DNA of 64,000 nt from positions 186,001 through 250,000 of the forward strand of contig NZ_JALEGV010000005.1 of the NCBI RefSeq assembly GCF_022763245.1. The letters run 5' to 3'. A program made the position numbers and the translations under genes. Source of the stretch: Oricola sp. (lineage in GTDB: Bacteria; Pseudomonadota; Alphaproteobacteria; Rhizobiales; Rhizobiaceae). The notes beneath the pieces are model-generated. The model saw only the letters and a program-made list of their open reading frames with translations. It made no database searches and was not told the DNA's origin. Positions 1-64,000 of this stretch are shown in pieces. Each line of letters begins with the position of its first letter. Within the stretch, counting starts at the first letter, position 1.

Positions 1-2095
1 TCAGGTCTGGACACTTCAGCAGATCGCCGACCAGCTGACTACCGGTTACTGGACGAATCAATCAGCACAGCAGCGTTCCTTCAACGTCGGTACGGACAAC
101 TCGATCACCGTCAATCTGACGGCGCTCAGTTCGACATATGCCGATATCGCACGGGATGCCCTGCAGACCTGGACCGACGTCATTGGCGTGACCTTCGTCG
201 AAACGACGGGGACTGCGGAAATCACCTTCACCGAGACGGGCGAACGCGAAGCCTGGTCAAGTTCACGCACAAGCGGCACGACCATCACCAGTTCAAAGGT
301 GAACGTTTCCACGGACTGGCTTACCAGCCAAGGCAGTCAATACACCTATCAGACGTTTATCCATGAAATCGGTCACGCGCTCGGGCTGGGACATGCAGGA
401 AATTACAACGGCAGCGCGAATTACGGGACCGACAATCTCTACGCTAACGATTCCTGGCAAGCGACGATCATGTCGTATTTCAGCCAGAGCGAGAACACCT
501 CAATCAACGCCTCCTTCGCGTATCTGCTCACCCCGATGCTCGCCGACATCGTCGCGATCCGTGACCTCTATGGCACCGCTGCAACGACGCGGACGGGAGA
601 CACGGTCTACGGTTACAGCAACAACACGGGCAACAGCAGTTTCGGCGAAAGTGTGATCGACTTTCTGGGCAGCAGCGCGTTCTCGCTGACGATCGTTGAC
701 GACGGTGGAACGGACACGCTCGACCTTTCGGGGTCGAGCAAGAACAACCGTATCGATCTCACGCCTGGTTCTATTTCAGATACAGGCGGGCTGATCGGCA
801 ATCTTTCGATAGGCCCGAACACCGTCATTGAGAACGCTTATGGCGGAACGGGCAACGACACCATCACCGGCAATGACGCCAACAATGTTCTTGCAGGCGG
901 CGATGGCGACGACACGCTCTATGGCAAGGACGGGGACGATGTGCTCCACGGAGAGGCCGGCGCGGACGCGCTCGACGGCGGCATCGGTATTGACTGGGCA
1001 AGTTACGCCGACGCCCCGGCCGGCGTGAAGGTCGACCTGGTCAATCCGGGTGACAATACCGGGGTCGCCGCCGGCGACACATTCGTCTCGATCGAGGCCC
1101 TTGAAGGCAGCGCCTACAATGACATTCTGTACGGCGACTCCGGCGACAACATACTTGTTGGCAATTGGGGAAATGACCAATTGGCCGGCCGGTCCGGCGC
1201 GGACAGCTATGTCGGCGGCATCGGTGCGGATGATTTCTACATCGACGCCCAGGACGTCTCCTTCGATGGCGGCAGCGGCTATGACCGCATCATTGTCTTC
1301 GATACCAACGGCGTGAATGTCGCGCTCTCGGGCACCAACATCGAACGCGTCATCGGCGGCAGCGGTGACGACACCTTCGATGGCACCGGGGTCACGACGT
1401 CGCTTGTCATCAGCGGGCTCGGCGGCAACGACACGCTCACCGGCGGTTCGGCGGTAGACCAGATCTCGGGTGGCGACGATGACGACACGCTGGACGGTGG
1501 CGATGGCAACGACTTCCTTTTCGGCGATGGCGGGTCGGACAACTTCATCGGCGGCAAGGGCGACGATCGCTTCTTCGCCGATTCCGGCGACGCCTCCTTC
1601 GACGGCGGCGAGGGCTATGACCGGATCTACATCCAGGACACCGGAAGCTTCGTCTTTTCGTTGGCCGGCACGGATGTCGAGCGGGTCAACGGCAATGACG
1701 GCAATGACGTTCTCGACGCGACCGGCGTGACGACCAGTGTCACGCTGGCGGGCGGTGGCGGGTCCGACACGCTCACCGGCGGCGACGGCAATGACGTGAT
1801 TGCGGGCCAGGCCGGCGCCGACATCATCGAAGGCGGGGCCGGAACGGATTCGCTGTTCGGCGGTGCGGATGCGGACACCTTCGTGTTCAATGCCGGCAGT
1901 GGCGTCGACTACATCGCCGACTGGGAAGACGGCTCCGACAAGATCGACTTCTCCGGCTATGCGGCTGTCGACGAGTTCTCGGACCTGACGATCATCGACA
2001 ATGGCGGGATGACCCGCATCGAGTTCGACGGCAACGCGATCCTCGTTCTCGGCTCGACGGGGGAGATCGAACAGTCAGATTTCGTGTTCGTTTGA
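1..2095 (+). CDS. Serralysin-type M10 metalloprotease with RTX repeats, 5' end outside window
   Basis: This is a secreted zinc protease with an RTX C-terminus. The frame is open from base 2, so the true start lies upstream of the window. The visible N-terminus has the serralysin-like stretch [14 protein letters not shown]. The zinc site [11 protein letters not shown] (HExxHxxGxxH) is at 362-394, and the Met-turn TIMSYF follows at about 467-484. From about 840 onward there are GGxGxDxLx nonapeptide repeats, which in this family bind calcium and accompany type I secretion without a cleaved signal peptide. No type I exporter is visible here. The last ~300 codons (about 1185-2095) are nearly the same as the C-terminus of the giant RTX protein on the opposite strand, so both probably carry the same secretion and folding tail. 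The family call is firm; the substrate is unknown. Confidence 0.93.
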
Positions 2096-2125
2096 TTGAC
2101 GACGTCAGTTCGGAATGTCTCTGGA

Positions 2126-2602
2126 TCATGTGGAGCAACACCGCCACGCCACGACATCCTGCCGGCGAGCATATCCTCTCCAGATGTAGTTGACGTTTGA
2201 GAGCCCTCCAACGGCTATGCGCATCTCATCAAGCCAATCACGCCTTATGAAGGCGCGCCCGTACCCGCTCGGAAAATCCAGGATGCGGCTGAACTCCTCG
2301 CGGGGCGCGACCGCCTTGATACAGTCGAGAGCGGTCTTTCCCATCCAATATTAGAGATCTGTTCGCCCCATCGCGACCATGTTGTCGTTCGGATGTATTT
2401 CCGCGACGAACCGATCGCTGTCGAGATAGCCGGCCAGAGAGTCAGTCGGGGAAGTGAACGATGTCCCATCGATTTGCATTGCGACCTGCCCAGTGAATGT
2501 CCGCGACAAGCTCCTGTTCAGGTCGACCCCGCACGCAAAGCTTCGAGCCGTTGTGTCCATGGCAGTTTCGCACAACAATAGCTTGAGATCACGGGATTCC
2601 AA
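2126..2602 (-). pseudogene. Broken class I SAM methyltransferase remnant
   Basis: Reading the minus strand from an ATG at 2602, the frame gives a methyltransferase-like N-terminus with the stretch AEIHPNDNM. It meets an in-frame TAA at 2353-2351 and then continues in the same frame with KTALDCIKAVAP and ILDFPSGYGRA, a SAM-binding motif I-like segment. After that motif the protein no longer looks like a methyltransferase, and it ends at 2126 after only ~70 more residues. The gene therefore has both a nonsense codon and a missing C-terminal half. The intact methyltransferase at 2614-3255 lies immediately upstream on the same strand. Assignment rests on motif I and the preceding segment only. 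An alternative is two unrelated short reading frames. Confidence 0.55.
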
Positions 2603-2613
2603 CCGAGCCGGGG

Positions 2614-3255
2614 CTAGGCTGCTGGCCGCCGTAGCAAAGAAACCCCGTCGAGCTGCTCATGGCCGCCCCAGAAAATCTCCTTCGAAGCAACAACCTCAAG
2701 GCCGGCGTCACGCGCGAAGCCGTTGAATATCGTCCGCGTCATCCTGTGGCGGGCATGCGGCCCCAGGCCGTCCTGTTGATCGACGGGGGGATCGTAATTC
2801 GAATGGTGAAAAAGCGCCTGCCCGCCGGGTGCGAGGACCCGCGCTGCATCCTCCAAATAACTGCGGACAAGCTCTGGCGGGAAATGCACCATGGCGTCGT
2901 AGCAGAAGATGGCCGTCAGATGCCCGTCCTCGACGGGCTGGAAGGTGAACCCGTCATTTACGCGGAAAGCAACATTCGAGAAGCGCCCCAAACGCCTCCT
3001 GCAAAATGCGATGTTGGCGGGAAGAATATCCATCAGGATCAATTGTTCTGCCATCGGTTGAACGATTTCTGCGTGCCGACCATGGCCACAGGCCAGCTCA
3101 AGGGTTCTTGAGAGGTCCATTTCCCCGAACATTCGCCTGAATACCCTACCCTCTCCCCAAAACATATCCGTGTGAGTCTCGGCAAAGTCATAGTAGGTGC
3201 TGTCGATCCATGGCTTCGCCGCGTCTGCGGCAATCTGCTTCAAATCCGGCACCAA
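2614..3255 (-). CDS. Class I SAM-dependent methyltransferase
   Basis: The 213-aa product is about the usual length for a small class I methyltransferase. The SAM-binding motif I is LELACGHGRHA (residues 52-62). The acidic strand-2 end falls in LILMDILPANI. A motif III-like AARVLAPGGQALFHHSNY follows near residue 140. The family moves a methyl group from S-adenosylmethionine to an acceptor, which the sequence does not reveal. It lies between two RTX genes and beside a methyltransferase pseudogene. Similar enzymes are common in glycan loci, so sugar or O-antigen methylation is a reasonable inference. The start is an ATG at 3255. Confidence 0.82.
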   Translation of the reverse strand: MVPDLKQIAADAAKPWIDSTYYDFAETHTDMFWGEGRVFRRMFGEMDLSRTLELACGHGRHAEIVQPMAEQLILMDILPANIAFCRRRLGRFSNVAFRVNDGFTFQPVEDGHLTAIFCYDAMVHFPPELVRSYLEDAARVLAPGGQALFHHSNYDPPVDQQDGLGPHARHRMTRTIFNGFARDAGLEVVASKEIFWGGHEQLDGVSLLRRPAA

Positions 3256-3437
3256 AAACTTCCCCTAGGATGCCTCACATGACAATTTGAGGCGAATCTA
3301 CTTCGATTTCTAAATATGTATCGAACAAGATGAATTGTTTCAATCTCGGAAAATCTATTGCCGGACGCACCATTAGAGTGCGAAATATTGTTCGCCATGA
3401 CGTAAAAATATTGCCAACAAGGGAATCAATAGGCAGG

Positions 3438-3468
3438 CCTGCCCCGAGACTTTTTGATCCGGGGCAGG
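3438..3468 (-). terminator. Hairpin downstream of the giant RTX gene
   Basis: A perfect 9-bp inverted repeat (CCTGCCCCG / CGGGGCAGG) has a 13-base loop. It lies 25 bases beyond the stop of the RTX gene on the minus strand. It has no clear U-run after the stem, so it is either an RNA-stabilising hairpin or a weak/Rho-assisted terminator. Confidence 0.45.
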
Positions 3469-3492
3469 AGAAGGCAGCTGCTTGGAGCGTCA

Positions 3493-6400
3493 TCAGACAA
3501 AGATGAAGTCGGACGCCTCGATCTCGCCTGTTGATCCGAGCACCAGGACCGTGTTGCCGTCGAATTCGATGCGGGTCATTCCGCCATTGTCGATGATCGT
3601 CAGGTCGGAGAACTCGTCGACTTCCGCATAGCCGGAGAAGTCGATCATGTCCGTGCCATCTTCCCAGCCGACCAGATAGTCGAAGCCGCTGCCGGCGTTG
3701 AACACGAAGGTGTCCGCACCGGCACCGCCGAAGAGCGAGTCCGTGCCGGCCCCACCCTCGATGATGTCGGCGCCGTCCTGGCCCGCAACGACGTCATTGC
3801 CGTCGCCGCCAGTCAGCGTGTCCGCCCCCCCGCCGCCGGCCAGCGTGACATTGGAGGTCACGCCGGTCGCGTCGAGAACGTCATTGCCGTCATTGCCGTT
3901 GACCCGCTCGACATCCGTGCCGGCCAGCGAGAAGGTGAAATTGCCCGTGTCCAGAATGAACACACGGTCATAACCTTCGCCGCCATCGAAGGAGGCGTCG
4001 CCGGAGTCGGCGAAAAACTGGTCGTCGCCCTTGCCGCCGATGAACGTGTCCGATCCGGCGTCGCCGAACAGGAAGTCGTCGCCGTCGCCGCCATCCAGCG
4101 TGTCGTCATCGTCGCCACCGGAAATCTGATCCGTGACAGATCCCCCGGTGAGAATGTCATCGCCGCCGAGGCCGCTGATGACCAGCGAGGTGGTGACCCC
4201 GGTGCCATCAAAGGTGTCGTTGCCGCTGCCGCCGATGACGCGCTCGATATTGGTGCCGGCAAGCGCCACGTTCACGCCATTGGTGTCGGCGACGATGATG
4301 CGGTCGTAGCCACCGCCGCCATCGAACGAGACATCCAGGGCGTCGATGTAGAAATCGTCCGCACCGGTACCGCCGACGAAGCTGTCCGCCCCGCTGTTGC
4401 CCTGAAGCTGGTCATTGCCGAAGCCTCCGATGAGCGTGTCGTTGCCGAGCCCGCCCCGCAGCACATTGCCGCTGCCGCCATTGGCATTGAGCGTATCGTC
4501 ACCTCCGAACCCTTCGATCAGGTTGGCGGACCCGTTGCCGGTGATGACATCGGCCCCCGAACCGCCCTTCACGTTCTCAATGTTGGAGACCGTGTCGCTG
4601 CCGATCTCCGACCCGGACGCCGTTCCGGCATAGAGCGTCACCGTCACGCCGAGCGTCGTGCTTTCGTAGTTGAGCGTGTCCGTGTCGGCACCGCCGTCGA
4701 TCGTGTCGTTGCCCTCGGCGCCATAGATCTCGTCGTCGCCGGCGCCGGTATCGATGGTGTCATCGCCGCCCAGTCCCCAGACCTCGTTGGCATCCGAATT
4801 GCCGGTCAGGACGTCACCAAACGAAGAGCCCTCAATATTCTCGATCGAAGTGAGCGTGTCGGTGTTCCCGTGCCCATCCGTCGCCGTTCCGGTTCCGAGA
4901 TTGACGGAGACGGCGGCGACGGCGTTCCAATAGGACACGCCATCATTGCCGCCGCGTCCGTCGATGACGTCGCTCCCGCCGACGGTGTAGTTCGGCGTGA
5001 ATTCATCGCCTTCCTGATCGGGAATGAACCAGTTGTCCCCGTCATCGCCCGAGAGCGTGTCAGAGAAGTTCGAACCGCCGATCGACTCGATGTTCGAAAG
5101 CGTGTCATTGCCTTCGCCGCCGGTTACGACGCCGGTGCTCAGATCGACCGACACCGCTGAAGCGGCGCGCCCGTACCAGACGAAATCCTCGCCGTCCCCG
5201 CCGTCGATCGTGTCGTCTCCCAGTTCGCCGCTGAAGGAATTGTCGCCGCTGTCACCGGTCAGAACATCGTTGAAATCGGATCCGATGACACGCTCGATGC
5301 TGGTGAGAGTGTCCGTCCCCGACATCCCGTCATCGGCTGTTCCCGTTGCGAGATTGACCGTCACCGCGGCGGTACTCGTGCCGTAATCGACCCGGTCCCA
5401 ACCGTCACCGCCATTCAGCGTGTCATCCCCCTCGCCGCCGATGAGCCAATCATTGTCGGCGCCACCATTCAGGGTGTCGTTGCCTGCGCCACCCTCGAGC
5501 CGGTCGGCACCCGAACCGCCGCCGAGAATGTCGACTTCAGCCCCGCCATAGAGGAAATCGTTCCCGTCATTGCCCTCCAGCGTGTCCTGGCCGTCATCAC
5601 CGTGCAATTCGTCGCTGCCGTCGCCGCCATACATTTCGTCATTGCCATCACCACCTTCGAGGGTGTCGTCGCCGCCGCGGCCGTCGAGGTAGTTGTCCTG
5701 ATCGTCACCAATCAGCGTGTCGGACAGATCAGTCCCGTGCACGGCTTCGATGTCCACGAGCGTGTCGGTATCGCCGAACGTGTCCGTCGCCGTGCCCGTC
5801 GACAGATCAACCGAGACGCCAGCGCCGCCATTTTCCAGGTAATAGGCGACAGAATCCCAGCCGCCATTGCCGTCGATCAGATCATCGCCGCCCTCACCGA
5901 CCCAGCTTTCCGACGCGTTGTTCGGACCGCTGCCAAAATCGGAACCGATCAGCGTGTCGGCATCCTGCGTGCCTTCGAAGTGGTCGGCGTAGGTGAAGGT
6001 GTCGTTGATGCCCGTCCCGGTGACGGTGCCGCTGCCTGAGCTGCCGGAAACAGTCAGCGTGATGCCACCGATGCCGCTGAGTTCCTCGTAGATCAGATCG
6101 AGGCCGCCACCGGCTCGATCGGCGAAAGCGGCGGCATGGCCCGTGATCGTGTCGCTGCCCAGGCCCGCCTGGATGATGTCGCCGAATCCTTGCGATTCCG
6201 ACGTACCGCCCGAAGCATCGATGATATCGTCGCCCGCACCGGCAAAGATCTTGTCCCGACCGTTTCCGCCGTCGATCGTGTCGTCGCCGTCACCCCCGAT
6301 AATCTCGTCATCGCCATCGCCGCCGCTGATGGTGTCGTTGTCGCCGTGCCCGTTGAGGTAGTTGTTTTCCGCGTCGCCAGTCAGAGTGTCGGACTGGCCA

Positions 6401-8574
6401 GTGCCATTGACGGCCTCGATGTCCTGGAGCGTGTCCGTGTCGCCGAAGGTGTCGGTGGCCGTACCGGTCGCGAGGTTGACGATCACGCCCGCACCGCCGT
6501 CCTCGAGGTTGTAATCAACCGTGTCCCAGCCGCCATTGCCGTCGATCAGGTCGTCGCCGGCTTCACCCACCCAGCTTTCATTCGCATTGTTGGGGCCGCT
6601 GCCATAATCCGAGCCGATGAGCGTATCGGCGTCCTGCGTGCCCTCGAAATGATCGGCGTAGGTGAAGGTGTCGTTGACACCCGTTCCGGTGACCGTGCCG
6701 CTGCCCGTGGTCCCAGAAACGGTGAGCGTGATACCGCCAATGCCGGACAGCTCCTCGTAGATCAGGTCGATGCCGCCGCCGGAACGGTCGGCGAAAGCCG
6801 CCGCATGGCCGGTGATCGTGTCACTGCCCAGACCCGCCTGAATGACGTCGCCGAAGCCCTGAGACTCCGACGAACCGCCAGAGGAATCGATGACGTCGTT
6901 GCCAGAGCCGGCATTGATGTTGTCGCGGCCGCCACCGCCGATGATCGTGTCGTCGCCGTCGCGGCCCTCGAAGTAGTTGTCGTGGCCGTCGCCAGTCAGC
7001 GCATCGGCGAAGTCGGTCCCGATCACCGCCTCGAAACCGGACAGGGTATCGGTGTCACCGAAACCGTCGGTCGCCGTCCCGGTCGACAGGTTGACCGTGA
7101 CGCCACTGCCGCCGCCATAGCGTTCGTCGCGGTCATAGCGCAGCGTGTCCCAGCCGTCGCCGCCGGCAAGCGTGTCGTCGCCCTCAAGGCCATTGATGTG
7201 ATTGTCGGCGGCGTCGCCGGTGATCGTGTCAGAGAAGGCCGAACCGCGGACATGCTCGACATTGCTCAGCGTGTCCGTTCCGCCATCGCCATCGTCGGCA
7301 GTCCCCGTGGAGAGGTTGACGGTCACCCCGCTGCCCGCCTCCGTGTAGACAACGACGTCGTACCCGGCGCCGCCGTCGATGCTGTCATCGCCGGTTCCGC
7401 CCCTGATGAAGTCGTCGTCGTCGCCGCCGTCGATCGTGTCGTTGCCTGCCCCGCCGGCGATCTCGTCATAGCCTCCGCCGCCATTGATCGTGTCGTCGCC
7501 GTCCAGGCCCTCCAGGACGTTGTCCTGGCCGTCACCGGTCAACGTGTCGGCACTGTCGGTTCCGATCACCTCCTCAAAGCCGGAGATCGTGTCCGTGTCA
7601 CCGAAGCCATCCGTTGCAGTGCCCGTGGCAAGGTTGACGACGACGCCGGCCGTCCCGCCGTAATTGGCGTCGCGGCTGTAGCGAAGCGTGTCGCGCCCGT
7701 CGCCTCCGACCAGCGTGTCATCGCCTTCCAGGCCGGCGATACGATTGTTGCCTGAATCGCCCGTGATCGTGTCGGCGAAGGCCGAACCCCGCACGTGCTC
7801 GATCGAGGTGAGCGTATCCGTTCCACCGTCACCGTCGCTGGCGGTACCGGTGGACAGATTGACGTTCACTCCACTTGCGGCATTCGCATAGGAAGCGGTG
7901 TCGTTGTCGGCGCCGCCATCGATCGTATCGTCGCCAGGGCCGCCGACGATGTAGTCATAGCCATCACCGCCGTTGAGCGTGTCGTTGCCGCTCCCGCCGT
8001 CGATCGAATCATCGCCGCCATTTCCGTTGACGGTGTCGTCACCGTCACCGACGCTGATGTCGTTGCCGTCATCCGTGTCCTCGACGACGTCCACATTGCT
8101 GGCCGACCCGTTCGGCAAGCTCGCAAAGGCGATGAACTCTCCAGGGCCAAATCCCGTTCCGGTATTCGCCGGACCGAGCCCGGTGACGGTCGAAAAGAAC
8201 GAATTCACATCGGAAAGGCTCGACGGGTTGGGAATGTCATCGCCACCGAGTTCAAGGACGTAGAGATCGTTCGTCGTGACGTCCTCGACCGTGAGAATGT
8301 AGGAAACGTTTCCGCTGCCCCAGTTGATGACGCCGAGATAGCTGATCAGATCCGGATCATTCGTGTCGAACACGCTCCCGTTCAGGGTTGCGTCGTTCAC
8401 GTCCACGTCGAGATCGACCTCGGGAAGATCATCCGGAACGAGCTCGGCAATGCTGTAGGTGAAGCCCGTCACGTCGTCACTGACGCTGAGCACGAGGGTC
8501 GCGGAATCGAACGACGTGAAGTTGTCGTTGATGTCACGACCGAGCTTGAAACCTTCGAAAGTGTAAGTCGTCAT
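3493..8574 (-). CDS. Giant RTX/hemolysin-type calcium-binding repeat protein (~1693 aa)
   Basis: This is a very large acidic repeat protein, probably secreted by a type I exporter and acting as an extracellular or surface-associated calcium-dependent protein. The first ~150 residues are non-repetitive. The rest is dozens of GGxGxDxLx repeats interleaved with VNLSTGTA-D-GDTDTL-IE-V-G modules. Two large internal duplications are visible: a 223-aa module (669 bases apart; copies around 6340-6890 and 5670-6221) and a 181-aa offset near 7200-7870. The C-terminal ~304 residues match the M10 protease at 1-2095. The start at 8574 (MTTYTFEGF) is preferred over the ATG at 8592 because AAGGATGGGG lies just before it. 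There is no catalytic domain that I recognise, so adhesin, matrix or S-layer-like roles are all possible. Confidence 0.9.
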   Translation of the reverse strand: MTTYTFEGFKLGRDINDNFTSFDSATLVLSVSDDVTGFTYSIAELVPDDLPEVDLDVDVNDATLNGSVFDTNDPDLISYLGVINWGSGNVSYILTVEDVTTNDLYVLELGGDDIPNPSSLSDVNSFFSTVTGLGPANTGTGFGPGEFIAFASLPNGSASNVDVVEDTDDGNDISVGDGDDTVNGNGGDDSIDGGSGNDTLNGGDGYDYIVGGPGDDTIDGGADNDTASYANAASGVNVNLSTGTASDGDGGTDTLTSIEHVRGSAFADTITGDSGNNRIAGLEGDDTLVGGDGRDTLRYSRDANYGGTAGVVVNLATGTATDGFGDTDTISGFEEVIGTDSADTLTGDGQDNVLEGLDGDDTINGGGGYDEIAGGAGNDTIDGGDDDDFIRGGTGDDSIDGGAGYDVVVYTEAGSGVTVNLSTGTADDGDGGTDTLSNVEHVRGSAFSDTITGDAADNHINGLEGDDTLAGGDGWDTLRYDRDERYGGGSGVTVNLSTGTATDGFGDTDTLSGFEAVIGTDFADALTGDGHDNYFEGRDGDDTIIGGGGRDNINAGSGNDVIDSSGGSSESQGFGDVIQAGLGSDTITGHAAAFADRSGGGIDLIYEELSGIGGITLTVSGTTGSGTVTGTGVNDTFTYADHFEGTQDADTLIGSDYGSGPNNANESWVGEAGDDLIDGNGGWDTVDYNLEDGGAGVIVNLATGTATDTFGDTDTLQDIEAVNGTGQSDTLTGDAENNYLNGHGDNDTISGGDGDDEIIGGDGDDTIDGGNGRDKIFAGAGDDIIDASGGTSESQGFGDIIQAGLGSDTITGHAAAFADRAGGGLDLIYEELSGIGGITLTVSGSSGSGTVTGTGINDTFTYADHFEGTQDADTLIGSDFGSGPNNASESWVGEGGDDLIDGNGGWDSVAYYLENGGAGVSVDLSTGTATDTFGDTDTLVDIEAVHGTDLSDTLIGDDQDNYLDGRGGDDTLEGGDGNDEMYGGDGSDELHGDDGQDTLEGNDGNDFLYGGAEVDILGGGSGADRLEGGAGNDTLNGGADNDWLIGGEGDDTLNGGDGWDRVDYGTSTAAVTVNLATGTADDGMSGTDTLTSIERVIGSDFNDVLTGDSGDNSFSGELGDDTIDGGDGEDFVWYGRAASAVSVDLSTGVVTGGEGNDTLSNIESIGGSNFSDTLSGDDGDNWFIPDQEGDEFTPNYTVGGSDVIDGRGGNDGVSYWNAVAAVSVNLGTGTATDGHGNTDTLTSIENIEGSSFGDVLTGNSDANEVWGLGGDDTIDTGAGDDEIYGAEGNDTIDGGADTDTLNYESTTLGVTVTLYAGTASGSEIGSDTVSNIENVKGGSGADVITGNGSANLIEGFGGDDTLNANGGSGNVLRGGLGNDTLIGGFGNDQLQGNSGADSFVGGTGADDFYIDALDVSFDGGGGYDRIIVADTNGVNVALAGTNIERVIGGSGNDTFDGTGVTTSLVISGLGGDDILTGGSVTDQISGGDDDDTLDGGDGDDFLFGDAGSDTFIGGKGDDQFFADSGDASFDGGEGYDRVFILDTGNFTFSLAGTDVERVNGNDGNDVLDATGVTSNVTLAGGGGADTLTGGDGNDVVAGQDGADIIEGGAGTDSLFGGAGADTFVFNAGSGFDYLVGWEDGTDMIDFSGYAEVDEFSDLTIIDNGGMTRIEFDGNTVLVLGSTGEIEASDFIFV

Positions 8575-9235
8575 GGTTGCCCCATCCTTCATGTGCAGAT
8601 GTTTTCGGGCCCGCTTGGACCAGCCCGACGGATCGACGCGAGGTTAAGAAACAGTGAATCAGAGCGCATGACCCATTTGGTCTACGGATGTCTTTCCCTT
8701 GGTGCGCCATGAATTATTAATTCAGATAAGAGTTTTCTTTCTAATTTTTCTAAATCAAAAAATAGCATCACGCTAAAATGACTACTCTCAATATTGAAGC
8801 AATATTCATATTAAAATGTTTATTCGAGTCAATTTCCGATAATGTGTTTATCATGATGATACTATTATTCCATATTGCGACATCAAACTCTGACCCCCAT
8901 GATGTATATTAGAACACGGAACGCAACTTCCCTTTTGCAGCACGGGCGCTCAAATTGAGGAGCCTTCCTCGCCGAGACCGCGCAGGAATTTCGACTGGCG
9001 TCCCCGAAGGCCGATATGCCAAAAGGGCTCCGGGCTGCTCATCCGCTCAAAGTTGACTGGGGATTTGAAACGAATGACGCCAATCGGCACTTTCGGCACT
9101 TGTCGATACGGCGCGCTGCCCGTTGCGGCGGACGAAGCCGGCAGCCGCCGCACGGTCCGGCATGTCGCTCTTCAGAGTTCCGCAATCGTGATCCATTTTC
9201 CGGCGGGCTCGGGACTGTAGAGGCCGACGTCCGAG
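8575..9235. other. Divergent intergenic region with an AT-rich core
   Basis: About 660 bases separate the minus-strand RTX gene from the plus-strand 1650-aa glycosyltransferase gene. Roughly 8705-8935 is strikingly AT-rich against the GC-rich genome, with many runs of A and T. Bases 9000-9235 return to high GC. The region must hold both divergent promoters, and the AT-rich core resembles targets of silencing proteins such as MucR or H-NS-like factors, but I can point to no specific operator. No convincing gene was found inside. Confidence 0.6.
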
Positions 9236-12200
9236 ATGCCCGACCAAACAGAGCAAGCGACCCGCACATGCATCCTGGTGCTTGGCATGCACCGGTCGGG
9301 CACCAGCGCGCTCACCCGCGTCCTGGCTTTGCTCGGCGCAGCGTTGCCGCAGGAAATCCTGCCGGCCAACCAGACCAACGAGGCGGGCCATTGGGAGCCT
9401 GAGAGGCTGGTCGCCCTCAATGATCGCCTGCTCGCCGAATTGGGATCGAGCTGGCACGACTGGCGGCCGATCGACATGTCGGACCTGCCGGAGGCGCGAC
9501 GCGCGGAAATCGCCGCCGAAATTCGCACGACCATCGAGGCCGACTACGCCGACAAGCCGCTCTTCGTGGTCAAGGACCCCCGCATCTGCCGCTTCGCCGA
9601 CTTTTTCATCCGCGCTGTCGAGGATGCCGGCATCAGGGTCGTTCCGGTCATTCCGTTTCGAAACCCGCTGGACGTGTCCGCATCGCTGCAGATACGCACC
9701 GGCGCATGGTCGCCGGACTTGTCGGATGCCGACGCCGCGCTGATGTGGCTGACCCATGTCCTCGGGGCCTATTTCGACACCGCCGGACGCGACCGCCCGA
9801 TCGTCAGTTACGAGGAACTGATGAACGACTGGCGCAAGACGATTGCGACGATCGTGGAGCGGACCGGGATCGACTTTCCCGTGCCAGTCGACGAAGCCGC
9901 AGAGACCATCGATGCGTTCCTCTCGCAACGCCTGCGCCACCATGCCCACAACCGAGACGAGATCGCGGCCGACGCGCTTCTGAACGGCTGGGTGACCGAT
10001 GCCCATGACGCCCTGACCACGCTGGCCGCCAATCCGAGTTCGAATACCGCGCCCGTGGTGCTCGAACGGGTCCGCTCCGAATTGCGCCGGTCGCTGCCGG
10101 TGTTCAACCGCCTCATGGCCAAGGGCGAGGAAAACCTCGAACGCCGCGACGCCGCATTGAAGAGCGTCGAACGCGATCTGGGCCACTTCAAGAAACGAGA
10201 GCGCGACCTTTACAAGCTGATCGCGAAAGAGCGCGCCGAGCATGCCACGCTCTTGACGGATGCCAGGGACAACGCGGCCATTTTGTCGGATGCACGGCAG
10301 TCGCTCCTTGAGGCGGTCGGTCCAGGTGAAGGCGTCATCGACCAGATCCGGGCCATGCGGCAAACGCTCGACGGCCATCGAACCGAAATCGTGGAACTGC
10401 GCTCCGTCCGCGACGCGACGCAAAGACGCGCCATCGAAATGTCCGCGACGTTGGAAGCAAGGCTGAGCGAGATCGCAAGCCTCTCGGAGGCGCTCGAGCA
10501 GAGGCAACAGGACCTCGTTCGACTGGAGGAGCAGCGACAACTCGATCTTGAGCAGCTGCAGCGAGAGCGCGCGGAGGACCAGGCGCGTTTCGATGAGGCG
10601 CGACGACTGGACCACGAGACGCTCGCGCAGGAACGGCAGCTGCGCGCCGACCTCCTGGCGCAAACGCGTCGGCTTCGCGAGGAACTGACAGGGCAGGTGC
10701 AGCGCCTGCAGGACGATGCGAACGGGCTGAAGTCGAAGCTGGATACGGCGCAATCCGCGGCCGCCCGGCTGCAAGCCGAACTCGCGCATACGCACGAGGA
10801 GTATCGCTCCTCGACGTCATGGAAACTTTCCGCGCCGCTGAGGGCGGTCAAGACCGGGACAAAAGGGGCGACCAGCCTGGTCTCCGCCTTTCCCGCCATC
10901 GTCACTTTCGGCGGCGGTGTCTTTCCCACCACGAAAAAGGTGATCGGCCTGCTGCGGCGCGAAGGATTGAAGGGCATCCGAACGCGTTTCACGGCGGCAG
11001 AGAGAAACCGCGAAGAGTTGCGCGCATGGTATCAACGCAAGGGACAATCGGGCGCCTCGTCCGCTGTCGTGCTTCAGTCGGATGCCGGCGTGACCGCCGA
11101 GAAGCCTGCATACGTGCCATTGCTGGAGGCAGCGCCGCTCGCCTCCAAACCGGCCAAGGTCATCGCCTTCTATCTCCCACAGTTCCATCCGATCCCGGAG
11201 AACGACGAGTGGTGGGGCGAAGGCTTCACCGAGTGGACGAATGTCAGGTCGGCCGAGCCCACCTTCGAGGGTCATGAACAGCCGAAAGTGCCGGGTGAAC
11301 TCGGCTATTATGACTTGCGGGATACCGAGGTTCAGCGACGCCAGATCGAACTGGCCCAGCTCTACGGCATCGAGGGGTTCTGCTTCTATTTCTACTGGTT
11401 CGGCGGCAAGCGCCTCCTGGAAAAGCCGCTTGAGAACTGGCTCGCCGACACGAGCCTCGATCTCCCGTTCTGCCTGTGCTGGGCGAACGAGAACTGGACA
11501 CGGCGCTGGGACGGACTCGACCGCGAAATCCTGATCGCGCAAGACCATTCGGATGAGGACGACCTGGCCTTCATTCGGGAGGTCGCGCCCTACCTGAAAG
11601 ATCCTCGCTACATCCGTATCGACGGCAAGCCGTTGCTTCTCGTCTACAGGCCGAGCGAGTTGCCCTCCGTGAAGGACACGGCGCGGCGGTGGCGGGAGTG
11701 GTGCCGGGAGAACGGCGTCGGCGAGATCTTTCTCGCCTACACGCAGTCCTTCGAACGTCAGCATCCGGCAGAGTACGGGTTCGATGCGGCAATCGAGTTT
11801 CCGCCGAACAACTCCAGCCCGCCGGACGTCACGAAAGACGTTACGCCACTTGACGGCGACTTCAAGACGGTCGTCTACGACTGGAACATCTTCCCCATGC
11901 GCAGTGAGCGCTACGTGGATCGCGATTATCCGCTGTTTCGGTCCGTGTGCCCGGGATGGGACAACACCGCGCGGCGCAAGCATGGCGGCACCGCCTTCGT
12001 CAACAACACGCCGGACGCGTATCGCCACTGGCTCGAAAACGCGATCAACGACACGGTCGGCCACTCGAACGATCCGAGCGACCGGCTCGTCTTCGTCAAC
12101 GCCTGGAACGAATGGGCCGAGGGCGCCTATCTGGAACCGGACGCCCGGCATGGCTATGCCTATCTCCAGGCGACGCGCGAAGCGCTGGAGAACGCGTCGA

Positions 12201-14188
12201 AGCCCGACCGTCGCGGCCGGGTGATCGTCGTCTCGCACGACGCCCATCCGCATGGCGCACAGATGCTCGCGCTCAATCTCTGCCGCGTCTTCTCGCAGAC
12301 ATTCGACCTGAGCGTCGATCTCGTCCTGCTGGGTGACGGCCCCTTGGCGCCGCGCTTTTCCGAATATGCGACGGTACACAGCCTGGCTGGCCGAGACCCC
12401 GCCGGCGATGCAGCGAGAAGCCTGTGCCGGAGCCTTCGGGAGAAAGGCGCAGGCCTTGCGATCTGCAACACGACGGTTTCCGGCCCCTTCGCGGAGACGC
12501 TGGCGCGCGACGGCCTTCGGATCGTCAGCCTGATCCACGAACTGCCAGACCTGATCAGGAATTTCGGCATTGAGGACGCCGCGCGCAAGTCTGCGGAATC
12601 GTCCAACCATGTCGTCTTTCCCGCCGAGGTCGTGGTCGAGGGGTTCTCGCAATTTGCGGAGCTGGACAGCGAGCGGACGATCATACGGCCCCAAGGGTCC
12701 TACAAGAGGAACAGGTTCAGAAACCTGCCCGGTGACGCGGCGGCGCGGGAAGCCCTGAGAAGCGAACTCGACCTTCCTTCGAACAAGAAGCTCGTCCTTG
12801 GCGTCGGGTATGCGGACCACAGGAAGGGGTTCGACATCTTCATCGCGCTCGCCGAAAGGCTCGCGGCGCGCAGCGACAGCACATGCGTCTGGTTGGGTCA
12901 TCACGACACGACCCTCATCAGCGAGCACGCGGAGAAGATTGGCGCGCTGGAAGAACGCGGCGCGCTGCTCCTGCCGGGCATCATCGAAGACACCGACGCC
13001 TATTACGCAGCCGCGAACGTCTTCGTCCTGACCTCCCGGGAAGACCCCTACCCGTCCACCGTCCTGGAGGCGCTCGATGTCGGCCTTCCCGTCGTCGGCT
13101 TCGAGGGCGTCACCGGCACCAGCGATCTGATCGCCAAGTCCGACGGATATCTGGTCGCCCCGTTCGATCTGGATGCATTGACAGCCACCGTCGAGACCGC
13201 CCTGCAGGGCGAGACGCCGGAACGTCGCCGTCAGCGGGCGCGCGACTTCTGGCTGCGGCCGGAGACGTCGTTCCAGGCCTATGCAGCCGACCTACTGGCT
13301 CTTGGCGGGATGGCGCCGAAATCGATCTCGGTGGTGCTGCCCAACTTCAACTACGCGCAGTTCCTGCCCGAGCGGATAAATTCGATCCTGAACCAGTCCT
13401 TCCCGCTCCACGAGCTCATCATCCTGGACGACGCCTCCACCGATGCCAGTTCGGAGGTGATCGAGGCGCAATTGGCCCGGATCGACATCCCCGTTCGCAT
13501 CGTCAGGAACGTGACGAATTCCGGCTCGGTGTTTCGGCAGTGGCTGAAGGGAGCCGAACTGGCGACCGGCGATTTCGTCTGGATCGCGGAGGCCGACGAC
13601 ATCGCCGAGCCCGGCTTCCTCCAGGAGGTCATGCAGGGCTTCGGAAGAGACGATGAAGATGTCGTGCTAAGCTATTGTCAATCGAAACAGATGGCGCCCG
13701 ACGGCAAGATTCTCTGCGACGACTACCTCGACTATGTGAGCGACGTTTCCCCGACGCAGTGGCTATCAGCCTATCGGCGCGGCGGCGTCGAGGAGATCGT
13801 CCATGGCCTGAGCGTGAAGAACACGATCCCCAATGTCAGCGCCGTCGTGTTCCGGCGGCGGGACCTTGTCGAGACCATGCGAGCGCATCTGGGAGACATC
13901 ATGCGCTATCGCGTGGCGGGAGACTGGTGCACCTATGTCCGCCTGCTGCAGCGCGGAAGCTGCGCTTACTCACCCAAGCCGCTGAACCTGCACCGGCGCC
14001 ACAGCGAAAGCGTGACCCTGTCGAGGTTCGGGAACGACGACCTGCGAGAAATTGAACGAATGCAGCAACTGGTCTTGGACCTCTATGTCGATGCCTGCTT
14101 CTATCGCGAGCCGGCACTGTCCTATCTTGACCAGTTGCGGGCGCAGTTCGGCCTGAAAGAGACGTCGCGCGAAGCGGCAAATCCCTGA
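9236..14188 (+). CDS. Four-enzyme fusion: sulfotransferase, coiled coil, WbsX-like, GT4 and GT2 glycosyltransferase
   Basis: The 1650-aa cytoplasmic protein has, in order: a sulfotransferase-like domain (residues ~10-265) with the PAPS-loop-like GMHRSGTSA at 17-25; a long, charged Glu/Arg/Gln-rich coiled coil (~285-530); a WbsX/GT99-like domain (~640-980) starting KVIAFYLPQFHPIPEND and ending near WNEWAEGAYLEPD; a GT4 family domain (~993-1350) with KGFDIFIALAERL and SREDPYPSTVLEALD; and a GT2 domain (~1361-1650) with VVLPNFNYAQFL and ILDDASTDASSEVI. It probably sulfates and extends one glycan, with the coiled coil as spacer or oligomerisation arm. The methyltransferase at 14226 and the sulfotransferase at 15040 follow in the same direction. 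Domain calls are firm; donors and acceptors are unknown. Confidence 0.9.
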   Translation: MPDQTEQATRTCILVLGMHRSGTSALTRVLALLGAALPQEILPANQTNEAGHWEPERLVALNDRLLAELGSSWHDWRPIDMSDLPEARRAEIAAEIRTTIEADYADKPLFVVKDPRICRFADFFIRAVEDAGIRVVPVIPFRNPLDVSASLQIRTGAWSPDLSDADAALMWLTHVLGAYFDTAGRDRPIVSYEELMNDWRKTIATIVERTGIDFPVPVDEAAETIDAFLSQRLRHHAHNRDEIAADALLNGWVTDAHDALTTLAANPSSNTAPVVLERVRSELRRSLPVFNRLMAKGEENLERRDAALKSVERDLGHFKKRERDLYKLIAKERAEHATLLTDARDNAAILSDARQSLLEAVGPGEGVIDQIRAMRQTLDGHRTEIVELRSVRDATQRRAIEMSATLEARLSEIASLSEALEQRQQDLVRLEEQRQLDLEQLQRERAEDQARFDEARRLDHETLAQERQLRADLLAQTRRLREELTGQVQRLQDDANGLKSKLDTAQSAAARLQAELAHTHEEYRSSTSWKLSAPLRAVKTGTKGATSLVSAFPAIVTFGGGVFPTTKKVIGLLRREGLKGIRTRFTAAERNREELRAWYQRKGQSGASSAVVLQSDAGVTAEKPAYVPLLEAAPLASKPAKVIAFYLPQFHPIPENDEWWGEGFTEWTNVRSAEPTFEGHEQPKVPGELGYYDLRDTEVQRRQIELAQLYGIEGFCFYFYWFGGKRLLEKPLENWLADTSLDLPFCLCWANENWTRRWDGLDREILIAQDHSDEDDLAFIREVAPYLKDPRYIRIDGKPLLLVYRPSELPSVKDTARRWREWCRENGVGEIFLAYTQSFERQHPAEYGFDAAIEFPPNNSSPPDVTKDVTPLDGDFKTVVYDWNIFPMRSERYVDRDYPLFRSVCPGWDNTARRKHGGTAFVNNTPDAYRHWLENAINDTVGHSNDPSDRLVFVNAWNEWAEGAYLEPDARHGYAYLQATREALENASKPDRRGRVIVVSHDAHPHGAQMLALNLCRVFSQTFDLSVDLVLLGDGPLAPRFSEYATVHSLAGRDPAGDAARSLCRSLREKGAGLAICNTTVSGPFAETLARDGLRIVSLIHELPDLIRNFGIEDAARKSAESSNHVVFPAEVVVEGFSQFAELDSERTIIRPQGSYKRNRFRNLPGDAAAREALRSELDLPSNKKLVLGVGYADHRKGFDIFIALAERLAARSDSTCVWLGHHDTTLISEHAEKIGALEERGALLLPGIIEDTDAYYAAANVFVLTSREDPYPSTVLEALDVGLPVVGFEGVTGTSDLIAKSDGYLVAPFDLDALTATVETALQGETPERRRQRARDFWLRPETSFQAYAADLLALGGMAPKSISVVLPNFNYAQFLPERINSILNQSFPLHELIILDDASTDASSEVIEAQLARIDIPVRIVRNVTNSGSVFRQWLKGAELATGDFVWIAEADDIAEPGFLQEVMQGFGRDDEDVVLSYCQSKQMAPDGKILCDDYLDYVSDVSPTQWLSAYRRGGVEEIVHGLSVKNTIPNVSAVVFRRRDLVETMRAHLGDIMRYRVAGDWCTYVRLLQRGSCAYSPKPLNLHRRHSESVTLSRFGNDDLREIERMQQLVLDLYVDACFYREPALSYLDQLRAQFGLKETSREAANP

Positions 14189-14225
14189 TATCAATTCCTG
14201 AAGAAACCTGACGAGGCCGCCATCC

Positions 14226-15008
14226 ATGAACGACGATCAGGATCCTTCATCGAATCGCGACGACGAGGCGGCCAGGAAATTCGCCGGTCAACTGGACGTC
14301 TCCCCGGCACTGCATCAGCAGGATTTCATTCTGACGTTCCTGCTGGAAAACGCCGCGTTCTCTTCGCCCGCTCTCGCCTACCGGTATTATTTCTACAATG
14401 GCCGGGAGTCAGCCACGAGCCTGAGGAACATCATCGCGGGCGAAGGTCTCGACCCCGATCAGGAGTTCTCTCTTCTGGAATTCGCATGCGGCTACGGATG
14501 CGTCTCCCGGCACATGGCAAACATCTTTCCGCAGGTGAACCTGGCGTGCTGCGACATCCACGACGAGGCAATCGAGTTTCTTGGCAACGAGCTTGGGTGT
14601 CGATCCATCCTGTCGAGCCACAGTCCCGAAACGCTTGAGATCGACGAGCAATTCGAGGTCGTCTTCGCCCTCTCCTTCTTCTCGCACATGCCGAGGACGA
14701 CCTGGTTGCGCTGGCTTCGCGCCCTGCTCGCCCGGGTCAAGCCGGGGGGCATTCTCGTTTTCACCACGCAGGGCCTGGAGAGCGCACGCGTGTTCCTGGG
14801 AAATCCGGCCATTCCTGATGACGGCTTCTGGTTCAGGGCCGACAGCGAGCAGAAGGACCTGGATACCGCGGAATACGGGCAGACCGTGGTTTCAGAGACA
14901 TTCGTGCGGTTCCACATCGAGCAACTGCCCGGCGCCGAACTGAGCGCGATCAGACCAAAATTCTGGTGGAAGCACCAGGATACGTGGATCGTGCGCCGAA
15001 CCGAATAG
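14226..15008 (+). CDS. Class I SAM-dependent methyltransferase
   Basis: The 260-aa protein has SAM motif I as LLEFACGYGCVSRHMA (residues 83-98). A partner acidic position follows in LACCDIHDEA, and VKPGGILVFTTQG is a typical post-motif strand. The start ATG has GAGG nine bases upstream. It lies 38 bases after the four-enzyme fusion and 31 bases before a sulfotransferase, so it is likely co-transcribed and acts on the same glycan or its precursor. The methyl acceptor cannot be told from sequence. Confidence 0.85.
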   Translation: MNDDQDPSSNRDDEAARKFAGQLDVSPALHQQDFILTFLLENAAFSSPALAYRYYFYNGRESATSLRNIIAGEGLDPDQEFSLLEFACGYGCVSRHMANIFPQVNLACCDIHDEAIEFLGNELGCRSILSSHSPETLEIDEQFEVVFALSFFSHMPRTTWLRWLRALLARVKPGGILVFTTQGLESARVFLGNPAIPDDGFWFRADSEQKDLDTAEYGQTVVSETFVRFHIEQLPGAELSAIRPKFWWKHQDTWIVRRTE

Positions 15009-15039
15009 CCGTTTCACACCTTCAACCGCAGCCTCGTCC

Positions 15040-15930
15040 ATGAAACTCTTCTTCCATATCGGCATCGGCAAGACCGGCACGACGACGATCCAGCATCAGT
15101 TGCTGACGTATGAGGCCGACTTGGCGCGCCGGTCGATTCTAGTTCCCCGGTCGGGGCGCAGCGAGCATGGCGACCACCACCGCCTGGCCACCTATCAATT
15201 GCCGGAAATGTCGGAGGCGCTTCAGGGCCTCTATCGCAAACTCATCGCGGAACTCGACGGAAGTGACTGCGAGACCGCCATCTTCAGTTCAGAGCAATTC
15301 TGCTTTCTTCGAAAGCCCTATGTCCACAAGCTGCGGGAGCTGCTCTCGCATCACGAGATCAAGGTGGTCTTCTATATCAGGAACCAGTTCGACCTGATCG
15401 AAAGCACCTATCTGGAAATGCTGAAATGGCCGCGCGACTTCGGCGGTTTCAAGGGCTCGATCACGGATCTCATCCGCAAGGGGCATGCCGCGTTCAGCTT
15501 TCAGGATCGCCTCAATCCCTGGGAGGAGGCGTTCGGCAAGGGCAGCATTATCGTGAGGGTCTATGACAGCCCGGCGGTGAAGAAGGACATCACACGGGAC
15601 CTGTTTTCCGTCATCGGCGCCAGCGATCTGGACGTGGTCGCCGGCGCGCGGAAGAACGAGTCGCTCATCCCCGAGTTTCACGGCCTGATTGAGCTCATGG
15701 ACGAAACAGGCATCGAGGCCGACACCCGCCGCAAACTGATCGCGGAACTGGTTTCGCTGTCGAGCAAATTTCGGCCAATTGCGCAGGAAACGCTGCTTGA
15801 TGCCTCATTGAGGGGTGAAGTCCTCGCCGCTTATCTCGAGGCCAACCAGCGGTTTGCGGCGAAGTATCTGTCCCAGTCCGATCAGGCGACCTTCATCGAG
15901 GCGTTTCTCTCCCGCGCCGAGCAAGGCTGA
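15040..15930 (+). CDS. Sulfotransferase-like protein
   Basis: The 296-aa protein starts with FFHIGIGKTGTTTIQ (residues 4-18), the 5'-phosphosulfate-binding loop of PAPS-dependent sulfotransferases. VVFYIRNQFDLIESTYLEM around residues 107-125 resembles the 3'-phosphate-binding segment with its Arg and Ser. The family transfers sulfate from PAPS to sugar hydroxyls. Its place after another sulfotransferase domain and a methyltransferase suggests a sulfated polysaccharide. The acceptor is unknown. A transferase using another activated group cannot be excluded, because many members of this superfamily in glycan loci are uncharacterised. Confidence 0.8.
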   Translation: MKLFFHIGIGKTGTTTIQHQLLTYEADLARRSILVPRSGRSEHGDHHRLATYQLPEMSEALQGLYRKLIAELDGSDCETAIFSSEQFCFLRKPYVHKLRELLSHHEIKVVFYIRNQFDLIESTYLEMLKWPRDFGGFKGSITDLIRKGHAAFSFQDRLNPWEEAFGKGSIIVRVYDSPAVKKDITRDLFSVIGASDLDVVAGARKNESLIPEFHGLIELMDETGIEADTRRKLIAELVSLSSKFRPIAQETLLDASLRGEVLAAYLEANQRFAAKYLSQSDQATFIEAFLSRAEQG

Positions 15931-16135
15931 TTCCGCAGCGACAACCGCTCGCCCTGAATATGGTGGGCAACAATGGCGCACTCGCGTGAGAACCGCGCTT
16001 CCGCCGCGGTTAGAACAGGCGATTTTTCAGGTCCTTATCGTGAGAAGTTGAAACGCCTCGGGCGCTTTCGGGAAAGCGTTCAATCCACCAACTTGAACCC
16101 CATGGAATGCTTTCGCGACAAACGCGGAGACGTCC

Positions 16136-17608
16136 ATGGAACGCAGCAGCAATCTCGACATGCCCTTCATCCTGCCGTCGCAGGCGCAGAAGCATGTGAC
16201 GCACAATGAAGCCCTCCTGAGGATCGACGCCCTGGTTCAGCTTGCGGTCGTCGGCAGCGATAGCGGTGTGCCGCCCGCGGAGCCGGCAGAAGGCGAGCGC
16301 CACATCGTCGGCGCCGCTGCGACTGGCGATTGGGCGGGGCACGAGACCGAGATTGCCGCGTTCCAGGACGGTGCCTGGACCTTTCATGTCCCGCAGAGCG
16401 GCTGGTGCGCATGGAGCATCTCCGACGCCGCGCTGCTGGTCTGGACGGGAACGGAATGGAGCAATCTGGTGGCAGGGCTCGTCAATCCCGTGGCGCTGCT
16501 GGGGGTCAACACCGTTGCCGACGAGACCAACCGGCTCGCCGTCAAGGCCGACGCCGTGCTCCACAGCCATGACGACGTGACGCCCGGCAGCGGGTCGGCG
16601 CAGCATGTGATCAACAAGAACGCCGAAGCCGATACCGCCTCGATCGTGTTTCAGACCGGATGGAGCGGACGGGCGGAATTCGGGCTCGCGGGTGACGACA
16701 AGCTGCATGCCAAGGTCTCCACCGACGGTGCGAGCTGGCGCGAAGCCATGGTCATCGACCCTGCGAACGGCTTTGCCGGGTTCGGCACCGCGAGCCCGAT
16801 CGCGGGCGTTTCGGTCGAGCGCACAACCGGACTGCTGGCGGCCTTCGTCTCGGACAACGCGTCCATCGCCAATCTCGGCGGGGCGGGCATGGTGGGTTAC
16901 ATCAAGGAAACGCCGACGCTGGCCGATGCGCGACTGGGCTATCTGCTGTTCGGGTCGCGCGGCGGCGGCGGCGTCGGCCTTCACCCCTGCGGCATCCAGG
17001 GCCTGGCCGATGCCGCTTGGATCGCCGACACCTCCTATCCGGCCTATGTCAACGTGCTCACCACGCAGAGCGGCTCCACAGGTCGGGTGGCACGATGGCG
17101 GTGGGAAGCCGGCGGGCATTACCGGCCGGAAACGGACAACAGCTACACGATCGGCGACGCGTCGCACCGCGTCTCGGCCGTCTGGGCGGCGAACGGCACC
17201 ATCCAGACGTCAGACGCCCGCGACAAGACCGTCACCGGCGGACTGGACTTCGCCGGCGCCATGGTCGATGCCGTCGATCCGAAGCTCTTCACCTGGATCG
17301 TCGGCGGCAATGTCGTGGTGCCGAGTGCCGAAGAGACGCAGGAGGTCGAGGGCGGGGAAGTCGTCCCGCAGACGGAGGTCGTCGCGCAGCCCGGCACGCG
17401 CGTTCACGCGGGCTTCATCGCGCAGGACCTGAAGGCGGCCATGGACGCCGCCGGCGTCGATTTCGGCGCCTGGGGGCTGGAAGACAAAGGCGATCCCGAC
17501 AGCCGCCAATGGACTCGGCCCGACCAGCTGATCGCGGTGCTTTGGGCCGCTCTGAAGAAAACGCGCGCGGAGGTCGCGGCCTTGCAGGAGTATCTTGATA
17601 GCGAATGA
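16136..17608 (+). CDS. DUF2793 fibre-like protein with C-terminal S74 autochaperone domain
   Basis: The 490-aa protein begins with a DUF2793-type domain (residues ~8-125; LPSQAQKHVTHNEALLRID), a family best known from phage or gene-transfer-agent structural genes. The middle is Gly- and beta-rich. The C-terminus looks like a Peptidase_S74 intramolecular chaperone: SDARDK at residues 359-364 supplies the Ser and the Lys five positions on that form the self-cleavage dyad, and GFIAQDLKAAMDAAG and the final helix TRPDQLIAVLWAALKKTRAEV fit the rest. Self-cleavage would release a 132-aa tail. A GGAG ribosome site precedes the ATG. No other phage genes are nearby, so a surface fibre or polysaccharide-binding trimer is a reasonable guess. 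Confidence 0.8.
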   Translation: MERSSNLDMPFILPSQAQKHVTHNEALLRIDALVQLAVVGSDSGVPPAEPAEGERHIVGAAATGDWAGHETEIAAFQDGAWTFHVPQSGWCAWSISDAALLVWTGTEWSNLVAGLVNPVALLGVNTVADETNRLAVKADAVLHSHDDVTPGSGSAQHVINKNAEADTASIVFQTGWSGRAEFGLAGDDKLHAKVSTDGASWREAMVIDPANGFAGFGTASPIAGVSVERTTGLLAAFVSDNASIANLGGAGMVGYIKETPTLADARLGYLLFGSRGGGGVGLHPCGIQGLADAAWIADTSYPAYVNVLTTQSGSTGRVARWRWEAGGHYRPETDNSYTIGDASHRVSAVWAANGTIQTSDARDKTVTGGLDFAGAMVDAVDPKLFTWIVGGNVVVPSAEETQEVEGGEVVPQTEVVAQPGTRVHAGFIAQDLKAAMDAAGVDFGAWGLEDKGDPDSRQWTRPDQLIAVLWAALKKTRAEVAALQEYLDSE

Positions 17609-17761
17609 AACGAACGGCCTTCCGCGGCGAACAGTGTCGGATATCCTCACAAGGTGGACATTCAACAATGGCCTTGGTTTGACTTCCCGGCGTATGTATT
17701 GCCGATATCTCCGTTGGTTCCGGAGGCGATCGATCGTCATGACTTGAGAGGGCCGTAGCAA

Positions 17762-19486
17762 GTGACACCCCGGATTATCTGGACCCTCTGGTTTCAAGGG
17801 TGGGAGAACGCGCCTGAGCTGGTCAAGCAATGTGCTCGCTCGTGGGAGATCAAGAATCCCGGGTGGTGCGTTCGTCGGCTCACGCGTGACGATTTGCCGG
17901 AATTGCTGCCAAACCAGGCCCAGCCGTTGGAGAACCTGCTGGACAGCAACGCGCCGTTGGAAGCGGTCAGCGACATCATCCGAATCGAACTGCTGGCACG
18001 CTATGGCGGCGTGTGGGTCGATAGCACCACATACTGCGTTCGACCGTTGGAAGGCTGGATAGACGAAGCCTCGTGCGAGGGCTTTTTTGCCTTTGACAGG
18101 CCAGTCCCCGATCGAATGCTGTCAAGTTGGTTCCTTGCAGCAAACACCGGCTCCTACATCACAAGGAAATGGCGCGATGCGACCCGCATATATTGGGCAG
18201 ATCGAAAGGAACCGGATCACTATTTTTGGTTTCATCGGCTTTTCGCAGAGACGTACCAGGCCGATACGCATTTCAAAGCGATATGGGACAAGGTGCCAAC
18301 ATTGTCCGCTCGCGGCCCGCATGCCGTTCCTCAGTCCAACGAAGCCCTGCGAGCGCCGGTGAATTCAACTGCAAGGCTGATCGTCGAAACCGCTCAGACC
18401 CCGCTCCTGAAACTGACGCACAAAATGAATCATCAGGGCGTACCGGGGAATTCCATCTACCGATATTTGTGCGATGAGATCGACAGGCTCGAAACGATGA
18501 AAGGCCTGACGAAAAAGGACGAAGAAGGACCCGCGACGACCCCGCCGAACATATTGCTCACTTGGTTCGGAACCTTGGAGAAACACGGGACAATCGGCGA
18601 TCTTCTCGCGGTCCAAAGTGTTGCGGCCCGGCTTCGCGCTCAAGGAGTCAAGTTCAAACATTCAAGCGCGACCAGCCCCGCCGGCATCCTCGGCGAACAT
18701 GTCGGCTGGCACGAAATCGATCCATCGTCCGTGGATATCCTCCTGTTTGTCTGCGGACCGATAATAGATGGCCACCCGATCGTCACAGAGGTCATTCGCC
18801 GCTTTCCAAATGCCCTCAAGGTCGGGGTTGGCGTGTCACTCTTCCCACCGGATCACGAGAGCTTCGTGGATCCGTTCGATGTCGTTCTTGCGCGAGAAGG
18901 GCGTTCCACACGTTACGAAGATGTTGCGGTCATCGCGCCGAGTGAACCCGTCGACGGGCCATCAGGGGATCGCGGCACATTGCGCGTGGGCGTTTCGCTC
19001 AGCCGGCCTCAATCGGAATTCGGCGCTGAACTCTGCGACACAGATCAGGTTCGCAAATGCATCGATACGGCTCTCGCCAAACTGCGCATGGCATACGGGG
19101 TCGATGTCGTCGAAATCGAGCATCGGCTTTCGGAGAGCGACCTATGCCCAGCCCAATATGACAGCATCTATGCGGACTGTGATCTTGTTCTGACCTCCAG
19201 ATTTCATGGCGCCATGATGGCGATGCGCAACGCCGTACCGTTCATCGCACTTGATCAGATATATGGTGGCGCGAAGTTGATTTCGCTGCTGGGCGACCGC
19301 GACTGGCCACATGTCTACAGTGTGCCTTTGGATGCAGAAAAGATCGCAAATGCAGCCATGACCATTGTTGGAGCGCGTGATTCATGGCGCGACGCTCTCC
19401 TGGAGTGCGCGGACAGCATCAAGGCAGAGGCCAATGAGACGCTCAGCGCTTTCGATGATCTTCTTGCTCAATATCGCAAAACGTGA
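17762..19486 (+). CDS. GT32/capsular-synthesis-like domain fused to a polysaccharide pyruvyl transferase
   Basis: The 574-aa protein starts with GTG. Residues 1-~235 resemble the GT32/Caps_synth group: PRIIWTLWFQGW, then YGGVWVDST at 81-89, where a DxD-type motif is expected. Residues ~265-574 resemble polysaccharide pyruvyl transferases: ILLTWFGTLEKHGTIGD near the start and the hallmark TSRFHG at 478-483. The first domain would add a sugar. The second would add pyruvate ketal groups from PEP, giving the glycan negative charge. Its 3' end overlaps the convergent Wzt gene by 44 bases. The fusion is uncommon; each half is recognisable on its own. Confidence 0.85.
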   Translation: MTPRIIWTLWFQGWENAPELVKQCARSWEIKNPGWCVRRLTRDDLPELLPNQAQPLENLLDSNAPLEAVSDIIRIELLARYGGVWVDSTTYCVRPLEGWIDEASCEGFFAFDRPVPDRMLSSWFLAANTGSYITRKWRDATRIYWADRKEPDHYFWFHRLFAETYQADTHFKAIWDKVPTLSARGPHAVPQSNEALRAPVNSTARLIVETAQTPLLKLTHKMNHQGVPGNSIYRYLCDEIDRLETMKGLTKKDEEGPATTPPNILLTWFGTLEKHGTIGDLLAVQSVAARLRAQGVKFKHSSATSPAGILGEHVGWHEIDPSSVDILLFVCGPIIDGHPIVTEVIRRFPNALKVGVGVSLFPPDHESFVDPFDVVLAREGRSTRYEDVAVIAPSEPVDGPSGDRGTLRVGVSLSRPQSEFGAELCDTDQVRKCIDTALAKLRMAYGVDVVEIEHRLSESDLCPAQYDSIYADCDLVLTSRFHGAMMAMRNAVPFIALDQIYGGAKLISLLGDRDWPHVYSVPLDAEKIANAAMTIVGARDSWRDALLECADSIKAEANETLSAFDDLLAQYRKT

Positions 19487-20867
19487 GCGCTTGAATGTTC
19501 GAAAGGCCAATTGCAGTCGAACCAGGTTCCGGCGCGACGCGAAAGGCTATGCACTCCACCAATTTGTGAAGCCACCCCTTGTCGGAGCCAATGCGCCCAT
19601 ACACGCCGCAGCTCGCAAGATAAAAGCCCGGAGTGAGGCTACAGTCGAATTCGGTTCGGACAAGCACCGAAGATCCCATCGGAACTTGTTCCATCATTCT
19701 GGTTGCCGCACGCTCAGTTGAATTCCCGGCAACGACGATTCCGCTGACATTCTTGAACAGCATCTCGAAATCGATCTGAGATGCCTCTGTCTGGAATTCG
19801 ACATGGAATTCGAAAGCATACCGTCTTCCCATCCGGAGAACGTTGACCTGGTCTCCGTTCAACGTCGCTATGCGCGGATTGCGGATACGAGCGCCGCGTT
19901 CTTCACGCGCCACCATCGATTTCGAGATCATCCCGGGTTCAAACAGATCTGCACCATCATCGGCATCCCGCGGGCCATCCAACAGTTCGTCTGAGGTACT
20001 TGCCTGTAAGGTCACCGGCACGGCCTTGGCATGGGTGTCTTCCGAAGGCGGCATGTTATCCGACATCGCGGCAATTTGAGCACGAATGGCGCGAGCTGAA
20101 TGTTCGCTCGCATTGATCAATCGCTGATACTGACCGACCACCGCTTTCGGCCTGCCCTCCAGGATCTTCTCGCCGCGATCGAACAGAACGGCGCGGTCGC
20201 ACAATTGCAGGACCATCTCCGCGGCGTGAGAGACGAAGAGGATCGTTCCGCCCATGTCCTTGATGTCCTCAATGCGTACGAAACACTTACGCCGAAACGC
20301 CTCGTCGCCGACCGCCAGCGCTTCATCGACGACGAGGATCTCCGGATCGGCATTGACCGCCACGGCAAAGGCCAACCGGACGTACATGCCGGAGGAGTAG
20401 GTCTTGACCGGCTGGTCGATGAACTCGCCGATATCGGCGAAACGGGCGATGTCGTCGAAGCGGGCCTCGACCTCCGCACGCGTCAGGCCGAGGATCGCGG
20501 CATTGAGACGGACATTCTCGCGACCGGTGAATTCCGGGTTGAACCCGGCGCCAAGCTCAAGCAATGCCGCCACGCGCCCGTCCACCTCGACCGAGCCGGA
20601 GGACGGCTGCAGCGTGCCGCAGACGATCTGCAGCAGGGTCGACTTGCCGGAGCCGTTGCGCCCGATGATCCCGACCGTCTCGCCGCGCGCGATGTCGAGC
20701 GAGACGCCGTTGAGCGCGGCGAAATCCCTGTAGTAGCGACGCGGCGCGCGCCCGATCAGACGTTCGAAACGCGGCACCACCATCTGCTTGAGGCGGTCCT
20801 CGGGGCGATCGAACATCAGGTAGTGTTTCGAAACGTCCCTGACACGAATTGCGATGTCAGACGACAT
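19443..20867 (-). CDS. wzt: Polysaccharide ABC exporter ATP-binding protein with Wzt-type C-terminal domain
   Basis: The 474-aa protein powers export of an undecaprenyl-linked polysaccharide across the inner membrane. Walker A is GRNGSGKST (69-77), the signature is YSSGMYVRLA (157-166), and Walker B is EILVVDEALAVGD (176-188). A long C-terminal extension (~300-460), rich in beta-strand, matches the Wzt carbohydrate-binding domain that reads the glycan end before export. It overlaps the permease gene upstream by 11 bases and so forms a two-gene Wzm-Wzt unit. The presence of the binding domain suggests a capped chain; methyl-, sulfo- or pyruvyl-transferases nearby could supply the cap (inference). 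Confidence 0.93.
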   Translation of the reverse strand: MSSDIAIRVRDVSKHYLMFDRPEDRLKQMVVPRFERLIGRAPRRYYRDFAALNGVSLDIARGETVGIIGRNGSGKSTLLQIVCGTLQPSSGSVEVDGRVAALLELGAGFNPEFTGRENVRLNAAILGLTRAEVEARFDDIARFADIGEFIDQPVKTYSSGMYVRLAFAVAVNADPEILVVDEALAVGDEAFRRKCFVRIEDIKDMGGTILFVSHAAEMVLQLCDRAVLFDRGEKILEGRPKAVVGQYQRLINASEHSARAIRAQIAAMSDNMPPSEDTHAKAVPVTLQASTSDELLDGPRDADDGADLFEPGMISKSMVAREERGARIRNPRIATLNGDQVNVLRMGRRYAFEFHVEFQTEASQIDFEMLFKNVSGIVVAGNSTERAATRMMEQVPMGSSVLVRTEFDCSLTPGFYLASCGVYGRIGSDKGWLHKLVECIAFRVAPEPGSTAIGLSNIQALTFCDIEQEDHRKR

Positions 20868-21696
20868 CGGCGAAGCCCTTCCGCGTCTTCTGGAAAAACA
20901 GATATCCCAGGGCGGCTACCAGCAAACCGACGATCGCGTAAAGTGCGAGCGTCGCAAAATCCGGCAGTTCCCCGAACAAGGCGACCTTGCGCAGTTGTTC
21001 CACCGGCACCGCGATGGGGTTCAGATAGACGAAGGGACGGAGCCATTCCGGCAGAACCGCGACCGGGAAGAACACCGGCGAGAGAAACAGCATGGCCGTC
21101 GACAGCGGCCCTGTCACCTGGCTGATATCGCGCAGATACGTACCGAGGCTCGACAGGATCCAGGCGATCCCCAGCAAGACGAAGCCGTAAGGCACGATCA
21201 CCAGCGGCAGCAGCAGCGCCGTGAAGTGAATGCCGCCCTGGACAGGCAGCATGAAGGCGAACAGCACCAGCAGGCTGACCAGCATGTGAAACAGGGCGGA
21301 CCCGAGAAGGACTGGCGGGAAGATTTCGAGCGGAAAGACGACCTTCTTGACGTAGTTCTTGTTGGCGATGACGAGGCCGGGCGCCTGATTGATCACCTCC
21401 GAAAACGACTGGAACACGATCAGGCCCGCAAACAGCGTGATCGCGAACGCGCCCATAGAGGCATCCTCGCCCTCATCGCCCCAGCGCGACTGGAACACCA
21501 TGCCGAAGACGAAGGTGTAGACGGCGAGCATGAAGAGGGGCGTCAGCATCGACCACAGCATGCCAAGCGCCGAGCCGCGATAGCGGCCCGCGATCTCGCG
21601 GCGCACGAGCGAATAGGTCAGCCACAGGCGACCCGATCCGAGCCCCGTCGGAAACCTGCCTTGCGCCGAACGTGCCGGACTCTTCTGGCTCATCAC
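20857..21696 (-). CDS. wzm: Polysaccharide ABC exporter permease
   Basis: The 279-aa protein belongs to the ABC-2 permease family, with about six membrane segments (for example MLWSMLTPLFMLAVYTFVFG near 45-64, and the last near 245-265). The N-terminal amphipathic part contains LVRREIAGRYRGSALGMLW, typical of Wzm/KpsM/RfbA-type transporters. It partners with the Wzt-like ATPase, whose start overlaps this gene's end. The two would export a complete polysaccharide chain. This is a second export route beside the Wza/Wzc set at 34-38 kb. Confidence 0.93.
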   Translation of the reverse strand: MMSQKSPARSAQGRFPTGLGSGRLWLTYSLVRREIAGRYRGSALGMLWSMLTPLFMLAVYTFVFGMVFQSRWGDEGEDASMGAFAITLFAGLIVFQSFSEVINQAPGLVIANKNYVKKVVFPLEIFPPVLLGSALFHMLVSLLVLFAFMLPVQGGIHFTALLLPLVIVPYGFVLLGIAWILSSLGTYLRDISQVTGPLSTAMLFLSPVFFPVAVLPEWLRPFVYLNPIAVPVEQLRKVALFGELPDFATLALYAIVGLLVAALGYLFFQKTRKGFADVV

Positions 21697-21825
21697 CCCC
21701 CATTTCCGCTCGCGCCAACGTGCCGCGAACCTGGCCTTGAATGCTTCTGGACCGATGCAGGGGCCGTTTCAAGCCGTCACGTGGAACGCGGAGAGGCAAA
21801 CCGCCTGTCCCGGTCCGCGTGATCT

Positions 21826-22797
21826 TCAGCCGCTGAACATGGCGCTGGTTCGAATCTCCACCGCGCGCGGCAAAGCGCCTCCAGAGGCGTCGCTGGCGCT
21901 GATCAGGCGGTCGGCGACGGCAAACAGGTTGTGCTCCGTCATCACGCGTCGGCGCTGCGCGCGAATGCCGTCGTGCAGATCGTCGAAATCCGCGGTCTCG
22001 ATCAGATGCTCGATCGCCTGCAAGGCCTCATCGACCCTGAAGAGATCGATGTCGAGGCGCGCGCGCGCGTCGAAATCCTCGGCCGGGACCTTGCCGCCGG
22101 CATAGATCGGAAAGCAGTCGCCGAGATAGGCGTCGCCGAGTTTCTCCGTCCAGAACCCGTCGATCGTGTTGTTTTCCAGAACGACCGTGAAACGGTAAGG
22201 TGCGAGGCCGTCGGCCTTCTCCTCGATCGCGCTGAACCCGTTTCCGAAATGGTCGATCTGCGCGCCGAACCGCGTCTTCAGCGCTTCGACGAACCGAATG
22301 CGCAGCATTTGCTGCATGGTGAAGGTCTTGGCCGAGCAAACCACCGAAATCAGTTGCGATTTCTTCTTGTCGGCAGCCAGCTCGCGCCATGAGAAGGGCC
22401 GCGACTTGCCGTAATGCCAGGGAAGCGAAGAGTGGCTGCGGATATGGTGTCCGGCATATCGCGGAAGCGCGATCGGACCGACGACTGTGCCGAACTGGTC
22501 GAGATAGTTCGTCGGATATGTCTTGATTGAGGGCGGTTCGCCCAGGAACAGGATACGCCGTTCGACCGGCACAACGCTGCGCAGGCCGGCCGGCGGCTCA
22601 TCGCAGACGACGAGCCATTCAGAGCCCCACCCCGAGGGCTCGGCAGAAAAGGCGGTGCGGCCGAACACGCCGTCGCGGCCGGGTGTCTGGCGAAACCAGG
22701 TCTCGACGGGACCGTGCTCGGTGGCGAAATGCGCCCGGCTGGCGATCTCCGCGGGGTCGAAGTAAATGTTGGACCAATCTGATCGACTGTCGAGCAT
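21826..22797 (-). CDS. GT10 (fucosyltransferase-like) glycosyltransferase
   Basis: The 323-aa protein carries the C-terminal GT10 signature: FTVVLENNTIDGFWTEKLGDAYLGDCFPIYAG (given in part here), with the conserved ENN, TEKL and P-Y-G positions. GT10 enzymes use GDP-L-fucose, and some use related GDP sugars, to make alpha-1,3/4 linkages. The window also encodes the GDP-fucose pathway at 52.1-55.0 kb. The start at 22797 leaves only six bases to the divergent broken GT2 gene, so the promoters must overlap one of the coding regions or the true start is further in. A second GT10 lies at 23786-24745. Confidence 0.85.
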   Translation of the reverse strand: MLDSRSDWSNIYFDPAEIASRAHFATEHGPVETWFRQTPGRDGVFGRTAFSAEPSGWGSEWLVVCDEPPAGLRSVVPVERRILFLGEPPSIKTYPTNYLDQFGTVVGPIALPRYAGHHIRSHSSLPWHYGKSRPFSWRELAADKKKSQLISVVCSAKTFTMQQMLRIRFVEALKTRFGAQIDHFGNGFSAIEEKADGLAPYRFTVVLENNTIDGFWTEKLGDAYLGDCFPIYAGGKVPAEDFDARARLDIDLFRVDEALQAIEHLIETADFDDLHDGIRAQRRRVMTEHNLFAVADRLISASDASGGALPRAVEIRTSAMFSG

Positions 22798-22803
22798 GGG
22801 AGT

Positions 22804-23778
22804 GTGTGGTTGAGCCGTCGAAGTCCCGGACGTGTCACTGTCCTCATGCCGATGCGCAACGCCGAGACCTTCCTGGCCAGCGCGATCAACAGCATCCTAA
22901 ACCAAAGCGAAGCCGACTTCACCTTCCTTGTCGTCGATGATGGTTCATCCGACGCGAGCCTGTCGATCGCCGAAGAACTGGCCGACGAACGCGTGAAGAT
23001 CGTTCAGGACGGGCGTCATCTCGGGCTCGGCGCCCGGCTGAACTGGGGTCTCGACCATGCGGAAACCAGGTTCGTCGCCCGCATGGACGCCGACGACATG
23101 GCGGCTCCGCACCGCCTGTCGCGACAACTGGCGTTCATGGAAGATCATCCCGAGGTGGGCATTTGCGGTTCCTGGTACCGGATCATGCAAGCAGGCTCAC
23201 CACCGACGAATGTCACGCTGCCGCTGGATCACGCTCCATTGCGCGCCAAGACACTGTTCGACAGCCCCTTTGCGCACCCCACGGTCATGTTCAACATGCA
23301 GCACCTGGATGCGGCCGGCCTCTGATATTCGCCAGATGCCTCACATGCGGAAGACTACGATCTCTGGGAGCGCGCCTGCACGAAGACCGTGTTCGCGAAT
23401 GTGCCGGATTTCCTCCTCTTCTACCGCGTTCACGGCGCACAGGTCAGCGCGGTGCACGGCGATCTGCAACGCGAGGTCGCCAACAGCGTTCGCCGTCGCG
23501 CGCTGCAGCGTCTCGGCATGGAGCCCTCACCGGCGGAGACGGCACTTCATTGCGACTATGCTTCCGACATCGACATGGAGAGCGCCGGCCGTATCAAGGC
23601 CACGAGGCGCTGGCTCGGCAAGATCGAGGGAACCGCGAAACGGCGCGGCGAGCCAGCAATCGCGACCGAATGCGCGCAGCGCTCTAGGCAATTGAACCGA
23701 CGGTTGAGACGGTACAATCAATTGCTGCTCGCGGACACCGCCGGGAAGCTCGGAACTATGCTTCGCAAGAGAATATGA
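22804..23778 (+). pseudogene. GT2 glycosyltransferase interrupted by an in-frame TGA
   Basis: The first part (GTG at 22804; a more conservative start is the ATG at 22846) is a clear GT2 domain: VLMPMRNAETFLASAINSIL, VVDDGSSDASL and ARMDADDMA. It stops at TGA 23323-23325 just after AHPTVMFN. The same frame then continues without any stop to 23778 with HAEDYDLWERA and FLLFYRVHGAQVS, the conserved C-terminal part of this GT2 subfamily. A single CGA-to-TGA change would explain it. Nothing else in the gene looks damaged, so the loss is recent, or it is a sequence error. Residual truncated product would lack the ED acid motif and be inactive. Confidence 0.82.
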
Positions 23779-23785
23779 GGTCGGG

Positions 23786-24745
23786 TCAGGAGCGCCAGGG
23801 CCATTGCCAGCGCCGCACCTGCTCAGCGGATCGTGCGGCCACGATTTCGCAAAGGTGCCAGAACGGTTCCTTTTCGGCGTCGGACAAGAGCTGCCTGAAT
23901 TGCGGCGACAATCCCCTTTCCCGCCATCGGAAATACTGCCGATAGGCCTCGTCGTCGCTGTCGAGCCAAGTGAGATATTCCGCCAGTTCGGCCGGGCCGG
24001 CGAATTTCGACGCGTTGATGAATGAATCGCTGGCGGGTGCGAAACTGTCGGCATTAGGGGCGCCGAGATAGACGGGCACGGACCCTGCCAGAAGCGGGTC
24101 GAAGAGCTTCTCGGTGACGTAATCGACGGCGATCGAATTCTCGAAGGCGATGCAGAACTTGTAGCTGCCGATCAGCGCGCGTTTCGTCTCACTGCCGCGG
24201 TCTTCGAGGGGAAACTGCCTGTTGTTCATGAACCGGCCATAGGAATGGACCGGTATCCGGTTCATCAGTTCGCGCGCGAGAGGAATGCGCCCGCTGCGAT
24301 CGATTGAAGCGGACTGCAGCATGACGACCGGCGCGTCCGCGGTCTTGTCCGGCAGAGGGGCCGACACGGCATCCTCGAACGCCGAGGCCCACGGCAGATA
24401 CGAACACCACACGTCGGACGAGCGGCGATAAGTCATGGTCAGATCGAAGGCGCCCATGAAGTCCCGGTCGCGAAGCAGCGGGTAGTTGACATCGCTTTCC
24501 ATGGACCAGGCGACCCATAACTGGCCGCGGCGCTTGCGGAGGCGGGGCAGCTTGCGCATCGACGGCACGTGAAAGACCACTGCAGCCGCCTTGGAATAGG
24601 CCCGCCGATCCGTCGTGAAGATGCAACCGTCGCAACGGGCAAGCGACCGGGTGTCGGGTGGGCGGCCGAAGAAGTCGTTGTAGAAGAGGATGACCGGCCT
24701 CTCTCGGCTGTCTCCGCTGCGCGCACCGGGGCCTAGTGCTCGCAT
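23786..24745 (-). CDS. GT10 (alpha-1,3-fucosyltransferase-like) glycosyltransferase
   Basis: The ~319-aa protein has GT10 features in order: WVAWSMESDVNYPLL, an FDLTMTYRRSSDVWCSY acceptor-domain loop, then YKFCIAFENSIAVDYVTEKLF with PVYLGAPN, the GDP-fucose-binding core. The start at 24745 is preferred over the ATG at 24808, because it gives a TGATG stop/start overlap with the GT2 gene upstream, showing translational coupling. This is a closer match to classical fucosyltransferases than the GT10 protein at 21826. The donor is probably GDP-L-fucose from the gmd/fcl genes in this window, though GDP-L-galactose is also possible. Confidence 0.9.
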   Translation of the reverse strand: MRALGPGARSGDSRERPVILFYNDFFGRPPDTRSLARCDGCIFTTDRRAYSKAAAVVFHVPSMRKLPRLRKRRGQLWVAWSMESDVNYPLLRDRDFMGAFDLTMTYRRSSDVWCSYLPWASAFEDAVSAPLPDKTADAPVVMLQSASIDRSGRIPLARELMNRIPVHSYGRFMNNRQFPLEDRGSETKRALIGSYKFCIAFENSIAVDYVTEKLFDPLLAGSVPVYLGAPNADSFAPASDSFINASKFAGPAELAEYLTWLDSDDEAYRQYFRWRERGLSPQFRQLLSDAEKEPFWHLCEIVAARSAEQVRRWQWPWRS

Positions 24746-25530
24746 CACTGTTCGCCCCATTTCAGGAGCTTGCGCAAGCGCGTGATCCGCGGCCCTCGCT
24801 CCGGCCACAGGAATTGCGACTGGCGCGACATCATGTCGTTCAGTGTCTCCGCCATGAACCGCGCCTGGTCTTCAGTTTCGATGACGAAGTCGCGGCCATA
24901 GTCGATATGGCCGAAGACGCCGTTGTTGGTGCCCATGAACCCCAGATGCTGGGCATAGGAGCGCCGCGAGACGAGCACGCGCTTCCCCATCGCGACCAGT
25001 GCGGCGACTGCCGGCGCATCCCAACCCGACGCGCCTTCATCGCTCGATTGCGCAAGCGCTCGGTCCAGCAGGCCCGCATCCCAACATGTCGCGGTGCCGC
25101 CAGCGCTCGATTTCTCGACCAATTCACCGTCCATCTCGCGCTTCACCGCGTGCATGGTGGAATTGTAAAGGCCGAGAAAACCATCCGTGCGATCGAACAC
25201 CCGTTCGGTGAATTCCAGGAATGACGGCGAGAGAAGCATGTCGCTGTCGAGGATGATGATCCGTCGCGCACCGGCTTCAATGCAGTCGCGAAACAGCCGC
25301 ACCTGGCTGGCGTCGGGGCCGAGGTTGCGGTCATTCCGCACGACGCTGTCGGCTTGAGGAAACAGGGACGCGATCTCGCGGGCGTCGAATTCGCAGCTGG
25401 CGTCATCGCGAATGAAGATCCGGTAGCGATTAACACCACTCAGCTCGCGCAGGCTCTTCGAGAACGCCAGCAGATGACGCACACGGTTGAATGTCGGGAT
25501 CGCTATGATGTCCCTTCGATCCCGAAACAC
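24745..25530 (-). CDS. GT2-like glycosyltransferase
   Basis: The protein has the GT-A fold pattern IIAIPTFNRVRHLLAFSKSL, IFIRDDASCEFDAREI, and IIILDSDMLLSPSF as the DxD metal site. I chose the GTG at 25530 (about 261 aa) because GAGGGA lies ten bases before it and the GT-A domain starts directly after. An ATG at 25614 would add 28 residues of non-conserved sequence. It ends in a TGATG overlap with the GT10 gene downstream, so the two are coupled. The sugar and linkage are unknown. Confidence 0.82.
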   Translation of the reverse strand: MFRDRRDIIAIPTFNRVRHLLAFSKSLRELSGVNRYRIFIRDDASCEFDAREIASLFPQADSVVRNDRNLGPDASQVRLFRDCIEAGARRIIILDSDMLLSPSFLEFTERVFDRTDGFLGLYNSTMHAVKREMDGELVEKSSAGGTATCWDAGLLDRALAQSSDEGASGWDAPAVAALVAMGKRVLVSRRSYAQHLGFMGTNNGVFGHIDYGRDFVIETEDQARFMAETLNDMMSRQSQFLWPERGPRITRLRKLLKWGEQ

Positions 25531-25651
25531 GAAAATCCACTCCCTCAACGGAACCAACTTGATGCCGGTTGTTGCAAGCAACCGCAAGTTCGGTATCCAT
25601 TCACGGCCGCACATGCCTTCATTCGTCTCCGCAGATCACGAACCCCGCTGA

Positions 25652-26665
25652 ATGCTGAACCCCCTCATCCGTCGCCACCGCCTCCAACGCCGCCTGACCC
25701 GCCAGCTCCGCAAGGCCGGTGTTCGGATTGACAGCCTTCGGATCGCCGATTCCGGGGGCGGGCCGCGCCACCGACTGGTCTTGGGCAAGAGCGGGGGACG
25801 GCTCGACATCGGCGTCAATTATCAAGCCATGTTTTCCAAGCCGGGACTGGCAGACACGCTTCGACATCGCGCAGGGGCCATTATCGAGCCCTTCATGGGT
25901 TCGAGCCTCCACGAAGCGATCGGGGATATTTCCGACGGCGAGGAAAGCGGCGGCGGCATCATCAGCTTCTCGTCGTCGAATCCCGACGCCATCCTCGTTC
26001 CCGACGCGATTTTCCACGCGTCTCAGGGCTATGCCTCATTGCGTGCCGCTTCCGCGTCGTGGGTCACCGGCTGGCAGGCACGCAAGGAAACGATCGTCTG
26101 GCGCGGATCCACGACGGGGGTCGGGACGATATCGAATGCGGAGATGAACCCTGCGGATGCCAGTCTGCTGCCGCGCACACGCATGTGCCTGATGCTGCGC
26201 GGATCGCCCGGGGTCGATGCCAGGATCGTCGGCATCGCGCAAAGCGACGACCTCGAAGGCGACCGATCGCGGCTCGATCACGCAGGCGTCCTCGGAAACC
26301 ACATCGATCCCATGACCTGGCTCGCGCGCAAATTCGCGATCGACATCGACGGCAACACGAACGCCTGGTCCAACCTCTTTACCCGGTTGCTCGCCGGATG
26401 TTGCGTCATCAAGATCGCGTCACCCCACGGCTATCGGCAATGGTACTACAATGCTCTGGAGCCCTGGCGCCATTTCGTTCCCGTCAATGCCGACTTCTCC
26501 GACCTTCACGAGAAAATCGACTGGTGTCGCGCCCATGATTCGCGTTGCGAGGAGATTGCGGAGGCCGGGCGGGCCTTCGCCTTGCAGCGGGAGTTCGCCT
26601 CGGAAATGAAAGGGGCGGTCAGAACGCTCGAGCGTCATTCGGCGGGAAAGGGAGTTGGAGCGTGA
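25652..26665 (+). CDS. GT90 (CAP10/LpsA-like) glycosyltransferase
   Basis: The 337-aa protein matches the GT90 pattern. Key stretches are ETIVWRGSTTG near 149-159, KFAIDIDGNTNAWSNLF near 226-242, and AGCCVIKIAS and WYYNALEPWRHFVPVNAD after it. GT90 includes the fungal capsule protein CAP10 and bacterial LpsA-type enzymes that add xylose, glucose or galacturonic acid. It starts a run of plus-strand glycosyltransferase genes and is divergent from the GT2 gene at 24745-25530. The donor cannot be deduced. Confidence 0.85.
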   Translation: MLNPLIRRHRLQRRLTRQLRKAGVRIDSLRIADSGGGPRHRLVLGKSGGRLDIGVNYQAMFSKPGLADTLRHRAGAIIEPFMGSSLHEAIGDISDGEESGGGIISFSSSNPDAILVPDAIFHASQGYASLRAASASWVTGWQARKETIVWRGSTTGVGTISNAEMNPADASLLPRTRMCLMLRGSPGVDARIVGIAQSDDLEGDRSRLDHAGVLGNHIDPMTWLARKFAIDIDGNTNAWSNLFTRLLAGCCVIKIASPHGYRQWYYNALEPWRHFVPVNADFSDLHEKIDWCRAHDSRCEEIAEAGRAFALQREFASEMKGAVRTLERHSAGKGVGA

Positions 26666-26765
26666 AGATGCGAGACGCCCCGACGTCTGCACCCCGGACT
26701 GCGTCGGTTGACATTGCTATCTGGCAAAAAGCACCGTTCCGGGAGGCAACACCTCACTGCAACCA

Positions 26766-27572
26766 ATGGCATCACGAGAGCCTGGAGACCGCGCATTGAA
26801 TACCGGCCCTGACGCGAGCCTTCCCTCGGTGGTGATACTGACGCCAGTGAAGGACGCCACGCCCTTTTTGGAGACCTACCTGAGCGGTCTCGAAGGGCTG
26901 TCATATCCGCGCGAGCGCCTGTCGCTTGGCATGCTGGAGGGCGACAGCGTCGATGACACGTTTCAGGAGATCGAAAGACTGAAACCGCGCCTTGAGCGAC
27001 GGTTCGACCGGGTCACGCTTCGCAAACGGGATTTCGGCTTCAAGATGCCGAATGGCGTCGTCCGCTGGGCCCCGGCCTATCAATTGCAGCGCCGTGCAGT
27101 GCTCGCGCGCAGCCGCAATCACCTTCTGATGCATGCGCTCGGCGATGCGGAATGGGTGCTTTGGCTGGACGTTGACGTGATCGAATACCCCAAGGACCTC
27201 ATTGAAGCGCTGCTTTCGGCGGAACGGGACATTCTCCATGCACACTGCGTCAAGCAATATGGGGGTGCGACCTTCGACCTGAACGCCTGGCGCGACAAGG
27301 GCAAGCTCGTCATGAACGACCTGCGCGGCGCCGACACGCCGGTGCGGCTCGACGCCGTCGGCGGTACCGTGCTTCTGGTGCGTGCCGATCTGCACAGGGA
27401 TGGCCTGATTTTCCCCCCGTTTCGCTACGGATGCGAGAGCCCGAAGATCCGCGACAGCCACCCGGTCTGGGGCAAGGGCGAGGTCGAGACGGAGGGTTTC
27501 GGCATCATGGCGCACGACATGGGCGCCCAGTGCTGGGGTCTGCCCGACTACGAAGTGCTGCATCACGAATGA
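26766..27572 (+). CDS. Anp1/Mnn9-like (GT62) glycosyltransferase
   Basis: The protein (up to 268 aa) has the Anp1 signature: VVILTPVKDATPFLETYL, LGMLEGDSVDDTF, ARSRNHLL and VLWLDVDVIEYP (DxD metal site), then VGGTVLLVRADLHRDGL and EGFGIMAHDMG. GT62 is best known from fungal alpha-mannan polymerase, so a mannosyltransferase role with GDP-mannose is the first guess. The ATG at 26766 has no ribosome site; a TTG at 26796 with GGAG eight bases upstream is a good alternative. The stop overlaps the next gene's start as ATGA, indicating coupling to the MNN1-like protein. Confidence 0.82.
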   Translation: MASREPGDRALNTGPDASLPSVVILTPVKDATPFLETYLSGLEGLSYPRERLSLGMLEGDSVDDTFQEIERLKPRLERRFDRVTLRKRDFGFKMPNGVVRWAPAYQLQRRAVLARSRNHLLMHALGDAEWVLWLDVDVIEYPKDLIEALLSAERDILHAHCVKQYGGATFDLNAWRDKGKLVMNDLRGADTPVRLDAVGGTVLLVRADLHRDGLIFPPFRYGCESPKIRDSHPVWGKGEVETEGFGIMAHDMGAQCWGLPDYEVLHHE

Positions 27573-29080
27573 CAACTGACGCAATGACCGAAAGACCTGA
27601 CGACCGCAGCCGGACCGATCGCAACTGGCGGGACAAGGAAGACCTTCCAGGCTCGGGACGCGGAATCGTGATCTGCGCGGGCGGACTGCAGATATTCACC
27701 AATGCCTGGGTGCTGGTCCGGCACCTGCGCAAGGTTCTCAGATGCGAGCTGCCCATCGAAGTCTGGCATCTCGGCCGTGAGGAGATGTCGAGCGGCATGC
27801 GCGGCATGCTTGAGGACGAATGCGCCCAGGTTGTCGATGCGTTTTCGCTCCTCTCTCGATTTCCGGCGCGGATTTCCGACGGGTGGCAATTGAAGCCGTA
27901 CGCGCTGATGACATCCGGCTTCCGCGAGGTGCTGATGCTGGATGCCGACAACATCCCTGCCCGCGACCCGACATTCCTTTTCGATCATCCCGCGTTCGCC
28001 GAGTACGGGGCAATCTTTTGGCCCGACGTCATCGATCTGTCCGAGCACAACCCCATCTGGCAGGAACTCGGTCTGCCTGCTGCCCGGCGAACATCTTTCG
28101 AGACGGGCCAGATCGTCATCGACAAAAGCAGGCACCGTACTGCTCTCAAAGCCACACTTGAATTGAATGAGGATGCACAGCGCTTCTATCGCCTCGTCTA
28201 CGGCGACAAGGACACGTTTCTCGCGGCGTGGCTCAAGACCAGGTCTCCGTATCTGCTCATACCGCACCGCCCGTTCACCGACCGGTATGTCAGCTACCAG
28301 CGTGACTTCGACGGCGAAGCCCTCTTCCAGCACCGGTCGAACGGCAAGTTTCAATATGACGACAAGCAGCCGTCCTCGCAGGCCTTCGCGTATGAAGCGG
28401 AATGCAGCGAGAGCCTCGGCGAGTTGCGACGGATCTGGAACGGGCGCTACTTCGAACCGCCAACACGATCGCCGTCGGCGATCAGGATTGAAGAGAACCT
28501 CGCAGGGCAGTCGTTCATTGTTTCGCGCTCGGGAGAGGAAGACCGGACGATCGAATTGCTCGCCTACTGGCAGATCGGCACGGGTCGCGACCACGACCAC
28601 GAGAACTGGTACGTCGCGGAGACGGAGGCAGGCGATCCCATGTTGCGGATCATGGATCGCCACCGCGTCAGGCACGAATTGCGCCTTCGGGAGGACGGCC
28701 AGTGGGTGGAGACAGACGACGCGGCGTCGGCTTTGTGCTTTTCACCGATGACTCCTGACGCCGGCGGCGAGATTCGACGCCACACGACGGGTTTCTTGCG
28801 GGCGGTCGTGGCGGCGGTGGTTGTCGGTGATGAATTGACGCCGGAAGCGGAAGAGGAGTTGCGCGTTACCCTCACGGTCCTCTGCAAGGCCGACCCGATC
28901 GTCATCGAGGATCTGGCGGCCTACGCCGAGCGTGCGACTGATCTCAGTGAACCCACCCAGCAGGGGCTGCAGAGGCTTGCGGTCGAGTTGAAGCGCGTCG
29001 TCGACGAGCGGCCGCGCCGCACGCCGCTGGACAGGCATGCCGAGATCCTGTTCGACCGTCGGCACTACGTCCGGCCCTGA
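27569..29080 (+). CDS. MNN1-like (GT71) glycosyltransferase with extra C-terminal domain
   Basis: The 503-aa protein's first ~280 residues resemble the alpha-mannosyltransferase MNN1 group: ELPIEVWHLGREEM, WQLKPYALMTSGFREVLMLD followed by ADNIPARDP (DxD-like), and SFETGQIVIDKSRH. The last ~200 residues contain a beta-rich part (ENWYVAETEAGDPMLRIMD) and a helical tail I do not recognise. The start ATG at 27569 overlaps the preceding stop as ATGA, which fixes the start well. With the adjacent GT62 gene it forms a pair of families mostly studied in fungal mannan synthesis. Confidence 0.82.
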   Translation: MTTDAMTERPDDRSRTDRNWRDKEDLPGSGRGIVICAGGLQIFTNAWVLVRHLRKVLRCELPIEVWHLGREEMSSGMRGMLEDECAQVVDAFSLLSRFPARISDGWQLKPYALMTSGFREVLMLDADNIPARDPTFLFDHPAFAEYGAIFWPDVIDLSEHNPIWQELGLPAARRTSFETGQIVIDKSRHRTALKATLELNEDAQRFYRLVYGDKDTFLAAWLKTRSPYLLIPHRPFTDRYVSYQRDFDGEALFQHRSNGKFQYDDKQPSSQAFAYEAECSESLGELRRIWNGRYFEPPTRSPSAIRIEENLAGQSFIVSRSGEEDRTIELLAYWQIGTGRDHDHENWYVAETEAGDPMLRIMDRHRVRHELRLREDGQWVETDDAASALCFSPMTPDAGGEIRRHTTGFLRAVVAAVVVGDELTPEAEEELRVTLTVLCKADPIVIEDLAAYAERATDLSEPTQQGLQRLAVELKRVVDERPRRTPLDRHAEILFDRRHYVRP

Positions 29081-29099
29081 GCCGGATGGCAACTGTCGG

Positions 29100-30338
29100 A
29101 TGAAGACGCTCTTCATAGCCCCCATGCTGCCGGATGACGCGGGCAACGGCCTTGCCATGCGTATGGGGACGTTCCTCGAAGCGCTGAGCGAACTCGGCGA
29201 AACCGACTTGCTGGCGGTGCCGGTATTCGGGTCAGGAACCGGCGAGAGCACGCTTTGCCGCCGTCTCGGCATCGAACCGCGAATCATCGACGTCGCGGGG
29301 CGCCTCGAAACGCATTTCGCCCTGCTTCGAAACCTGCCCGATCCGGAGGCACGCCTTGCGGCGTTCCGGGATTACGGCAAACCGTCGACCACGGCCGGCC
29401 TGTCGGTTCCCGTCATGCAGGACATCCGTCAGTTCGCTGCCGAGCGAAGCTACGACCTGATCCACGTAGCGCGCTCCTATCTCCTTCCCGTCATCGATGC
29501 ATGGCCGAAAGGAGAGAGGCCGACAATCTCTGTCGATCTGGACGAAGACGACGCCGAGACGCATCGCCGGATCGCCAGCCTGCACTCGCTTCGCGGCGAC
29601 GCCTACACCGCGCGATGGCTTGAAGCCGAAGCGCAGGCTTACGAGCGGGTGACCGCCCAGTGGCTACCCGCGGCGGACATCGCCCAGATCGCATCCGAAG
29701 GCGAAAGCGGCACGACTGCCAACCGCCACGGCATTCGACCGACAGTCGCTGTCAACACCGTGTCGGTGCCGCCCGAAGTTAGGCGCGATCCTGTAGAACG
29801 CACCCTGCTCTTCGTCGGCGGCTTCGGGTATTTTCCCAATCTGGACGCCGCGTTTTGGCTGCTTGAGGCGGTGCTGTCACGGACCCGTGATCTCTGCGGA
29901 GACACGGTGTCCATGACGATCGTCGGGCGGAACCCGCCGAAGCGGCTCCGCACGCTGGCAGAACAGTCGGGCGTCGAATTGCTCGCTCCAGAGGGCGATC
30001 TCGCTCACCTCTATGCCCGCGCCAGCATTGCCTTGGTTCCGCTTCGCGCGGGCGGCGGATCAAGAATCAAGCTGCTGGAGGCCGCCGCGCATCTGGTACC
30101 GATCGTCGCCACCTCTGCGGGCGCCGAGAATTCGGGTTTCGTCGACGGCGAGGACATCCGCATCGCCGACACCGCCGAGGCGATCGCCGAGGCATGCCAA
30201 GCGATCTGGAACAATCCCGGCCAGACCGCGCAGATGGCGGCCGCCGCGAGACGCCGCGTTGAGGCCACGCATTCGCGCCAGGCGATGATATCGACACTCA
30301 AAAGCTATTTTGCTAGTCAGCTTGGCGTTCCGGTTTGA
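29100..30338 (+). CDS. GT4 family glycosyltransferase
   Basis: The 412-aa GT-B enzyme has TLFIAPMLPDDAGNGLAMRM at the N-terminus and ERTLLFVGGFGYFPNLDAAFWLL before the C-terminal donor domain. The donor-site segment is SIALVPLRAGGGSRIKLLEA, with the E-x7-E type acid positions. The ATG at 29100, 20 bases after the previous stop, matches the domain start; an upstream TTG/ATG-type start at 29037 would overlap the previous gene. It is followed after 18 bases by the PqqD-like gene, so the glycosyltransferases and the kinase/peptide module are probably one transcript. Confidence 0.88.
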   Translation: MKTLFIAPMLPDDAGNGLAMRMGTFLEALSELGETDLLAVPVFGSGTGESTLCRRLGIEPRIIDVAGRLETHFALLRNLPDPEARLAAFRDYGKPSTTAGLSVPVMQDIRQFAAERSYDLIHVARSYLLPVIDAWPKGERPTISVDLDEDDAETHRRIASLHSLRGDAYTARWLEAEAQAYERVTAQWLPAADIAQIASEGESGTTANRHGIRPTVAVNTVSVPPEVRRDPVERTLLFVGGFGYFPNLDAAFWLLEAVLSRTRDLCGDTVSMTIVGRNPPKRLRTLAEQSGVELLAPEGDLAHLYARASIALVPLRAGGGSRIKLLEAAAHLVPIVATSAGAENSGFVDGEDIRIADTAEAIAEACQAIWNNPGQTAQMAAAARRRVEATHSRQAMISTLKSYFASQLGVPV

Positions 30339-30356
30339 GCATCGAGGAGACGCGTC

Positions 30357-30638
30357 TTGAATCTTGATATGTCGGCGCGCTACGTGCAGACCCCCAATCT
30401 GGAGATCAACGAGGCCCCCGACGGCTACGTGATCTATCAGTCCGATCCGGATCGCGTCCATTTCCTCAACACGACGGCTGCCGTCATGCTCGAACTCTGC
30501 AATGGCGAGCATTCGTTGCAGGACATCGCCGACATACTCCAATCCGCGTATGAACTCGACGCCGCGCCGATGGAGGAACTCTCTGCCTCGGCCTCGAACT
30601 TGATCGCCGAGGGCCTCATCCAGCCGTGCACAGGATAA
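30357..30638 (+). CDS. PqqD-like peptide-binding protein (RRE fold)
   Basis: The 93-aa protein is of PqqD length. It has the typical core: DGYVIYQSDPDRVHFLNTTAA, then MLELCNGEHSLQDIADIL and the winged-helix tail. PqqD-family proteins bind leader peptides and present them to modifying enzymes. The start is TTG at 30357: GAGGAG at 30344-30349 lies seven bases before it, while the nearest ATG (30369) would be 19 bases away. The following kinase gene starts inside this gene's end (GTG at 30626). NCBI-type annotations call such proteins part of an 'HPr-rel' system of unknown function (from memory). Confidence 0.85.
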   Translation: MNLDMSARYVQTPNLEINEAPDGYVIYQSDPDRVHFLNTTAAVMLELCNGEHSLQDIADILQSAYELDAAPMEELSASASNLIAEGLIQPCTG

Positions 30639-31450
30639 TCGTCCGCACGCTGACGCGCGAACTCAGACTGCATACAAATAGCGAGGAAGCCGCAGTCGAC
30701 CTCGCTTATGTCGGCGCGGACCCGGTGATGCCCGGGCGCGACTTGCAACCAATCGATCTGACGGTCGAGGCGACAGGCCCCTTCTTCCGGGTCGACCTAC
30801 CCGGTTTCAAGCTCATCGAAGGATCGATCGAAGAGGTTGTGGGCGGCGTGTTCCGCCTGCTGGCCGCCTGGCTTCTGGATGACACGCGAGGTTTGCCCCT
30901 CATGCATGCGGGTCTGGCCGTGATCGAAGGCCGGCGATTCGTCTTCCTCGGCGACAAGGGGTTCGGCAAGACCACGTTGATTCTCAGCCTGATCGAACGG
31001 GGAATCACGGTGGAGGGCGACGAGCACATCGTGCTGACGGCTGACAGCGCTATCACGAGACCGCGCCGGCTTCACGTCAAGGAGACCTCGGTCGACCTTG
31101 TTCCCGCGTTGCGCGACGCGATCCTCGCCTCTCCCTCCATGGCCGAATGGACGGGCAATCGAGTGTTCGCCTGCCCGCCGTCGATGCACGGCGCATCCTG
31201 GGAGATCGCGGAAGCCCCGATCGACCATGTCGTCTTCGTTACGCCGAATTTCGGCGGCTCATCGATTCTCTCTCCTCTATCAAGGGATGAAGCCTTTGCG
31301 CGCCTGATGGAAACCGCATTCCTGCCATCCGAAGGCCGAGGCAAGGCCGTCGCCCGACTGCGAAAACTCTGTATCGACGCGAAAAACTGGAATCTGCAGT
31401 CGGGAAATCTGGATCAGGCCCTCAAACACTTGCGAGCTGTGGCCAATTGA
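30626..31450 (+). CDS. HPr kinase/phosphorylase-like protein
   Basis: The 274-aa protein has an HprK-like P-loop GDKGFGKTT (residues 109-117), preceded by LMHAGLAVIEGRRFVFL and followed by GITVEGDEHIVLT, where HPr kinases have the second acidic pair. True HPr kinases phosphorylate a Ser of the phosphocarrier HPr. Close relatives in lasso-peptide clusters phosphorylate a C-terminal Ser of the peptide (established for paeninodin-type clusters). It overlaps the PqqD-like gene and is 44 bases before a 57-aa peptide gene, which suggests the peptide as substrate (inference). The start is GTG. Confidence 0.82.
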   Translation: MHRIIVRTLTRELRLHTNSEEAAVDLAYVGADPVMPGRDLQPIDLTVEATGPFFRVDLPGFKLIEGSIEEVVGGVFRLLAAWLLDDTRGLPLMHAGLAVIEGRRFVFLGDKGFGKTTLILSLIERGITVEGDEHIVLTADSAITRPRRLHVKETSVDLVPALRDAILASPSMAEWTGNRVFACPPSMHGASWEIAEAPIDHVVFVTPNFGGSSILSPLSRDEAFARLMETAFLPSEGRGKAVARLRKLCIDAKNWNLQSGNLDQALKHLRAVAN

Positions 31451-31494
31451 GTTACCCCAACCAGTATCAACACTGAAGAAACGGACGGTATGCA

Positions 31495-31668
31495 ATGAGT
31501 GATGAGCGCCTTGACAAACTCCTTCTCAAGGTTCCGGCTTCGCGTCGTAAGGTCGTGAAGGGACTTCTGATCGGCGCATTTGCCGCTCCGATGGTGACCT
31601 CGTTCCCGATGGACGGACGTCTGGCTGTCGATCAGGCCATGGCTGCTCCCAACGGCACGACGTCCTGA
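31495..31668 (+). CDS. 57-aa Tat-signal-like peptide, possible substrate of the adjacent kinase
   Basis: The small gene has ATG at 31495 with a purine-rich GGACGG about six bases upstream, and TGA at 31666-31668. The charged N-terminus (SDERLDKLLLK) is followed by ASRRKVVKG, which fits a twin-arginine pattern, then the hydrophobic LLIGAFAAPMV, then SFPMDG, and a short tail ending MAAPNGTTS with Ser as the last residue. I have seen the SRRxFLK / SFxMDG layout in small proteins beside PqqD and HprK-like genes in proteobacteria (from memory). A signal-peptidase-like AMA-A site would leave only about seven residues. Its function is unknown; a RiPP-like precursor or a Tat-targeted anchor are the two main options. 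Confidence 0.7.
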   Translation: MSDERLDKLLLKVPASRRKVVKGLLIGAFAAPMVTSFPMDGRLAVDQAMAAPNGTTS

Positions 31669-31696
31669 CGCCGTTTTCGGTTTCTACGCCTGACAT

Positions 31697-32809
31697 TTGA
31701 AGATTTCCGCCGCCCTTATCGTGCGAAACGAGGCCGCCATGCTTGGTGGCTGCCTCGAATCGCTGAAAGGGCAGGTGGATGAGGTTGTGATCGTCGATAC
31801 GGGTTCGACGGACGCAACATGCGAGATCGCACAATCCCACGGCGCCCGGCTCATGCATCACGCATGGACCGGCGACTTTTCCGAGGCGCGCAATCGCGGT
31901 CTCGACGCAGTCAGTGGCGATTGGGTTCTCTACATCGACGCCGACGAACGGCTCGTTCCCCTGCCCGGTTCCTCGCTGCAGGATATCGCCTCCGCATCAG
32001 GGCATGCCGCCTTCCGGATGAAATTCAGGCCGCGGGTCGGCTATTCGCCCTATAGCGAATTGCGCCTGTTCCGCGCCGATCCGAGGATTCGCTTCGAAAT
32101 GCGCATCCACGAGCGCATCCTGCCCAGCGTCATCCGGGTTTGCGAAAGCGACGGTCTTTCCATAGGCGAGACCGAGGCGGAACTCCAGCATCTGGGCTAT
32201 GAAGGCGACCAATCGCACAAGCACGAGCGCAACCTGCCCCTGCTGGCACGCGCCGTCGAGGACGATCCCGACCGGGTCTATTACTGGTGGCATCTCGGCG
32301 AGACGCTGGCGGCGATCGGAAACACGGATCAAGCCGAGGCGAAGCTGCGCGAAGGGGTCGAGACCGCCAGGCGAACCGAAACGCATCATGCGCTCATCGA
32401 GGCCGTCCTCGCCGTTCACGCACTGGCGCGCGTGTACCAACAGACCGGCAAGGCCGACAAGGCGCTGAGCGTTCTTGACGAGGGCCTCGCAATCCGCCCG
32501 GGCGACCCTGCGCTTCGTCTTCTCAAGGCTCGGTCACTGATCGATCTCGGACGCCATGCCGAAGCACTGCCGCTGCTAGCAGACCTGCCACTCGACGATC
32601 CCGAGACCTTTCATGATCCGGATGCGGCCTATGACCTGCGCATCTTCGGCGAATGGGCCAACGACCTGATCGGCCTCGCCCAGTTTCGCCTCGGTCGCTT
32701 CGCAGAGGCGCGGGACGCCTATCTGGCGGCTGCGGAACGCTCCAGCGACCCCGACCAGCATCGCGTGAAGGCGGCTCTTGCCGCCGCCCGCGCCGTCAGA
32801 AGCGCCTGA
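31697..32809 (+). CDS. GT2 glycosyltransferase with TPR repeats
   Basis: The 370-aa protein has an N-terminal GT2 domain: KISAALIVRNEAAMLGGCLESL, VIVDTGSTDAT and VLYIDADERL (DxD). TPR-like helices follow from about residue 190 to the end (YYWWHLGETLAAIGNTDQAE, LARVYQQTGKADKALSVLDE and FRLGRFAEARDAYLAAAE). The start is a TTG directly before KISAALIV; no strong ribosome site is seen, so it may depend on coupling to the peptide gene 28 bases upstream. Its end overlaps the convergent nucleotidyltransferase by 14 bases. GT2-TPR proteins are common in alphaproteobacterial surface-glycan loci. Confidence 0.85.
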   Translation: MKISAALIVRNEAAMLGGCLESLKGQVDEVVIVDTGSTDATCEIAQSHGARLMHHAWTGDFSEARNRGLDAVSGDWVLYIDADERLVPLPGSSLQDIASASGHAAFRMKFRPRVGYSPYSELRLFRADPRIRFEMRIHERILPSVIRVCESDGLSIGETEAELQHLGYEGDQSHKHERNLPLLARAVEDDPDRVYYWWHLGETLAAIGNTDQAEAKLREGVETARRTETHHALIEAVLAVHALARVYQQTGKADKALSVLDEGLAIRPGDPALRLLKARSLIDLGRHAEALPLLADLPLDDPETFHDPDAAYDLRIFGEWANDLIGLAQFRLGRFAEARDAYLAAAERSSDPDQHRVKAALAAARAVRSA

Positions 32810-33899
32810 TCTTCGGAAGCATCGAAGCGATCACCCTGGCGCGAAGCACCTGGCGGCGAACCAAGTTGCCACCCCCGTCGATCCGGCGCAGTCGGTCGCC
32901 TGCCCAGGCCAGGCGTATCTCTTCTCCATATCCCGGATATTTCCAGATTGCCTCGCTGCGGACGGACAGGACGGTCCGCGCCTGCTCCGCAGCATCCTTC
33001 CTGACCGCGAACGGCGCATTAACAGGCATGGAGTAGAACAGCGCCGCTGCCGCGACCCAGAGATCGAGCACCGCGGCGAGCCACGGATGAGCCGACGCGC
33101 GCGCGACAAGCCTGTGCCGCTGTTCCTCAGTCAGTTCGCCGGCGGCCCAGGCGAATTCGTGAAGTCCCTTGAGACTGATGGTGCCCCGCGCGAAGGCGCT
33201 GTGGCCGATATGGTGATGGATGAGGGCGTGGAGCAGATGGGTGGCCGGGTCGAGCAGGCCAACCGACAGCCCCCCATCGGACGACACAGTCGTGGCGCGG
33301 GCCAGTTCTTCGGTCGGCAGCAGGCGCTCCGCATAGCGGTTGCCACCGCGCCTGTGGATTTCCATCCAGCCGCTCAGCCTGGCATTGTAAAGCGGCGTCA
33401 GATGATGACGGTGCGGACGGTGCGGCAAATCCGGGTCTGGATGATACCCCTCCGCAACCAATGCCTTCTGGGCCGCATGCGCGGCATCGGAGGGCACCAG
33501 CAGATCGATATCACGCATGTAGCGCCAGGCCGGTTGGCCCGTCCACAAGGACTGAGCCCCCTTCAGCAGGATCGGCTCGATCCCCTGCCCGTTCAGGACC
33601 GACACGATCTCGCGGAGGAGTTGCGCCATCTCCTCCCGCCGGGCGTGGTGCGAAGAAAGATATTGCTGCAGCGTGTCGGCCGGGCCCGGACGCCCCGGGC
33701 TAGACGGCGGCACCAGCACGTTCTCCAGAAGCCGCTCCGCCAGGACGGAGAGCAGCATGTCCTCCCCGGCAAAAGCCGTCAGATCCCGCAGCACACCAGG
33801 AACAAACAACCGCGCGCGCAGAGGCGCGAGCTGATCTGGGCGAAGATCCAGGGACAGACATTCGCCCAGCAACCATGGTCGAACGGGATCAGGCGTCAT
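32796..33899 (-). CDS. Nucleotidyltransferase-family protein of the HprK/PqqD type
   Basis: The 367-aa protein contains the polymerase-beta-like pattern of the NTP_transf_5 family: PILLKGAQSLW (residues 109-119) and YMRDIDLLVPSD (127-138) with the two catalytic Asp. The flanking helices HLLHALIHHHIGHSAF and LHEFAWAAGEL are also typical. The family is found with HPr-kinase-like and PqqD-like proteins, including in some lasso-peptide clusters. It lies convergent to the operon holding those genes, with a 14-base overlap, so it belongs to the same module by association. It could add a nucleotide or phosphate group to a peptide or carrier (inference). Confidence 0.8.
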   Translation of the reverse strand: MTPDPVRPWLLGECLSLDLRPDQLAPLRARLFVPGVLRDLTAFAGEDMLLSVLAERLLENVLVPPSSPGRPGPADTLQQYLSSHHARREEMAQLLREIVSVLNGQGIEPILLKGAQSLWTGQPAWRYMRDIDLLVPSDAAHAAQKALVAEGYHPDPDLPHRPHRHHLTPLYNARLSGWMEIHRRGGNRYAERLLPTEELARATTVSSDGGLSVGLLDPATHLLHALIHHHIGHSAFARGTISLKGLHEFAWAAGELTEEQRHRLVARASAHPWLAAVLDLWVAAAALFYSMPVNAPFAVRKDAAEQARTVLSVRSEAIWKYPGYGEEIRLAWAGDRLRRIDGGGNLVRRQVLRARVIASMLPKIRRF

Positions 33900-34117
33900 G
33901 AACAGAGTGCCCGAGCGGAGACGTCACAAGCGATCACGTCGTGCTGCATTGATGTCTCACCCCCGGACCAAGGTTGGCTTTGGCCCGAACAACTCTTCCG
34001 CCGTGGGTGTCGGGCCGAATATCGGTCTACATTGATCGTCAAAGCGGGGAGGTCAGGCATTTGAACCATTCGGCCGGCGGCACCGGATCATGCGGAGGCG
34101 CGAACGCAAAGTGATCG

Positions 34118-34192
34118 TGGCTGGGGCGGCTGGATTCGAACCAGCGCATGGCGGTACCAAAAACCGCTGCCTTACCGCTTGGCTACGCCCCA
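34118..34192 (-). tRNA. tRNA-Gln (anticodon UUG)
   Basis: The 75-base gene on the minus strand has the acceptor pair TGGGGCG / CGCCCCA and an encoded CCA end. The anticodon stem GCGGT / ACCGC carries the loop TTTTGGT with anticodon TTG, and the T arm is CTGGTTCGAATCCAG. All features of tRNA-Gln are present. The gene lies between the convergent end of the kinase/peptide region and the Wza/Wzc operon. Confidence 0.95.
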
Positions 34193-34535
34193 ACGTGATG
34201 TTCGCGCAGCGTTGCCCCGCAAACATGTTCCGCCGGTATATTCGAGCGGAACCGGCTGTCAACCGTCCTTGCAGGTGACACTGGCATATTGGGAACGCCT
34301 TCGGCGTGACCAACTCGCGACGGTCACACCGCACAAGCCAATTTTCCGACGGGCTGACCGTGGCACTCCATCTCTTGACCGTTCCAAGACCGGCGACCGG
34401 CCACGTCCCTGCCGTATTTGCCTGAAATTTGGGTGTTTATCTCGCCTATGGTGCGATGGTAGAGACTGCGAAAAGCACAGACCTGTATTGGGGAACGGTT
34501 TGCTGAAGGCCATTGATTCTGCGAACGGAGGGCAA
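34193..34535. other. Intergenic region between tRNA-Gln and the export operon
   Basis: These 343 bases should hold the tRNA-Gln promoter on the minus strand and the promoter of the export operon on the plus strand. The reading frame of the Wza-like gene is open through it, but the lipoprotein signal only starts at 34536, so I do not treat it as coding. No clear operator or hairpin was seen. Confidence 0.5.
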
Positions 34536-35267
34536 ATGCTGCGGCTGGTGATTGCCGGGCTCGCGACGCTTGTCCTGTGTGCCTGCAGCAGCACTGGTGC
34601 GTCATTGGAAGACGCAGCCAATTCATATGCAGGGAACGGGTCATCAGGCGAATTAAGACTCGTCCCGGTGCTGCCCGCTCCGGCCAACACCAACAACGGG
34701 CTCGAACAGCGGCTCGCGGCGAACGACCTCATCAAGGTCGATGTGTTTCAGGTCGACGAATTGGACAGACAGGTCCGAATCGACCCGCAGGGCCGCATCA
34801 ACCTGGCACTGATCGGAATGGTGGAAGCCGGCGGCAAAACCATTCAGGAGCTGGAAACAGGGATCGAGCAGGCCTACGGCGCAAAGTATCTACAGAACCC
34901 AGAGGTCTCGGTCTTCGTCGAGGAGTCCGCCGGCCAGCAGATCACGGTCGACGGGGCCGTGCGCAAACCAGGCGTCTACACCGCATCCAGCACGTCCACC
35001 CTTTTGGAGGTCGTCGCAAAGGCTGGCGGTTTCACCGAAACCGCGGATGACCAGAAGCTCTATGTTTTCCGCGACGTCGGCGGACGCAAACTTGTGGCCA
35101 ACTACAACGTGAAGAACATCCGGAGCGGCAAGGCACGAGACCCGCGCATTTTCGGTGGTGACGTGATTGTGTCGTTCCGATCCGGGTCGAAAGTTGCTAT
35201 GCAGAACCTGCGTCAGGCCTTGGGAGTTGCGACGAGCGCGTCGTCACTCGCTGTTCTTCCGCTTTAA
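34536..35267 (+). CDS. Wza/ExoF-like polysaccharide export lipoprotein
   Basis: The 243-aa periplasmic/outer-membrane protein starts at an ATG with GGAGG five bases before it. This start gives a lipoprotein signal LRLVIAGLATLVLCACS, with Cys17 as the likely lipidated residue. The Poly_export domain is RLAANDLIKVDVFQVDELD and IDPQGRINLALIGMVEAGG. An SLBB-type segment ITVDGAVRKPGVYTASS follows. It is shorter than E. coli Wza and like the export proteins of rhizobial EPS systems. With the Wzc-like kinase downstream it should form the periplasm-spanning export channel. Confidence 0.9.
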   Translation: MLRLVIAGLATLVLCACSSTGASLEDAANSYAGNGSSGELRLVPVLPAPANTNNGLEQRLAANDLIKVDVFQVDELDRQVRIDPQGRINLALIGMVEAGGKTIQELETGIEQAYGAKYLQNPEVSVFVEESAGQQITVDGAVRKPGVYTASSTSTLLEVVAKAGGFTETADDQKLYVFRDVGGRKLVANYNVKNIRSGKARDPRIFGGDVIVSFRSGSKVAMQNLRQALGVATSASSLAVLPL

Positions 35268-35324
35268 TTTGTCGGTCGCTGACCAGTAACGACATCGACC
35301 GGCTCAGAACAAAGACAGAGTGCT

Positions 35325-37667
35325 GTGAACAAGTTCGAACCAGACAGGCGCGCCTATGACCTGCCCGCTCCGACGCAGCGGGGCGTGGCGTATTATCAGG
35401 AGCCGCCAGTCGGATACGGGCATTTTGCCGAAGAGGAAGAAGACAGCCTCGATCCGCTCAAGCTGATCTGGTTTGTCGTCCAGTATCGGTGGCTGATTGC
35501 GGCCTTCGCTCTCGCGGGCTTGGCCATCGGCGTCTTCGCCACCTATCTCCAGACACCACTTTATCAGGCAACGACGAAGGTCGAGGTGATCACCCCAAGT
35601 GCCAAGGTGATTCAGGATCTCGAGCTCGTCGCCCAAGCATCGGATCTGCGTGCATTCGAGACCGCCCGCGAGAAGATGCTCAGCCGAGACCTCGCCCGGC
35701 GTGTCGTCTTCGCGCTCAATCTGACCGAAGACGAGAAATTTCTGGCGCCGACACCGAGCTTCTCGCTGACCAATCTTTTCAATCGGATTCTTGACCGGTC
35801 TCCATCGGCGGACCTTGAAGATCTGAGTGCGGAGACGCGCGAGGCGATGGCTGTGGCAAGGGTGCGAGGCGGATTGTCCGTCTCGTTGCTCCGCAACACC
35901 TCGATCCTCTCGGTAACCTACAGCCACGCCGACCCGAAATATGCAGCGGAGGTGTCTCGTCAGGTCGTTCGCAGCTTTATCGACCAGAATGTCGACAAGA
36001 CAAGCGAGACTTCTGACCTCGCCCGCCAATTCATCGAACAGCAGGTGCGTGAGACAAAAGAGAAGCTGCAGGAATCGGAGCGCGCGCTTGTTGCCTATGC
36101 CAAGGATGCCGGGATCACGCTGACCGGCAATGACGCCTCGCTGATCTCGGAGAACATCTCGAAGCTCAACGCTGCCCTGGCCGAGGCTCTGCAGGACCGA
36201 CTGAAATCAGAGGCGTATGTTGACCAGGTCAAAGAGGGAAATGCAGCAACCCTTCCCGAGGTTTTCGAGAGCGACTCGATCCAGAGCACAAAACAGAAGA
36301 TCGCGGAACTGAGGGCCAGTTATCAGGAGAAGCTGACGACGTTGAAGCCGGGGTTTCCGGAAATGCAGCGCATTCAGTCCCAGATCACGGAACTCCAGAA
36401 TCAGATCGACGCGGAAATCGGAGCGATCGCACGTGCGGCGGAAATCCGGCTCGCACAGGCTGAGGAACGAGTGTCCGGGCTTCGCAACGAGATCACGAAG
36501 CTCGAAGCCGAACAGTCGGAATTTCAGGACAAGAACATTCAGTACACGATCCTGCGCCGGGAGGTTGAATCCAACCGGTCGCAATATGACAGCTTGATTT
36601 CCAAACTGAACGAAGTCGGCGTCGGTTCCGATCTGAAGACCAACAACGCCTCGATCATCGATCTCGCAACGGTCCCTGGGATTCCTTACTCGCCGAGCCT
36701 GAAGCGGAATGTGGCGCTGACGCTTGCCCTGTTCCTCGCTCTGGCCGCCGGGCTCGTTTATTTGCTAGAACTGATGCGCAACACGTTCACCGTCCCGGAC
36801 CAGGTTGAAAACGAACTGAAGATCCCGGTGCTCGGAATTCTTCCACGCAAGACGGAGGACGAGATCCAAGTCGAGATGAAGGATCCGAAGTCAGGTCTTT
36901 CCGAAGCCTACCGGTCGCTGCGCACATCTCTGCAGTTCACCGGCGTCGGCGACTCCATGCATACCTTGCTGGTGACCTCGCCGGATCAGTCGGAGGGCAA
37001 GAGCACGACCGCCTTCAGGCTTGCGCATGACTTCTCAGCGCTCGGCAAGAAGGTGCTGGTGGTCGATGCCGACATGCGCAACCCCCGCATGCACCGTCTC
37101 TTCCAGACCGAGAATTCGGCCGGTCTCAGCAATGTTCTGTCGAACGTCCTGCGTAAGGGCGACGTCAGTTCGATCCTGCACAAGACCGCCGATCCACGGA
37201 TTACGCTCCTGCCGGCCGGTACCATTCCGCCGAACCCTGTCGAACTGTTGATGTCGCAGAAGATGGCGGCGGCGCTGGGACACATGTCCAAGGCCTATGA
37301 CATCGTCATCGTCGATTCTCCACCGGTGCTCGGTCTCGCGGATGCCCCGGTGCTGAGCCGATTGGCGGATGCGACGCTGCTCGTCGTGTCTTCCAAACAG
37401 GTGACCCGCAAGGCCGCCAAGCACGCCTTGGATCGACTGCGGAATGCATCGGGTAATGTTGTCGGCGCTGCGTTGACGAAATTCGCTATCGACAAGTTCG
37501 ACTACAGCTATGCTTATCGCTACACATATTACAACTATTACAATTACGACAACGCATCGGTAGAGATCGAGGACCATGCAACACGAGGCGCCAAGGGCGA
37601 TATCGCCGGCAAGCTGGCTCGCGGCGGGTCTGGTCTCGTTGGTCGTTTCAAGCGCCGTTTTGATTAA
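35325..37667 (+). CDS. Wzc/ExoP-like polysaccharide co-polymerase and tyrosine autokinase
   Basis: The 780-aa inner-membrane protein has two membrane segments: WLIAAFALAGLAIGVFATYL (~55-75) and NVALTLALFLALAAGLVYLL (~463-482). They enclose a Wzz-type periplasmic region with long coiled coils. The cytoplasmic BY-kinase domain has Walker A SPDQSEGKSTT (Lys559), Walker A' KVLVVDADMRNPRM and Walker B IVIVDSPPVLG. A Tyr-rich cluster, YSYAYRYTYYNYYNYDN, lies near residues 727-743, the site of autophosphorylation in this family. It sets chain length and controls export with the Wza-like protein. The start is GTG. Confidence 0.93.
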   Translation: MNKFEPDRRAYDLPAPTQRGVAYYQEPPVGYGHFAEEEEDSLDPLKLIWFVVQYRWLIAAFALAGLAIGVFATYLQTPLYQATTKVEVITPSAKVIQDLELVAQASDLRAFETAREKMLSRDLARRVVFALNLTEDEKFLAPTPSFSLTNLFNRILDRSPSADLEDLSAETREAMAVARVRGGLSVSLLRNTSILSVTYSHADPKYAAEVSRQVVRSFIDQNVDKTSETSDLARQFIEQQVRETKEKLQESERALVAYAKDAGITLTGNDASLISENISKLNAALAEALQDRLKSEAYVDQVKEGNAATLPEVFESDSIQSTKQKIAELRASYQEKLTTLKPGFPEMQRIQSQITELQNQIDAEIGAIARAAEIRLAQAEERVSGLRNEITKLEAEQSEFQDKNIQYTILRREVESNRSQYDSLISKLNEVGVGSDLKTNNASIIDLATVPGIPYSPSLKRNVALTLALFLALAAGLVYLLELMRNTFTVPDQVENELKIPVLGILPRKTEDEIQVEMKDPKSGLSEAYRSLRTSLQFTGVGDSMHTLLVTSPDQSEGKSTTAFRLAHDFSALGKKVLVVDADMRNPRMHRLFQTENSAGLSNVLSNVLRKGDVSSILHKTADPRITLLPAGTIPPNPVELLMSQKMAAALGHMSKAYDIVIVDSPPVLGLADAPVLSRLADATLLVVSSKQVTRKAAKHALDRLRNASGNVVGAALTKFAIDKFDYSYAYRYTYYNYYNYDNASVEIEDHATRGAKGDIAGKLARGGSGLVGRFKRRFD

Positions 37668-38790
37668 CGGCGCAGCGAACCTCCTTTCGCCGACGAACCC
37701 ATTACTGTCATTGCGACTGAACCCGCTGCGCTCCGACGAACGGATTGCGATCGCACTCGCGGACCTCGAAGGCGACGGCGTCAGGCCCTTGGTCGAGACC
37801 GGCCTCGCCCTTTCGCCGATCGATGCACGTTTCTACAGTTTGATGGGCATCGAAACCGAGCTCGGCGATGATGTCGAAGGAGCGTCTCGCTTCTATCGGT
37901 ATTCGCTGTCGCTTCTGCCGACGGAAATCCAGGCGCTCATTCGGCAGTTGGCCATCGACGTCAATGAGACGCGGTACGAAGATGCGGCGCTGAAGCTGGA
38001 GCTCCTGTCGCGGCGCTGGCCGGACAAATGGAACGCGATCGAACCTGTCCTGCCCTATGTGCTCTCGGACGCGGATGCCTATGCGACGATCATGCAGCGC
38101 TTCGGCGACTACCCGCCTGCGCGCACGCTGCTGATAAACAGCCTGACTCGACGGACCGAGTGGGTTCCGCTTGCCTATCAACTCGTCGTGGACTGGCAGG
38201 CGCGCGATCCGGAAGGATTGGAAGGCGCGATCGGGCAGGTCTCGAGGGCGTTCCTGCGCGACAAGCAATATGCGCAAGCCTACCTGCTGTTCCAAATGAC
38301 ACGTCCCGAGGGGGCTTCCCCCGGCTTTGTCTACAATGGGGATTTCGCGCGAGACTTCTCTGCCTCGCCATTCGATTGGCAGGTGCGCAGGCAGTCCGGC
38401 GTCAGTCTCGAGCGAAAAGGCCAGGGCGATGTCGCTTCGCTTTCGGTCCGGTTTCTCGACAACCCCATCCAGTTCAACAACATACGTCAGGTGATCCGCC
38501 TGATACCGGGCGCCTATGAACTGACGCTTGCCTATTCCGGGCGCGACCTCGTCATGCCGAAGCCGATCCAGATCGCGCTGCGGTGCGTGCAGGGCAATGC
38601 GACGATCGCCGCCGCCCCCCTGGCCGCCGGAACGTTCGAAAGGCGTGACACGCTCGCTTTCGATGTTCCGCCGACAGGCTGCCCGTTGCAGGAAATCTTT
38701 TTTTTCAACGAGAAGCTTCCGATGAGCTGGCAGAACCGGTATCGCGGAACGCTGATGCTCGATTCCGTTTGGATCTCCCGGAGAAGCTGA
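37576..38790 (+). CDS. Membrane-anchored protein with TPR-like helices and a C-terminal beta-sandwich
   Basis: The 404-aa protein has one N-terminal membrane segment (LAAGLVSLVVSSAVLINGAANLL). A helical, TPR-like region of about 230 residues follows, then a beta-rich C-terminus from GFVYNGDFARDFSASPFDWQV to LDSVWISR, which resembles galactose-binding/CBM-like folds. It overlaps the kinase gene by 92 bases and is followed at once by the ligase/polymerase gene, so it belongs to the export operon. A periplasmic glycan-binding helper for polymerisation is a fair inference. I do not recognise a named family. Confidence 0.75.
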   Translation: MQHEAPRAISPASWLAAGLVSLVVSSAVLINGAANLLSPTNPLLSLRLNPLRSDERIAIALADLEGDGVRPLVETGLALSPIDARFYSLMGIETELGDDVEGASRFYRYSLSLLPTEIQALIRQLAIDVNETRYEDAALKLELLSRRWPDKWNAIEPVLPYVLSDADAYATIMQRFGDYPPARTLLINSLTRRTEWVPLAYQLVVDWQARDPEGLEGAIGQVSRAFLRDKQYAQAYLLFQMTRPEGASPGFVYNGDFARDFSASPFDWQVRRQSGVSLERKGQGDVASLSVRFLDNPIQFNNIRQVIRLIPGAYELTLAYSGRDLVMPKPIQIALRCVQGNATIAAAPLAAGTFERRDTLAFDVPPTGCPLQEIFFFNEKLPMSWQNRYRGTLMLDSVWISRRS

Positions 38791-38792
38791 GC

Positions 38793-40070
38793 GTGTCTGC
38801 CGCCATCACCCCCTCGCCCCGCTATGCCGGTCTCATGATCGTGCTCGCGCTGGTGCTGGGCGGCGGCACCGCCCAAGGATTGTGGACCGATCACCTCATC
38901 GAACTGGCGATGATGCCGGCGCTGTTCCTCGGCCTGGCCAATCTCAGAGGTTCCCGGCTCGACGGCGCGGCCCAGCTTCTTGTGCTGCTCGTCATCGGCG
39001 TCGTGTTCCTCCAGTTCCTGCCGGCCTGGCGGTCGATTCCCCTGCTGGGAGAGGGAGCAATGGGATTCTGGTCGCCTGCCCCGCAAAAGGCGCTGGAAGC
39101 CGGTCTCTTCACTTTCGCGACACTGGGCTTCTTTCTCTATGTGTCCGGGATGGGAGACCGCGAGCGGGAGCGCTGCATCCCGTATTTCTATATTGGCCTC
39201 TTCATCAACGCCACGATTGCGATCGTGCAACTGTCCTACGGGCGTTCCGCAACCATCGCCGGCATCCTTCCGTTTGCGATGACGACGGGTCTCTTCGCCA
39301 ATGAGAACCATTTCTCGAGCCTTTTCTTCGCGATGATCCCGCTTCTCGCCTACAGCCTGATCGTCCGCCGGGAGAGCGTCTTGATGTTCCTCTGTGTGAG
39401 CATACTGCTGGTCGGCATCCTGTTTGCCGTCGGTTCGCGCGCCGGGATGGGGATATCGACAGCCATCGCCGTCATTTCCCTGCTCTGGTTCATGCCGGTG
39501 AGGAACCGCAAATTGGCTCGGCTCCTCGCGACGGTCGTCGGCGTGCTTATGGTCATCGCGACCATCGTCCTGTTCGGATCGGGCAGTTCCATCGAAAGCG
39601 ACGCGCGCTGGATCATGTTCTCAACCACGTCCAAGGCGATCGCCGGTCACTGGCTGTTCGGCTCAGGTCTCGGCACATTCACCTTTGTCTATCCAACCTA
39701 TGAGACATTGGAGAACGTCATTCGGACCTATGCCAACCACGCGCATAACGACTATCTGGAGATCATTCTCGAACTGGGCCTCGCCGGCATCGTTCTCATT
39801 GCAGCCTATGTCGTGCTCGTCGCGCGCGGTCTGTTTCGATCAGAGCAATCGGAGACTGCGTTCCTGGCACTTCTCGCGCTGGGCCTGCATTCGCTCGTGG
39901 ACTATCCGCTTCGCACACTGGCAATGGCGACGACATTCGCGTTCTTCTCGGCTCTGATCCTCACACGCGCAGAAGCGCAGCCCAAGAAGAGATCGCCGAA
40001 GCGGTCATCGCGCCGTCGTCGCAGCCGTTCGACGGTCATCGAGCACACACCGGTTCCGGAAGCAGGGTGA
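38793..40070 (+). CDS. O-antigen ligase/Wzy-family membrane protein
   Basis: The ~425-aa protein has about ten or more hydrophobic segments and the Wzy_C/WaaL signature region YANHAHNDYLEIILELGLAGI in the large periplasmic loop near the C-terminal third. It ends in a basic cytoplasmic tail rich in Arg and Lys. The GTG at 38793, three bases after the previous stop and with GGAG upstream, is preferred over a TTG at 38769. Such proteins either polymerise repeat units (Wzy) or ligate them to lipid A (WaaL); the Wza/Wzc neighbours favour polymerase. No Wzx flippase is present in the window. Confidence 0.85.
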   Translation: MSAAITPSPRYAGLMIVLALVLGGGTAQGLWTDHLIELAMMPALFLGLANLRGSRLDGAAQLLVLLVIGVVFLQFLPAWRSIPLLGEGAMGFWSPAPQKALEAGLFTFATLGFFLYVSGMGDRERERCIPYFYIGLFINATIAIVQLSYGRSATIAGILPFAMTTGLFANENHFSSLFFAMIPLLAYSLIVRRESVLMFLCVSILLVGILFAVGSRAGMGISTAIAVISLLWFMPVRNRKLARLLATVVGVLMVIATIVLFGSGSSIESDARWIMFSTTSKAIAGHWLFGSGLGTFTFVYPTYETLENVIRTYANHAHNDYLEIILELGLAGIVLIAAYVVLVARGLFRSEQSETAFLALLALGLHSLVDYPLRTLAMATTFAFFSALILTRAEAQPKKRSPKRSSRRRRSRSTVIEHTPVPEAG

Positions 40071-40133
40071 AACGAGCCGGCTCATATTGCGAGCCGCCCC
40101 GACGATGACCTTCGACGCCACGGCAGGAAGACG

Positions 40134-41567
40134 TCATCCCCATCCGGACGCGGACTTGACGACCATGAATTCCTCAAGCCCCCACGCGCCGCCTTCTCTG
40201 GCGCCGCCCGAATGGCCGACGCCGCCGAAGGGGGATCCCGCGCCGCGCGGCTGTCCGTTCATCTCCACCATGCCCGACTGAAGGCGCCGCGCCATGCGGT
40301 TGCGCCGCTCGCCATCGGTGCTCTGCACGTAATTGGTCAGGCCGTAAGGCGTGTCGTTCGCGATCGCGATCGCCTGCTCCTCGTTATCGAAGGGGATGAT
40401 GGACAGGACCGGCCCGAACACCTCATCGCGCGCGATCGTCATGTCATTGGCGACATCAGCGAACACCGTCGGCTGGACGAAATAGCCACGATTGAAACCC
40501 GCGGGACGCCCTGCCCCGCCGGCGACGAGACGCGCGCCCTCCCGCATGCCTGCCTCGATCAGCGACTGCACATGATCATACTGGCGTTGCGAGATCACCG
40601 GACCGATATGGTCTCCGGTCTCGCGCGAGGGGCCGACTTCGATGGCGGAGGCCACGCTGCGCGCCTTCTCGACAGCCTTGTCATAGACGGAACGCTCCAC
40701 CAGCATGCGCGACGGTGCGTTGCAATTCTGGCCGCTGTTGATGAAGCACTGGCGCACGCCGCGCTCGACCGCGCCTTCATCGGCGTCGGCGAAGACGACG
40801 TTCGCTCCTTTGCCACCAAGTTCAAGGGCGACGCGCTTGAAGGTGTCGGCCGCTCCCCGCAGCACGCTGGCGCCGGCGCGAGTCGATCCCGTGAAGCTGA
40901 TCATCGCCACATCCGGATGCTCGACCAGGCGCGCACCAGCGGTCTGACCGTCCCCCTGGATCAGGTTGAAAACGCCGGGAGGGGCGCCGGCGTCGTGAAT
41001 GATCTGCGCCAGCAGCGCCGACGAGAGCGGCGAGAATTCGGAGGGCTTGAGAACCATCGTGCATCCGGCGAGCAGCGCTGGAATGACCTTGAGCGCGACC
41101 TGGCTCATCGGCCAGTTCCAGGGCGTGATCAGGCCGACAACGCCGATGGGTTCCATCAGGATACGATCGTCCGGCGCGTGCGGTCCCAGCGGCCGGGTGA
41201 AATCGAAGTGCGCCATGACGTCGAGAAAGACCGACATGTGCCGCAAGGCTGCGGGAGCCTGGCGCGTTCTCGCCAGATCGATCGGCGCGCCCATTTCGGC
41301 GGAAATGGCTTGCGCCATGTCTTCCAGCCGCTCCTGATACAGATCCCTGATGCGCTCGATCAGCGCGATGCGCTGAGCCGGGTCGCCCATCGCCCACGCC
41401 GGAAACGCCCTGCGCGCGGCGGCAACCGCCGCGTCTACCTCTTCGGCGCTCGCGAGAACGACCGATCCGCTTGGCTGCTCGGACGATGGATCGACCAGGC
41501 CATGGCTGAACCCGGATTCTGCCGGCATCCAGCCGCCATCCACATAGTGCTCCCGAAGCTCGTGCAC
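40134..41567 (-). CDS. NAD(P)-dependent aldehyde dehydrogenase
   Basis: The 477-aa enzyme shows the ALDH pattern: TPWNWP with Asn151, ELGGKG with general-base Glu249, and GQNCNAPSR with catalytic Cys282. It oxidises an aldehyde to an acid. It is the last gene of the minus-strand sugar operon, downstream of the ATPase gene (53 bases apart). The likely substrate is an aldehyde made during sugar-acid breakdown, such as a semialdehyde or lactaldehyde (inference). The start ATG is at 41567. Confidence 0.92.
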   Translation of the reverse strand: MHELREHYVDGGWMPAESGFSHGLVDPSSEQPSGSVVLASAEEVDAAVAAARRAFPAWAMGDPAQRIALIERIRDLYQERLEDMAQAISAEMGAPIDLARTRQAPAALRHMSVFLDVMAHFDFTRPLGPHAPDDRILMEPIGVVGLITPWNWPMSQVALKVIPALLAGCTMVLKPSEFSPLSSALLAQIIHDAGAPPGVFNLIQGDGQTAGARLVEHPDVAMISFTGSTRAGASVLRGAADTFKRVALELGGKGANVVFADADEGAVERGVRQCFINSGQNCNAPSRMLVERSVYDKAVEKARSVASAIEVGPSRETGDHIGPVISQRQYDHVQSLIEAGMREGARLVAGGAGRPAGFNRGYFVQPTVFADVANDMTIARDEVFGPVLSIIPFDNEEQAIAIANDTPYGLTNYVQSTDGERRNRMARRLQSGMVEMNGQPRGAGSPFGGVGHSGGAREGGAWGLEEFMVVKSASGWG

Positions 41568-41620
41568 TTCTCAAACTCCCTGTTGTGTTCGTGAACGGTC
41601 GCTTTGTGGCATTGGCCTCG

Positions 41621-42694
41621 TCAGGCGACGTCCTCCATCTCCGCAACTTCGGGCACCGGGGCCGCGTCGAAGAAATGGAGATTTCGCTCATCGAAGGTGA
41701 GATGGATCGTTTCGTCGGGCCGGACCGACGTGCGGCCACGCATGATCACACGGATCAGATGTCCGGCAAACCGCGCCGTGATCTGTGTTTCAGACCCGGT
41801 CGGCTCCACCACCGAAACCGTCGCCGGCCAACCCGACTGCGCCACGGTCAGGTGTTCCGGCCGGATGCCGATCGTGACCCTCGGACGCCCTTTCCGGTCG
41901 CCGACGGGAAGGTTCAGGCGGGTTCCGTCTTGGAGTTGCAGCACCGTCGGCTGGACGAGATCGCCTTCGAGGAAGTTCATCGGCGGCGATCCTATGAAGG
42001 CGGCGACGAAGAGGCTTGCCGGATTGTCATAGAGTTCGAGCGGCGGCCCTTCCTGCTCGATGACGCCGCCATTCATGACGACGACGCGGTCGGCGAGCGT
42101 CATGGCCTCGATCTGGTCATGCGTCACATAGATGGTCGTCGTCTTCAGACGCTGGTGCAGTTCCTTGATCTCCGATCGCATCTGCACGCGCAGCTTGGCG
42201 TCCAGGTTCGACAAGGGTTCGTCGAAGAGAAACACGTTCGGATCACGCACGATCGCCCGCCCCATAGCCACGCGCTGGCGTTGCCCGCCGGAGAGCTGCC
42301 GCGGCTTGCGATCCAGCAATGGCTCAAGGCCGAGGATGCGCGCGGCATTGTCGACCCGTTCCGCGATCTCGCTTTTCGCGACACGGCGCTGGCGCAGGGC
42401 GAAGCCCATGTTCTCGCGGACATTCTTGTGCGGATAGAGGGCGTAGTTCTGAAACACCATTGCGATGTCGCGATCCTTCGGCGCCACGCCGTTCACCACG
42501 CGATCGCCGATGAGGATTTCCCCGCCAGTGATGTCCTCGAGCCCCGCGATCATCCGCAGCAATGTCGACTTGCCGCAACCGGACGGTCCGACGAGCGCGA
42601 CGAACTCACCGTCCTCGATGTCGATCGACACGCCGTGCAGCACTTCGACAGCACCGTATGACTTGCGAACGTCGCGTATGTGCACGGTTCCCAT
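41621..42694 (-). CDS. Sugar ABC transporter ATP-binding protein (MalK/UgpC type)
   Basis: The 357-aa protein has Walker [10 protein letters not shown] (36-44), signature [10 protein letters not shown] (134-143), Walker [12 protein letters not shown] (155-165), and a C-terminal TOBE-like domain (from about 240). That domain order is typical of the CUT1 carbohydrate importers. A strong ribosome site GAGGAGGA precedes the ATG. It should energise the two permeases at 43467-45250. Confidence 0.93.
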
Positions 42695-42756
42695 GCAGTA
42701 TCCTCCTCGTCATGCCCGCCAGTCGCGAGCGATGGGCGAGCCACGTGGGCGCGCCG

Positions 42757-43437
42757 CTATTTCTCCACGTCCGGCATCTCGCTGATCACCTTGATCAGGA
42801 AGTCGCCGGTATTCTTTTCGTGTTGCTTGGCCAGGACGGCCGCGGCCGCGAAATCGCCCGTCTTCAGCATGTCGCGTATGCTCTTGTGCTCCCGTAGTGC
42901 GGCAGCGAGCCGATCGTGCTGCGGTGGAATTCCATGGCGTTGCGCCGACATCAGCCCGTGCATGTTCTCCAGGAGCCGGTGGCACCATGGCGAGCGCGGA
43001 TTATCGCAAAGCAGCTCGTGAAAATCGTGGTTGAGCTGCGCGACGCGATCATAATCCTTCTCGTCGAGCGCCTCGTCATAGGCGTCGATATTCCGGTCGA
43101 TCTCGGCAAGCCGCTCCTTGTCGAAAGAGGACGCGCCAAGCTCGATCGCCAATCCGCAGATCAGGCCTCGCAAGGCACTGATCTCGATGATTTGCTCGGT
43201 CTTCAGCCCCTGCACGACCGCGCCGATATGGCTCTGAACGTCGAGCCATCCCTCGGATGCGAGACCGCGGATCGCTTCACGGATCGGCGTCTCGCTGATG
43301 CCGAGCGCATCGGACACCTCGCGCGTGGTGATCCGGTCTCCGGGACCGACCTCGCCGGTGAGGATCATCGACTGAACGTGGCGGCGCGCGATCTCCGCCT
43401 TGGTCATGTAGTTGTTCTTCTTTTCCATCCGCTTCAT
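42757..43437 (-). CDS. GntR-family (FadR/FCD type) transcriptional regulator
   Basis: The 226-aa protein has an N-terminal winged helix with TTREVSDALGISETPIREAIRGLASEGWL (given in part; residues ~37-65), and a helical FCD ligand-binding domain. Conserved His and Asp residues include NHDFHELLCD and LREHKSIRDML, which hold the metal or ligand. It lies between the permease and ATPase genes on the same strand, so it most likely represses or induces this sugar operon in response to a pathway acid. ATGs at 43428 and 43407 are alternative starts. Confidence 0.9.
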   Translation of the reverse strand: MKRMEKKNNYMTKAEIARRHVQSMILTGEVGPGDRITTREVSDALGISETPIREAIRGLASEGWLDVQSHIGAVVQGLKTEQIIEISALRGLICGLAIELGASSFDKERLAEIDRNIDAYDEALDEKDYDRVAQLNHDFHELLCDNPRSPWCHRLLENMHGLMSAQRHGIPPQHDRLAAALREHKSIRDMLKTGDFAAAAVLAKQHEKNTGDFLIKVISEMPDVEK

Positions 43438-43466
43438 CCCAGTTCCGAGCGACGTCAGATCCGCGA

Positions 43467-44327
43467 TTATCCCTTAGTCGCCCCTTCCGCCAAACCCTTG
43501 ATCAGCCATTTCTGGACCATCAGAGCGAAGATCACGACGGGTACGACGGTGATCGTGCCGACGGCGGTGAGAGCGCCCCAATTGGCGCCGTTGACGGTGT
43601 CCCCGGCGATGCCGGCAATGGCGACGGGAATGGTGGTTGCGTGCCTGTTCGTCAGGACCAGTGCGAAGAGCAGTTCCTCCCATGCCAGGATCATCGAGAA
43701 GATCAGGGTCGACAGCAGGCCCGGAAGGGAAATCGGCACGATAATCTTGAAGAAGGCGCCATATCTCGAGCAGCCGTCGATCATCGCGGATTCTTCCAGT
43801 TCGCGCGGCAGCGACAGGAAGAAGCTGCGCATCAGCCACATGACATAAGGGATGAGGAAGGTGCTGTAGGCGAGGATCAGCGTGATGTGCTTGTCCGTCA
43901 GGCCGAGCTTGCGCGCCACGAGGAACATCGGCACCGCAAGCGCGATAGGCGGCACGCCGCGAGACAGCAAGATCAGAAGCCCGAAGGTCGCTGCCCCCCG
44001 GATCCGGACCCGCGCCAGCGCATAGCCGGCCATCGAGCCGACCACGATCGACAGCAGGCCCGCGCCGGTGGCGACGATCACGGTGTTCGCCAGCCTTCGC
44101 ATCACGTCGGCGCGCGACATGTACTCGATGTAGGTTTCCAGCGTCGGGGTGAACAGGAAGGTCGGCGGATTGGTGAAGATGTCGACCTGGTTCTTGAAGG
44201 AGGTCAGCACCATCCAGTAGACCGGAAACAGGAAGACGACGCTCACAAGGACTCCGGCGATGATGCGGATCCTGTGTCCGAGCTGGCTGCGCACGCGTTG
44301 CGGCGCGACGGTTGCGGCGGCGGTCAA
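43467..44327 (-). CDS. Sugar ABC transporter permease (MalG type)
   Basis: The 286-aa protein has six membrane segments and the permease EAA-type loop EESAMIDGCSRYGAFFKIIVP near residue 185. The start is TTG at 44327: it overlaps the upstream stop as TTGA, and the conserved N-terminus (VLVSVVFLFPVYWMVLTSFK) begins soon after. A longer upstream open frame exists but is only the shadow of the MalF-type gene. It pairs with the MalF-like permease and the ATPase at 41621. Confidence 0.9.
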   Translation of the reverse strand: MTAAATVAPQRVRSQLGHRIRIIAGVLVSVVFLFPVYWMVLTSFKNQVDIFTNPPTFLFTPTLETYIEYMSRADVMRRLANTVIVATGAGLLSIVVGSMAGYALARVRIRGAATFGLLILLSRGVPPIALAVPMFLVARKLGLTDKHITLILAYSTFLIPYVMWLMRSFFLSLPRELEESAMIDGCSRYGAFFKIIVPISLPGLLSTLIFSMILAWEELLFALVLTNRHATTIPVAIAGIAGDTVNGANWGALTAVGTITVVPVVIFALMVQKWLIKGLAEGATKG

Positions 44328-45250
44328 AACAGTTCCTCCAGCTTCCGGCTGGCGCGCAGGAAGAGCCCCGTCAGCACCATGGTCAGGATCAGGACGATGA
44401 CGGCCATGGCCGCCGATTCCGCGAAGCGCAGCGACCGGAACGCTTCTTCGTAGATGAAGAGGTTGACGACGTTTGTCGCCTTGCCCGGGCCGCCATAGGT
44501 GGCGGCGAGCACGATGTCGAACATCTTCACCGCGCCCAGCCAGCGGATGACGAAGGTGGCCGCGATGACCGGGACCAGGAGCGGCACCGCAACGGACCAG
44601 AGTGTCGACCACCAGTTGCAGCCGTCGATGCGGGCGGCCTCGAAGACGTCCTTGGGCAGGGCGAGCATCGCCGCGGTCGCGATGAGTACGATGAAGGGGG
44701 TCCAGCGCCAAGTGTCGATGATGATGACGGCGGCCATAGCGAGGTTCGGATCGCCGAACCAGTCGAGCGGGCCGATGCCGATGAAGCCGAGCCAGTAATT
44801 CATCAAGCCCCAGAGCGGGTCGAGGATCATGCGCCACATACCGCCGGCGACGACCGGAGCGACGACCATCGGGATGATGAACAGCGCGCGTATGATGCCG
44901 CGTCCCGCCCACTCAGCGTTGATCAGATAGGCGATGCCGAAGCCGACCACGACCTGGATGGGCAGCGCGAAGGCGAGATAGATCATCGTCACCTTCAACG
45001 ACTCCCAGAACCGGTAGTCGCTCATCACCTCGCGATAATTGTCCCAACCGACCCAGGCGCCTGCGCCGAACGTGGCGATGTCGAAGCGCGAGAAGCTGAT
45101 GTCGATCGTGTAGAAGATCGGATAGGCAAGCAGCACAAGCAGCAGCACGATCGCGGGCGCCATGAACGACCAGCGCACGAGCAGATCGCCCAATTGCCTT
45201 TCCCGCGCGACGCGGACGGAGCCGTTGCCGGACGGTTTTCCGGGTTCCAT
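44324..45250 (-). CDS. Sugar ABC transporter permease (MalF type)
   Basis: The 308-aa protein has six membrane segments and the loop FEAARIDGCNWWSTLWSVAVP typical of CUT1 permeases. The ATG at 45250 is chosen because GGGAGGAAG precedes it with good spacing; an ATG at 45265 would place the ribosome site inside the gene. It overlaps the MalG-type gene by four bases. Confidence 0.9.
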   Translation of the reverse strand: MEPGKPSGNGSVRVARERQLGDLLVRWSFMAPAIVLLLVLLAYPIFYTIDISFSRFDIATFGAGAWVGWDNYREVMSDYRFWESLKVTMIYLAFALPIQVVVGFGIAYLINAEWAGRGIIRALFIIPMVVAPVVAGGMWRMILDPLWGLMNYWLGFIGIGPLDWFGDPNLAMAAVIIIDTWRWTPFIVLIATAAMLALPKDVFEAARIDGCNWWSTLWSVAVPLLVPVIAATFVIRWLGAVKMFDIVLAATYGGPGKATNVVNLFIYEEAFRSLRFAESAAMAVIVLILTMVLTGLFLRASRKLEELF

Positions 45251-45265
45251 GTTGCTTCCTCCCAC

Positions 45266-45730
45266 CTAGTCGGCTTGTCTGTATATGCGCCCGCGCGCGC
45301 GAACCGGGTCCAGCAGCGCGTAATCGCCCTGCTCCACCTCATAGCCCTGCGGAAAAGGCGGACGAAGCGGCATGCCGATCGCCGCCAGCACCCGGTCGTC
45401 GCGATAGTAGCAGCGCGCGGTCAGTGCTTCGATCACGCCTGCGAGTTCAGGATGCCTCGCCCGAAACGTCGACAGTCGCGCGACCTGTTCGTCGCTCGCG
45501 AGATCGGACAACCGGCCACCGGCAATGTCATTCACCATGTTCAACGCCTGTTCGAGCATGGGGGCGTCTCTATGGATAGTGGCGATGATGTCGGCGAAGA
45601 TCGCGGGATCGTCCGCGCCGGGCATGCCGGCTTGAGCGCTGGCCGGGATCATGTGGCCGACGATGCAGGCCAGCGTCTCGCGCTCGGCGTCCGAAAGGGT
45701 GAATGTGTCTGCTGTCTGTCGCGGCGTCAT
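45266..45730 (-). CDS. Gluconate 2-dehydrogenase subunit 3-like protein
   Basis: The 154-aa protein contains LSDAERETLACIVGHMIPASAQAGMPGADDP (given in part), the conserved opening of the gluconate 2-dehydrogenase gamma-subunit family. The family provides a small partner subunit for a flavin dehydrogenase. It is seven bases downstream of the GMC oxidoreductase gene, which is the natural partner. No Tat signal is visible at its N-terminus, so export may depend on another subunit, or the complex may stay in the cytoplasm. Confidence 0.82.
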   Translation of the reverse strand: MTPRQTADTFTLSDAERETLACIVGHMIPASAQAGMPGADDPAIFADIIATIHRDAPMLEQALNMVNDIAGGRLSDLASDEQVARLSTFRARHPELAGVIEALTARCYYRDDRVLAAIGMPLRPPFPQGYEVEQGDYALLDPVRARGRIYRQAD

Positions 45731-45737
45731 CGGAACC

Positions 45738-47336
45738 TCAATCGAACAGCGTGTAGATGCGGGACTTGATCTGGTCGGCGACGTAGAGGGCGAAGGCCTG
45801 GATCGTCGATGTCGGATTCACGCCGCCGGAGGTCACGAAGACGCTTCCGTCGACGATGAACAGGTTCTTCACGTCGTGGCTGCGGCCCCATTCGTTGACG
45901 ACGGAGCGCTCGGGATCGAGGCCCATGCGCGCGGTGCCCATCAGGTGCCAGCCGGCATAGGGCAAGGGCGCCCTCGTGGTGATGTCATGCGCGCCGGCTT
46001 CCTTCAGGATTTCCACGCCGCGGGCGACGGAATGGTCGAGCATCCTGCGGGAATTCTCCGACAGGACATAGTCGATCTTCGGCGCCGGGATCCCGTCGGC
46101 GTCGGCCAATTCGGGATCCAGCGTCACGGTGTTGGTTTCCTCGGGCAGGTCCTCGCAGATCGAGACCATGCCCGCGCTGTGGCCGAACACCTTGCGGAAG
46201 GCGGCGTGATGGCCTTCGCCCCATGGGATCAGGCCGTCGGCCATTCCGGTCATCGCGGTGCGCGCCGGCCCGATCCCCCGGGAGAACTGGTAGCTGTAGC
46301 CGCGCAGGAAGTCGCGCGCCTCGTCCGTCTCGTAGAACTGCATGCTCCAGGCGCAGATCGGCGGACCGCGATGGCCGTCGAGCGGCGCGTCGAAATGCCC
46401 GCGAATCTGCGCATAGGGATGCAGCATGAGGTTCCGGCCCACCAATCCGCTCGAATTGGCCAGGCCGCCGGGGGAGCGCCCCGAGGCGGAATTGAGCAGC
46501 AGGCGCGGCGTGCCGATCCCGTTGCCGGCCATGATCACGATCTCGGCCGGCTGAAAGCGCTCCACGCCGTCCTCGTCGAAATAGACGGCGCCCGTGGCCA
46601 TGCCGCTGTCGTCGGTCTCGATGCGGCTGACACGGCAATTGGTGCGCAGTTCGACGCGGGCGCGCATCGCTTCCTGCCAATAGGTCACGTCGGTGCTGGC
46701 CTTGGCGCCTTGAGCGCATCCGGCGCCGCACAGACCCAGATTGATGCAGGGCGCCCTGCCCTCATATGTCTCGGTGGCGATGGCCGCATCGGACGGCCAC
46801 CAATGCCATCCGAGCCGGTTCATCGCCGCGCCCAGCGTCTCGCCGGTCTTTCCGAGCGGGATGGGTGGCATCACCGCCTCCTTGGGCGGATAGGCCGGAT
46901 CGCCCGCAAGGCCCGACACGCCGCTCATGCGGTCGTTCAGCGCATAGAAGGGTTCCAGCGTGCGATAGTCGATCGGCCAGTCATCGGCGACGCCATCGAG
47001 GCTGCGCACACGGAAATCCGACGGAAGCAGGCGCGGAAAATGCGCCGCGTAGAAGACGGTGCCGCCGCCGACGCCGTTGTAATTGGCGATCTTGATCGGC
47101 GAGTTGTCGTCATTGATCGGATAGTCGGCCCTGGACCCGCGCCTGTTGGGACTGAGCGCATAGTCCTCCAGCATCCGTGCTTCCCAATCCCGGCCATTGG
47201 CGGGAAAATCGGTCGATTTCGGCCAATCCCCCTGCTCCAGACAGAGAATGCGCATCCTGGTGTCGGCAAGACTCCAGGCGACCGCGGCGCCAGAGGCGCC
47301 GGCGCCGATGATGAGAACGTCGACAGGTTCGCTCAT
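45738..47336 (-). CDS. GMC-family sugar oxidoreductase
   Basis: The 532-aa FAD enzyme has the dinucleotide-binding VLIIGAGASGAAVAW (residues 7-21), the GMC segment YNGVGGGTVFYAAHFPRL, and the C-terminal catalytic part YAGWHLMGTARMG (His) and VDGSVFVTSGGVNPTSTIQA (Asn). GMC enzymes of this subgroup oxidise sugars or sugar acids. With the small subunit downstream and the dehydratase upstream it probably converts a sugar to a ketone or lactone (inference). Confidence 0.9.
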   Translation of the reverse strand: MSEPVDVLIIGAGASGAAVAWSLADTRMRILCLEQGDWPKSTDFPANGRDWEARMLEDYALSPNRRGSRADYPINDDNSPIKIANYNGVGGGTVFYAAHFPRLLPSDFRVRSLDGVADDWPIDYRTLEPFYALNDRMSGVSGLAGDPAYPPKEAVMPPIPLGKTGETLGAAMNRLGWHWWPSDAAIATETYEGRAPCINLGLCGAGCAQGAKASTDVTYWQEAMRARVELRTNCRVSRIETDDSGMATGAVYFDEDGVERFQPAEIVIMAGNGIGTPRLLLNSASGRSPGGLANSSGLVGRNLMLHPYAQIRGHFDAPLDGHRGPPICAWSMQFYETDEARDFLRGYSYQFSRGIGPARTAMTGMADGLIPWGEGHHAAFRKVFGHSAGMVSICEDLPEETNTVTLDPELADADGIPAPKIDYVLSENSRRMLDHSVARGVEILKEAGAHDITTRAPLPYAGWHLMGTARMGLDPERSVVNEWGRSHDVKNLFIVDGSVFVTSGGVNPTSTIQAFALYVADQIKSRIYTLFD

Positions 47337-47378
47337 GAGAGTGTGACCAGATGCGGCATGGGTTGCGCTTGTTCGATC

Positions 47379-48605
47379 CTAAACCGAAAGCCGGGGAATG
47401 GGCGTCCGTTTCGGCATGTCGACTTCCGGCAAGGGCGGATGCTTGGCAAGTGCGGCCTCGATCGGCTCGGTGCCCCAGCCCGGACGGTCCGGAACGGTGA
47501 GATGACCGTCCTTGATGTCGGGCGCATGGGTGAAAATCTCGCTGTCCCACGCGATCCGGTCGATATCGGTTTCCATGATGCGCATGTTCGGCACGACCGC
47601 GCTGAAATGGGCGTTCATCATCGTGCACAAATGACCATAGAAATTGTGGCTGGCGACATTGATCTCGTGCGCCTCGGCGGCAGCCGCGATCTTCAGCGAT
47701 TGCCAAACGCCATTCCACGGCGTGTCGATGATCGCAACGTCGATCGCCTGTTCCCGGAAGAAGGGCAGGAACTGCTGGAGCCCGATCAATGTCTCGCACG
47801 AGGAAATCGGATGACGGCTCTGCGACCGGATGTAGGCCAGCGCCTTCGGATCGAGCGTGTCGATCTCGACCCAGAACAAGTCCAGATCCTCGACCTCGCG
47901 GAGCATGTTGAGGTAGCCCTCGGTCTTTCCGTTGAAATTGAGGTCGAGCAGGATATCGACGTCCGGCCCGGCTTCCTCGCGCATGATCTGCAGATGCTTG
48001 CGGAGGTCCCGGCGCGTCTTGCGTTCCACGTTGCGGCCGGGTTCGTGCGGCCGGCTGAAGCCCGGCGACCACCCCTCGATCCGCCCTTCGGCGTCATAGT
48101 GGAAGATGTTGGTCTTCAACGCGGTGAAGCCTCGCTCGCCGACTTCGCGGGCGATCTGCCGAACGCCGCTCTCATCGACGATGCCCGGCGTGAAATGCTG
48201 GGTGCGGGTGCGGTAGGAGACGCAATGCGACCAGTAGACCCTGATCCTGTCGCGAACCTTGCCGCCGAGCAGCACATGGCACGGAACGTCGAGGGCCTTG
48301 GCCTTGACGTCGAGCAGCGCGTTTTCGATCGCACCGAGCGCCTGGCCGATGACCCCGCCGGACCCCGGCCGGGTCACATTGCGCAGATCTTCGCGGATAT
48401 GCTCGTGCTGCATGGCGCTCTGGCCGATGAGGCGATGCGACAGCTCGTTGATGATGAAGGACACGCCCGGCGAGCCGAAATTCTCGTCGAATTCGCTCCA
48501 GCCGACGATGCCATCCTCGGTGGTGATCTTGAGGAAGTAATAGTTGCGCCAGGAGTTGCTGCAAGACAGCGTCTTGACCTCACTCACAATTGCTTTCGAC
48601 GACAT
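47379..48605 (-). CDS. Enolase-superfamily sugar-acid dehydratase (mandelate racemase group)
   Basis: The 408-aa protein has three metal ligands of the superfamily: Asp in DILLDLNFNGK, Glu in DLFWVEIDTLD and Glu in SSCETLIGLQ. VASHNFYGHL supplies a His, and FTALKTNIFHY is where many members have KxK. That layout is near the D-galactonate/D-mannonate-type dehydratases. The likely reaction is dehydration of a sugar acid to a 2-keto-3-deoxy acid. The start at 48605 is the conserved one; a longer frame to 48743 adds unrelated residues. The metal ligands support activity. Confidence 0.85.
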   Translation of the reverse strand: MSSKAIVSEVKTLSCSNSWRNYYFLKITTEDGIVGWSEFDENFGSPGVSFIINELSHRLIGQSAMQHEHIREDLRNVTRPGSGGVIGQALGAIENALLDVKAKALDVPCHVLLGGKVRDRIRVYWSHCVSYRTRTQHFTPGIVDESGVRQIAREVGERGFTALKTNIFHYDAEGRIEGWSPGFSRPHEPGRNVERKTRRDLRKHLQIMREEAGPDVDILLDLNFNGKTEGYLNMLREVEDLDLFWVEIDTLDPKALAYIRSQSRHPISSCETLIGLQQFLPFFREQAIDVAIIDTPWNGVWQSLKIAAAAEAHEINVASHNFYGHLCTMMNAHFSAVVPNMRIMETDIDRIAWDSEIFTHAPDIKDGHLTVPDRPGWGTEPIEAALAKHPPLPEVDMPKRTPIPRLSV

Positions 48606-48735
48606 CGCGTTCCCAATCCTGTCCGGCCAGGCAAAAGCCGGCCACTCTGCGCGATGCGCCAGGCATCGCCGCGGTTTCGCACCGGTGTCGGCGCAGTCAA
48701 TTTCTTCTTGAGACAATCCCGGCCGCTCGGTCCGG

Positions 48736-48761
48736 TGGGACATGGGCGCTTGCGCCCATGT
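48736..48761 (-). terminator. Perfect 12-bp hairpin after the solute-binding-protein gene
   Basis: The arms GGACATGGGCGC and GCGCCCATGTCC are exact inverted repeats around a two-base loop. The hairpin is 22 bases past the stop of the solute-binding-protein gene and before the dehydratase gene of the same operon. There is no U-run. Such hairpins after binding-protein genes usually protect the upstream message and lower readthrough to the rest of the operon. Confidence 0.7.
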
Positions 48762-48782
48762 CCGGATGGATCGATGCCCGCG

Positions 48783-50063
48783 CTACTTCAGGGCGCGCTC
48801 GATCTTCTTGGCGGCGACACCCAGCGCCTCGTCCGGCGAAGCCTGGCCGGCCAGACCGCGCGCGATCTCGTCGGCGAGGATCTGCTGGGCAGCGTCGGAT
48901 TTCGGGCTGCGAATGCGCCACATATGCCCCTCGCCCGCCACTTCGTAGGCGTTCTGCAGGGTCTCGTAGACCGGTCCGAGCCAAGGCTCGGCAGGCTCGC
49001 CGCTCAAAGTGGACTTGCGTGCCGGGAAGGACCCGACGAGCGAGGCGTTGATGCTCTCGCCTTCCTTGGACGTCAGCCATTGCAGGAAGGCCCAGGAGGC
49101 GTTCAGCTCGTCGGTCTTGCTGCTGATGCCGGCGATCCAGATGCCACGGTGCGCGCCCGCCTGGACATCACCGACCGGCAGGACCTGGATGCCGACCTCG
49201 TCGACCGTCAGGGTCGTCGACTTCGGATCGACGGCCGTCGACTTGTAGACGCTGCCCCAGTTGAACATGTTGGCGACAAGGCCCTGACGGAACGCCTGCA
49301 GCGATTCCGAGAAGCCATGCCCCAGCGCGCCGGGCGGTGCGTAGTCCAGCATGCGCTTGTGGGTTTCGAGCGACTTCGCGCCGATCTCGTTGGCGAAGGC
49401 CGGCACGCCGCTGTCGTCGAGCAGGCTGCCGCCATTCGCATTGAGGATCGACTGCCAGATGGTGGGCGTCAGAGGCTCGCGAACGAAATAGGTGTCGATC
49501 GCCCAGACGTCGTCCTTGCCGTCGCCGTCCGTGTCACGAACGAGCTTCTCGGCATCGCTGAAGAACTCGTCCCAGGTCTGCGCCGGGGTCGGCTCGGGCA
49601 GGCCCGCCTGTTCGTAGAGCGTGCGGTTGTAGAAGCGCAGCAGCATGTTGGAGCGAACCGGCACCGCATACTGCACGCCCTGCCACTCGCCGGCCGCGAG
49701 CGGCGCGGCGTTGAAGTCGGCCCAGTCATAGCCCTCGTCCGTGATCGCCGAGACTTCCGGCCCCTTCAGGTCCACCAGCGCGCCGATGCCGGCGAGCTGC
49801 GGAACCCAGGGATCGTCGACGAGCAGAACGTCATATTCCGGGTCCGGGCTGGTGGCGTCGAGCATCATCTTCGCCAGCAGCTCGGTGTAGGGAACGCCGT
49901 CGAAGACGACATTGACGTTCGGGTAAGGCAAGTCATCACGGTGAACAGCGAGCAAGGCAGCACATCGGATTTTTGCCTCCTCGTCATTCGCGCCGTCACG
50001 AACCGCCGCCTCATATTCGTCCAGGACATCAAATAACAGCGCATCGAATGTTTCCCACTTCAT
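48783..50063 (-). CDS. Sugar ABC solute-binding protein with an aberrant, signal-less N-terminus
   Basis: From about residue 49 the 426-aa protein is a clear family-1 solute-binding protein: PNVNVVFDGVPYTELLAKMM, YDVLLVDDPWVPQLAGIGAL, YAVPVRSNMLLRFYNRTLYE, and GSFPARKS at the C-terminal lobe. The first ~48 residues (MKWETFDALLFDVLDEYEAA...) are acidic and helical, with no hydrophobic signal peptide, and do not look like this family. The normal signal and first strand are missing. So the 5' end seems to have been replaced at about 49930, next to a lower-GC patch. The protein could not be exported normally and may be a degraded gene. Confidence 0.82.
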   Translation of the reverse strand: MKWETFDALLFDVLDEYEAAVRDGANDEEAKIRCAALLAVHRDDLPYPNVNVVFDGVPYTELLAKMMLDATSPDPEYDVLLVDDPWVPQLAGIGALVDLKGPEVSAITDEGYDWADFNAAPLAAGEWQGVQYAVPVRSNMLLRFYNRTLYEQAGLPEPTPAQTWDEFFSDAEKLVRDTDGDGKDDVWAIDTYFVREPLTPTIWQSILNANGGSLLDDSGVPAFANEIGAKSLETHKRMLDYAPPGALGHGFSESLQAFRQGLVANMFNWGSVYKSTAVDPKSTTLTVDEVGIQVLPVGDVQAGAHRGIWIAGISSKTDELNASWAFLQWLTSKEGESINASLVGSFPARKSTLSGEPAEPWLGPVYETLQNAYEVAGEGHMWRIRSPKSDAAQQILADEIARGLAGQASPDEALGVAAKKIERALK

Positions 50064-50103
50064 GAGGGAGCACCTAAAATATACTGATATTCATGACTGT
50101 ATA

Positions 50104-51093
50104 TTATTTGTCACATGATAACAAATTGTGACGTTTTTTGATTTCTTGGTTAATCCATTTATATGTAAGTTCCATACCCTGCCGCAAAGATCGTGTTGGC
50201 CGCCAACCGAGTTCTGATTCTATAAGCCGATTGTCAGAATTTCGACCGCGGACACCCTGTGGGCCGGGAATGTTATTCACACCGATATTTTTTCCGGAGA
50301 TCTCAATCACCATCCTGGCGAGATCATTGATGGTGATCATCTCATCAGATCCAACGTTGACCGGCCCTTCGAAAGAGGAGCGCATCAATCGGGTCGTTCC
50401 CTCGAGACACTCGTCTATATAGAGAAATGATCGGGTTTGCAGGCCATCGCCCCACACTTCTATCTCGGACCCCTCTTCGGCCATCGCGACCTTTCTACAA
50501 AGAGCCGCAGGCGCTTTCTCCTTTCCGCCCTCCCAGGTTCCCGCTGGCCCAAAGATATTGTGATAGCGGGCTACTCTGCACTCCATCCCATAGTTGCGAT
50601 TGTAACTCAAATACAATCTTTCCGAGAACAACTTCTCCCAGCCATACTCACTGTCAGGGTTGGCGGGATACGCGCTGTCCTCTGCGCAATTTGGATTTTC
50701 GGGATCAAGCTGATTGAATTCCGGATACATGCAGGCTGAAGATGAATAAAAAACGCGCCTGATATTTCTCTTGTGGCAGGCGTCGAGGACATTTAGATTG
50801 ATAGTCGCTGAATTGTGCATGATTTGTGCATCGTTTTCGCCAGTAAAGATGTATCCGGCCCCGCCCATATCCGCCGCCAGTTGGTAAACCTCATCAAAAC
50901 GGCGGTCGACGATCGATTTAACAAAATCCATGTCGCGCAGGTCGCCAATCGCGAAGTCGTCCGCGGCCGTTTGTTCGTGTTCGTTGAACTTGAGATCGAC
51001 TCCTCGGACCCAGAACCCTTCACGTTTGAGTCGTTGCACAAGGTGGCCGCCGATGAATCCACCGGCGCCGCAGACGAGAGCGGTCTTGGTCAT
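50104..51093 (-). CDS. GDP-mannose 3,5-epimerase-like SDR enzyme
   Basis: The 329-aa protein has the NAD loop GAGGFIGG (9-16) and the SDR pair Tyr150/Lys154 in YGWEK. It also has SSACMYPE with Cys121 and GGKEKAPAALCRK with Lys193, the Cys/Lys acid-base pair of GDP-mannose 3,5-epimerase. That enzyme makes GDP-L-galactose from GDP-mannose. GAGGT precedes the ATG. The gene is noticeably lower in GC than most of the locus. GDP-L-galactose would be an extra donor for the GT10 enzymes (inference). Confidence 0.85.
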   Translation of the reverse strand: MTKTALVCGAGGFIGGHLVQRLKREGFWVRGVDLKFNEHEQTAADDFAIGDLRDMDFVKSIVDRRFDEVYQLAADMGGAGYIFTGENDAQIMHNSATINLNVLDACHKRNIRRVFYSSSACMYPEFNQLDPENPNCAEDSAYPANPDSEYGWEKLFSERLYLSYNRNYGMECRVARYHNIFGPAGTWEGGKEKAPAALCRKVAMAEEGSEIEVWGDGLQTRSFLYIDECLEGTTRLMRSSFEGPVNVGSDEMITINDLARMVIEISGKNIGVNNIPGPQGVRGRNSDNRLIESELGWRPTRSLRQGMELTYKWINQEIKKRHNLLSCDK

Positions 51094-51176
51094 GTTGTAA
51101 CCTCAGAAATAGATGTTTCAGTAGTGTGTAGTGATCGGACTTTGCCAAACACGCGCGCGACAAAGGCGTGCTCGCG

Positions 51177-51941
51177 TTATTGGCCCGAGCCGGCTGGGCG
51201 CTTCAAGAACTGATCCAGTTTTCGAAGATTCTTAGACGCGAGCGTCCTGAGCCCGCCAATTTCATGGCGACGGATGGCTATCAGATCCTGACGGCTTTTC
51301 TCGATAAGCTGTTTTACGGAGCCATTGCTGGCTCCGCCAACCCGCATCTTTATTAGCACCTCAGGAATGTAGGCGAGGCGAATTTCATGCTTGTAAAGCC
51401 ATCGCATCATTGCCTCATAGTCTGCAGAGATAAAGAGCTCGGTATCGTAAAGACCATATCGCTCAAAGACCTCGCGCTTGAGATAAAGCGTCGGATGGGG
51501 AGGCATCCAGCCATTTCGTAATTTGGATCGCGTGTAGGTTCCCGATGACCAGTGGCGGATCACTTTTCGTTCGCTACTGGCTGAGACGTACTGAAGGTCG
51601 CCATATACGCCATCTACGTCCTGCGTCGTCATGACATCTGCGACACGCTTGAGAACATCATCGTCCGCAAAAAAATCGTCGGAGTGCATGAGACCGACAA
51701 CATTCCCGCGGCATCGAGCGATGCCCTTGTTGATGGCATCGTAAATCCCGCCATCGGGCGCGCTTTCTATTCGTGTTTTCTCGTTCGCAACGGATTCGAT
51801 TATCTCGAGCGTTCCATCAGTTGAGCCGCCATCCTGTATGACATGTTCGTAGTCGCGATAGCTCTGCCGCTGAACGCTCTCCAAAGCGTCCTTAATGACG
51901 TTGGCACGATTGAAAACCACCGTTACGACCGAGATCATCAT
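51177..51941 (-). CDS. GT2 glycosyltransferase (WcaA-like)
   Basis: The 254-aa protein has the GT2 core ISVVTVVFNRANVIKDALESV, VIQDGGSTDGTLEIIE and VGLMHSDDFFADDDVL (metal site SDD). NGWMPPHPTLYLKREVF and ISADYEAMMRWLYK are the usual acceptor-side motifs. The same layout is seen in the GT2 half of the protein at 52137-53861, so they are paralogues. The low GC matches the neighbouring epimerase. The sugar is unknown. Confidence 0.88.
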   Translation of the reverse strand: MMISVVTVVFNRANVIKDALESVQRQSYRDYEHVIQDGGSTDGTLEIIESVANEKTRIESAPDGGIYDAINKGIARCRGNVVGLMHSDDFFADDDVLKRVADVMTTQDVDGVYGDLQYVSASSERKVIRHWSSGTYTRSKLRNGWMPPHPTLYLKREVFERYGLYDTELFISADYEAMMRWLYKHEIRLAYIPEVLIKMRVGGASNGSVKQLIEKSRQDLIAIRRHEIGGLRTLASKNLRKLDQFLKRPAGSGQ

Positions 51942-52136
51942 TTTTTTGCAACCAAATTCATCAGTTCACTAGTGCTCGGCGGACGAGCGATCAGATGCCG
52001 CGTTCGCCGGTATTTGCAAATTGCAGCAGATGGGCAACACCCCCAAACGCCCGATAACGCAAACTCTTTTCCTCTTGTTCGCAAGCGGCAAGCCGCTGTC
52101 CGGAGATTTCGCAGGCGACAATCGAGCCAAGACATT

Positions 52137-53861
52137 TCACCCGACAGCACGAACACCCTCATGCGGCTCCAACAACCACTCATAGGTGCTCGCCAGCCCC
52201 TCGTCCAAGCCAATGCGGTGCTGCCAGCCCATCTTGTGCAGCTTCGTTACGTCCGACAGCTTCCTTGGTGTGCCATCCGGCTTCGTCGCGTCGAACTCAA
52301 GCGTGCCGCCGAACCCGACCGTCTCGCAGATTGCTTCGGCTAACTCCCGGATCGAAACTTCTTCGCCCGTTCCACAATTGACGTGCATTTCGCCGGAGTA
52401 GTGCAGCATCAGGAACACCAGCGCGTCGGCGAGGTCATCGACATGCATGAATTCGCGCAGTGGCGTGCCGGTGCCCCAGACCGTCATGGATTTCGCGCCC
52501 GACAGCTTCGCCTCATGCGCTTTGCGCATCAGCGCCGGCAGGACGTGGCTTGTCTCCAGGTCGAAATTGTCGCCGGGGCCGTAGAGATTGGTCGGCTGGG
52601 CGGCGATGAAATCGCTGCCGTGCTGTTTGCGATAGGCCTGGCAGAGCTTGATGCCGGCGATCTTGGCGATGGCGTACCACTCGTTGGTGGGCTCCAGCGG
52701 GCCAGTTAGCAGCGCGCTCTCGGGGATCGGCTGGGGCGCCAGCTTCGGATAGATGCAGGTGGAGCCGAGGAGCAGCAGCTTTTCCACGCCGACGGCGTGC
52801 GCGGCATGGATGACATTCGCCTCGATCATCAGGTTGTCGTAGAGAAAATCCGCCGGAAACCGGTCATTGGCAGCGATCCCGCCGACCTTGGCGGCGGCCA
52901 GGAAGACGGCCTGCGGCTTTTCCGCCTGCATCCAGCGATTGACGGCGGCCTGGTCGCGCAGATCGACATCGCCGCGACCGACCGTCAGCAACTCCACATT
53001 CTCGCGTTCCAGCCGGCGCGTCAGGGCGGAACCGACCATGCCGCGATGGCCGGCGACGAAGACGCGCTTGCCGCCCAGATCATAAAGCATGCCGGTCATG
53101 CCTCGGCCCTTGCGCCGACGCCGATGAACTGGCGCGATTTTGCGCGCCGGCTTGGCGACCAGCGCATAATCGACGATGCCCGCGTTCAGCCAGCGCCGCC
53201 GGGCGCGCAGCGCCTCCAGATTGTGTGCCACATGCGACCCCAGGCCGGCCGTGCTCTTGCCGCCCTGCTGCATGTCGATCAGCACATGGTCGATATGGCC
53301 GACCGAATGGTCGTGCAATTCCACCGCGCGCAGCATCCAGTCATAGTCGGAAGCGGTCTTCAGCGTCAGATCGAAGGGCCCGACGCTCTCGGCGACGGCA
53401 CGGCGGACATAGAAGGTGGGATGCGCCGGCATCCAGCCGGTGCGAAAGCCCCTGCCCGGCTTCGCGTCGGCGCGCCAGCGGCGCACGGGGCGTTTCGAGA
53501 TGTGATCCTCGACGAAATCGAGATGGCCGTGGACGATGTCCGACGCCTCCAGAGCGTCCGCGATCCGCGAGAGCGCCGACGCGTCATGATAGGTGTCGTC
53601 GGAATTCAACACGCCGACCGCGTCTCCGGCAAAGAGCCCGAGCCCCTTGTTGAGGGCGTCATACATGCCGTCATCCGGTTCGCTGACGATCCTGATGCTT
53701 TCGCTTCCGAAGGTCCGGACAATGTCGACCGTCTCGTCGCGCGAGGCGCCGTCGATCAGGATCATCTCCTTGTCGGCATGATCCTGCGCCAGGAAGCTCT
53801 CGACCGTATGAGCGATCGTCGCGGCCGAATTGTAGGACACCGTCAGGACGGAAATCTTCAT
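52137..53861 (-). CDS. Fusion of a GT2 glycosyltransferase with GDP-L-fucose synthase
   Basis: The 574-aa protein has two enzymes. Residues 1-~245 are GT2: [34 protein letters not shown] and [13 protein letters not shown], followed by [14 protein letters not shown] basic linker (RRRRKGRG) follows. Residues 255-574 are GDP-L-fucose synthase: [25 protein letters not shown] with Ser367, and the SDR pair Tyr396/Lys400 in EWYAIAK. The second enzyme reduces and epimerises the keto-sugar made by Gmd to GDP-L-fucose. Met255 and Met258 could be an internal start. Normally these are two genes; an open frame joins them here. Confidence 0.9.
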
Positions 53862-53864
53862 CGT

Positions 53865-55341
<1,477 letters not shown>

Positions 55342-55484
55342 GAGGAAAGCAAGCCCGTCAGAAAGCCAAAGCTACCGCAGCGAGGGTCACTTCGTGGACC
55401 GCCCGGGAGTGCGTTTCCGGCAAATGTCGCGACAGTCAATCATGCCTGTTCACGCATGAACGCTTACCCGTTCTTCCCGCAGAT

Positions 55485-55508
55485 ACAACCCCTGATTATT
55501 GGGGGTGT
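55485..55508. promoter_or_regulatory. Imperfect palindrome upstream of the MarR-type gene
   Basis: ACAACCCC, eight bases, then GGGGGTGT: the arms pair at seven of eight positions. It lies 144 bases before the regulator's GTG. It could be the regulator's own operator or a weak hairpin. The evidence is only the symmetry. Confidence 0.3.
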
Positions 55509-55607
55509 TCGTTTTCGGGGTCATGGAGAGTGTGCCAGAAGAGACCCGGGCAAGCCTTCGACGAGCAACAGATAGCGGCCAAATGTGACAGCCGCGCGAC
55601 CCGCGGC

Positions 55608-56630
55608 CTACAGGCCGTGATATCCGCGGTACCAGTCGACGAAGCGGGCGACGCCCTGCCTGACGGACACTTTTGGCGTGTAGCCCACGGCGCTCTTCAG
55701 GCTCGACACGTCCGCCCAGGTGGCATGGGTGTCGCCCGGCTGCGGCGGCAGCATGACACGCTGAGCGGGCCGGCCGATCGCCTCTTCCAGCGCACCCACG
55801 AAATCCATAAGCTGAACCGGCGTCGAATTGCCGATATTGTAGATGCGGAACGGCGCCTGTGAAGTCGCGGGATCGGGCGCGTCGCCCGACCAGTCGGGGT
55901 CCGGCTCGGCCGGCTGGTCGCTGGCCGCCACGATGCCGCTGACGATGTCGTCGATGAAGGTGAAATCGCGGCTGTGATCGCCGTTGTTGTAGAGTTCGAT
56001 CGGTTCGCCGGCGAAGATCGCCCTGGCGAATTTCATCGGCGCCATGTCCGGTCGCCCCCAGGGACCGTAGACGGTGAAGAAGCGCAGCCCGGTGGTCGGG
56101 AGGCGGAAGAGATGGCTGTAGGAATGGGCCATCAACTCGTTGGAACGCTTGGTCGCGGCGTAGAGCTGCAGCGGATGGCCGACGCAATGATGCTCGCTAT
56201 AGGGCATCTGCGTGTTCGCGCCATAGACCGACGAAGTGGAGGCGTAGGTCAGATGCGCGACACCGCTGTGGCGGCACGCCTCCAGCATGTTGGCGAAACC
56301 GACGACATTCGTCTGGACGTAGCTCATCGGATTCTCGAGCGAATACCTCACCCCCGCCTGGGCGGCCAGATGGATGACCCGGTCCGGTGCGTGCTCGGCA
56401 AAGCAGGCGTTCACCAGCGCCGTATCGACGATGTCGCCCCGGATGAATCCGTAGCCGGCATTGGTGGAGCGAGCGACCTTGTCGAGCTCGGCTAGCCGCG
56501 CTTCCTTCAGCGCTTGATCGTAATAGTCGTTGACGGAATCGATGCCGACAACCGTGTCGCCGCGTTCCAGCAGGCGCCTGGCGACGTGGAAACCGATGAA
56601 GCCGGCCGTGCCGGTGACGAGGATCTTCAT
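55608..56630 (-). CDS. UDP-glucuronate 4-epimerase-like SDR enzyme
   Basis: The 340-aa protein has the NAD loop GTAGFIGFHVARRL, the QAGVRYSLENPMSYVQTNVVGF stretch typical of UDP-glucuronate 4-epimerases (LpsL/CapI type), Ser132/Ser133 in STSSVYG, and Tyr157/Lys161 in YAATKRSNE. It would turn UDP-glucuronate, made by the dehydrogenase 34 bases upstream, into UDP-galacturonate. The ATG at 56630 (KILVTGTAGF) is the natural start; the longer frame adds unrelated sequence. Confidence 0.88.
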   Translation of the reverse strand: MKILVTGTAGFIGFHVARRLLERGDTVVGIDSVNDYYDQALKEARLAELDKVARSTNAGYGFIRGDIVDTALVNACFAEHAPDRVIHLAAQAGVRYSLENPMSYVQTNVVGFANMLEACRHSGVAHLTYASTSSVYGANTQMPYSEHHCVGHPLQLYAATKRSNELMAHSYSHLFRLPTTGLRFFTVYGPWGRPDMAPMKFARAIFAGEPIELYNNGDHSRDFTFIDDIVSGIVAASDQPAEPDPDWSGDAPDPATSQAPFRIYNIGNSTPVQLMDFVGALEEAIGRPAQRVMLPPQPGDTHATWADVSSLKSAVGYTPKVSVRQGVARFVDWYRGYHGL

Positions 56631-56664
56631 CGGGTCGCGACCCGTTGCAAACGCAGAGACACTG

Positions 56665-58011
56665 TCACTCGGCTGCCTGGCTCGCCGCGTCGGCCAACCA
56701 GCCAGTGGATGCGCGGCCGACGCCTTCATAGGCAAATCCGGCGCTCTCGACCTGGCTCGCATCGTAAATGTTGCGCAGATCGACGAGGACCGCTTCGGCC
56801 ATCGTTCCGCGCAGGCGCGCAAAATCGAGCGAGCGGAAGGCGTCCCATTCGGTGACGATCACCAGGGCGTGGCACCCCTCCGCCACCTCGTAAGTGTCGG
56901 CGCAGAACGCCACGTCCTTCAACAACGGCGCAGCCTGCTCCATGCCTTCCGGATCATAGGCGCGAATGTTGGCGCCATGGTCCTGCAGCGCCTGGATGAT
57001 GCTGAGCGACGGCGCCTCGCGCATGTCGTCCGTGTTGGGCTTGAACGTCAGGCCCAGAACGCCGATTGTCTTGCCGCGGACGGCGCCGCCGCATGCACGC
57101 ACCACCTTGCGCGCCATGGCACGCTTCCGCTGGTCGTTGATGGCGACGGTGGTCTCGATCAGGCGCATCGGGCTTTCGGCGTCCTGCGCCGTCTTGACCA
57201 GCGCCAGCGTGTCCTTCGGGAAGCACGAGCCGCCGTAGCCAGGACCGGCATGCAGGAATTTCGGGCCGATGCGGCCGTCCATGCCGATGCCGCGCGCCAC
57301 GTCCTGCACATTCGCGCCGACGCGCTCGCACAGATCGGCGATCTCGTTGATGAAGGTCACCTTCATCGCCAGGAAGGCGTTGCCCGCATATTTGGTCAGT
57401 TCCGCGGTGCGGCGTTCCATGAACAGCACCGGCGCGGCGTTGAGGAAGAGCGGGCGATAGAGCTCCTGCATGACCGCCTTGGCACGCTCTTCGGTCGTGC
57501 CGATGACGATCCGGTCCGGCCGCTTGAAATCGTCGATCGCCGACCCTTCGCGCAGGAATTCCGGATTGGAGACGACGGCGAAATCCGCCTCGGGATTTTC
57601 CCGCCGGATGATCCGCTCGACCTCGTCGCCGGTGCCGACCGGAACCGTCGATTTCGTCACGACGACGGTGAAGCCCGACATGGCGTTGGCGATCTCGCGG
57701 GCGGCCTGTTCGACATAGGACAGGTCCGCATAGCCGTCGCCGCGGCGCGAGGGTGTGCCGACGGCGATGAACACGACATCCGCATCGGCCACGGCGGAAG
57801 CCAGATCGCCGCTGAAGCGCAACCGGCCCTGCCTGGCATTGGCCGCCACAAGCGTGTCGAGACCCGGTTCGTAGATCGGAATGCGGCCGGCGCTCAACGC
57901 CTCCAGCTTGGCCGGATCGTGATCGATGCAGGTCACCGCGTGGCCGAAATCGGCAAAACAGGCGCCTGAAACAAGGCCGACATAGCCGGCGCCGATCATC
58001 GTGACTTTCAT
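56665..58011 (-). CDS. UDP-glucose 6-dehydrogenase
   Basis: The 448-aa enzyme has VTMIGAGYVGLVSGACFA at the N-terminus, ELTKYAGNAFLAMKVTFINE (Lys207), the catalytic Cys263 in GYGGSCFPKD, and FKPNTDDMREAPS in the C-terminal domain. It makes UDP-glucuronate. The ATG at 58011 has GAGGAA six bases upstream. It feeds the epimerase downstream. Confidence 0.95.
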   Translation of the reverse strand: MKVTMIGAGYVGLVSGACFADFGHAVTCIDHDPAKLEALSAGRIPIYEPGLDTLVAANARQGRLRFSGDLASAVADADVVFIAVGTPSRRGDGYADLSYVEQAAREIANAMSGFTVVVTKSTVPVGTGDEVERIIRRENPEADFAVVSNPEFLREGSAIDDFKRPDRIVIGTTEERAKAVMQELYRPLFLNAAPVLFMERRTAELTKYAGNAFLAMKVTFINEIADLCERVGANVQDVARGIGMDGRIGPKFLHAGPGYGGSCFPKDTLALVKTAQDAESPMRLIETTVAINDQRKRAMARKVVRACGGAVRGKTIGVLGLTFKPNTDDMREAPSLSIIQALQDHGANIRAYDPEGMEQAAPLLKDVAFCADTYEVAEGCHALVIVTEWDAFRSLDFARLRGTMAEAVLVDLRNIYDASQVESAGFAYEGVGRASTGWLADAASQAAE

Positions 58012-58178
58012 GGTCGTTCCTCGCACTTTCCGAGCGTGCCGCGCACCCGCGCGGCAACCGTCAAAACGCAATCCTGCTTATGAACGCCCCGAGGCCTGCC
58101 CGCAACAGTTCGATGGCCGGCCCGAAACGCGTCTCATCGACGCTCCCCGCAAACCGAGACCAATCGACGAGCTGTCGC

Positions 58179-59489
58179 CTATTTGGAGCCTTGACCTCTG
58201 AACATGGTCTCGATCGTGCGCATGAAGATCAGCACGTCGAGCCAGGGCGACAGGTACTTGATGTAGAAGAAGTCGAATTGCAGCTTTTCCAGCACGTCGC
58301 CGGATTCCACCACATGGCCCTGATTGACCTGCGCCCAACCGGAAATGCCGGGCCTGACGACGTGGCGGTACCGGTAGAAGGGCAGTTCTTCTTCGTACCA
58401 TTGGGAGAGCGGCACCGCCTCGGGACGCGGACCGATCCAGCTCATCTCGCCCTTCAGGATGTTGAGGATCTGCGGCAACTCGTCGATGCGGTATTTGCGC
58501 AGGAAGCGGCCGACCGGCGTGATCCGCTGGTCGTCATTCTTGGTCTTGGCCGCCTCGCGGTCGCTCGCATCCGTCGGCCCGTCCGCCATCGTGCGGAACT
58601 TGTAGACAGTGAACTCCTCGCCGCGATAGCCGATGCGCGACTGGCAGAAGAAGATCGGGCCGTCGGAGGTCATCTTGATGATCGGGCCGACGATGGCGAC
58701 GATCAGGCCGAAGAACGGCAAGGCGATCAGCGCGGCGGTCCAGTCGATGACCTGCTTGGCGTTGATATAGAGCATGTTCGGCAGGAGCGACCCGAAGGTG
58801 TTTTCCGACAGATGTTCGATCTGGACGCGACCGGTCAGCGATTCCGCCACCTGCTTGGTGTGATAGACGGGAATGCCCGCCAGGGTGGTGTCGGCGAGAT
58901 ATTTTTCCCACTCGTCGCACAGGTCCGACCGCAAGTCGGCAACGACACCGCCGACATAGGGCAGTTCCTGCGACGGGTCGGAAAGCCGGATCCAGTTCAC
59001 GTTGCCCAACGCCATCAAGGCGTCGGCGTTGCCCCCCGGCACGACGGCAAGCTTGGGCGCGATGAAGCGTTCGTTGACCAGCTGGATGAACGTGAACCAG
59101 ACGAGCGAGAACCCGTAGCTCGTCAGCAGGACGAAGCGGCTGTAATCGAAGCGGAAGACCAGGAGAACGGCGGCAAGGGCTGCAAACGGCATACTCACCG
59201 TCACGAAGGTGTAGATGCCCGTCTGCACGCCTGGAAAATTGTAGAGGCGGCGGAGCAGGACGAAGGTGGCCAGCACCGCCAGACCGGATCCGAGCGTCGC
59301 ATAGAAGATCGTGTCGGGTACGCGGCCATTCGGCCAATACTGGCCACGCAACATGACCGGAACGATGACACAGAACAGCAGCGCCATCGGAAGCTGGAAA
59401 CGGATGCGCGTGACGAAGCGGGGCACGGACGACGTGCGGTCGCGCGCCGTTTCCGACCTGGCATTGTGCAGCGAAAACGCGACGTTCAT
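58179..59489 (-). CDS. WbaP/ExoY-type undecaprenyl-phosphate sugar phosphotransferase
   Basis: The 436-aa membrane protein has several N-terminal hydrophobic segments (RFQLPMALLFCVIVPVMLR and others up to ~130), a CoA-binding-like middle, and a C-terminal bacterial sugar transferase domain from ~240 to the end. That domain contains QVIDWTAALIALPFF, EFTVYKFRTM, LRKYRIDELPQILNILKGEMS, WIGPRPEAVP and RPGISGWAQV. It moves a sugar-1-phosphate (often galactose or glucose) to undecaprenyl phosphate, the first committed step of the polymer. The gene follows the RfaH-like gene at 59534. Confidence 0.93.
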   Translation of the reverse strand: MNVAFSLHNARSETARDRTSSVPRFVTRIRFQLPMALLFCVIVPVMLRGQYWPNGRVPDTIFYATLGSGLAVLATFVLLRRLYNFPGVQTGIYTFVTVSMPFAALAAVLLVFRFDYSRFVLLTSYGFSLVWFTFIQLVNERFIAPKLAVVPGGNADALMALGNVNWIRLSDPSQELPYVGGVVADLRSDLCDEWEKYLADTTLAGIPVYHTKQVAESLTGRVQIEHLSENTFGSLLPNMLYINAKQVIDWTAALIALPFFGLIVAIVGPIIKMTSDGPIFFCQSRIGYRGEEFTVYKFRTMADGPTDASDREAAKTKNDDQRITPVGRFLRKYRIDELPQILNILKGEMSWIGPRPEAVPLSQWYEEELPFYRYRHVVRPGISGWAQVNQGHVVESGDVLEKLQFDFFYIKYLSPWLDVLIFMRTIETMFRGQGSK

Positions 59490-59533
59490 CGGTCTTTCTC
59501 TCGCCGTTGCATCGGGTTGCGCATAGGCCTAGC

Positions 59534-60049
59534 TCACGCCGGAATGAGGTTGTCTTGCGACGTCTTGACCGCGATTGACGAAACGAAACGCATCAGCACC
59601 TCGACCCGCCCCCTGTCGTCCATGGAGATCAGTTCGCCGACCTGTTTGGCAAACGGGCCTGACATCAGTGTGACGGTGTCACCGACCTTCAGTTGCGGCG
59701 CATAGCTGACGAAACCCTCCGCGTCGGAGAAACCCTGAAGCGACTCCACGAAGCCCTTGGGCAACGCGATGGGGCGTTCGTCCTGCATCAAAATGAATTT
59801 GACGCCCATCGTTCCGTTGATGGACTGCCAGCGCACAGTATCGACGCACATGCGCACGAAGACATAGCCCGGAAACAGCGGCGCGGTCTTCGTGATCAGC
59901 TTGCGGGCATGGCGGATCGTCGCCTTGCGCTTCGGCAGGAAGACCTCGAAAGACTGGTTCTCGAGTTGCTGGGCGGCCAGAGCCTCGCGTGCCGGTCGCG
60001 TCGCGACGACATACCAACGAGCATCTGTTTTTCCTGTTTCGAACGGCAT
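59534..60049 (-). CDS. NusG/RfaH-like transcription antitermination factor
   Basis: The ~171-aa protein has the NGN domain (WYVVATRPAREALAAQQLE, FLPKRKATIRHARK, APLFPGYVFVRM) and a KOW domain (LKVGDTVTLMSGPFAKQVGELISMDDRGRVEVLMRF, given in part). Paralogues of NusG located in EPS loci act as operon-specific antiterminators. Being next to wbaP, it probably lets RNA polymerase read through the long EPS operon. Start options are the ATG at 60049 and a TTG at 60064. I looked for a canonical ops element and found none. Confidence 0.88.
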   Translation of the reverse strand: MPFETGKTDARWYVVATRPAREALAAQQLENQSFEVFLPKRKATIRHARKLITKTAPLFPGYVFVRMCVDTVRWQSINGTMGVKFILMQDERPIALPKGFVESLQGFSDAEGFVSYAPQLKVGDTVTLMSGPFAKQVGELISMDDRGRVEVLMRFVSSIAVKTSQDNLIPA

Positions 60050-60487
60050 ATGCCCCACAACCAAACGTCGCCAACCGGAAATATCAAATTTCTAACCGAT
60101 GCCCTGTCGGTCAGTACCACACGCATGCACACAAATGGAATTCAAGGACACGCCTCTCATCCAATCAAAACCAAAAGACCGTCAATTCTAAGGCGTTCAA
60201 ATCTCTGTGATGAATTCTGAAACAGCCTAAATATGCCTATACCGGAATGTATTTCGCGACCGAATAGGCGATCGACACTTCCCTCCCCGCAGACATTTCC
60301 GGACCGTTTCTGCTCGATTCAGGCGAAAAAAGACTACCGGCCCGTAAAGATCAACCGCAACATCTTGCCGTGCGCATGAGATCACCCCAAAGGCAAGCAT
60401 CTAGGCTCCGAGTCACAGACTCGAACCCCGTAAAATTCGTACTCTTGAAGCCTATGGAGAAGCGGAACCTTGCAGACCCTGCAAGAC
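60050..60487. other. Leader region upstream of the RfaH-like gene
   Basis: The ~440 bases between the RfaH-like gene and the secreted FecR-like gene should hold the promoter and untranslated leader of the EPS operon. It is less GC-rich than its flanks. A small exact hairpin CTTGCAG-ACC-CTGCAAG (60469-60485) sits three bases after the FecR-like gene's stop and may end that transcript weakly. No coding sequence is convincing. Confidence 0.55.
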
Positions 60488-61021
60488 TCAGTTGCTCGAC
60501 GCGCTGTCGCCACCACTCAGCCCGAACGCGATCCCGGCGATGCCGGCAATCCCGCCAAGAGCGAGAAGGGCAGCCGCGCCCGATCCGCCTCCGGCAGAAC
60601 CAGCGCCCGCGGCGGCTGCAGTGCCGGAATCAGGGGCCGGCGCCGGTGCAGGCTCAACACGGGTCAGCATGGCACAGAGCTTTTCGCTCGTGGCGAACAG
60701 GGCCAGTTCCGAACTTGCGCCCATATTCACCTTGCAACCGGTCCCGCCGGCGCTGGAAGAGGCGAAAATGCTGATCTTTGCAGAGGCGTTGGCGCCCGTC
60801 AGGACTTGCGACCCGAGAAACAGGGGCTGGCCTTCCTTGGCCTGGGCCAGACCGTCCTCGACCGAGGCGAGAACCTGGCCCGATCCGGCATCGATCCGGC
60901 CGATCGCTTCGGTCACATCGCCGAGAGGTACGGTGCAGGTGCAGGACACATCCTGAGCTGCGACGGGAACAGTCACCGTCGCAAGGAAGGAGAGTGCAAG
61001 GGCTGCCTTGAATATTCTCAT
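60488..61021 (-). CDS. Secreted FecR-like protein with Gly/Ala-rich hydrophobic tail
   Basis: The ~177-aa protein has a signal peptide (RIFKAALALSFLATVTVPVAAQ). A FecR-like stretch IDAGSGQVLASVEDGLAQAK and FLGSQVLTGANASAKISIF follow. Cys residues occur in SCTCTV and GGTGCKV. A Pro/Ala linker (EPAPAPAPD) precedes a hydrophobic C-terminus GAAALLALGGIAGIAGIAFGL and the end SGGDSASSN. Such proteins are seen in EPS loci, but the function is not known to me. The ATG at 61021 gives a clean signal peptide; an upstream ATG-like start at 61051 does not. Confidence 0.72.
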   Translation of the reverse strand: MRIFKAALALSFLATVTVPVAAQDVSCTCTVPLGDVTEAIGRIDAGSGQVLASVEDGLAQAKEGQPLFLGSQVLTGANASAKISIFASSSAGGTGCKVNMGASSELALFATSEKLCAMLTRVEPAPAPAPDSGTAAAAGAGSAGGGSGAAALLALGGIAGIAGIAFGLSGGDSASSN

Positions 61022-61350
61022 TGATCGAAGCCTCGGACCTTGGCTTGGCACATGAACACCATATTGATCGTTAACATCATGACAAACCGTGAATCAATCC
61101 GAAAGGATTGCCATTTCTTGCCATTACTCGATGCAAGTGCACACTATTGAAGAAGTGTGACATGCACGCAACGAGCGTTCCGTGCGCCGAAACGCCACAT
61201 GCAGCGATCTTGATGTGTTTTTGTTTGTACATGCCGCAGCGCGAAACCACAATGGCAGACGCGTCAATGGCTTGCCCTGATCCAGACGTTTCAGCCGCCG
61301 CTGCAATCAAGAATTGTAACAACCGCCGCCATACGCCGTTTCGCACGCGA
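61022..61350. other. Intergenic region between the EPS locus and the purine operon
   Basis: These 329 bases hold the promoter region of the secreted protein gene and lie past the end of uraH (both on the minus strand). I see no gene and no strong terminator here. Confidence 0.5.
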
Positions 61351-61716
61351 TCAGCTTCCCCGGTAGGTGGAATAGCTCCAGGGCGTGACGAGCAGGGGCA
61401 CGTGATAGCCGGCCTGCGGGTCCGAAATGGCGAATCGGAGCGGCACGACATCCAGGAAGGGCGGGTCGGATTGCTCGGGCTCGCCTTTTTCCGTGAAATA
61501 GACGGACACCTCGAAATGCAGTTCGTAGACGCCCTTCTCCATCTCGTCGGGCCCGAGCAGCAACTCGTCGGTGCGCCCGTCCGCATTGGTGATGGCCTGT
61601 TTGACCAGATCGAGCTTCCCGCTGCCGGGCGGCGCCTTGTAGAGGGTCAGCCGCATGCCCTGTGCGGGCTTGCCGGTGGCCGTGTCGAGGACGTGGGTGG
61701 AGAGTTTTCCGGGCAT
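61351..61716 (-). CDS. uraH: 5-Hydroxyisourate hydrolase (transthyretin-like)
   Basis: The 121-aa protein has LSTHVLDTATGKPA at the N-terminus (His8) and ends in the family hallmark YRGS. It hydrolyses 5-hydroxyisourate to OHCU in uric-acid breakdown. It starts two bases after the uraD stop and has AGAGG before its ATG, so it is coupled to uraD. Confidence 0.95.
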   Translation of the reverse strand: MPGKLSTHVLDTATGKPAQGMRLTLYKAPPGSGKLDLVKQAITNADGRTDELLLGPDEMEKGVYELHFEVSVYFTEKGEPEQSDPPFLDVVPLRFAISDPQAGYHVPLLVTPWSYSTYRGS

Positions 61717-61717
61717 G

Positions 61718-62230
61718 TCAGGCCTCTATCAGATCGTTCAGACGAAACGCGCCGATCCTGGCGATCTGCGCTAGCGCTTCCGTCATCTCCTCTTCCGGCG
61801 CGTGATTCAACCGTGCTTCGAACGACGCCAGGATCGACTGCTTGTCGTGGCCGCGCACGGCAAGGATGAAGGGGAAACCGAAGCGCGCCTTGTAGGCGTC
61901 GTTCAGCGCGTGAAACCGGGTGAACTCGTCGCTGCTTAACCGATCCAGGCCGGCGCCCTTCTGTTCGGAGGTCGATTCGGCCGTCAACTCGCCGGCCAGC
62001 GCCGCCTTGCCGGCGAGATCCGGATGCGCCTTGATCAGCGCCAGTTGCGGCTCGCGGCCGGCACGATCGATCGCGACGACCATTGCCGCATGCAAGGCCT
62101 CGATCGAGGCGAAGGGACGTTCGCCGCTCACCGCCTCCGCCACCCAGGGCGAATGCTCGAAGACCGCGCCGAGCGCATCGACGAACTCGGCTTCCGAGCA
62201 CGTGTTGAGATCGTCGAGCGCAATCGTCAC
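61718..62230 (-). CDS. uraD: OHCU decarboxylase
   Basis: The 170-aa protein has LDDLNTCSEAEFVDALGAVFEHSPW, LIKAHPDLAGKAALAG (the HPDLAGK site), LDRLSSDEFTRFHALNDAY and FGFPFILAVRGHDKQSIL. It decarboxylates OHCU to (S)-allantoin. The GTG start at 62230 overlaps the stop of the xanthine dehydrogenase gene as GTGA. Confidence 0.94.
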   Translation of the reverse strand: MTIALDDLNTCSEAEFVDALGAVFEHSPWVAEAVSGERPFASIEALHAAMVVAIDRAGREPQLALIKAHPDLAGKAALAGELTAESTSEQKGAGLDRLSSDEFTRFHALNDAYKARFGFPFILAVRGHDKQSILASFEARLNHAPEEEMTEALAQIARIGAFRLNDLIEA

Positions 62231-64000
62231 GTGGCCGCCCCGCTTCGGGCGCGCATGTCGTCGATGGCGGCCAGGATGTTTTCCGGCGTCGCCGGCGCCT
62301 TGAGATTCGGCGACAGGCCGGCCGCGCCGCAAGAGGCGACCGCGTCGCGGATGGCAAGCCAGACGGCGACGGCCAGCATCAGCGGCGGTTCGCCCACCGC
62401 CTTGGAGCGATAGACCGTCTCCTCGCCATTCGCTGCGTTGTCGAGCAGCGCCACGTTGAACTCCGGCGGCACGTCGCGCGAACCGGGGATCTTGTAGGTG
62501 GACGGACCGACCGTGCGCAGGCGGCCCTTGTCGTCCCACCACAATTCCTCGCAGGTCAGCCAGCCCATGCCCTGAACGAAGGCGCCCTCGATCTGGCCGA
62601 GGTCGATCGCCGGATTGAGCGAGGCGCCGCAATCCTGCAGCAGGTCGGCGCGCAGGCAGCGGCTTTCGCCGGTCAGCGTATCGACGGCCACTTCGGCCAC
62701 CGCCGCGCCGTAGGTATAGTAGAAGAAGGGCCGGCCCTTCAGCGTCTTGGGGTCCCAGTGGATTTTCGGCGTCGCGTAATAGCCTGCCTCCGACAGCTGC
62801 ACGCGCGCCGCCCATGTCAGCTTTGCCAGTTCGCCGAAGGACACCGAGCGGTTACCCGCGTGGACGCGCTCCTCGCGGAAGACAATTTCCTCTGCCGCCA
62901 CGTCGAAATGTCCGGCGGCGACATTGGCCATGCGGCCGCGGATCGCGGTGGCCGCGTTGTAGGCCGCCATGCCGTTCAGGTCCGAGCCGGTCGAAGCGGC
63001 GGTGGCGGAGGTGTTCGGCACCTTGCCGGTCGTCGTCGCGGTGATCTTCACCTGGTCGATGCCGATCTGGAACACCTCGGCGACCACCTGCGCGACTTTC
63101 ATGAACAGGCCCTGGCCCATCTCCGTGCCGCCGTGGTTCAGGTGAACCGAGCCGTCCTGGTAGACATGGACGAGCGCGCCGGCCTGGTTGAGCGAGGTCA
63201 GATTGAAGGAGATGCCGAACTTGACCGGCATGAAGGCAAGCCCGCGCCGCAACAGCGGGTCGGCGGCGTTGTGCGCGTCGATCTCGGCGCGGCGGCGTTC
63301 CCATTCCGATGAGCCGAGCAGCGATTCGGTCACCCAGGTCAGGCGGTTCTGGCTGGTTTCGACCGGCTGACCGTAGGGCGTCACCTCACCGGTTTCCGGG
63401 CCGTAATAGTTGCGCATGCGCACCGCGGTCGGGTCGAGCTGCAGTTCGCGGGCGATCTGGTCCATGATCGCCTCGATGCCGATGATGCCCTGCGGCCCGC
63501 CGAACCCGCGAAAAGCGGTGTTGGAGACGGTGTTGGTCTTGCAGGCATGGCCGACCAGGCGCGCCGCCGGGACGAAATAGGAATTGTCTGAGTGGGTGAG
63601 CGTGCGGGTGATCACCGGACCGGTCAGGTCCGGCGTGTTGCCGGCGCGCGCCAGGTATTCGATGTCGAGCCCTCTGATGCGCCCGTCTGCGTCGACGCCC
63701 ACCTTCCAGGACGCGACCATGTCGTGGCGCTTGCCGGTCGCGGACATGTCGGTGGAGCGCTTCAGTCGCATCTTGACCGGCTTGCCGGCCTTTCTGGCGA
63801 GCAGCGCGGCGGCCGACGCGATGATCGTCGGCTGGCTTTCCTTGCCGCCGAACCCGCCGCCCATGCGGCGCGTGAACACGTCGACGGAATTGGCGAGCCC
63901 GCCCAGAACATGGGCGACGTGATGCTGCACCTCGGTCGGGTGCTGGGTGGAGGAATGGATGACCATGTCGCCGTCCTCGCCGGGGACGGCGTAGGCGATG
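62227..64000 (-). CDS. xdhB: Xanthine dehydrogenase molybdenum-binding subunit, N-terminus outside window
   Basis: About 590 residues are visible, and the frame runs open to the window's end (IAYAVPGEDGD before the first Met), so the 5' part is missing. It has RRMGGGFGGKESQ, AFRGFGGPQGI (substrate/Moco region) and HLNHGGTEMGQGLF, which are typical of the molybdopterin-binding chain of bacterial two- or three-subunit xanthine dehydrogenases. CGASLNPAIDLGQIEGAFVQGMGW and GEPPLMLAVAVW lie near the end. It oxidises hypoxanthine and xanthine to urate, which uraH/uraD then process. Confidence 0.95.
   Translation of the reverse strand, partial: IAYAVPGEDGDMVIHSSTQHPTEVQHHVAHVLGGLANSVDVFTRRMGGGFGGKESQPTIIASAAALLARKAGKPVKMRLKRSTDMSATGKRHDMVASWKVGVDADGRIRGLDIEYLARAGNTPDLTGPVITRTLTHSDNSYFVPAARLVGHACKTNTVSNTAFRGFGGPQGIIGIEAIMDQIARELQLDPTAVRMRNYYGPETGEVTPYGQPVETSQNRLTWVTESLLGSSEWERRRAEIDAHNAADPLLRRGLAFMPVKFGISFNLTSLNQAGALVHVYQDGSVHLNHGGTEMGQGLFMKVAQVVAEVFQIGIDQVKITATTTGKVPNTSATAASTGSDLNGMAAYNAATAIRGRMANVAAGHFDVAAEEIVFREERVHAGNRSVSFGELAKLTWAARVQLSEAGYYATPKIHWDPKTLKGRPFFYYTYGAAVAEVAVDTLTGESRCLRADLLQDCGASLNPAIDLGQIEGAFVQGMGWLTCEELWWDDKGRLRTVGPSTYKIPGSRDVPPEFNVALLDNAANGEETVYRSKAVGEPPLMLAVAVWLAIRDAVASCGAAGLSPNLKAPATPENILAAIDDMRARSGAAT

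Follow-up and report, generated by a model that had tools for sequence, protein, structure and literature searches.

Why should genes for a PqqD-like protein, an HprK-like kinase and a nucleotidyltransferase-fold protein surround a 57-residue open reading frame amidst a set of glycosyltransferase genes? The question is raised by positions 30,357-33,899 of the 64,000-nt stretch of Oricola sp. DNA analyzed here (NZ_JALEGV010000005.1, positions 186,001 to 250,000; hereinafter the window), whose relevant genes are as follows:

23786..24808, minus strand: GT10 (fucosyltransferase) family protein (Pfam PF00852, 123.1 bits)
27431..29080, plus strand: Mannosyl_trans3 family glycosyltransferase (Pfam PF11051), with relatives in L043, L044, L052 and L053 (shared cluster)
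29037..30338, plus strand: upstream GT4-type glycosyltransferase (Pfam Glyco_trans_1_4), with relatives in L043, L044 and L052 (shared cluster)
30357..30638, plus strand: discrete PqqD-like RRE of 93 aa with a TTG start, the predicted leader-peptide binder
30626..31450, plus strand: HprK-like kinase of 274 aa, with a 13-base overlap with the PqqD-like gene
31495..31668, plus strand: precursor peptide of 57 aa, starting 44 bases beyond the HprK-like gene
31697..32809, plus strand: GT2-TPR glycosyltransferase, predicted to act on the peptide, directly downstream of the peptide gene
32796..33899, minus strand: NTP_transf_5 protein (PF14907, nucleotidyltransferase fold; hereinafter NTP5), convergent, with a 14-base tail-to-tail overlap with the end of the GT2-TPR gene
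34179-35267: export-protein-like gene, with scores below cut-offs
35325-37667: Wzz gene
38769-40070: Wzy_C gene

The positions that an earlier note had assigned to the PqqD-like, HprK-like, peptide and NTP5 genes were all confirmed; that note left out the GT2-TPR gene at 31697-32809, immediately 3′ of the peptide. The GT2-TPR gene is part of the module: from PqqD through HprK and the peptide gene(s) to GT2-TPR, with NTP5 convergent, the arrangement is identical in the window and at loci L043, L044 and L053. A relative of the GT10 gene adjoins the module in L053 and lies ~1 kb away from it in L043.

The precursor peptide and its leader

The 57-aa peptide matched no family in NCBIfam or Pfam, which might favor the view that its reading frame is no gene. 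Against this, it aligns with an ortholog at L189 (an inner ATG of the L189 ORF being taken as the start) over 57 codons with 0 gaps and 68% amino acid identity, the differences falling 12/12/30 on codon positions 1/2/3, an excess at the third position; tandem copies, 3 or 7 in number, are found in other genomes. Because of this gap-free ortholog, the third-position excess, the further orthologs, the tandem copies and the fixed place of the gene, we regard it as real: at the sequence level the non-gene view is contradicted, and its probability is close to nil. The peptide comprises a leader (SRRKVVKGLLIGAFAAPMVTSFPMDG...), an AxA-type site at residues 48-50 and a short core with a PNGTTS end. 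N-x-[ST] occurs in the cores of 30/43 peptides, as against a mean of 13.0 and a maximum of 24 over 2000 shuffles. A C-terminal Ser is present at 7/18 loci with HprK and NTP5 versus 0/26 other loci (Fisher test, kinship ignored), the remaining 11/18 having a peptide without one. Some relatives bear long additional C-terminal domains (e.g., Peptidase_S74 in L206).

The leader can be described as [RK]R, followed by [FYW]xxPx[VIL] and an AxA site. The residue at P-3 is aromatic ([FYW]) in 42/43 peptides and that at P+2 is V, I or L in 43/43, these being peptides retrieved with profiles that already contained the motif; an aromatic P-3 was seen at only 4 of 21 other HprK-linked loci. A leader HMM whose training set was confined to order-level loci recovered 13 ORFs at 8 bits or more from 40 phylum-level loci, spread over 12 of them; 12/13 lay no more than 2 kb from HprK, the other one at 2081 bp. 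A shuffled control yielded 1/4981 ORFs at 8 bits. The [FYW]xxPx[VIL] motif is reported as the one recognized by the RREs of lasso peptides and of linear polyphosphorylated peptides (LPPs) (PMC10368454, PMC13381572).

The same leader resembles an export signal: the window peptide carries SRRKVVK, with its twin Arg, in addition to a hydrophobic stretch and the AxA site. The Tat reading is weakened because Lys replaces the first Arg, with no further Arg, in 15/58 GT-linked peptides, of which 9 come from the tandem copies in L043/L044, and another of the 58, that of L191 (12.1 bits), has neither twin Arg nor KR. The TAT_signal_seq model gave no match for the window peptide and matches under the cut-off for two relatives. 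RiPP precursors with a Sec export signal peptide have a reported precedent in bufferins and other MNIO RiPPs (PMC12452194).

The enzymes and their spread

The PqqD-like protein matches Pfam PqqD with 30.9 bits (cut-off 23.4), and a PDB search with a profile of 12 homologs recovered the lasso RRE TfuB1 (E 0.0011), PqqCD/PqqD (0.0019, 0.0032) and the LPP RRE 9x8z (E 0.024). The locus thus has what is expected of an RRE-dependent RiPP, namely a discrete PqqD-fold RRE beside a small precursor with a conserved leader and a variable core. An RRE has been reported to accelerate an HprK-like kinase (PMC10368454).

In the HprK-like protein we found the conserved His, the GxxGxGK[ST] motif, the pair of Asp acids and the HprK/PEPCK fold that mark HprK-type kinases: H94, G112, G114, K115 and D132 are conserved in 33, 37, 39, 38 and 39 of 40 homologs, respectively, a 29-row profile best matched the HprK structures 1ko7, 2qmh and 1jb1, and the AF2 model (pLDDT 94.6) retrieved PEPCK and then HprK, which have one common fold, at the top of a Foldseek search. 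Its best NCBIfam match, HprK_rel_A (TIGR04352; 50.9 bits, cut-off 200), is below cut-off, as are those in Pfam. NTP5 scores above the Pfam cut-off (72.5 versus 31.2 bits), with K113, G114, R126, D130 and D132 present in 25-26 of 27 homologs; its AF2 model (pLDDT 86.4) is similar to minimal nucleotidyltransferases and weakly like FKRP (E about 0.2), a glycan-modifying enzyme.

The GT2-TPR protein combines Pfam Glycos_transf_2 and TPR domains. It scores 68.7 bits against the SunS equivalog TIGR04195, below the cut-off of 350 for membership of the SunS family; its closest solved relatives in a PDB profile search are GmaR (2.8e-38) and SunS (2.5e-26), with homology across the catalytic domain, and we accordingly class it as a SunS/GmaR-related GT2. 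In L043, L044 and L053 it likewise directly follows the peptide. When loci were retrieved by GT2-TPR, a related leader peptide was found at 39 and PqqD at 44 of the first 47 listed, with the peptide ≤1 kb upstream at 37 of these, as opposed to 1/31 for each among the last 31 listed. Of the first 47, 30 had HprK and 14 had NTP5, so the PqqD/HprK/peptide/NTP5 set is not obligate; HprK was not found at 17/47 and NTP5 at 33/47, some of these stretches stopping at contig ends. In this branch it is GT2-TPR, rather than HprK or NTP5, that shows the tightest linkage.

The earlier note had made co-occurrence of its four families a test of its reading, and at the loci examined they do not co-occur rarely: PqqD, NTP5 and the peptide are found together at 21/36 order-level HprK loci. 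At these loci, PqqD/HprK/NTP5 genes are usually accompanied by a small leader peptide, but not always, none having been found near 12/36 and 11/40 HprK loci. Among relatives the distribution of the module is patchy. A single-sequence HprK search matched 2/101 relatives (own genome counted) and 0/5 same-genus genomes; since a profile search found HprK in further members of that set (G094, G095 and G100), the former is insensitive. PqqD and a leader peptide beside GT2-TPR were recovered in records labelled Alpha-, Beta-, Gamma- and Deltaproteobacteria, Actinomycetes, Dadabacteria, Rokubacteria and Acidobacteria.

Comparison with known peptide systems

No lasso cyclase or B2 protease had been noticed beside these genes, and this holds: the B2 transglutaminase-like leader peptidase PF13471 has 0 matches across the Oricola genome (G000), and the three partial matches to Asn_synthase (PF00733, the macrolactam cyclase family; 23.9-27.5 bits, cut-off 21) sit on contigs other than that of the window (C33 and C35 rather than C26). 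The window core, APNGTTS, lacks the residues usual in lasso rings. One relative, G219, has on a different contig (C27) a weaker HprK match with PF13471 ~450 bases away; therefore, lasso-like genes can coexist in one genome. HPr-rel-A systems (TIGR04352/TIGR04353) likewise pair an HprK-related kinase with a PqqD-type protein, and loci resembling them also encode an RR small protein; however, the window scores far under their cut-offs (50.9 versus 200 and 20.1 versus 35 bits, respectively). Glycocins, which are SunS-glycosylated bacteriocins, resemble the window in that a SunS-related peptide glycosyltransferase adjoins its precursor. To our knowledge they have Cys-rich cores and no RRE, whereas the window has a core without Cys and a PqqD-type RRE.

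In paeninodin- and pseudomycoidin-type lasso tailoring, an RRE, an HprK-like kinase and a nucleotidyltransferase are reported together with a similar leader motif, YxxPxL (PMC8498205, PMC10368454); the window module differs in having neither cyclase nor B2 protease and in the added GT2-TPR. Bufferins and other MNIO RiPPs share a precursor with an export signal, of the Sec type there (PMC12452194), but not the enzymes, the twin-Arg type leader or the RRE. LPPs (Nat Commun 2026; PMC13381572), described as a Bacillota class, restricted to Bacillota according to its authors, have precursors of 35-200 aa with a constant N-terminus and a variable C-terminus and were first found in capsular polysaccharide loci. 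By that account they share with the window the precursor organization, the polysaccharide-locus setting, the discrete PqqD-type RRE, the HprK-like kinase and NTP transferase without a macrolactam cyclase, and the aromatic-xxPx[V] motif, which is all that the window leader (FAAPMVTSFPMDG) has in common with the LPP motif YxxPxVLxHQxIxFETxxS. Unlike LPPs, the window lies outside Bacillota, its leader is export-like (RR/KR), a glycosyltransferase related to SunS/GmaR directly follows the peptide, and the cluster has no signal peptidase of the SipW-like (archaeal) type: TIGR02228 is above cut-off in 0/5 genomes, its single own match being weak (22.3 bits versus 51.85; C26:4127, ~180 kb from the window). 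No MsbA-like transporter was seen among the subset of window ORFs run against Pfam. The earlier surmise of a different kind of system thus stands as regards lasso peptides, but a linear PqqD/HprK/NTP-transferase class has already been published for Bacillota (PMC13381572).

A proposed pathway and its alternatives

The gene set, its conserved order, the leader motif, the peptide gene and the enzyme families are established as features of the sequence; from them we infer every catalytic step, which residues are modified, how the peptide is exported and its role as a surface- or EPS-associated glycopeptide. We consider it fairly likely that the cassette is a PqqD-guided, leader-dependent, linear non-lasso RiPP-like system, whose peptide would be glycosylated, phosphorylated and exported. 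The PqqD-like RRE would bind the leader via its FxxPxV motif, and in the cytoplasm GT2-TPR would add a sugar to the short core, at or beside the conserved Asn, which in the window belongs to N-G-T, while the HprK-like kinase would phosphorylate a hydroxyl, most plausibly of the C-terminal Ser. NTP5 would extend this phosphate, most plausibly by hexose addition like the nucleotidyltransferase of pseudomycoidin, in which a kinase and then hexose transfer are reported to act on the C-terminal Ser (PMC8498205). Where HprK and NTP5 are present, the peptide is thus probably phosphorylated and phospho-glycosylated: of the phosphorylation or nucleotidylation earlier envisaged, the former is kept and the latter gives way, on this precedent, to phosphorylation with glycosylation as the likelier course. 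The adjacent glycosyltransferases may elongate the glycan, the twin-Arg hydrophobic leader may double as an export signal (Tat or Sec), and cleavage at the AxA site would free a modified peptide, of ~7 residues in the window, unless the leader remains as a membrane anchor.

We give a minor chance to an alternative in which the peptide stays anchored in the membrane and acts as a primer for, or an anchor of, a polysaccharide, with GT2-TPR setting the first sugar on the tail of an uncleaved leader and the locus glycosyltransferases building the chain. The EPS setting with its export-protein-like, Wzz and Wzy_C genes, the Mannosyl_trans3, GT4 and GT10 relatives common to window-type loci and the very short tails beyond the hydrophobic stretch are in keeping with it, but AxA-type sites stand immediately ahead of many tails and some relatives, as in L206, have long C-terminal domains. 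That the module is a true LPP or lasso system, the missing genes lying elsewhere in the genome, could be argued from the shared trio, the leader motif and the G219 match; it is improbable given the lack of PF13471, the off-contig PF00733 matches, the TIGR02228 results, the divergent leader and the Bacillota restriction stated by the LPP authors (PMC13381572). We deem it just as improbable that the substrate of HprK and NTP5 is one of the sugars or glycans of the locus, the peptide being a small secreted protein that has no part in this and is there by chance: the FKRP likeness and the fusions of HprK to GT2 domains at seven loci (L036, L037, L041, L051, L056, L060 and L062) would fit, yet the peptide retains its position across many lineages, occurs in tandem and has an RRE-type leader motif, and, as for orphan precursors, HprK is encoded in 22/22 genomes with peptide matches at E≤1e-6.

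Extending the RiPP-like reading, we tentatively propose, as a rather unlikely generalization, a class of micro-glycopeptides spanning several phyla: the leader would be both RRE element and twin-arginine export signal, a cytoplasmic GT2-TPR would glycosylate a short Asn-centered core (N-x-S/T, PNQ or SNM units), with Asn itself as a possible attachment site, HprK/NTP5 would add a phospho-sugar at the C-terminal Ser, and the product would be surface-displayed or EPS-seeding. With the loci found in the records named above, where PqqD and a leader peptide lie beside GT2-TPR, the cassette takes the newly published concept of linear RRE/HprK/NTP-transferase peptides beyond Bacillota and links such peptides to a predicted peptide glycosyltransferase and a leader of the export type. 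This offers a peptide partner for PqqD, HprK and NTP genes whose names in such loci carry no function, and candidate short glycosylation substrates in the N-x-S/T and PNQ repeats. If the leader is indeed both RRE ligand and export signal, a single sequence would couple modification to secretion.

Gene content and enzyme families of the module

All four genes that the earlier note had drawn together as a module phosphorylating or nucleotidylating a peptide are present in the window sequence where it had placed them, and a fifth, which it had not assigned to the module, codes for a GT2-TPR glycosyltransferase:

30357-30638, PqqD-like gene (RRE, the PqqD-fold leader-binding domain), over the Pfam cut-off
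30626-31450, HprK-like kinase gene, overlapping the PqqD-like gene by 13 bases, below family cut-offs
44 bases after the HprK-like gene, gene for a 57-aa leader peptide
31697-32809, GT2-TPR gene, between the peptide gene and the last gene
convergent, NTP_transf_5 gene (PF14907, hereinafter NTP5), over the Pfam cut-off

A tRNA-Gln gene (34118-34192, minus strand) separates the module from polysaccharide export genes, and two GT10-related (fucosyltransferase family) genes lie at 21826-22797 and 23786-24808, the first of them scoring slightly below Pfam's cut-off.

Searched against the PDB, a 29-row profile of the HprK-like protein recovered HprK best (1ko7, 5.8e-8; 2qmh and 1jb1, 2.6e-7), and its AF2 model (pLDDT 94.6) matched PEPCK (2.8e-9) and then HprK (5.1e-6), two enzymes with one shared fold. 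The His, Walker A and Asp-acid positions of HprK align in the protein, and 33-39 of 40 homologs retain them. The GT2-TPR profile retrieved GmaR (2.8e-38), SunS (2.5e-26) and 7msk (2.9e-22; named only Glyco_trans_2-like); GmaR glycosylates flagellin and SunS a bacteriocin. In NTP5 the K-G, R and DxD motifs are conserved in 25-26 of 27 homologs, and the model is similar to minimal nucleotidyltransferases (MenT1, TM1012, ANT(2'')) and weakly to FKRP. The PqqD profile matched the lasso RRE TfuB1, PqqD and 9x8z, an RRE of the linear polyphosphorylated peptides (LPPs) of Bacillota, at E-values of 0.001-0.024.

Judged by sequence comparison, the 57-aa ORF is a gene, with no match to any NCBIfam or Pfam family. 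Its nearest ortholog found (L189, a Hyphomicrobiales metagenome bin), read from an inner ATG, aligns gap-free over 57 codons at 68% identity; the two genes differ at 12 first, 12 second and 30 third codon positions. Further orthologs occur in other genomes as one copy (L053) or as three (L043) and seven (L044) tandem copies; across the 12 aligned peptides of the window and these three loci, K8, R18, A28, F29, P32, V34, S36, F37, M39 and D40 are invariant. The window and L053 share the order PqqD, HprK, peptide, GT2-TPR and convergent NTP5, into which L043 and L044 insert a second HprK, a Mannosyl_trans3 and a GT4-type gene, with their three or seven peptides between HprK and GT2-TPR. The organism's own genome has two more PqqD/HprK/NTP5 loci, L036 1685-5601 and L037 4049-9201 (contig C18), each with one HprK-GT2 fusion and coding for one and three RR-leader peptides, respectively, with Thr/Pro-rich (mucin-like) tails. 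What the sequences show is which genes are present, their order, their motifs and their homologies.

Leader and core of the precursor peptides

With one peptide taken per locus, 43 of 44 GT-linked loci have a Pro after [RK]R; 37 show a spacing of 13-14, 42 have F, Y or W at P-3 and 43 have V, I or L at P+2, these peptides having been found by profiles that already hold the motif. Of 21 further HprK-linked loci, 14 have the 13-14 spacing but only 4 an aromatic residue at P-3. The GT-linked motif is the same as the aromatic-xxPx[L/V/I] leader motif that passages of the lasso and LPP literature describe as bound by their RREs (PMC10368454, PMC13381572). Downstream of the leader Pro come an AxA-like site and then the core. 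N-x-[ST] is present in 30 of 43 cores, against a mean of 13.0 and a maximum of 24 in 2000 shuffles, and a C-terminal Ser at 7 of the 18 loci that carry HprK together with NTP5 versus 0 of 26 others (Fisher 0.0008, uncorrected for kinship). In 15 of 58 peptides Lys replaces the first Arg and no further Arg follows (a script count of 19 KR includes 4 KRR, leaving 15 with KR only). Given these KR-only leaders, Tat export of the peptide is plausible rather than proven, and the leader Arg may serve another purpose.

Several peptides have distinctive C-termini. Cores with repeated PNQ (L194 7602-7949, L210 3383-3691, L231 7599-7964) or SNM (L218 7516-7938) occur beside PqqD and GT2-TPR in actinobacterial-labelled records, with no HprK or NTP5 within the fetched stretch. 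Those of L202 (no Pfam family match), L216, L225, L226 and L234 end in a hydrophobic stretch and an Arg cluster, which we take to resemble IPTL-CTERM sorting tails. Long C-terminal tails follow the leaders at L206 7502-7945, L209 7130-7980 and L211 972-1565; the first is a Peptidase_S74 domain, and by eye L209 is similar and L211 perhaps so.

Co-occurrence of the peptide with the enzymes

Scans with RR plus hydrophobic patterns picked up antisense artefacts and overlooked KR peptides, and profile scans were therefore added; an initial contig scan with the HprK alignment A1 gave 0 matches. Starting from HprK, 36 order-level loci (the window and 35 chosen, not strictly by rank, among the stronger of over 100 HprK-profile matches) comprised 31 with PqqD, 25 with NTP5, 24 with a leader peptide and 21 with all. 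The corresponding numbers for 40 phylum-level loci from 39 genomes, chosen for diversity, were 22, 30, 29 and 9, where the counting profiles (PqqD, HprK, NTP5), trained on the order-level set, may understate PqqD. Since both sets were picked by hand, percentages are valid for those picks. Among the 29 phylum-level peptide loci, 17 reached 12 bits or more against a profile partly trained on them and the other 12 were recognized by eye from the RR...P pattern; the unbiased figure comes from a hold-out test. Trained on 37 peptides from 21 order-level loci, a leader profile retrieved 13 ORFs at 8 bits or more, spread over 12 phylum-level loci out of 40. Of these ORFs, 12 lay no more than 2 kb from HprK and the 13th, adjoining another copy, was 2081 bp away; among 4981 shuffled ORFs, 1 scored that high.

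Starting from the peptide, 46 of 297 genomes of the order had a match at E<=0.01 and 22 at E<=1e-6, to which the analysis was limited. All 22 have an HprK-profile match, against a base rate of 69/297; eight lie outside profile training, two of these carrying near-copies of profile rows. Several of the precursors so found are orphans, far from enzyme genes. Within one genus (g90), for instance, four genomes carry RR-leader precursors with mostly Gly/Asn-rich tails (L173, L174, L175, L176, L177, L178, L179) that lie 15 kb to about 2 Mb from the HprK match.

The most independent test of co-occurrence starts from the glycosyltransferase. Its 80 named loci, from a GT2-TPR alignment, were only roughly score-ordered; two duplicates (L192=G219, L223=G138) were removed, and some peptides kept are near-identical pairs (L235/L236). 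A leader peptide was recognized at 39 of the first 47 listed, in 37 of these at most 1 kb upstream of the GT gene; at the other eight the profile recognized no peptide and none was obvious on inspection. Within the fetched stretch of these 47, PqqD was found at 44, HprK at 30 and NTP5 at 14. Among the last 31, peptide, PqqD, HprK and NTP5 were found once each, all at L259, which is close by E-value. As HprK is absent from 13 loci carrying PqqD and the peptide, the core of this branch is PqqD, peptide and GT2-TPR, to which HprK and NTP5 are an addition.

The module is patchily distributed: a single-sequence HprK search of 101 relatives, less sensitive than the profile search, recovered the own genome and one more. 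In 385 genomes of the class, a family profile of the window peptide (A2) recovered its own locus alone, apart from a false positive in G518 (an ArsR-like regulator); the window subtype is therefore rare in the class.

Other associations were noticed in passing. Ten HPr-rel-A-like loci of other classes (L105, L106, L111, L113, L114, L117, L119, L125, L128, L136) code for a small RR protein of 82-228 aa (RRxLLKGxxxxxPxxxTLxSGAALA type), 20-401 bases from HprK, which is possibly the substrate of that system. A locus with four RR-leader peptides has an AraC-type regulator with a C-terminally fused PqqD domain (L041 8786-10261). Contig C27 of G219 (about 2082-3148), which does not carry that genome's module, has a lasso-B2-like PF13471 match some 450 bases away from a weaker match to the HprK profile; these may belong to a lasso-type cluster distinct from the module.

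Relation to lasso, LPP and other RiPP systems

The earlier note saw neither a lasso cyclase nor a B2-type protease. The whole genome has no PF13471, and its three partial PF00733 matches are all on other contigs; we accordingly reject lasso membership. LPP clusters, as described in PMC13381572, combine an RRE, an HprK-like kinase, an NTP transferase, an SpI peptidase and an MsbA-like transporter and lack a dedicated cyclase; they were originally noticed in loci for capsular polysaccharide and, per the authors, are restricted to Bacillota. Their kinase LppK places several phosphates on one Ser. The window system lies outside Bacillota, its peptide has the LPP leader motif only in its aromatic-xxPxV part, and an archaeal-type signal peptidase scored below the cut-off, so that it is not an LPP system in the strict sense.

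In the open-access literature, and weakly for that reason, we found no paper on the RR-leader/GT2-TPR version, and no mention of HPr-rel-A, TIGR04352, TIGR04353, PF14907, NTP_transf_5 or 'HprK-related kinase A'. A term search gave no match in one RRE-mining paper (PMC12710340) and, in another (PMC7470986), a passage on RRE-glycosyltransferase fusions; a Sphingomonas EPS paper names neither PqqD nor HPr.

Published work describes HprK-like kinases phosphorylating the C-terminal Ser of lasso precursors, strong acceleration of such a kinase by an RRE (PMC10368454), and a comparable enzyme pair yielding a phospho-hexose in pseudomycoidin, a tailored lasso peptide (review, PMC8498205). Nucleotidylation, which the earlier note had offered beside phosphorylation, is on the last precedent not favoured as the main chemistry. 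We infer a chemistry, modified residues and a route that would work like LPP and pseudomycoidin tailoring: the RRE would guide glycosylation of a short linear core by GT2-TPR, HprK and NTP5 would phosphorylate and phospho-glycosylate that core, and the modified peptide would then be exported and cut by signal peptidase. Bufferins, whose RiPP leaders act as Sec export signals according to PMC12452194, are a precedent for an export-signal leader. With its added GT2-TPR gene and RR export-type leader, the system is a variant new relative to LPP and pseudomycoidin.
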